From a virus: DNA of 23,272 bases. How positions within the stretch are numbered: the first letter of the stretch is position 1; every line of letters starts with the position of its first letter. The notes beneath the pieces were generated by a model, which saw nothing but the letters and a program-made list of their open reading frames with translations, did no database searches and was not told the DNA's origin. Positions 1 through 23,272 of this stretch are shown here, piece by piece. The stretch covers positions 1-23,272 of the IMG/VR virus record IMGVR_UViG_3300021182_000034; one strand, given 5' to 3'. The position numbers and the translations under genes are program-made.

Positions 1-1
1 G

Positions 2-55
2 GATAGAAAACTAGCTGACTTAGATGCCGAGCTAACAGATAAGGAGAGTAAGTGA
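2..55 (+). CDS. 3' end of an upstream gene (partial)
   Basis: An open frame enters from the window edge and ends at TGA 53-55. The last 17 residues are charged (D, K, E, L rich), which suggests a helical or coiled-coil C-terminus. The stop overlaps the GTG start of the next gene (GTGA, 52-55), the tight junction typical of a phage operon. Too little is present to name a function. Confidence 0.55.
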   Translation, partial: DRKLADLDAELTDKESK

Positions 56-492
56 ATACCGAAGTTGATAAAGTAGTAGAGAATATAGATCGTATCAGAG
101 ACCAGTATAAGACGCGTGACGCATGGCAGAATGGCGATAGGATGAGCACTGATTTAGGTATGCTCAGTACGTGTAATACATTTCTGGCAGAGATCATACC
201 TCAGCTAGAGTACGAGCAGGATCAAAAAGAGCTTGAGTATAAGAACTGTAGAGAAGAGCTATTTATTAAATACTCAGATGAACTAGACCCCAAGAATGGT
301 AAGTTCTACACGGTAGACAAGGTAAAGGCATTAGCCGGTACCAACGAAGACGTAGTAAGAATGATAGACGAATACCAACAGTTAAAATATAAATACAGGT
401 ATCTGTCAATGAAGCGTGTTGATACCAATAACCTGATCGACGCTATGCGCTCTAAGGTTTCATATCTCAAGACCGAACGCGAAAAAGCTTGA
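52..492 (+). CDS. Hypothetical charged helical phage protein
   Basis: A 146-residue protein starting at GTG 52, with AAGGAG at 41-46 as ribosome binding site. It overlaps the upstream stop by four bases. The sequence is rich in E, K, D and R and poor in glycine. It shows two long predicted helical stretches (about residues 45-80 and 105-145), so a coiled-coil or helical bundle is likely. No enzyme motif, signal peptide or membrane segment is visible. Small helical proteins of this kind often sit among phage DNA-metabolism genes, but I do not recognise the family and assign no function. Confidence 0.75.
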   Translation: MNTEVDKVVENIDRIRDQYKTRDAWQNGDRMSTDLGMLSTCNTFLAEIIPQLEYEQDQKELEYKNCREELFIKYSDELDPKNGKFYTVDKVKALAGTNEDVVRMIDEYQQLKYKYRYLSMKRVDTNNLIDAMRSKVSYLKTEREKA

Positions 493-529
493 TACTTGTA
501 GACCGCTAGGCTTTGTTCATAATAGGGAT

Positions 530-772
530 ATGAACGCCAAAGAATTTCTAATTCAAGTAATCCACGAGCTATCAGGCGAAGTGCCTACAGTCGATATTGT
601 CGAGGGGCAGGGGATTATTTTTCAAGTTGGCGTACGTGGCAAGGTAGCGCGTGTAGTTGGTAAAGATGGCAGAACGATAGCCTCAATTAGAACTATCGCA
701 AAAGCCATAGGCTATAATGATAATCACAATATCGGAGTGATGTTAAATGAGCCGTCTAGTAGACCAGACTAA
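530..772 (+). CDS. KH-domain RNA-binding protein, KhpA-like
   Basis: An 80-residue protein that is essentially one KH domain. The diagnostic signature is at residues 37-54: a GKVARVVGKDGRTI-type segment with the GXXG loop (GKDG, 44-47), then the helix ASIRTIAKAIG. In layout (short N-terminal helix, acidic beta strand, GXXG loop, helix, C-terminal strand) and in size it matches bacterial KhpA, a small single-stranded RNA-binding protein. KhpA is a cellular gene linked to RNA chaperoning and cell-size control, so a phage copy is unusual. The spacing to the preceding gene is 37 bases and the Shine-Dalgarno sequence is weak (TAGGG). The next gene starts inside its 3' end (26-base overlap), suggesting coupled translation. 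The KH fold is well supported; the role in the phage is unknown. Confidence 0.8.
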   Translation: MNAKEFLIQVIHELSGEVPTVDIVEGQGIIFQVGVRGKVARVVGKDGRTIASIRTIAKAIGYNDNHNIGVMLNEPSSRPD

Positions 773-1205
773 GACCGATACCCAAACTGAGATGACAGCG
801 TTAGCTATGATCGCGCGTGGTGATACGCAAAAGTCTGTAGCGGGTGAGCTTGGTATATCTCAAACTACGGTACACGCAATCACGAAGCGCAACAGTGAAG
901 TCTTAAAAGTTATGCAATCTAAAATGGTCGAGCGTAGTTTAAGCCTAGCAAGTAAGAACCACGAACTAGCTATGAAACGATTAGAAAAACGATTAGAGGA
1001 CGACGAAGCAGTTATTGAGACAAAGGACTTGGTATCGGTATCACGTGAGATGTTTTCACAGTCTCAGCTTGAAAAAGGCAAACCCACCTCAATTACGAGT
1101 GGTACGGAAGTCGAGTCTCAAGACAGGCTAAAATCGTTAGTCAACGCGATTGAGTCAGGCGACGAAGTTGTGTTAAGCCAGATTGTGTTTAACCCCCGTG
1201 ATTAG
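747..1205 (+). CDS. Helix-turn-helix protein, putative terminase small subunit
   Basis: A 152-residue protein. Residues about 15-48 form a helix-turn-helix: the segment GDTQKSVAGELGISQTTV has the usual AXXLGIS turn and a following recognition helix. Residues about 58-110 are long, charged helices suitable for oligomerisation, and the C-terminal third is polar. An N-terminal DNA-binding HTH followed by a helical oligomerisation region is the plan of phage small terminase subunits, which select the packaging site and load the large subunit. Its place in the same rightward set upstream of the large subunit fits, although the two are 4.2 kb apart with an inverted module between them. It has a GGAG site at 734-737. 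The alternative is a phage transcription regulator. Confidence 0.6.
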   Translation: MSRLVDQTKTDTQTEMTALAMIARGDTQKSVAGELGISQTTVHAITKRNSEVLKVMQSKMVERSLSLASKNHELAMKRLEKRLEDDEAVIETKDLVSVSREMFSQSQLEKGKPTSITSGTEVESQDRLKSLVNAIESGDEVVLSQIVFNPRD

Positions 1206-1476
1206 CGTTAAACGATTCAGGGATAACTTGTATCAAGTTTTCACTACGTACGCTCTTACAGGTGGTACGCTTGAGGTAAGTTACAGAACAAAAGTCTTCG
1301 AAGTTACCATAAAACCAACCTCAAAAGTAATAAAATCAGTACATAGAAGCCACCAAAAAAGTCAGTCAGTCTTAAAAGTTGTGGCCAGTGAGTGTGAGAA
1401 TTGTGGTGATATGACGCTAAACGATGTATGTATGAACGTAAAATGTGATAGTAAGGTAGGGGCGATACGTGGCTAG
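1198..1476 (+). CDS. Small protein with C-terminal zinc knuckle
   Basis: About 92 residues if translation starts at GTG 1198; a TTG start at 1183 would add five residues. Neither start has a good Shine-Dalgarno sequence, and both overlap the preceding gene, so translation is probably coupled. The N-terminal part is basic and beta-like, and includes a run of lysine, serine and histidine. The C-terminus carries C-E-N-C-G and, about eleven residues on, C-M-N-V-K-C. That makes four cysteines in two pairs, a zinc knuckle or ribbon. A similar C-(M/L)-N-V-x-C ending occurs in the gene at 4345-4620. No function is recognised; a nucleic-acid or protein-binding role would be inference. Confidence 0.6.
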   Translation: MISVKRFRDNLYQVFTTYALTGGTLEVSYRTKVFEVTIKPTSKVIKSVHRSHQKSQSVLKVVASECENCGDMTLNDVCMNVKCDSKVGAIRG

Positions 1477-1657
1477 CAATAATGTTGGCACTAGGAAGTC
1501 TCAACCTGGCAATTCACAAAACGCCCAAAGTGGTGAGATAACCAATATTGCTAACCCAAGACAATACCCCTCAAGCGCTACGCGTATCACCGGTAAGGGT
1601 CACGGTAGTAGTACCGCCTATTCTGGCAATCGCGCAAACAAGTATAATTCACGCTAA
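1469..1657 (+). CDS. Low-complexity Asn/Ser/Gly-rich small protein
   Basis: A 62-residue protein from GTG 1469, preceded by AGGGG at about 1457-1461 and overlapping the upstream gene by eight bases. It is rich in N, S, G, Q and R, has no hydrophobic core and is probably disordered. Its composition resembles the small protein at 9554-9802, which lies in the head block; the pair may be of the same kind, such as a minor virion-associated peptide, but there is no clear alignment. It is the last rightward gene before the convergent leftward unit. Function unknown. Confidence 0.55.
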   Translation: MASNNVGTRKSQPGNSQNAQSGEITNIANPRQYPSSATRITGKGHGSSTAYSGNRANKYNSR

Positions 1658-1660
1658 ACG

Positions 1661-1680
1661 AAAAAGCCCCGAAGGGCAGT
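1661..1680 (-). terminator. Intrinsic terminator of the leftward operon
   Basis: Read on the minus strand this is GCCC-TTCG-GGGC followed by TTTTT: a stem with the very stable UUCG tetraloop and a U tract. It lies about 30 bases after the stop of the last leftward gene (1709). In the plus direction it also forms a hairpin (CGAA loop) just after the stop at 1657, with a poorer T tract. It may therefore separate the two convergent units in both directions. Confidence 0.7.
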
Positions 1681-1708
1681 TTCGACTCAAGTTTGCACTA
1701 TAAGGTAT

Positions 1709-1912
1709 TTAGCTCCAGTTAGTACCGTAGTAAATTATCCCTACTAGTAAGAACGTAAAGATAGCTAGTAAGGCTGCTCCAAGCGCTACAATCAGTATTC
1801 TAAATAGGATTCTCAAGGTGCTTACTACGGGCGCTATATTGTTTACACTTACGGGCTCTTGAGCATTTTCGCGAAGTTGCTCGTAATAAATATCATTCTG
1901 TTGGTTACTCAT
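1709..1912 (-). CDS. Small single-pass membrane protein
   Basis: A 67-residue protein. Residues 1-30 are polar with several Q, N and E, residues about 33-62 are a long hydrophobic stretch rich in L, I, A, F and G, and the end is short and polar. This indicates one transmembrane helix, or a tight hairpin, at the inner membrane. GGAGGA lies eight bases before the ATG, and only one base separates the ATG from the stop of the preceding gene. It is the last gene of the leftward operon, directly before the terminator. No lysis partner is visible nearby, so calling it a holin would be speculation. Confidence 0.75.
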   Translation of the reverse strand: MSNQQNDIYYEQLRENAQEPVSVNNIAPVVSTLRILFRILIVALGAALLAIFTFLLVGIIYYGTNWS

Positions 1913-1913
1913 G

Positions 1914-2222
1914 TTATTTATCCTCCGCTAACCAACCGGCGCAGGGCGCGCTACCGCTTGGTGCTAATTCATTATGGGTTTCGCAGTGGTACCAATCGGT
2001 CCCGTCAGTATCTACGCCGTCGAGCGTGTATTCACAAGGTAGCACTGATACGGCTCTACCGTTCATGTACTCTAGATCCTCGATTATCTCGATCGCGCGC
2101 TTTAAGCCGTCAGTGTAGCCTTCGGTATAGTCAGCAGTCCAGTCTACGCCTTTTATGCTGTTGTCTTGGCTTTGGTGGTAGCCAATCTCAAACTTAAGTT
2201 GATCGTAAATATCCTTTTCCAC
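1914..2222 (-). CDS. Hypothetical protein with C-terminal Cys/His motif
   Basis: About 102 residues from GTG at 2222, chosen because GAGGT lies seven bases upstream; a TTG at 2234 in the same frame has a weaker site. The N-terminal half is acidic and helical. The C-terminal third contains a C near the YTLDG segment, then W-Y-H-C-E-T-H and a last C before GW. The C, H, C, H and C residues look like a small metal-binding or structural cluster. Comparable W-x-C-x-T-H tails occur in small phage proteins of unknown function, especially phages with many small accessory genes. Role unknown; presumed accessory gene of the leftward unit. Confidence 0.65.
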   Translation of the reverse strand: MEKDIYDQLKFEIGYHQSQDNSIKGVDWTADYTEGYTDGLKRAIEIIEDLEYMNGRAVSVLPCEYTLDGVDTDGTDWYHCETHNELAPSGSAPCAGWLAEDK

Positions 2223-2223
2223 G

Positions 2224-2769
2224 TTATACCTCAAGCTTCCCGGCGATAACTACGCCGTCATTATATGGTGTTACGTCCTCGTTTTGGTGCAAGAACCAAT
2301 CGTAATTTTTTTGACTAATCCACGTGCCAGAAGGCAGGTAGCGGTTTAGTCTATCTTTAGTGGTTACTGTGTGCCAGTTGCCCGTATCGATCGTGATCTG
2401 GCCGTCCTTCTCAACAAGGATATTAGTATCGTGTAAGCGGATCGACCTCGTATCGCCATCTACAATCAAGTACGTGTTATTGGCAATCTTTTTGGCTTTA
2501 CTCTTGCCAGTCTTTTTGAACAGTCCAACGTATACCTGAAACTGGCCTACGCTCGTAAGCTTGGCAGTAAGTGGCCCATTCTCATTGATACAACGTTCTA
2601 GTTCAGTATTAAAGTTAGCCGGGGTAAGGGCAGGCTCTGATTCAAGACCCCAACCGCTTGAGTCTACAAAAAACGTTTCGACTAATTCATAGCCTTTGAG
2701 CTGCATTGACTCAACCGAAGCTTGGCCCGCGCTATATACACGGTCTAGGTTATCAAGTGTAATTTTCAT
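2224..2769 (-). CDS. Conserved phage protein of unknown function (VTTKDRLNRYLP type)
   Basis: A 181-residue protein. I place the start at ATG 2769 because AAGGA lies ten bases upstream; the frame is open further, but without a comparable site. The C-terminal half holds a block often seen in small phage proteins: N-T-Y, then I-R-L-H-x-T-x-I, a D-G-x-I-T strand, and G-x-W-H-T-V-T-T-K-D-R-L-N-R-Y-L-P. This block is repeatedly found as a stand-alone phage protein and has no known activity. The first 80 residues appear to be an extra, mostly helical domain. No membrane segment or enzyme motif is seen. It ends with TAA just before the downstream GTG start. Confidence 0.75.
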   Translation of the reverse strand: MKITLDNLDRVYSAGQASVESMQLKGYELVETFFVDSSGWGLESEPALTPANFNTELERCINENGPLTAKLTSVGQFQVYVGLFKKTGKSKAKKIANNTYLIVDGDTRSIRLHDTNILVEKDGQITIDTGNWHTVTTKDRLNRYLPSGTWISQKNYDWFLHQNEDVTPYNDGVVIAGKLEV

Positions 2770-2821
2770 TGTGGTGGTTATCCTTCTGATCTTTATCAAT
2801 CTATTGTTGGCTTGTAAGGCC

Positions 2822-2847
2822 ACGCCGGGGCACTAATGCCCTAGCGT
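2822..2847 (-). other. Intergenic hairpin in the leftward operon
   Basis: Inverted repeat with arms ACGC/GCGT outside and GGGGCA/TGCCCT inside, one mismatch between the two blocks and a four-base loop (CTAA). It lies between the stop at 2852 and the next start at 2769. No U tract follows in either direction, so it is more likely an RNA processing, stability or partial attenuation element than a terminator. Confidence 0.4.
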
Positions 2848-2851
2848 CACG

Positions 2852-3097
2852 CTATAAGCTGTATACTCTATCCCAGTTGACTACGCCGTCTTTACTGATT
2901 ATGCGATTATCAATGAGATTCTGCGCTCCTCGACCGTAAAATCCTTGTAAGTGCCAGCAAGTGCCGGTTTCAATGAGATATGCCCATGCGTTCATGCTTT
3001 GTTCTAGGGTTGGATTCTCTTCGGTGAACCCTTCGATTATCCCACAAGCGTCATACGACGATGTGACGTTTTGTACTGGTAGTTTTGGCTTATTCAT
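2852..3097 (-). CDS. Small conserved phage protein (LQGFYGR type)
   Basis: An 81-residue acidic protein with an AGGA site about ten bases before the ATG at 3097. The core, about residues 30-65, reads as an alpha-helical module: L-E-Q-S-M-N-A-W-A-Y-L-I-E-T-G, then W-H-L-Q-G-F-Y-G-R-x-A-Q-N-L-I-D. The L-I-x-T-G-x-x-W-x-L-Q-G-x-Y-G-R pattern is one I recognise from many short phage proteins of unknown function. Its membership of an early-type accessory operon fits that distribution. No catalytic motif. Confidence 0.7.
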   Translation of the reverse strand: MNKPKLPVQNVTSSYDACGIIEGFTEENPTLEQSMNAWAYLIETGTCWHLQGFYGRGAQNLIDNRIISKDGVVNWDRVYSL

Positions 3098-3137
3098 GCT
3101 ATTATTATCCTATGTTAGTTACTTATATCAGGCGGGG

Positions 3138-3173
3138 TAGAGCCTACCGATGTTTGAAAATCGGCAAGCTCTA
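3138..3173 (-). other. Intergenic hairpin in the leftward operon
   Basis: Imperfect inverted repeat between two leftward genes. The outer stem is TAGAGC/GCTCTA, then there is a symmetrical three-by-three internal loop, an inner stem CCGAT/ATCGG and an eight-base loop. There is no T run, so it does not look like an ordinary terminator. Together with the hairpin at 2822-2847 it means the leftward mRNA carries two structured spacers of similar length, about 80 bases each. Confidence 0.4.
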
Positions 3174-3180
3174 TATCCCT

Positions 3181-3447
3181 TTACGCAAACTTTAGTTCTG
3201 GTACTACTTGGTAACCGATCGCGTCTTGATGTAACACGTCCTTTAAACGTTCAATTGTTTGCATTATCGTTACTTGGTCGTCGTTGATTGTTACAACGGC
3301 GGTAAACTCTTTTTGACCTAGCCAGTAGCCGACGGCCTGTTGGATTGTAAAACCTTCGTGACGTTCTGAAACAATCGATTCTATGGTATCAAGCTCAAGT
3401 AATTTAGTTACGTTGTTTGAGCCAATGTATAGAGTGTAAGTATTCAT
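3181..3447 (-). CDS. Small conserved phage protein of unknown function
   Basis: An 88-residue protein. Two ATGs lie six bases apart. I choose the one at 3447 because the AAGG site is then eight bases upstream rather than two. The sequence is alternating beta and alpha: YTLYIGSNN strand, helix E-x-I-x-S-I-V, then G-F-T-I-Q-Q-A-V-G-Y-W-L-G followed by a strand T-A-V-V-T-I. This resembles a recurrent phage protein in which the first strand and the G-[FW]-T-x-x-x-A-x-G-x-W segment are conserved. No catalytic residues are obvious. The stop of the preceding 40-codon gene lies 11 bases upstream. Confidence 0.7.
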   Translation of the reverse strand: MNTYTLYIGSNNVTKLLELDTIESIVSERHEGFTIQQAVGYWLGQKEFTAVVTINDDQVTIMQTIERLKDVLHQDAIGYQVVPELKFA

Positions 3448-3457
3448 TTTCATTGCC

Positions 3458-3580
3458 TTATTTAATGGTGGTTGCTAGTAAGTACATTGCTAACGCTACT
3501 AGAGCGTAGATGATACCAGCGTTATGATTCATTCTAGCGTGGTACGCGTTGTACTGTTTTACGTTGTCAAATTTTTTCAT
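3458..3580 (-). CDS. 40-residue membrane peptide, first gene of the leftward operon
   Basis: A short gene from ATG 3580 to TAA 3458-3460 encoding 40 residues. AAGG lies seven bases upstream. Residues 1-20 are polar and basic (K, N, Q, Y, H, R). Residues 22-37 are hydrophobic (IIYALVALAMYLLA) and end in TTIK, consistent with one transmembrane helix. The AAGG in its stop context (TAAGG) serves as ribosome binding site for the next gene, so the two are coupled. It is directly downstream of a good promoter, which supports it being real. Function unknown. Confidence 0.7.
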   Translation of the reverse strand: MKKFDNVKQYNAYHARMNHNAGIIYALVALAMYLLATTIK

Positions 3581-3627
3581 TGGTTTTACCTTTTTACGTG
3601 GTAGTAAGTGAATGTATCACTATATTG

Positions 3628-3657
3628 AGTATACGCCCATACGTTCTTATAAGTCAA
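3628..3657 (-). promoter_or_regulatory. Sigma70-like promoter of the leftward operon
   Basis: On the minus strand, TTGACT (3652-3657) and TATACT (3628-3633) are separated by 18 bases. Both hexamers match the consensus at five of six positions. Transcription would begin near 3620, about 40 bases before the ATG at 3580, and would cover six genes down to the terminator at 1661-1680. The leader includes the motif TACCACGTA. Confidence 0.7.
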
Positions 3658-4047
3658 GTACTTTATTGTACAAAAACGGGGCAATTAGTAAAAAAGCCTC
3701 AATCCCCTAGTTCTTTACTAGCCTAGTCTTACTAGTGTTACAGTATCGCTCAAACCAAACGGCGCAGCTTATATAAGCCCTGTTGTACCCTAGTTTACCT
3801 CCTACTAGCCTAATAACGTATGATTATAAGCCTATATAAGACACGATAGCAGACCATCAGGTACTGTATGACCTAGTAGAATAAACAGTCCAATGTCGTA
3901 CAATACAAGCGCATACATCAGTACGCTTAAGTAGGAGGGTTAAAAGTTTACAATAGTAGGGGGATTGCTTCTATTAAGGCATATATCAGTCATTATAAGA
4001 CCCCTATAGTAACCCGATTAGTCTCTTATATAGTAGTTATATATGTA

Positions 4048-4076
4048 TTAAGTGGTATCCCCAGCGCGCGTATAAA
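4048..4076 (+). promoter_or_regulatory. Candidate promoter of the rightward late operon
   Basis: TATAAA (4071-4076) is a good -10 element. Seventeen bases upstream is TTAAGT (4048-4053), a poor -35 with three matches. Another -10-like hexamer, TAGAAT, is at 4081-4086. A weak -35 would suit a promoter needing a phage activator. The position, before the structured leader and the first rightward gene, is the main support. Confidence 0.35.
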
Positions 4077-4091
4077 ATTTTAGAATAGACA

Positions 4092-4149
4092 TACCACGTA
4101 CATAGTATGTACACAGTAGTACATACGTGGTAGTATGGCTACATACTAC
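4092..4149 (+). promoter_or_regulatory. Nested inverted repeats in the leader of the rightward operon
   Basis: Three overlapping perfect repeats. TACCACGTA (4092-4100) pairs with TACGTGGTA (4124-4132). Inside it GTATGTAC (4105-4112) pairs with GTACATAC (4119-4126) around a six-base loop. GTAGTATG (4130-4137) pairs with CATACTAC (4142-4149) around GCTA. The second and third hairpins share boundaries with the first, so alternative folds are possible. The last arm ends about eight bases before the ribosome binding site of the gene at 4167. This could be an operator, a translational switch or a protein-binding RNA; no T tract makes termination unlikely. Confidence 0.55.
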
Positions 4150-4166
4150 ATATGTAAGGAGATACC

Positions 4167-4370
4167 ATGAAAATAGCTACATTAATATTCGCCTGGGTAG
4201 AAGCAATTGCCGGAGGGTTTTATTTCTTATATGGGATGAGCCAAATCTCCAACGATTCAGCTACCGCCTTCGGTGGGTTTATCTTAGGGGGTTACTTATT
4301 GGCCCAGGGTGTCGTAACAATCATCCACGTAACAAGGAGTGCAAATGCCAAAAGCCACTATATGGATTAG
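4167..4370 (+). CDS. Small two-helix membrane protein
   Basis: A 67-residue protein with AAGGAG seven bases before the ATG. Two hydrophobic segments are visible (about residues 4-24 and 34-54), separated by a short polar turn, and the end is polar and basic. The first may act as a signal anchor. It is the first gene after the structured leader. Its 3' end overlaps the next start by 26 bases. No family is recognised. Confidence 0.75.
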   Translation: MKIATLIFAWVEAIAGGFYFLYGMSQISNDSATAFGGFILGGYLLAQGVVTIIHVTRSANAKSHYMD

Positions 4371-4620
4371 AGAAGAAGATTTCGATGCTTGGGAAAAGAT
4401 CGGTGATAGGCCGCAGTTTATTTCTGATGCTATTAACGGACGGAAATATGACGAGGTGCAACTAGCTGAAGGTTATCCAAAAACCGACAAGACACCCCCA
4501 CCGGTTTTAGATGATCCTAATATTGATATAGCTGCCAACTTATTCGCTGGTAAATGTAAAAACGGCCACCCCTCGGCTGATGGGAAGCATTGTCTTAACG
4601 TAGGGTGTGTATACTCATGA
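4345..4620 (+). CDS. Putative ribbon-helix-helix protein with C-terminal zinc motif
   Basis: A 91-residue protein. ATG 4345 is preferred because AAGGAG lies five bases upstream. Residues 3-32 run beta strand, helix, turn, helix (K-A-T-I-W-I-R-E-E-D-F-D-A-W-E, then R-P-Q-F-I-S-D-A-I-N-G), the pattern of small ribbon-helix-helix DNA-binding proteins. The middle is Pro/Asp-rich and likely a linker. The C-terminus has C71, H75, H82, C83 and C88 in C-K-N-G-H-P and H-C-L-N-V-G-C, a probable zinc knuckle. The ending is like that of the gene at 1198-1476. A regulator of this divergent region is plausible but unproven. Confidence 0.65.
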   Translation: MPKATIWIREEDFDAWEKIGDRPQFISDAINGRKYDEVQLAEGYPKTDKTPPPVLDDPNIDIAANLFAGKCKNGHPSADGKHCLNVGCVYS

Positions 4621-4946
4621 AGATCTTAATTGTATGCGATCATGGGAATAACCGATCCGTCTCGATCGCTCAGAGACTTAAATACTGGGGGCATGACATT
4701 CTAACCGCCGGACTAGAAACGAATGATAAGAAGACTCTCTGGATGTTATATGAGTGGGCGGACCGGATTATCACTACGTCCCGGGGCCAACATGTTTATG
4801 GGCATTTCCAGGATAAGGTCCAGTTGTGGCAGATTGGTGCGGGTGTATACCCGCGTCCACTTAATAGAGAGCTCCTCAAAAAGATCGATGTATTGATGGA
4901 TGAACACGCTGATGAGTACCGACCCTTGCGTCCCGTTAAACAATAG
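4617..4946 (+). CDS. Low-molecular-weight protein tyrosine phosphatase-like protein
   Basis: A 109-residue protein starting at ATG 4617, which overlaps the preceding stop (ATGA). Residues 2-14 are a beta strand K-I-L-I-V followed by the phosphate-binding loop C7-D-H-G-N-N-R13-S, matching the CX5R(S) signature of protein tyrosine phosphatases. Its position directly after the first strand is that of the low-molecular-weight class. The segment W-A-D-R-I-I-T-T resembles the short predicted phosphatases related to this fold. A general-acid aspartate is not certain: D-P is missing, and D91 or D95-type residues would have to serve. The protein is shorter than the typical 140-160 residues. The substrate is unknown, and a non-catalytic role is possible. 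Confidence 0.65.
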   Translation: MKILIVCDHGNNRSVSIAQRLKYWGHDILTAGLETNDKKTLWMLYEWADRIITTSRGQHVYGHFQDKVQLWQIGAGVYPRPLNRELLKKIDVLMDEHADEYRPLRPVKQ

Positions 4947-4989
4947 AGGAACATTAACTTATAAACGGATTCAAATCCAAGGAGCTCAT

Positions 4990-5163
4990 ATGTTATTCCG
5001 AATTGGTGCAGGTGTATTCTTTCTCTTAACCCTATTAGTGGACTTCAGCGTTCTGACCCCCACTCATACTGTAGTGGTCCTAACAGGCATTGCGGCCTCT
5101 GTCGCGCTCCTAGGGCTCTTATATGACGCGTACGGCTCATACGGACACGGACCCAGACTATGA
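4990..5163 (+). CDS. Small two-helix membrane protein
   Basis: A 57-residue protein from ATG 4990, with AAGGAG at 4979-4984 six bases before the start. Two hydrophobic stretches (about residues 4-22 and 27-46) are joined by a short turn containing D, P and T. The C-terminus is polar with G, H, P and R. This is the size and topology of many small phage membrane proteins, including class II holins. No endolysin is nearby in the window to support lysis. It overlaps the next tiny gene by four bases. Confidence 0.65.
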   Translation: MLFRIGAGVFFLLTLLVDFSVLTPTHTVVVLTGIAASVALLGLLYDAYGSYGHGPRL

Positions 5164-5225
5164 GCATCATCCTGGTAATCTTTATCGTTATCCTAGTGAT
5201 CGTAGGTCTTAGAGTCTTGTTATGA
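5160..5225 (+). CDS. 21-residue transmembrane peptide
   Basis: ATG 5160 to TGA 5223-5225 encodes 21 residues. All but the first two, one glycine and one arginine are I, L, V or F, so the peptide is one transmembrane helix. The start overlaps the stop of the gene before (ATGA, 5160-5163), and the stop overlaps the start of the gene after by four bases (5222-5225). That exact fit between two genes, with no gap otherwise explained, is the main argument that it is translated. There is no separate ribosome binding site, so it would be made by termination-reinitiation. Function unknown; a membrane-protein partner is possible. Confidence 0.55.
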   Translation: MSIILVIFIVILVIVGLRVLL

Positions 5226-5413
5226 GCACGAAGCAGGGTATTAAACCGGCTACGAAGTCGGATAAGAAGATGTCGAAGAACCACATTAAGGCTGGCAAGA
5301 AGCTTCTCAAAGAGTCTTTGAAGTACAATAAGAAGCATATGGAAGACCATAAGGCTGAAGTTGTTAAAGTTAAAAAGCAATTAAAGAGTAAGTATTCGAC
5401 CACACGAACATAA
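5222..5413 (+). CDS. Lysine-rich small protein
   Basis: A 63-residue, strongly basic protein, with about one third lysine and scattered H, S, E and Q, predicted largely helical from residue 15 to 55. It starts within the stop of the 21-codon gene and ends nine bases before the terminase large subunit. The composition suggests binding to nucleic acid or an acidic protein. A packaging-accessory role near terminase is a guess from position only. Confidence 0.65.
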   Translation: MSTKQGIKPATKSDKKMSKNHIKAGKKLLKESLKYNKKHMEDHKAEVVKVKKQLKSKYSTTRT

Positions 5414-5422
5414 GGAGCCTGA

Positions 5423-6982
5423 ATGTTAGACGAGGCCCTAACCGAAGCTGAACATCTAGCTAAATTAAAGATAGCCCAACGCTGCCAGACCGACTTATAT
5501 TTCTTGTGTAAGTATATCCTTGGCTATTCCCTAATGACCGAAGCGGTCCATGGAGATCTCGCAGCCGTTACTCAGTCTCTTTTAGGTGGTGAGATCGGAG
5601 CTGTCTCAGAACACAAGCGCGAGGATACGAAAGATGGGCATACCTTCGGGGATCAATTCGATCCGAAGAAGAACTGTCTGCTTCTTTTAATGCCCCGAGG
5701 AACTTTCAAAAGTTCAGTCGTAACGATTGGCTTCTCTCTTCAGTGGATTCTAAGTAAGCCTGATGATCGGATTCTAATCGACTCTGAAACCTTCTCGAAG
5801 TCAAAAGCCTTCCTCTCAGAGATTAAGGGACACCTAGAATCAAACGAGAAGTTTAGGGATGTCTACCACACCATTCATGGTTCATACCCGGATTCGAATA
5901 AACGAGATGCCCTATGGAGTGACTCTCAGGTTAATATCTCAGCCCGTAAGAGACCTCGTAAGGAACCGACCTTCTCCTGCGCCGGGATCGACGTGACCAA
6001 GAACGGGATGCACTACGACCTTATTGTGATGGACGACCTCCACTCCGAGAAGAACGTCACCAATAAAGATCAGATCGAGCAGGTTAAGGATCATTACAAG
6101 CTGGCCTTCTCCCTATTAGATCCGGGCTGCCCCCTAATCGTGATTGGGACTCGCTGGGACTACAACGATGTCTACCAGCATATTCTAGATTATGAGATGA
6201 AACGATTTAACGTCATGGTTCGTAAGGCGATTCTAGATGACGGGAGCCTCCTCTTCCCGGAAAGATTAACCAAGGAGTTCCTTGATAACACCCGTGAGTC
6301 CCAGGGGTCTTATATTTTCTCTTGTCAGTATATGAACGAGCCGGTGGATAATGAGACGGCCACATTTAAAAGATCTTATATGAAGAGAGTCGACTGGGCT
6401 CTGGTTCAGGACCGACCCATAAACTGGTATATGATGGTCGACCCGTCTTTCGAAGGGCCGTATTCAGATTATGTAGCAGCCGTTCTTGCGGGGATGGACT
6501 CTAACCGCGAGATCTATGTTAAGGAAATCTTCAGGCAGAAGATGAACTATGCCGGGATTATTGATCTCTTATTTGATTGGTACGCGACCTACAATCCGAA
6601 GCAGATCGCCCTGGAGACAATTGCGGCGCAGAAGTCATTGCAGTATATGTTAAATGACGAGCAAAAACGTCGAGGGGCCTGGCTTCCCGTAACTGAGATC
6701 AAATCTAGATCTAAGTCTAAGGAAGAGCGTATCAGGGGCTTAGCACCTTATTATGAGTTCGGACACATCTATCACGTTAAACAGTGTTCCCAACTCGACG
6801 AACTAGAGTATGAACTCCTGCACTTCCCGAAGGGAAAGCATGACGACATCATTGACGCTCTCGCTACGATGCTTGAGATCGCTACCCCGCCTAACCACAA
6901 CACCATGTCGGAACAAAGCCGGGGTCGCAAGAAATATCTACAGGGGTTAAACAAGCCTCGCTCACCCGTAACAGGAATATAA
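5423..6982 (+). CDS. terL: Terminase large subunit
   Basis: A 519-residue DNA-packaging motor. The N-terminal ATPase shows a Walker A-like loop at residues 91-98 (P-R-G-T-F-K96-S-S), a Walker B strand ending in D-D-L (Y-D-L-I-V-M-D-D, 198-205), and a coupling-type motif I-G-T-R-W (241-245). The C-terminal RNase H-like nuclease has its acidic residues at D340 (M-M-V-D-P-S), E398 (A-L-E-T) and D474/D475 to D478 (K-H-D-D-I-I-D-A-L). This is the full two-domain length. It uses ATP to pump DNA into the prohead through the portal encoded next, and cuts the concatemer. AAGGAG is six bases before the ATG. A candidate small subunit is at 747-1205. Confidence 0.97.
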   Translation: MLDEALTEAEHLAKLKIAQRCQTDLYFLCKYILGYSLMTEAVHGDLAAVTQSLLGGEIGAVSEHKREDTKDGHTFGDQFDPKKNCLLLLMPRGTFKSSVVTIGFSLQWILSKPDDRILIDSETFSKSKAFLSEIKGHLESNEKFRDVYHTIHGSYPDSNKRDALWSDSQVNISARKRPRKEPTFSCAGIDVTKNGMHYDLIVMDDLHSEKNVTNKDQIEQVKDHYKLAFSLLDPGCPLIVIGTRWDYNDVYQHILDYEMKRFNVMVRKAILDDGSLLFPERLTKEFLDNTRESQGSYIFSCQYMNEPVDNETATFKRSYMKRVDWALVQDRPINWYMMVDPSFEGPYSDYVAAVLAGMDSNREIYVKEIFRQKMNYAGIIDLLFDWYATYNPKQIALETIAAQKSLQYMLNDEQKRRGAWLPVTEIKSRSKSKEERIRGLAPYYEFGHIYHVKQCSQLDELEYELLHFPKGKHDDIIDALATMLEIATPPNHNTMSEQSRGRKKYLQGLNKPRSPVTGI

Positions 6983-6991
6983 GGAACCAGA

Positions 6992-9277
6992 ATGGCATTA
7001 GATTCAGAGTTTGATTCATTAAGTCTATTAGAGCAAGAAGCTGCTCCTTATAATGCGATCTCGACATCTTATAATCCCGGCAAGCGTGAACGCGAAGTCC
7101 GTAGAATTATCTGGCAGCGATACTACGCCATGCAACTTGATTCGCTTCGTAAGGAAGCTGAGGGTGATTGGGTAGCGGCTGACCAGGCTTACCGTATGTG
7201 GGTACCTGAAGGTTCTCCTGACGACTGGCGAGCTAACCTCATGCTCCCTGATGCCTTCTCAGCGATTCAGGTACAGATGCAAGAAACTATCTCTCGTAAG
7301 TCACGCCCGGCTCTTGCCCGGACAACCGACTCTGACCGAGGCAGAGAGAAGTTTGCTAACGCAATTATGAAAACAAATATGGACCGGACTGGTTTCGACT
7401 ACCAGTTCTTCCAGGCTAAGCAAGCTGCCGCGATTCGTGGGACGGCTTTCCTTTGGGACTACTGGAGAACCGATAAGCGAATGATTAATGATGCTGTATC
7501 GGTAGACTCAGACGGTAAGATAACCTACAAGAAGAAGGAAGTCATTGATTTTGATGATGACTACGCCCAGTTTATTGAGAATGAGTTTGTCTTTATCGAC
7601 CCGGCTGCTCACCACATGGAGGACGCGATTGACGCTATCGTCCGCCAGGTTATGCACATCGACGAGTTTAGGAGAGTCTTTGGGAACAACCCTGATTATA
7701 TAAACATCGACATGGTGAAGGCCGGTGGTGACACCTCGTCTAAGGGTTTCTTCAAGCAGCAGAAGGACATGACAACCTATGACGTTGAAGTCCTGCGGTA
7801 CTGGAACCGAGCTAACGACCAATACTGGATGATGGCGAACAACGTAGTTGTCCGTACGGGTAATATGCCCTCGAAGCACAAAGAGATTCCTTTGGTTGCG
7901 GTTTATCAGTACCAGATCCCCGGTAGATTCTGGGGTATGGGTATTCCGAAAGTTATTTGGAACCTCACCGAAGAGCGCAGATCTATTCGTAACCTGAACC
8001 TCGACCGCCAGAAGATGCAGATCAATAAGATGTTCTTAGTTAATGACCTATTCGACATTGACGAAGAGGAAGCCGTCGTACGTCCTCACGGATTTATCCG
8101 GGTAAATGCTCAGGGTCAGCCCCTATCGAGTGTGATGCAGCCCCTAGAGTACGGCGATGTCGCCCCGTCTTACTTCCAGACCGAGGAGATCTTATTAGAT
8201 GACATCCGTAGAGCTACCGGTATTAACGATCCGGCCGAGTCCAACCCGTCTGGCGGTACCGCGACCGAGGCAGCGATCTTAAAAGAGTCTGCCGTGAAGC
8301 GAATCAACCTTATCTCCGAGCTCCAGGAGATGGACTCCCTTACCCGACTGGGTAGGCTTAAGTGGTCGAACATTCAATTCTTCTATCCCGTACCGAGACT
8401 TGAGAAATTATTTGAGGATGGTGAAGAGAAGACTAAGAAGATCTACCGTAACATCACCACTAAGGGACAAGAGTTCAGCCTACAAGTCGACGAGAGTGGT
8501 AAGAAGTCTCTGATGGTTAATGATATTGCCGGATCGACCAGTTTCAAGCTCGATAAGACCTACGCTACCTTTATGGGTGGAGACTACGATGTCACGATGG
8601 ATGCCGACGCTTTCGCTACGGCTCACGTATCTAAAGCCGTTCAGCAGTCTAAGATCACTGAGATGCTCTCGATCGTTGCTGGTCAGGTAGCTTGGATGTC
8701 ACAACTCGACCCGAATAAGAGTATGAACCGATACTTAGAAGTTATGCAGGAGAACCCTGATGACTGGATGAAGGGTAACGGTAAGAGCCCTGATGAGTGG
8801 CGACAACTCGCTGATTGGGAGAATACCATCATGGCTCAGGGCCAGCCTCTCTCCCCGACTGAGGATGCCACCACCGATCACACCACCGAGCACTTACAAT
8901 TCACCAAGACCAAAGCCTTTGATGAACTCTCGATGCCGATTAAAAAATTATTCCAGCTTCATATTATGGGTGAGGACAAGAACAACCCAGCTTCTAATGG
9001 TGGTGCCGGTCAGATGAACCCGAGCTTCGGACAAGAGCCTATCCCACCTGATGGTCCTGTACCCTCTCTAGGGACTCCACAAGGCCCAGGACAAGTTCAG
9101 CCCGGCCAAGGACCAATTCCCGGTCAGAGTGCTCCTATAGGCTCTCCTGTGGCCGCCCAGGGTGGCCCTATGCAAGCACCCAACCCAATGCAAATGCAGG
9201 GTGGCCCATCACGCGGTCCCGTTCAGAACGTCCAGGTAGCTGACATTGGTGCCTCAAATACCGGCCAAAGTAGATAG
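6992..9277 (+). CDS. Portal protein
   Basis: A 761-residue protein directly after the terminase, nine bases downstream with an AAGGAA site. It has the features of a phage portal: a helical N-terminus, a mixed wing region, and the segment around residues 420-435 with G-G-T-A-T-E-A-A-I-L. That T-A-T-E helix start is common in portals of the P22-related and similar families. The last 95 residues, from about 670, are almost only P, G, Q, N, M and S and are likely flexible. Portals form the dodecameric ring at one capsid vertex that binds terminase and later the tail. The large size and the PGQ tail are on the long side for the family. High confidence from position and motif. Confidence 0.92.
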   Translation: MALDSEFDSLSLLEQEAAPYNAISTSYNPGKREREVRRIIWQRYYAMQLDSLRKEAEGDWVAADQAYRMWVPEGSPDDWRANLMLPDAFSAIQVQMQETISRKSRPALARTTDSDRGREKFANAIMKTNMDRTGFDYQFFQAKQAAAIRGTAFLWDYWRTDKRMINDAVSVDSDGKITYKKKEVIDFDDDYAQFIENEFVFIDPAAHHMEDAIDAIVRQVMHIDEFRRVFGNNPDYINIDMVKAGGDTSSKGFFKQQKDMTTYDVEVLRYWNRANDQYWMMANNVVVRTGNMPSKHKEIPLVAVYQYQIPGRFWGMGIPKVIWNLTEERRSIRNLNLDRQKMQINKMFLVNDLFDIDEEEAVVRPHGFIRVNAQGQPLSSVMQPLEYGDVAPSYFQTEEILLDDIRRATGINDPAESNPSGGTATEAAILKESAVKRINLISELQEMDSLTRLGRLKWSNIQFFYPVPRLEKLFEDGEEKTKKIYRNITTKGQEFSLQVDESGKKSLMVNDIAGSTSFKLDKTYATFMGGDYDVTMDADAFATAHVSKAVQQSKITEMLSIVAGQVAWMSQLDPNKSMNRYLEVMQENPDDWMKGNGKSPDEWRQLADWENTIMAQGQPLSPTEDATTDHTTEHLQFTKTKAFDELSMPIKKLFQLHIMGEDKNNPASNGGAGQMNPSFGQEPIPPDGPVPSLGTPQGPGQVQPGQGPIPGQSAPIGSPVAAQGGPMQAPNPMQMQGGPSRGPVQNVQVADIGASNTGQSR

Positions 9278-9323
9278 TTTCGAGATAGTTGACGCTCACT
9301 CCTAGATTGCTCAAGATAAGGTT

Positions 9324-9554
9324 ATGAGACTTACGAAGAACGATCGTCTTTTACTTGTCAACTTATACGAGTCCGACGAGTACAAGGCCCTACGAAAGAT
9401 GCTTTCCCAACAGCAGTTACAAATTGCTCAGGAGAGTATTTTCTCTGAGGACATGAAAGCAGTAGGTTATCATCACGGCCAAGTTCAGATGATCCGATGG
9501 CTAGACGATGCAGTTAAGTCCAATTATAAACGTCATAAGAAGGGGAAAACCTAA
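9324..9554 (+). CDS. Small helical protein following portal
   Basis: A 76-residue protein, rich in L, K, Q and E and predicted fully helical, with a basic end (K-R-H-K-K-G-K). Small proteins of this type, with a short G-x-x-x-G-x-x-x-x-I/L helix in the second half, are commonly coded between portal and scaffold or capsid genes. Their role is not established. TAAGG lies shortly before the ATG. The stop TAA overlaps the next ATG by one base (TAATG). Confidence 0.7.
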   Translation: MRLTKNDRLLLVNLYESDEYKALRKMLSQQQLQIAQESIFSEDMKAVGYHHGQVQMIRWLDDAVKSNYKRHKKGKT

Positions 9555-9802
9555 TGGCAGATCAAGTAGGGTCGCTTACTCAGAATTACAAGGATGATTC
9601 AGTTAGGGCTAATAACCAAACAAACAAGTCCAATTTTGCCGGAACGAAAGAGTGGCTAGGCGGTTCTAGCCAGATCTCAAACTTTGCCGGTGCAAAGGTC
9701 ACTAAGGGCTTTGGCCCCCAGGCTGGTTATCCCGGTCGTCACCCAGAGGGTGTAAAGGGCGGTAACTCAGACTTCCCCAAGGGCGAAACGAACAGTATGT
9801 AG
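9554..9802 (+). CDS. Low-complexity Gly/Asn/Lys-rich small protein
   Basis: An 82-residue protein with few hydrophobic residues and much G, N, S, K and Q, probably disordered. It contains an internal repeat: S-N-F-A-G-T-K at about 26-32 and S-N-F-A-G-A-K at about 42-48. It has a one-base overlap with the gene before, whose 3' end (AAGGGG, about 9541-9546) provides the ribosome binding site. Location between portal and scaffold makes a minor virion or assembly role plausible. No family is recognised. Confidence 0.65.
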   Translation: MADQVGSLTQNYKDDSVRANNQTNKSNFAGTKEWLGGSSQISNFAGAKVTKGFGPQAGYPGRHPEGVKGGNSDFPKGETNSM

Positions 9803-9809
9803 TTGGTCA

Positions 9810-9847
9810 GGGGGCTCCCCGGAGCCTCCAAACCAGTTTCTAACTGG
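9810..9847 (+). terminator. Tandem hairpins between portal group and scaffold
   Basis: Two adjacent hairpins follow the stop at 9802. The first (9810-9829) has eight or nine base pairs, GGGGGCTC with GAGCCTCC including one G-U pair. The second (9833-9847) is CCAGTT-TCT-AACTGG. No strong T run follows. It could be a weak or factor-dependent terminator, or an RNA-processing and stability site that sets the higher expression of scaffold and capsid relative to portal. Confidence 0.4.
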
Positions 9848-9912
9848 GCAATAGAAGTAAGGAAACTAGTTTAGTGAATTAAAACTCTAAATTAGACTGA
9901 AAGGAACACAAC

Positions 9913-10734
9913 ATGGCAGCACCCGAAACCGAGTCGAAAGAGTTGGATCAAGATGAAATCATCGAAGAGGAGGTAGAAAGCTCGGAAGAGCAAGACGAAA
10001 CCTTGGAAGATGAAAGTCTTGAAGAAGACTTGGGAGATGAAACGGAAGAGGAAGAAGCGCAACCATCGTTTGACAGGGCATTTACTCAATTTCAAGGTGA
10101 AACCGTTGAAGAGTACGCCAAGAATTTAGAAGAAGGTTATCGGAACACATCCAAAGAGGGATTACGCCTGTCAGCTACCAATAAGGAGCTCGAAGTACGC
10201 GTCAATCAGCTCATGGCTGCTGTTGCTAAGAACCCCGAGCTAGCCGCTACCTTAAATGCAACCCAAGATAACAAGCCCGCCGCGCCCAGCGCAGCAATGG
10301 CTGACCCTGCTCTAGCTTATTTTAAATCTGAGTTTGAAGCGAAGATGGTGAAAGAGTACGACTCGTTCGTAGACGAACACCCTGAACTTACCTCAGACGA
10401 AACATTAGCTAACAAAGTCAACCAACGGCTTGCGAACTTCAGAAACGTAATTTTCGAGACTGAAGGACGACAGATTGGAATGCAGGAAGGGCTAGAGATG
10501 GCTTGGACATCACTTGGCTTACCATTAACCGAATCTAAACAGGAGGCTACCGCTATGGCAGTTAAATCACAGGCTTCGCAGCCACGTAAACAAGGTGGAA
10601 AGCCCACCGTAGCAGCGAGCAGATCTCAGTTCTCTGATGATCAAGTTGAGTTCGCACGACGACTCTACCCAGGACTCTCAACCGAGGACTTGGAAAAGAA
10701 GTTAAGCGAAAACCTTGCAGCGACCACCGCTTAA
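9913..10734 (+). CDS. Head scaffolding protein
   Basis: A 273-residue protein placed between portal and capsid genes, with AAGGAA before the ATG. Residues 1-55 are extremely acidic (runs of E and D), then helices alternate with an Ala/Pro-rich stretch (about 115-140). The C-terminal 60 residues are basic (K, R, Q) and end in a helix. A charged N-terminus with a helical, basic C-terminus that docks on the capsid protein is the standard layout of phage scaffolds, which guide prohead assembly and are then expelled. No protease domain or serine-protease motif is seen, so it appears to be scaffold only. The assignment rests on position and composition. Confidence 0.85.
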   Translation: MAAPETESKELDQDEIIEEEVESSEEQDETLEDESLEEDLGDETEEEEAQPSFDRAFTQFQGETVEEYAKNLEEGYRNTSKEGLRLSATNKELEVRVNQLMAAVAKNPELAATLNATQDNKPAAPSAAMADPALAYFKSEFEAKMVKEYDSFVDEHPELTSDETLANKVNQRLANFRNVIFETEGRQIGMQEGLEMAWTSLGLPLTESKQEATAMAVKSQASQPRKQGGKPTVAASRSQFSDDQVEFARRLYPGLSTEDLEKKLSENLAATTA

Positions 10735-10739
10735 GTGGC

Positions 10740-10768
10740 TTGACCATTAGGTCATCTAACTATTAACT
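10740..10768 (+). promoter_or_regulatory. Candidate promoter before the decoration and capsid genes
   Basis: TTGACC (10740-10745, five of six matches to -35) is followed by TTAACT at 17 bases or TATTAA at 15 bases, both poor -10 elements. The same stretch forms a small hairpin, TGACC-ATTA-GGTCA (10741-10754). It sits in the 53-base gap between scaffold and decoration genes, where extra transcription would raise capsid output. Weak evidence. Confidence 0.25.
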
Positions 10769-10787
10769 CTTTTGGAGAAACTAAATT

Positions 10788-11246
10788 ATGGCAACCTATA
10801 TCCGACCCGTTGGGCGGCTTGGCGGTCACTACAACACTGGTTCTTTTGACCTCGTTGTAAAAGCCAATACTACGATCACCCAAGGTGACTTCGTGAGTGT
10901 TGACTCGACTGGTTACGCTATTCCCTCCACTAGTGGACGTATCTGGGGTGTTGCAGCCGGGACTGTTGTTCAGGGTGCTACGGCTACTCTGACTGTTAAG
11001 GTCACTGTTGATCCCATGAACGTCTACTTAGTTCCCGTCTCAGGTACAGCTCTTACCCAGGCTAGTGTTGGTGAATACTTCACCCTTACTGGTGGTACTG
11101 GTGCTCAGCAGATTACGTCCAGTTCGGCTTCTAGCACGACTGGTCAGGTCTACTGCATCAACTACACTGGTGGTGTTGACCCCGTTCGTTCTAACGCTGG
11201 CTATGCCCAGGTCGTTATTGCTCAGTCCCCGTTCGCGATTTCGTAG
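10788..11246 (+). CDS. Probable capsid decoration (head stabilisation) protein
   Basis: A 152-residue, beta-rich protein of T, V, G and S with almost no lysine, acid or helix-forming stretches. It lies between scaffold and major capsid genes, the usual place for head-decoration proteins. The N-terminus (I-R-P-V-G-R-L-G-G-H-Y), followed by V-K-A-N-T-T-I-T-Q-G-D-F-V, resembles small trimer-forming decoration folds in which a D-F-V strand begins the barrel. TTGGAGA lies about 12 bases before the ATG. It would bind at capsid three-fold sites after expansion. Another virion surface protein is possible. Confidence 0.65.
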   Translation: MATYIRPVGRLGGHYNTGSFDLVVKANTTITQGDFVSVDSTGYAIPSTSGRIWGVAAGTVVQGATATLTVKVTVDPMNVYLVPVSGTALTQASVGEYFTLTGGTGAQQITSSSASSTTGQVYCINYTGGVDPVRSNAGYAQVVIAQSPFAIS

Positions 11247-11282
11247 ACTATTTAACAAACTTAACATCAGGAGATTACCGCT

Positions 11283-12224
11283 ATGGCAGGTACAACCTCA
11301 CAACGACCAGCATGGCCTGATGTTCTCGATCCTAGTTTCCGTCTCATCTATGGCGAGGAACTGAAGCAGATTCCGACGAAGTACAACACTTTGTTCAACA
11401 TCCAGACTTCAGACCGTCAGCTTGAGAAGGACAGCTCGGCATCAGGACTCAGCAAGCTAGTCGTAAAAGGCGAAGGAGATGCGATCACGTACGAAGACGC
11501 GCTTCTTGGTTATTCAGTAACTTACACACACATTACCCGAGCTCTGGGTTCCCAGATTACTCTCGAAATGTGGCAGGACGACCAGTTCAACGTGATGAAG
11601 CGTCGTCCACGCGACTTGGCTTACGCTAAGATGCGAACCCTTGAGCAGTTCTGTGCTGACATCTTTAATGGTGGCTTCACTCTCGGTGGAACAGGCTTAG
11701 CCCTCTTCACCGGTGGAGACGCAGTTGCTCTGTTCTCGACAGCTCACCCTCGTAAGGATGGTGGTGCTAACCAGTCTAACTACACTACTGGTGACTTGGC
11801 CGAAGATACCTTAGAGAATGCTCTCGTTGCGATGCGTCAGACGCTCGACGACAAGGGACAGCTCCAGTTGATTCAGCCTGATGTTCTCGTAGTTCCCCCG
11901 GCCTTGGAGAAAGAAGCTCGTATTCTTTTGAACTCGCAGGGTAGGACTGGTACCGCTAACAACGATGTCAACCCGTACGAAGGGGCTTTGCGCCTCGTAG
12001 TCTGGGATTACCTTGGCTCGGCTGCTGGTGGTTCGGACACGGCTTGGTTCATCATGGACTCTAAGTTCCACAAGCTAAACTACTTCGATCGTGCAGACCA
12101 GGGCATTGAAGGTCCTGACTATGACTTCGATACTAAGACGGCCAAGTGGTCTACCTTAGTTCGTAGCTCGGTCGGTTGGAGTGACTGGCGTGGTGTTTAC
12201 GGTTCGAAGGGTGATAACTCTTAA
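11283..12224 (+). CDS. Major capsid protein, Mu gpT-like HK97 fold
   Basis: A 313-residue protein following the scaffold and decoration genes, with AGGAG ten bases upstream. The N-terminal arm (L-D-P-S-F-R, then I-P-T-K-Y-N-T-L-F) leads to a long spine-type helix region (about residues 100-130). Next come the L-F-S-T-A-H-P-R-K-D-G-G segment (about 155-170) and V-L-V-V-P-P-A-L-E-K-E-A. These are features of the Mu gpT-like group of HK97-fold capsid proteins, which are about 300 residues long. No N-terminal protease delta domain is evident. It forms the icosahedral shell. Confidence 0.9.
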   Translation: MAGTTSQRPAWPDVLDPSFRLIYGEELKQIPTKYNTLFNIQTSDRQLEKDSSASGLSKLVVKGEGDAITYEDALLGYSVTYTHITRALGSQITLEMWQDDQFNVMKRRPRDLAYAKMRTLEQFCADIFNGGFTLGGTGLALFTGGDAVALFSTAHPRKDGGANQSNYTTGDLAEDTLENALVAMRQTLDDKGQLQLIQPDVLVVPPALEKEARILLNSQGRTGTANNDVNPYEGALRLVVWDYLGSAAGGSDTAWFIMDSKFHKLNYFDRADQGIEGPDYDFDTKTAKWSTLVRSSVGWSDWRGVYGSKGDNS

Positions 12225-12257
12225 TCCGTTCCTTTAACAACTAACGTCTAGGTAAGT

Positions 12258-12300
12258 TGAGGGGCCGTTAGGCTTCCCCATAGGGTGGATTAACCCCTCA
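12258..12300 (+). other. Hairpin downstream of the major capsid gene
   Basis: TGAGGGG (12258-12264) pairs with CCCCTCA (12294-12300), with a smaller CCC-ATA-GGG stem inside the 29-base loop. No T run follows. It lies in the 101-base gap after the capsid stop and could stabilise the capsid mRNA 3' end or reduce read-through. Confidence 0.35.
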
Positions 12301-12325
12301 GCGATTCCTAGCATGGAGAAATACT

Positions 12326-13195
12326 ATGGCTTTAGGCGATAGACGCTACAAGTTCACGAAGGCAGCTTTCGGGCTCGCTAACTATAAAAATGAAAAAGAT
12401 ATTCTAAAGTTCTCATTCGGTTATACTGATTACCACAAGTTAGTAGCGGCCGGTACAGCGACATACGTTGGAAGTGCTATTGCAAGTTCATCTTCGGTAG
12501 TAACGATCGTCACAAGCGGTCTTACGCAGCCAGATGTTCCTCGCGTCTTAACGATTACTCCGACCGGTACTACGGCTAACGTAGCTACCATGAGTGTCGT
12601 TGTTACGGGTACGAACGTAGAAGGTAAAGTTATCACTGATAGTTTCGCATTTGCAGCTACGGCTTCGACCGCGACTACTGGTAAGGCAGCCTTCAAGTCC
12701 ATTACCTCGGTTACGATTCCTAAGCAAAACGGTTCGGGTGTTACCTTCTCAATCGGTACCACGAACCAGCTAGGACTTAACCATCGCTTAATGACTGGTC
12801 AGTTCGGAATGCGCGTTATCATCGATAACGGTACTTCAACGCTTGGTTCTGGAGGTGGTATTAACGCCGTCCGTTCACACTCGTTCGACGCAGCTCCAAC
12901 GGTTGTTACTAACAACAGGTACATCGAGTTAAATAACATCACTCCGGTTACGACCCCTAATGGCACATACGCTTTCCGTATCGCCTACTACCTCTCGAAC
13001 TGGAACCTGGATGGTCAGGAAGGTTACGAGCAGTACTTCACTTCTACGTCTACTTCTAGCTCGACGACCTCGACCTCTACTACTACGTCGAATACTACGT
13101 CTACTTCGACTTCAACCTCGATTAGCTCAACCTCGACCTCTAGTACATCGAGCTCAACGTCTTCGACCTCTACATCAACAACGACGCTACCATAG
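12326..13195 (+). CDS. Beta-rich virion protein with Ser/Thr-only C-terminal tail
   Basis: A 289-residue protein with GGAG before the ATG. Residues 1-40 are basic with aromatic residues, then about 41-235 are beta-strand rich (T, V, S, G, A). The last roughly 50 residues (about 239-289) are nearly all S and T, with an occasional N or I, ending T-T-T-L-P. The tail is coded by mixed serine and threonine codons, so it is not a plain microsatellite. Such mucin-like S/T tails end structural proteins of many environmental phages. A head or head-surface structural role fits the position after the capsid gene. The S/T tail is a candidate for O-linked sugars (inference, see findings). It could also be a neck or fibre protein. 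Confidence 0.7.
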   Translation: MALGDRRYKFTKAAFGLANYKNEKDILKFSFGYTDYHKLVAAGTATYVGSAIASSSSVVTIVTSGLTQPDVPRVLTITPTGTTANVATMSVVVTGTNVEGKVITDSFAFAATASTATTGKAAFKSITSVTIPKQNGSGVTFSIGTTNQLGLNHRLMTGQFGMRVIIDNGTSTLGSGGGINAVRSHSFDAAPTVVTNNRYIELNNITPVTTPNGTYAFRIAYYLSNWNLDGQEGYEQYFTSTSTSSSTTSTSTTTSNTTSTSTSTSISSTSTSSTSSSTSSTSTSTTTLP

Positions 13196-13205
13196 GAGAT
13201 AACCA

Positions 13206-13535
13206 ATGAGTCGTGTTAAATCTACAAATGAATATGCTAGCTTTCAGGCAGGGTTTGACTCTCAATGGTTGCACATTAGCGCAGGGGCAACTGGTCGTAC
13301 TACGATCAGCCCCCGGCTTAATGAGCAGGTAACTCTGGGTAAGATTATCCTAAACACCGCTGGTACAACAACTCCGATTACATTGAGTGATAGTGTCAAC
13401 GGGATGATCGCGAGTATCAACGAATCGACTAACCCTACTCATCTCCCCTATTCGATTGCGACCAAGACAAATGCTTCGCTTTACATTGATAACGGCGGTG
13501 GTGCAGACCTTACCATCGTCTTTAAGAACCATTAG
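13206..13535 (+). CDS. Small beta-structured virion protein, copy 1 of a tandem pair
   Basis: A 109-residue protein with AGGAG eight bases before the ATG. It is rich in T, S, N, G and I, and has alternating short strands and no helix, membrane or catalytic motif. It aligns over its full length with the next gene: W-[LI]-H-I-x-A-G-x-T-G-R near residues 20-30, then L-S-D-S-x-N-G-[MV]-I-A-S (about 61-71) and S-L-Y-I-D-N-x-x-G-x-D-L-T-I-x-F near the end. The family type (small beta sandwich ending D-L-T-I-V-F) is frequent among phage structural gene sets. A decoration or fibre-associated role is likely but unproven. Confidence 0.7.
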   Translation: MSRVKSTNEYASFQAGFDSQWLHISAGATGRTTISPRLNEQVTLGKIILNTAGTTTPITLSDSVNGMIASINESTNPTHLPYSIATKTNASLYIDNGGGADLTIVFKNH

Positions 13536-13538
13536 ATC

Positions 13539-13868
13539 ATGGCAACGACTAAGAGCGAAAACTTTTGGGCTTCAGCCTCAGTAGGAGCAACGACTCGTTG
13601 GATTCACATTGATGCTGGTAACACTGGTCGTATTAAGATTGCTCCAAGAGCTGGTAATCGTATCGTCTTATGCAACGTAGTGGTGAACACTTCCGGAGCA
13701 TCTGGTACTACTATTCTCAGTGATTCTAAGAACGGGGTAATTGCGTCTTTGAAGGCAAGCGTTCAGGAGAAGGACTATCACTACCAACTTCCTGTCTCTT
13801 GGAATAGTTCGCTCTACATTGACAACACTAGTGGGTCCGACCTTACAATAATGTTTATAAACTATTAA
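13539..13868 (+). CDS. Small beta-structured virion protein, copy 2 of a tandem pair
   Basis: Also 109 residues, beginning three bases after the stop of copy 1 with no clear Shine-Dalgarno sequence. Translation is therefore probably coupled to copy 1, which would keep the two products in a fixed ratio. The shared motifs (W-I-H-I-x-A-G-N-T-G-R, L-S-D-S-K-N-G-V-I-A-S, S-L-Y-I-D-N, D-L-T-I-M-F) show an old tandem duplication. The sequences have diverged widely elsewhere, especially at the N-terminus and residues 72-88. Two diverged copies of equal length suggest hetero-oligomers or two adjoining virion positions. Confidence 0.7.
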   Translation: MATTKSENFWASASVGATTRWIHIDAGNTGRIKIAPRAGNRIVLCNVVVNTSGASGTTILSDSKNGVIASLKASVQEKDYHYQLPVSWNSSLYIDNTSGSDLTIMFINY

Positions 13869-13877
13869 GGAGAGACT

Positions 13878-14009
13878 ATGACTTGTATCAAATGTAGCAA
13901 AGAGTTTACCGAGGACGAAGGGTATATTAATTGTGATATTTGCGGAGATTTCTGCAGCGAAGGGTGCTTTAACACCTATCACGACGAACATCCCCACACT
14001 AAGGAATAA
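13878..14009 (+). CDS. 43-residue zinc-binding protein
   Basis: ATG 13878 to TAA 14007-14009, with AAGGAG nine bases upstream in the short gap after the preceding stop. The 43 residues include six cysteines (C3, C6, C19, C22, C26, C30) and histidines 35, 38 and 40. They are arranged as C-x2-C, twelve residues, C-x2-C, C-x3-C, H-x2-H, so two small zinc sites are possible, similar to a short treble-clef or zinc-finger module. It is the last gene before a strong terminator. A nucleic-acid or protein-binding role is inference. Confidence 0.7.
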   Translation: MTCIKCSKEFTEDEGYINCDICGDFCSEGCFNTYHDEHPHTKE

Positions 14010-14017
14010 ACCTAGGG

Positions 14018-14039
14018 AAGACCCTCCGGGGTCTTTTTT
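14018..14039 (+). terminator. Strong intrinsic terminator closing the structural operon
   Basis: AAGACCC (14018-14024), loop TCCG, GGGTCTT (14029-14035), continued by T to 14039. This is a seven-base-pair GC-rich stem with a TTTTTT tract and a four-base loop, starting nine bases after the stop of the zinc protein. Confidence 0.85.
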
Positions 14040-14041
14040 AG

Positions 14042-14070
14042 TTGACAGCGTAAGAATTACTTATTACCCT
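14042..14070 (+). promoter_or_regulatory. Candidate promoter of the glycosyltransferase operon
   Basis: A perfect -35 TTGACA (14042-14047) begins two bases after the terminator T run. At 17 bases spacing the -10 is TACCCT (14065-14070), a poor match of three of six. Its location between terminator and operon, with about 20 bases from the -10 to the first ATG, is the main support. A weak -10 suggests low or activated expression. Confidence 0.45.
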
Positions 14071-14089
14071 ATAGAAAACGAGGAATCAC

Positions 14090-15373
14090 ATGGAACGAAC
14101 GGTCTGCATTCTCACGAACTTTAAGGGGTACCTCAAGTCATATAGTCCGATTATCGTTGTCGGGGAACAAATCAAGATGCTAAAGCGAGCCGGTATTAAC
14201 CCGGTTTTAATTGTCTCTGACGGCTGGAACCCACCGGAGGATTCTATCTTCTCCTCAGTTGAGACGAGGCGTATCGAGCCAGCTCACGTCTATAACGAGC
14301 CTTCCGAGTTCTCTGATACCGACCTAGAAGAGATCGAGAAGATCTATTCAGACTTAAATGAGATTCTTCCCGATAACGCAGTAGTTATCACCCATGACCT
14401 TATCTTCCTGCCTGACTACGTGAAGCACAACGTAGCTGCTCGCAGGATCGCTGAAGAGCGTCCTTCGATCCGTTGGATCCACTGGGTCCACTCAGCCACC
14501 TCACCCGGCTCACTTATTCGTGAGCGTTCGATGTACGGCGAGAAGTATCTTGAGTTACTCTCGACGAAGTTCCCCCACTCAATCGTGGCCTTCCCGAATG
14601 CCTACTCGATCCCGCGCGTAGCTAGGAACTTCGGTTACGAGGAAGACGAGGTAGTAGAGGTACCCCACTCATTTGACCCCACTGAGGGGATGTCAGCTCT
14701 CGTTCGTAAGCTCTACGATGATGCTCGTCTTGGAGATGCAGATATTATCATGGTTTACCCAGCTCGGCTCGACCGGGGCAAGAACTTAGAAGCCAATATC
14801 CGCTTTATTGCCGGATGCCATGAGAAGGGTCTAGATGCCAGATTTATCGTCTGTGACTTCCAGTCTACTGGCGATGATAAGGTCGTCTACCGTGAGGATC
14901 TTAAGAAACTAGCTGCCGAGCTTGGCGTAGGAGATGAGGTCTTCTTTATCTCAGAGGTCGACTCAGCTACGAATATGGAGATCCCACACTCAATGGTTAT
15001 GGAACTCTTTACCCTCTCGAATGTCTTTATGATGCCTTCGAAGTCCGAGACCTACTCTCTTGTTACGCAGGAGGCTATGTCGCGCGGTAACTTCTGTATC
15101 ATTAACCACGACTTCGCTCCCTTCCGCCAGATCTTCGGTGAGAACGCTATCTACCGCCAGTTTGGATCTAACATTGGCTTCGATGGACATGACGGTGAGA
15201 TTACAACTACATTCTCAGATATTAATGCCTATTACCGTGATATGGCGACGAATGTTAAATACTGGCTTGAGCACGACAAAGTAATCGCAGCTAAGACCTG
15301 GGTGAGAAAGGAACGCAATCCCGATGCGGTATTCCGGAACTACCTAGAGCCATTACTGTACTTGGAGGACTAG
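14090..15373 (+). CDS. GT4-type glycosyltransferase (GT-B fold)
   Basis: A 427-residue protein with GAGGAA before ATG 14090. The N-terminal Rossmann half starts with V-C-I-L-T-N-F. The C-terminal half begins at the M-V-Y-P-A-R-L-D-R-G-K-N motif (221-232), where R and K bind the nucleotide sugar phosphates. It has the E-x7-E motif at E320 and E328 (S-E-T-Y-S-L-V-T-Q-E-A-M-S-R-G). These are hallmarks of retaining GT4 transferases using activated sugars such as UDP- or GDP-linked donors. First gene of the eleven-gene operon. No membrane segment is seen, so it is cytoplasmic. Donor and acceptor cannot be told from sequence. Confidence 0.85.
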   Translation: MERTVCILTNFKGYLKSYSPIIVVGEQIKMLKRAGINPVLIVSDGWNPPEDSIFSSVETRRIEPAHVYNEPSEFSDTDLEEIEKIYSDLNEILPDNAVVITHDLIFLPDYVKHNVAARRIAEERPSIRWIHWVHSATSPGSLIRERSMYGEKYLELLSTKFPHSIVAFPNAYSIPRVARNFGYEEDEVVEVPHSFDPTEGMSALVRKLYDDARLGDADIIMVYPARLDRGKNLEANIRFIAGCHEKGLDARFIVCDFQSTGDDKVVYREDLKKLAAELGVGDEVFFISEVDSATNMEIPHSMVMELFTLSNVFMMPSKSETYSLVTQEAMSRGNFCIINHDFAPFRQIFGENAIYRQFGSNIGFDGHDGEITTTFSDINAYYRDMATNVKYWLEHDKVIAAKTWVRKERNPDAVFRNYLEPLLYLED

Positions 15374-16200
15374 TGAACACTTTTTCGATCGTAATACCCG
15401 TATACTCCGGATCTGTAAACAACGACATTCACTTCCGAGGCTATACCGTCCAGCGAGCGATCAAGTCGATCATGAATCAGCAGTACCCCCACTGGGAGCT
15501 CATCTTAGTAGATGATGGATGCGCGGACGGCTTTACCCCCGGAGTCTTGGACAAATTTGCCGAACAAGACTCTAGGATTAAGGTCATCCACAAGGATAAT
15601 GAAGCCCGGGCTATTGCTCGGAATGTCGGCATGGAGGCGGCTACAAATGATTGGATCTGTTGGCTTGATAGTGATGATGAGTATGCTAGTAATTATCTGC
15701 GTGAGCTTGATCGGGCTATTACTCTACATCCTGATTACCAGATCTTTAACTTTGGATCCCTCGTCTACCACGGAGACCTTAGATCAAGCATACGAGAAAC
15801 CTTCAAGCCAGATACTGAAGGACCTGGACACGTATGGTTTCGTGCTGGTGGTATCGGGGCTGGCTCCTTCATCTTTAAGAGGAGTCTATGGAATTCTGAT
15901 GCAAAGTACCGTATTCCGAATGAAGTTAACCCGTACCAGTTTGCAGCAGCATCTCGCATCGATCTTAAGTTCCCTGCAGGAACACCAGACATTGACGATC
16001 CTGAAGGTGCCTTTTCTGATGGAGTATACCGACACGGCCTATCACTTGGAAATCCGTGGGGAGACGACTATGCACAGTTCTACAAGCTCACCCGAGACAA
16101 TCACAGTCTGCCACTAGATATGCTTCTCTACATCCAGTACGTACGTTCTACAGAAGACTACGACTACTATGGTGAGATCTACCGCCCGGGGGACCTATGA
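15373..16200 (+). CDS. GT2-type glycosyltransferase (GT-A fold)
   Basis: A 275-residue protein from GTG 15373, with GGAGG four bases upstream, sharing one base with the preceding stop. It shows the GT2 layout: F-S-I-V-I-P-V-Y strand (4-11), V-D-D-G (46-49) for nucleotide binding, A-R-N-x-G (82-86) and the metal-binding L-D-S-D-D-E-Y (98-104). The end past residue 200 is acidic and aromatic, perhaps an acceptor site. It would transfer a single sugar with inversion. No membrane helices are seen, unlike processive GT2 synthases. Confidence 0.88.
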   Translation: MNTFSIVIPVYSGSVNNDIHFRGYTVQRAIKSIMNQQYPHWELILVDDGCADGFTPGVLDKFAEQDSRIKVIHKDNEARAIARNVGMEAATNDWICWLDSDDEYASNYLRELDRAITLHPDYQIFNFGSLVYHGDLRSSIRETFKPDTEGPGHVWFRAGGIGAGSFIFKRSLWNSDAKYRIPNEVNPYQFAAASRIDLKFPAGTPDIDDPEGAFSDGVYRHGLSLGNPWGDDYAQFYKLTRDNHSLPLDMLLYIQYVRSTEDYDYYGEIYRPGDL

Positions 16201-16967
16201 TCTACCGCATTGATATTGTCATGGTGACATGGAATCGTCCTGATCTTACGTTTAAGGCAATTGAGGCAATTCATAAGAACACCGACCACGATCACTACCG
16301 TTTAATTGTCGTAGATAACGGATCCGAGTTTGAGATGGTCCGTCAGCTTAGACAGCGACAAGATCGAGGTTTAATCGATACTTTGATCCTAAATGAGACC
16401 AACCTGGGCTTAGAGCCCGCTAGGAACCAAGGATTAGCTAGTGTTGACTCAGATCTCTTTATATGTGCTGATAATGACTGCCTACCTCAGCCTAGAGTAG
16501 ATGGTAAGGACTGGATCGAGCTGTTAGTTAAATTAATGAAAGATAATCCCGACTACGCGGCTATCTCCTGTAGAACACAGGTGATGATCGGTACCGGTAA
16601 CATTTTTGAGGAGGCAGATCAAAATGAAGACGATATTGTTGAGTTCCCGCATCCAGGAGGTTCCCTTAGAATCATGCAAACAAGCGCAGTACGAAAAGCT
16701 GGTGGCTGGCGCGATGAAGTGGGCGGAAGAGGAACTGAAGAGCGCTATATTGGTGGACGACTACACGAACTGGGTCTCAAGACAGGATTCGCAGCTAAGA
16801 TTAAAACACTCCATCTCTTTGGAGATCGTACCAAGGGAACTGACCGCTGGGGATACCCTGAGGACTTCAGACCAGAGGATACAGGACATTCTGACATCTG
16901 GCACCCAGCTTTAGCTAATGGTGATGATCCAGAGGAAATAAAAAAGTATGTTGTCGATAATAGTTAA
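16197..16967 (+). CDS. GT2-type glycosyltransferase
   Basis: A 256-residue protein overlapping the previous stop by four bases (ATGA), with GGGGGA upstream. The GT-A motifs are I-V-M-V-T-W-N-R (7-14), V-V-D-N-G-S (38-43), N-L-G-L-E-P-A-R-N-Q-G (69-79, the segment characteristic of rhamnosyl- and related GT2 proteins) and the metal site A-D-N-D (91-94). A later G-G-W-R-D-E and G-R-G-T-E-E segment probably supplies the catalytic base. The donor sugar is unknown; resemblance to rhamnosyltransferases is only at the motif level. Confidence 0.87.
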   Translation: MIYRIDIVMVTWNRPDLTFKAIEAIHKNTDHDHYRLIVVDNGSEFEMVRQLRQRQDRGLIDTLILNETNLGLEPARNQGLASVDSDLFICADNDCLPQPRVDGKDWIELLVKLMKDNPDYAAISCRTQVMIGTGNIFEEADQNEDDIVEFPHPGGSLRIMQTSAVRKAGGWRDEVGGRGTEERYIGGRLHELGLKTGFAAKIKTLHLFGDRTKGTDRWGYPEDFRPEDTGHSDIWHPALANGDDPEEIKKYVVDNS

Positions 16968-17553
16968 AAACTCAACAATCCCAGTCTGGATTCACAAGAT
17001 CCTCGATCCTGAACTGGCTCAGATAGATCATGAGATTATCTTTACCAGAAATTGGGCTGAGGGTTTAAAACAAGCTAGAGGCGAATTCGTCTGTCTTGTA
17101 GATCGTACTTTTAATATCTCCCCCGGGTATTTTGAGAATCTCTACGAGATCATTGAAGATCACCCGACCTACAGGAAACTAGCGATGATCTCACCCTCTA
17201 CGGGCCTCACAAGCTGGCAGGAACGTATTTATGGGTATAAGTATGACAACAACGCTGTCGTCGCCCAGAAGAAGCCCAGTAGTCTCTCGCCGTATCCTAT
17301 TCAAATAGGCTATATGCCTGGTTCCCTTATCAGGCGTTCAGCATTAGGCTGGCTTGATCTAGATGCTAATACTAAGAATGAATCTATCGAATACTCCTTA
17401 AGATTCTGGGATAGGGGGCTAAGGCTCATCATGGATCCAAGATCTACTTACTATTCATTTACTCCAGATCTTGATCAAACCCACTATCTGAGTGAAGATC
17501 ATCGCTTAGAGGTCGATCGGCTTAAGAGTATGTTTGAGAAGGAGTTTATATGA
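16948..17553 (+). CDS. Degenerate GT2-like protein
   Basis: A 201-residue protein with an AGAGGA site about ten bases upstream, starting 20 bases inside the preceding gene. The beginning L-S-I-I-V-K-N-S and the pattern W-A-E-G-L-K-Q-A-R-G-E-F-V-C-L-V-D match the core of GT-A enzymes. At the metal site it has V-D-R-T-F (51-55), so the usual D-x-D is lost, and there is no V-D-D/N-G motif. The later Y-M-P-G-S-L-I-R-R-S-A-L-G-W-L-D-L fits the family's acceptor-side strand. It is shorter than its neighbours. Either a metal-independent enzyme, a partner subunit of an active transferase, or inactive. Confidence 0.65.
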   Translation: MLSIIVKNSTIPVWIHKILDPELAQIDHEIIFTRNWAEGLKQARGEFVCLVDRTFNISPGYFENLYEIIEDHPTYRKLAMISPSTGLTSWQERIYGYKYDNNAVVAQKKPSSLSPYPIQIGYMPGSLIRRSALGWLDLDANTKNESIEYSLRFWDRGLRLIMDPRSTYYSFTPDLDQTHYLSEDHRLEVDRLKSMFEKEFI

Positions 17554-17759
17554 TCCCCCCAAAGTACCTAAAGCCTGATACTTGGCCTCATATGTTCTTG
17601 CCATCTAGCCCAGACTTCTTTGATGCAGTAGGTACAAGGATGCACTACATGAAATGTAAGTATTGCCCTAAAACCTATGTTTACGGCAAGGAGGAGCGTC
17701 CGATGGAGCCTTGTCCGGTAAGAACTGATAAAAGCGAATATGCGAGGATACTACGATGA
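17550..17759 (+). CDS. Small zinc-binding protein within the glycan operon
   Basis: A 69-residue protein with AAGGAG five bases before ATG 17550, overlapping both neighbours by four bases. The N-terminal 30 residues are Pro- and aromatic-rich. Then C-K-Y-C and, about 17 residues on, a C-P-V-R segment give three cysteines, with histidines nearby (M-H-Y-M-K-C), enough for one zinc site. It may scaffold the enzymes or bind a substrate. No family is recognised. Confidence 0.6.
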   Translation: MIPPKYLKPDTWPHMFLPSSPDFFDAVGTRMHYMKCKYCPKTYVYGKEERPMEPCPVRTDKSEYARILR

Positions 17760-18376
17760 ATGACAACTATTGGGATGAGCTTATGGGTACTGACGAGGGT
17801 GCAGCAAGTTACATGGATCTCTACGGAGAAGGTCCGGGTTGTGAGACTAGACTCACGATTGGTAACTTTATCAATGACGGGGAATCTGTCTTAGATGTCG
17901 GGTGTGGCCCGGGCTGGAACTACGACCACTTCAGGGAGTATGGCCCAAAGGTCGATAATTATCTTGGCTTAGACTATTCGCATCGTTTTGTGCGTGTAGC
18001 CAACAAGAGAAACCCTGGTCACTACCAGTTAGGAGACTGTCGTGCTCTAGAACAGCCAGACGGCTCGTATGACGTGGTTTTGCTCCAGGATGTACTAGAA
18101 CACACCAATGGGTACGAGAAGCCTGTTACAGAGGCTCTACGCGTGGCAAAAAATCGAGTCATCGTTACATTTTGGCGAATGCATGGAGAAACCACCACAA
18201 AGACCAACGATGATGGTAAGGACGGCTACGGGAGCGACTACAACCAACGAGAGTGGGAAGATTACCTCAATAGCCTAGAAGCAGATGATATGATTGGGTC
18301 ATGGCACCAGACCGAGAGCAGCCCAGAGGCTAATCGCTACCATCAGTTTTATATACTAGAGAAAGAAGGCTTATAA
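17756..18376 (+). CDS. SAM-dependent methyltransferase
   Basis: A 206-residue class I methyltransferase, the usual length for this group. Motif I is V-L-D-V-G-C-G-P-G (45-53), the SAM glycine loop. The acidic residue after the second strand is D73 in Y-L-G-L-D-Y-S. Motif II/III are G-D-C-R-A-L-E (93-99) and Y-D-V-V-L-L-Q-D-V-L-E-H (105-116). GAGGA before the ATG and a four-base overlap with the upstream gene place it in the operon. Given the neighbours, methylation of a sugar hydroxyl, for instance as a chain-end cap, is likely. Methylation of protein or a small molecule cannot be excluded. Confidence 0.85.
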   Translation: MNDNYWDELMGTDEGAASYMDLYGEGPGCETRLTIGNFINDGESVLDVGCGPGWNYDHFREYGPKVDNYLGLDYSHRFVRVANKRNPGHYQLGDCRALEQPDGSYDVVLLQDVLEHTNGYEKPVTEALRVAKNRVIVTFWRMHGETTTKTNDDGKDGYGSDYNQREWEDYLNSLEADDMIGSWHQTESSPEANRYHQFYILEKEGL

Positions 18377-18984
18377 TGATTTTCGACTTTGACGACTTCG
18401 GTGCTAACCACGTAATCTCAGATCAGTGTCAGGGACATGACTGTAGAGACGCGCTTGATAAGCTTCACTACGTTAATCCGTACTTTAAGGTGACACTCTT
18501 CGCAATCCCGGCTCTTATGACCCTAGAACTCCTAGAATGGTGCGAAGCTAACAATAGCTGGGTAGAACTGGCTGTTCACGGCTGGAAGCATACTTCTAAC
18601 TACGAGGCTGACAAGTGGACGAAGGAAGAGGCTCTTGAAGTGCTCAGGCACCCGATGGTTGAGCAGTACTTCGTAAAGATCTTCAAAGCTCCGGGTTGGC
18701 AGATCTCAGAGGGCTGCTATGAGGCTCTCGTCGAAGAGGGCTGGGCAGTAGCTGACCAGGGTTACAACGATAACCGCCGCCCAGGAAGCCTACCTGCCTA
18801 CATCAACCGTGACGGCACCTTCTTCGCCTACAACGGTGACTCAGGTACTCAGGAGGTAGAAACACCCGCCTGGCATGGCCACACCTGGAACTGCGTAGGT
18901 AATGGTATCTATGAGACCTACGATCAGGTAGCAGATCTGGTTAAGAACGCCGAGAGCTTCCAATTTGTCTCTGAGGTCCTCTAG
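18376..18984 (+). CDS. Polysaccharide deacetylase-like protein (NodB-type fold)
   Basis: A 202-residue protein whose ATG shares a base with the upstream stop (TAATG). It begins directly with F-D-F-D-D-F-G (3-9), like the T-F-D-D motif 1 with the catalytic and metal Asp pair. Motif 2 is A-V-H-G-W-K-H (66-72), the H-x3-H metal ligands of carbohydrate esterase family 4. K-A-P-G-W-Q (104-109) corresponds to the R-x-P motif 3. The chain is short for the family and the C-terminal His motif is not obvious; H166 or H168-type residues could substitute. It would remove acetyl groups from N-acetyl sugars, or act on another glycan bond. Cytoplasmic location (no signal peptide) argues for action during glycan synthesis, not on the finished cell wall. 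Confidence 0.7.
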   Translation: MIFDFDDFGANHVISDQCQGHDCRDALDKLHYVNPYFKVTLFAIPALMTLELLEWCEANNSWVELAVHGWKHTSNYEADKWTKEEALEVLRHPMVEQYFVKIFKAPGWQISEGCYEALVEEGWAVADQGYNDNRRPGSLPAYINRDGTFFAYNGDSGTQEVETPAWHGHTWNCVGNGIYETYDQVADLVKNAESFQFVSEVL

Positions 18985-19823
18985 TGGAAGCCGTTACGAT
19001 CATTCCGACACTTCCTAAAAACAAAGCCTACGTAGAGCTCTGTGTACGAAGTCTTCTTGATACCACGAATATGTTAATCATGGTCGTCGTGAACTCGGAG
19101 AATCCAGAAGAGTTAGAAGAGTACGATCTAGACATTGAGGACGTAAGACTCATCATCGTTAGGGTCCCAAAACAGGGTCAATGCCATGCGGTCAATACAG
19201 GCGTGAAAATGCTCAAAAAGAGCGTCGATTACATCTTTATCTCCAATGATGATATGTACTATGCCCCAGGTTGGCTACAAATCCCAGATAAGAGTGATTA
19301 CCTATGCTGGTCGCCTAATCTAGTAGAACCGACTAATAATCTAGGTTCAGCTCCCCCGTTCTTAAAACTAGATGCGGGCTTTACTCTAGATGAGTTTGAT
19401 ATTGAGAAAGTAGATGAGTTTGTAAAAAATCAGGTAACGTATGCTAACGAACCAGACGAAACGGGTTTTAACTTCCCGGTCTTTATTAAGAAAGATCTCT
19501 GGGACATGATCGGCGGGTATGATGAGTTCTACGACCCTTGGGGTTCTAACTCTGACACGGATCTTCAGACATTGATTGAACTTGCAGGTGTTCAGCCAAT
19601 GAGGAACCGTGATTCGCTGGTTTACCACTTCTCGAATAAGTCAGATACCTTTGACCGTACTCACCAGGATGCGTGGCAGAGGAACTTCGATTACTATCGG
19701 GAGAAGTTCGGCTACACCCGTGACGATGAGCCTAAGCCTAATACGTGGATGGCTACAGGCATGGTTAATCGTGAGAAGCTAATCTTCCACCCGGACTGGG
19801 AGGATGAACATGCGAGTTCTTAG
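18984..19823 (+). CDS. GT2-like glycosyltransferase
   Basis: A 279-residue protein from GTG 18984 with GAGG upstream and a one-base overlap with the previous gene. GT-A features are V-T-I-I-P-T-L (4-10), a Q-G-Q-C-H-A-V-N-T-G segment (64-73) in place of the usual A-R-N-x-G, and the metal-binding S-N-D-D-M-Y-Y (87-93). The second half has G-F-N-F-P-V-F-I-K-K-D-L-W-D-M-I-G-G-Y-D-E followed by an S-D-T-D-L segment, the acceptor and catalytic-base region. Sugar unknown. Confidence 0.82.
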   Translation: MEAVTIIPTLPKNKAYVELCVRSLLDTTNMLIMVVVNSENPEELEEYDLDIEDVRLIIVRVPKQGQCHAVNTGVKMLKKSVDYIFISNDDMYYAPGWLQIPDKSDYLCWSPNLVEPTNNLGSAPPFLKLDAGFTLDEFDIEKVDEFVKNQVTYANEPDETGFNFPVFIKKDLWDMIGGYDEFYDPWGSNSDTDLQTLIELAGVQPMRNRDSLVYHFSNKSDTFDRTHQDAWQRNFDYYREKFGYTRDDEPKPNTWMATGMVNREKLIFHPDWEDEHASS

Positions 19824-20706
19824 TATTGGGAACTTCACTACAGGCTGGGACGGTTCAATTTGTGATGAGGAGCATATTGCAAAGGCCCTAGAAGAATTTG
19901 GTGTTGAGGTTATAAGGTTTCAGCGTGAGAATCAGGTATCAGGAGGCTATAAGCATCCTAGTGCCTACCTAGACATAGACTTTGTACTACTAGCGCAATG
20001 GGATGGTTATGACGCTGACTTTATTAAAAGTCTACAAAAACCATTAGTCTACTGGGCATTCGATTATCAGGCAGACGGCCAAGAATGGCATGAGAAGCTT
20101 ATAGCAGCCTCGGATCTCTACTTGAGTAAGAGAATAGCTGATTCTAGGTATCCCAACTGGCGGTGGCTCTCACAGGACTTCGCTCCGAGCTTCCTGCATC
20201 CATTTGATGAGGTAGAGCAGGATATTGACGTTCTCTTTACTGGAACCTATATCGACTATGCGACTGAGCGTAATAGTCTACTAAAACTAGTAGATGATAA
20301 CTTTAATCTAACCATTCACTCTATTACACCAGATAGGTTTATAGAGCAGGGCTTTAAGAATGTTCATGGCCCCATTGTAGATCATGGGCTCCCTGAACTA
20401 TATGCCAGGGCTAAGATCAACCTCTCGCTAGACGCTGTAGTTGAGGCTGGGTACTGGAGTGATAGAAACTTCCAAATTATGAGATGTAGAGGGTTTGTCC
20501 TATTCAGATACGTTCCTCTATCCGAGGCCACCTTTAAAGATGGAGTAATGTACTTCTATCACGGAGCTGACTTGTTAGAGAAGATAGCCCTGTATCTAAA
20601 CCATGACGAGGAAAGAAAAACGATAGCGCAGGAAGGTTTCTTTATGTCTGAGACTGCGTGGTCGCGTGTTCAAGAGTTACTTATTATCGTAGGAAGCGTT
20701 CTGTGA
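19810..20706 (+). CDS. CgeB-like glycosyltransferase (GT-B)
   Basis: A 298-residue protein. I choose ATG 19810 over the ATG two codons earlier because GGGAGG (19798-19802) is at a usable distance. The pattern is that of the CgeB/YkvP group of GT-B transferases: V-L-S-I-G-N (3-8), K-P-L-V-Y-W-A-F-D (77-85), D-V-L-F-T-G-T-Y (140-147), L-P-E-L-Y-A-R-A-K-I-N-L-S (194-206), then N-F-Q-I-M-R-C-R-G-F-V-L (220-231). This group is named from Bacillus spore-coat proteins and includes enzymes that modify proteins or spore surfaces. Sugar and target here are unknown. Confidence 0.78.
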   Translation: MRVLSIGNFTTGWDGSICDEEHIAKALEEFGVEVIRFQRENQVSGGYKHPSAYLDIDFVLLAQWDGYDADFIKSLQKPLVYWAFDYQADGQEWHEKLIAASDLYLSKRIADSRYPNWRWLSQDFAPSFLHPFDEVEQDIDVLFTGTYIDYATERNSLLKLVDDNFNLTIHSITPDRFIEQGFKNVHGPIVDHGLPELYARAKINLSLDAVVEAGYWSDRNFQIMRCRGFVLFRYVPLSEATFKDGVMYFYHGADLLEKIALYLNHDEERKTIAQEGFFMSETAWSRVQELLIIVGSVL

Positions 20707-21671
20707 AGATTGCGATCTTTGATCCCTATCGTGGTCGATTCACTAACGATATGGTGAATTGGTGGCGACGTGAGGGTCATGAGGTTAAGACTGATCTTTA
20801 CTACGATCCAGAGCTAGTCTTATGGGCTGATCTTGTTTGGTTTGATACCTGTGACAATAATATCAAGTCTGCCACTAATCCCGGTGAGGCTATCCTCGGG
20901 GCTAAGTTCTTCAATAATACTGAGATCCCCTGGGATATGCATGAGATGGACCTAACGGGTAAGACTATCGTTTGTCGGCCGATTGATATTGAAGTCTGGC
21001 AAGGCCATCACGCGGACGCGCGCATCTGGGATCTCGTCGATCACTGTATCTTTATTGCTCCTCATATTAGAGATCTAATGATGGCCGACTCAAGACCGCA
21101 GGAATCTGATATGAAGATTCACGTTATCCCGTGTGGAGTGGAGTTATCACGCTGGACATATAAAGAGCGTACACCTGGTAAGAAGGTAGCTATCGTAGCT
21201 GAACGATGGGTATCTAAAGGTACGGATTATATTATTCAGTTAGCTATGATGTTGCCTACTTATGAGTTCCACTGGCTTGGAACAGATAATGATTACAACT
21301 GGGAAGCTGAATACCTAAGAGATAAGATTGCTAAGAAGTGTCCTAACATCATTCTTCATGAGGAATATGTTGAGGATTTAGATGAGTGGCTAGATGACAA
21401 GGACTATCTCCTCTCAGCCTCTCATAAGGAGGCTTTTGGCTATTCTATCGCTGAGGCTATGGCTAAAGGGATTAAGCCTATCGTCCATGAGTTCTACGGC
21501 TTTGAGCCCTTGTGGGGTGACTCAGGGTACACCTGGGCTACTCTTCAGGAGGCTTATGATCTTATTACTAAGTATGACTACTACTCCTCTGATTACCTGC
21601 ATTACCTAACTAAGAAGGGTTATACGACTGATCAGATGATGGAACGAATAATGGAGGCTATAAATGGATAA
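20703..21671 (+). CDS. GT4-type glycosyltransferase (GT-B fold)
   Basis: A 322-residue protein from GTG 20703, overlapping the upstream stop (GTGA); AGGAAG lies seven bases before. Motifs: I-P-C-G-V-E-L-S-R-W (142-151), the V-A-I-V-A-E-R-W-V-S-K-G-T-D donor-phosphate loop (162-175), F-H-W-L-G-T (189-194), and E-x7-E at E243 and E251 (K-E-A-F-G-Y-S-I-A-E-A-M-A-K-G). The N-terminal half has the M-K-I-A-I-F-D Rossmann start. A retaining GT4 enzyme with the same role type as the first gene of the operon, but clearly divergent in sequence. Confidence 0.85.
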   Translation: MKIAIFDPYRGRFTNDMVNWWRREGHEVKTDLYYDPELVLWADLVWFDTCDNNIKSATNPGEAILGAKFFNNTEIPWDMHEMDLTGKTIVCRPIDIEVWQGHHADARIWDLVDHCIFIAPHIRDLMMADSRPQESDMKIHVIPCGVELSRWTYKERTPGKKVAIVAERWVSKGTDYIIQLAMMLPTYEFHWLGTDNDYNWEAEYLRDKIAKKCPNIILHEEYVEDLDEWLDDKDYLLSASHKEAFGYSIAEAMAKGIKPIVHEFYGFEPLWGDSGYTWATLQEAYDLITKYDYYSSDYLHYLTKKGYTTDQMMERIMEAING

Positions 21672-22605
21672 TACATTCGTAATCCCGATAATTAGAGAAG
21701 ATCTGATCTATCGGTGTCTTGAGACCCTCTACAAGCACACACCGCCCAACTTCTATGTTTACATCGTAGACCAGACCCCGAATGGTCTAGATCAGAAGCT
21801 CTTGCGTGAGGCGTACCAGAATCTAATGGTTATTCGTACTCCTAAGACTCTCGTACACACTACGGGGAACCTAGGGTTCGCTAAGGCTACTAACCTGGCG
21901 ATCAAACTGGTAGAGACCCCCTACTTTACGATGTGTAACGACGATGTGGAGTTCTTGAATGAGAAGTGGTGGCAGGGAGTTCTTGATACTTTTGATAGAA
22001 CCGACAAGGCCACTCCTGATCGTCCTACGGTATCAGTGACACCAAGTTCGTTTAACTTCCCCGGCTGGAGCTTAGGGCGTGATACGAACCTCTCGATCTT
22101 GCCCTACAAGGAGGATTACTCAGAGGAGGAGTACGACTCACTCGTAAATGATGATCATTACTTAAATGAGCATCTAACCCTTCATCCTGATACGGTGATC
22201 GATGGTATCACTTTCTACTGCTCAGTATTCAAGACCGAGAAGTTCCTAGAGATCGGTATGCTCGATGAGAAGTACTACCCGGGTGGAGGCGAAGATTATG
22301 ACTGGTGTTGTCTAGCCTATATGAAGAACTACCGATGCGTTGGTACAACGATGAGTTGGGTCTTCCACCACTGGAGTAAATCATTCGCTACGATTCAAGA
22401 GAAGGAGGCCGTGAAAGCTCTCATTGACCCGAGCCTTGTATGGAACCAGAACCACGTTAAGTGGGGTGAGAACTTCGATACCTGGGGCGTGAAGTGTCCT
22501 CAGTGTAATCAACAAATGCGAGTTAATGACGATCCGAATGTTGCCTGGTGCAGTAACGGCCACCCGCCCTATGAGATTCCCCTGGAAACCATTACACCTC
22601 TCTAG
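21664..22605 (+). CDS. GT2-type glycosyltransferase with C-terminal zinc ribbon
   Basis: A 313-residue protein with GGAGG five bases upstream and an eight-base overlap with the previous gene. The GT-A domain (about 1-240) has F-V-I-P-I (5-9), Y-I-V-D-Q (33-37), G-N-L-G-F-A-K-A-T-N (68-77), the metal site C-N-D-D-V (91-95) and G-G-G-E-D-Y-D-W (207-214) as catalytic region, all typical of rhamnosyltransferase-like GT2. The last 40 residues add C278-P-Q-C281 and C296-S-N-G-H300, a zinc ribbon unusual in this family. It may position the enzyme on its substrate or on a partner. Last gene of the operon. Confidence 0.85.
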   Translation: MDNTFVIPIIREDLIYRCLETLYKHTPPNFYVYIVDQTPNGLDQKLLREAYQNLMVIRTPKTLVHTTGNLGFAKATNLAIKLVETPYFTMCNDDVEFLNEKWWQGVLDTFDRTDKATPDRPTVSVTPSSFNFPGWSLGRDTNLSILPYKEDYSEEEYDSLVNDDHYLNEHLTLHPDTVIDGITFYCSVFKTEKFLEIGMLDEKYYPGGGEDYDWCCLAYMKNYRCVGTTMSWVFHHWSKSFATIQEKEAVKALIDPSLVWNQNHVKWGENFDTWGVKCPQCNQQMRVNDDPNVAWCSNGHPPYEIPLETITPL

Positions 22606-22679
22606 ACCCTAGTTATCCATACCTACGGCTGTCATATTTTATCTATGGAATACGTAATTAGAATTAGGGGTGCTTTGTA
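22606..22679. other. Intergenic gap before the fibre-like gene
   Basis: 74 bases, AT-rich. It holds AGGGG (about 22666-22670) as a distant ribosome binding site, a -10-like TAGAAT (22659-22664) with no convincing -35, and a short CCCTA/TAGGG inverted repeat at its two ends. No clear terminator follows the glycosyltransferase operon, so read-through into the next gene is possible. Confidence 0.4.
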
Positions 22680-23272
22680 ATGGCACTAGCACTAGACGGC
22701 TCAAATACCGCCAATAACGTTGCTAAAGTTATTTCGTGTACCCTAACAACTACATCCACTAATGACTTAATAATAGCGGTTATAAGTACAGCAAATGCTG
22801 GTACAGGGGGTGCTACTTTTGTAGGGCTATCTGGCTGGACACAATACTTTCTTGAATCTCAGAGTGCCACTTGTGGCATTATGGTTTACTATACAACTTC
22901 AGCAAGCACTCTAAGTTCTCAGTCTATTGTTGCGACCTTAGGTGCTGTTGGTGAAGAACCATCTACAATGACCGTATTTGGTGTGAGTGGGGCAAACCTT
23001 ACTACTCCATTCGATACTAACGTATCACTACCTGCTTTCTTGGGTAAATCCGGCTCAACTACCACCAACGCCGTGACGGGTGTTTCAACCTCTAATGCTA
23101 ATGACATGATAGTTCAAGTAACTGGACTACCCAATACAAGTGGTGGGTTTACGGCTGGAACAATAGGTGGTAATACAACTACTCCAATCCAAAGCGGAAG
23201 TACTTACGCAGGGGTACAATACTCGATAGTATCATCAACTCAAAGCAGTATTACCTGTACCGCAAACTGGAC
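22680..23272 (+). CDS. Fibre- or adhesin-like beta-rich protein (partial, runs off the window)
   Basis: ATG 22680 opens a frame with no stop through the last base, giving 197 residues so far. It is rich in S, T, G, N, V and A with almost no lysine, and shows repeated short strands and no helix, membrane or enzyme motif. Segments such as N-D-L-I-I-A-V, S-G-W-T-Q and V-S-G-A-N-x-x-x-P-F-D-T-N-V are recurrent in phage tail-fibre and surface-adhesin proteins with a jelly-roll or immunoglobulin-like fold. The codon bias towards A and T looks stronger than in the upstream transferases. A receptor-binding role and a glycan-acceptor role are both inference. Confidence 0.6.
   Translation, partial: MALALDGSNTANNVAKVISCTLTTTSTNDLIIAVISTANAGTGGATFVGLSGWTQYFLESQSATCGIMVYYTTSASTLSSQSIVATLGAVGEEPSTMTVFGVSGANLTTPFDTNVSLPAFLGKSGSTTTNAVTGVSTSNANDMIVQVTGLPNTSGGFTAGTIGGNTTTPIQSGSTYAGVQYSIVSSTQSSITCTANW

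Follow-up and report, generated by a model that had tools for sequence, protein, structure and literature searches.

A glycosyltransferase operon beside a Ser/Thr-tailed head-region protein: probable self-made sugar coats on the particles of uncultured phages

Phages are not usually expected to have glycosylated particles. Why, then, would one carry an entire operon for building and modifying sugar chains, with head genes on one side and a fibre gene on the other? We have followed up this question for one linear virus record of 23,272 bases, which probably is a fragment and is here called the window. According to its list of open reading frames, the operon consists of eleven overlapping genes, g1 to g11, at 14090-22605 on the + strand. 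We propose, with a probability of roughly 70%, that it represents a dedicated cytoplasmic pathway for stepwise O-glycosylation of the phage's own particle, with the Ser/Thr tail of a protein encoded next to the major capsid protein, here termed D, as the acceptor. The relevant features of the window are as follows:

5423-6982: large terminase subunit (TerL)
6992-9277: portal
at 9913: scaffold-like gene
at 10788: cement-like gene
11283-12224, + strand: major capsid protein (MCP); PF25209 Phage_capsid_4, 5e-20; Mu gpT-like, phrog_371
12326-13195, + strand: D protein, 289 residues, i.e. a 238-residue beta-rich N-domain plus Ser/Thr tail; proposed virion O-glycan acceptor
13040-13192, + strand: mucin-like Ser/Thr tail of D, 51 aa
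13206-13535, + strand: small head-region protein without Pfam or PHROG match
13539-13868, + strand: small protein without family match; by eye, it looks like a paralogue of the 13206-13535 product
14012-14041, + strand: terminator-like hairpin with T run, 5' of the operon
14042-14047, + strand: TTGACA, a -35-like box 48 bases 5' of g1
14090-15373, + strand: g1, GT4-type glycosyltransferase; PF00534 Glycos_transf_1, 3.5e-12; E-x7-E at 320 (12-member alignment)
15373-16200, + strand: g2, GT2 glycosyltransferase; PF00535 Glycos_transf_2, 7.9e-24
16197-16967, + strand: g3, GT2 glycosyltransferase; PF00535, 2.5e-17; phrog_2456 glycosyltransferase, 5.5e-13
16948-17553, + strand: g4, degenerate GT2-like protein; PF00535, 4.5e-4, under cut-off and in the second half only; kept in relatives
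17550-17759, + strand: g5, small Cys-containing protein; zf-BED, 0.039, under cut-off; homologues in loci L019 and L036
17756-18376, + strand: g6, SAM-dependent methyltransferase; PF08241 Methyltransf_11, 8.8e-16
18376-18984, + strand: g7, CE4-like deacetylase, from AlphaFold model, PDB matches and invariant Asp/His
18984-19823, + strand: g8, GT2 glycosyltransferase; PF00535, 1.1e-6
19804-20706, + strand: g9, CgeB-like/Glyco_trans_1_2 glycosyltransferase; PF13524, 2.7e-13
20703-21671 (alternative start 20658), + strand: g10, GT4-type glycosyltransferase; PF00534, 1.7e-6; E-x7-E at 258
21664-22605, + strand: g11, GT2 glycosyltransferase with C-terminal Cys cluster; PF00535, 8.9e-12
22680-23272, + strand: fibre-like Ser/Thr-rich protein, truncated by the contig end (the reading frame runs off); possible second acceptor

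The operon thus listed codes for transferases of GT4 type (two), GT2 type (four, plus a degenerate one) and CgeB-like type (one), together with a methyltransferase, a deacetylase of CE4 fold and a small protein rich in Cys, and open reading frames and Pfam families bear out the transferases and the methyltransferase that had been named in an earlier reading of the sequence alone. The overlaps at its ten junctions from g1 to g11 amount to 1, 4, 20, 4, 4, 1, 1, 20, 49 or 4, and 8 bases, with the ninth value being 49 if g10 starts at the GTG at 20658 and 4, within the previously described range of 1-20 bases, if it starts at the GTG at 20703. Also the location of the operon, with head genes upstream and the fibre gene starting only 74 bases past its end, is confirmed by the neighbouring genes. 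Its start had been placed at 14042, however, where the TTGACA box is found and not the first codon, which is at 14090. Folding revealed the hairpin at 14012-14041 (-18.8 kcal/mol, z -3.9), and a scan of the + strand for terminator-like sites from 12200 to 23272 found none. A TTGAC[A/T/G] or TTGCCA box is present 34-48 bases 5' of g1 in the window and in nine of 22 close relatives and, because TTGAC-type boxes recur at this distance, the operon probably has its own promoter. Between the head genes and the operon (13878-14009, + strand), there is also a 43-residue reading frame with CxxC pairs (MTCIKCSKEF...CDICGDFC...), whose shortness kept it off the list of open reading frames. Elsewhere in the window, the product of 2224-2823 (- strand) matches the Pfam family Kyano_Gp96 (3.7e-9), which is named after cyanophages and provides a hint on phage kinship or host.

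Among the enzymes, g7 deserves particular attention. By sequence it shows no family match over the cut-off and only a sub-threshold match to DUF2334 (0.012). Its AlphaFold model (pLDDT 92.7), by contrast, has PDB matches that are mostly CE4 deacetylases (best 7ax7, E 1.4e-5), and D6, D7, H68, H72, H167 and H169 are invariant in 14 homologues, i.e. g7 has in common with CE4 polysaccharide deacetylases the fold as well as the conserved Asp and His-x3-His metal/catalytic motifs. The modelled fold thus confirms as a CE4-fold deacetylase what had been called a NodB-type deacetylase-like protein. For g5, the small Cys-containing protein is indeed there, but its designation as a zinc protein is uncertain, as the zf-BED match stays under the cut-off. 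That each transferase adds a different sugar found no support beyond what can be inferred. Nor can the pathway be termed complete, since none of the operon products was identified as an enzyme of the kind known to put the first sugar onto Ser/Thr; g1, which is always found directly 3' of the tail gene region, is our guess for this role. The absence of genes for nucleotide-sugar synthesis holds for the window, but a gene of the epimerase/dehydratase family PF01370 occurs in 11 of 18 related records and resides even inside the cluster in that of L019, which argues against the notion that all sugar donors come from the host. Among the isolate phages in INPHARED, there were no matches to g1, g7 or the D domain, and those found with g2 were generic GT2 cores only.

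Which protein could be the acceptor? The last 51 residues of D are almost exclusively Ser and Thr, with up to 95% of these two within 40 residues. The D model has a pLDDT of 86, and the closest match in BFVD is to a protein from an uncultured phage; searches of the D domain against PDB, Pfam and PHROG gave no useful match and no structural likeness to a known virion protein. D homologues are located directly 3' of the MCP gene in L006, L009-L013, L019 and others, and wherever a close relative has both the operon and an entire D gene, the tail is 88-100% Ser/Thr. A distant second clade has in place of D, in the same slot between the capsid gene and g1, between one and three consecutive short proteins that are unrelated to it and consist of a 'GDxYxDT...YDGxxW' module plus a Ser/Thr tail. 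Across 84 distinct tails, all ten Ser/Thr codons (six for Ser, four for Thr) are in use, difference rates at codon positions 1, 2 and 3 are 0.41, 0.37 and 0.70, and Ser-Thr swaps account for 79% of the amino-acid differences. Since all ten codons are used, this pattern fits selection at the protein level for hydroxyl-bearing residues. An origin of the tails as DNA repeats was rejected on codon use. D is the probable acceptor of the operon's sugars; it had not been named in the sequence-only reading, and its tail is not only the new point here but also the strongest evidence for virion decoration.

Relatives provide further evidence. When viral contigs were scanned three times with g1 or MCP, about 160 loci were obtained, with the records being fragments, many loci near-copies, and the loci positive for glycosyltransferases (GTs) partly collected through g1. 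In close relatives, the order TerL-portal-scaffold-cement-MCP-D-g1-g2-g3-g4-(g5)-g6-g7-g8-g9-g10-g11 is kept, with insertions, and its conservation in other contigs, for which a synteny check had been suggested, puts it far beyond chance. It had also been argued that homologues never found beside capsid genes would speak against decoration of the virion; in dozens of contigs the cluster lies 3' of the capsid genes. Of all contigs that carry this capsid family and extend far enough downstream of it, 60 had both GTs and tail, 26 had neither, none had the tail without GTs, and a single one (L077) had GTs without a long tail, the protein encoded just 5' of g1 having a short Ser/Thr end of 14 residues. 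Contigs found by MCP alone gave the same picture, i.e. GTs in six of seven tailed contigs (the remaining one breaks off immediately) and GTs over the cut-off in none of 38 without a tail. Natural controls are provided by L091 and L092, whose MCPs are 57% and 53% identical: D is 225-226 residues long and stops where the tail begins elsewhere, and the operon is absent, except for a g4 relative in L092. This relative (L092:5336-5938) is a g4-like degenerate GT2 protein (34%), whereas the other operon genes and the Ser/Thr tail were either lost or never present. On the MCP tree, there are four to five coupled changes, of which two independent pairs on well-supported branches both go in the expected direction (p 0.5), so independent evolutionary events are few (two to four) and much of the 60/26 contrast is inheritance.

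The link was also approached from the opposite side by scanning viral contigs for the DNA pattern of alternating Thr/Ser codons, with 42 records having a real Ser/Thr-rich reading frame and 47 controls having the pattern in other frames. GTs were present in 23 of the 42 versus 8 of the 47 (p 3e-4), or in 18 of 37 versus 8 of 47 (p 0.004) once records known from the g1 scan were removed, and the enrichment also holds in contigs longer than 20 kb. Outside of this family, the link is thus an enrichment and not a rule, because nearly half of the Ser/Thr records are without a detected transferase. Conversely, no Ser/Thr run was found in the records of L015, L043, L088 and L089, nor in the first 40 kb of that of L078, which all have g1; these lineages either use a different acceptor or the link is not strict. 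In L014-L017, L037-L039 and L078, a g1-type GT4 and a GT cluster are preceded by other genes (for about 580, 285 and 130 aa) without Ser/Thr tails. A scan of bacterial genomes returned two contigs of metagenome-assembled genomes (MAGs) only, L167 and L168, which are too uncertain as pointers to name a host. In L168, a 208-kb contig of a Luminiphilus MAG and possibly a prophage and host lead, the g1 relative (36%) adjoins a small protein that reaches 80% Ser/Thr over 40 residues.

Could these enzymes serve a different purpose? Phage Gtr systems remodel the host surface, and the operon might likewise alter host lipopolysaccharide or capsule and thereby block superinfection, a reading for which it may be said that weak relatives of g2 are classed by PHROGs as GtrB-like O-antigen conversion. 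Yet, with PF01943 as the family searched, the flippase of Gtr-type serotype conversion was not encountered: in line with the earlier reading, which had seen no flippase in the window, PF01943 is absent from 18 out of 18 related records, and the products of g1 to g11 have no membrane segments. As the cluster is also found next to the capsid gene in dozens of viral contigs and is coupled to a Ser/Thr tail, we consider surface remodelling unlikely and concur with the previous preference for virion decoration. Even less credit can be given to DNA hypermodification, i.e. the addition of sugars to modified bases of phage DNA. Phage glycosyltransferases with this activity are known (as far as cited in PMC12619734), but PF00303 (thymidylate-synthase-type hydroxymethylase), the sole family searched, is absent from 18 relatives. 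Nor would this reading, which we regard as very improbable, account for why the operon is coupled to the tail of a protein encoded next to the capsid gene.

Somewhat more weight, though still little, is due to the idea that the tails are just flexible linkers without sugars and that the operon modifies another target such as the tail fibre encoded just downstream. The absence of tails in some g1 lineages, the fibre-like gene directly 3' of the operon and the large Ser/Thr-rich proteins 3' of the GT cluster in several relatives would all be compatible with it. However, L091 and L092 are without both tail and operon, unrelated carriers bear tails in the same slot, and GTs are enriched in contigs with Ser/Thr runs, all of which speaks against this idea. 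A 629-residue protein encoded 3' of the GT cluster, after g10, at L009:11796-13685 contains an all-Ser/Thr stretch and is a possible second acceptor in that phage.

Glycosylation of D would have its closest working analogy in serine-rich-repeat adhesins (Fap1, GspB, PsrP), which are modified stepwise in the cell by GtfA/GtfB plus extending transferases, with transferase number differing between strains and six genes modifying Fap1 (PMC5207161, PMC6973325). Common to both is a Ser/Thr-rich acceptor encoded beside a GT cluster, and the best PDB sequence match of g2 is named GalT1 (5hea, 2.7e-14). In contrast, their acceptor is a secreted adhesin and not a head-region protein, and the phage operon adds a methyltransferase and a CE4-like deacetylase. 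Accessory Sec export genes are not among the products identified in the window, and the operon does not belong to these adhesin systems because, at the curated cut-off, the priming GtfA/GtfB pair is missing. As candidates for GtfA, g10 (TIGR02918, 15.6 bits versus a cut-off of 574.6) and g1 (no TIGR02918 match) were rejected.

Closest in outcome is virion glycosylation in the mycobacteriophages Che8, Corndog and Myrna, where phage transferases glycosylate the C-termini of capsid and tail tube proteins, according to Freeman et al. (2023) as far as cited in PMC12619734 and PMC12363180. Phage-encoded glycosyltransferases are common to both. Unlike in the window, the three transferases of Che8 are encoded at the far genome end and not beside the capsid gene, and its capsid and tail proteins have no C-terminal Ser/Thr run such as that of D. 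The Che8 transferases show weak GT2-core similarity to the operon family; in the window, matches to gp108-gp110 below E 0.01 are absent, and in two loci gp108 alone reached 4.8e-4. The open-licence literature, searched for phage proteins that are mucin-like or Ser/Thr-rich and come with transferases, contained no description of this arrangement.

How might such a pathway operate? The transferases would act in the host cytoplasm during late infection and use nucleotide-sugars that come from the host and, in relatives, may be partly remodelled by phage epimerases or dehydratases. Before or during assembly, short glycans could be built up stepwise on the Ser/Thr tail of D, with g7 trimming the chains by de-N-acetylation and g6 methylating them, although the order of these steps, as well as the presence of D in the virion and of sugar on its tail, is what we infer. 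Decorated D would then join the head as a mucin-like fringe that may serve as a shield or in adhesion, and the product of the adjacent fibre gene may likewise serve as an acceptor.

Overall, because tail and sugar genes nearly always co-occur across relatives, phages that have both probably coat their own particles with mucin-like sugars. A bolder version, which we regard as possible but hold with clearly less confidence, is that of a true viral mucin in widespread uncultured phages, i.e. a dense brush of O-glycans, methylated and in part de-N-acetylated (and hence charged), that is carried by the Ser/Thr tails of proteins on the head surface and specified by a mobile cassette that gains or loses the acceptor tail together with the enzymes. 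In the literature searched, mycobacteriophages are the documented exception to unglycosylated particles. If our interpretation is true, glycan-coated particles would be common in uncultured phages and could be predicted from sequence by a Ser/Thr tail beside the capsid gene together with a transferase cluster. With natural pairs of relatives with and without both tail and operon on hand, these phages would then also offer a compact cytoplasmic O-glycosylation pathway, substrate included, that could be reconstructed in E. coli.
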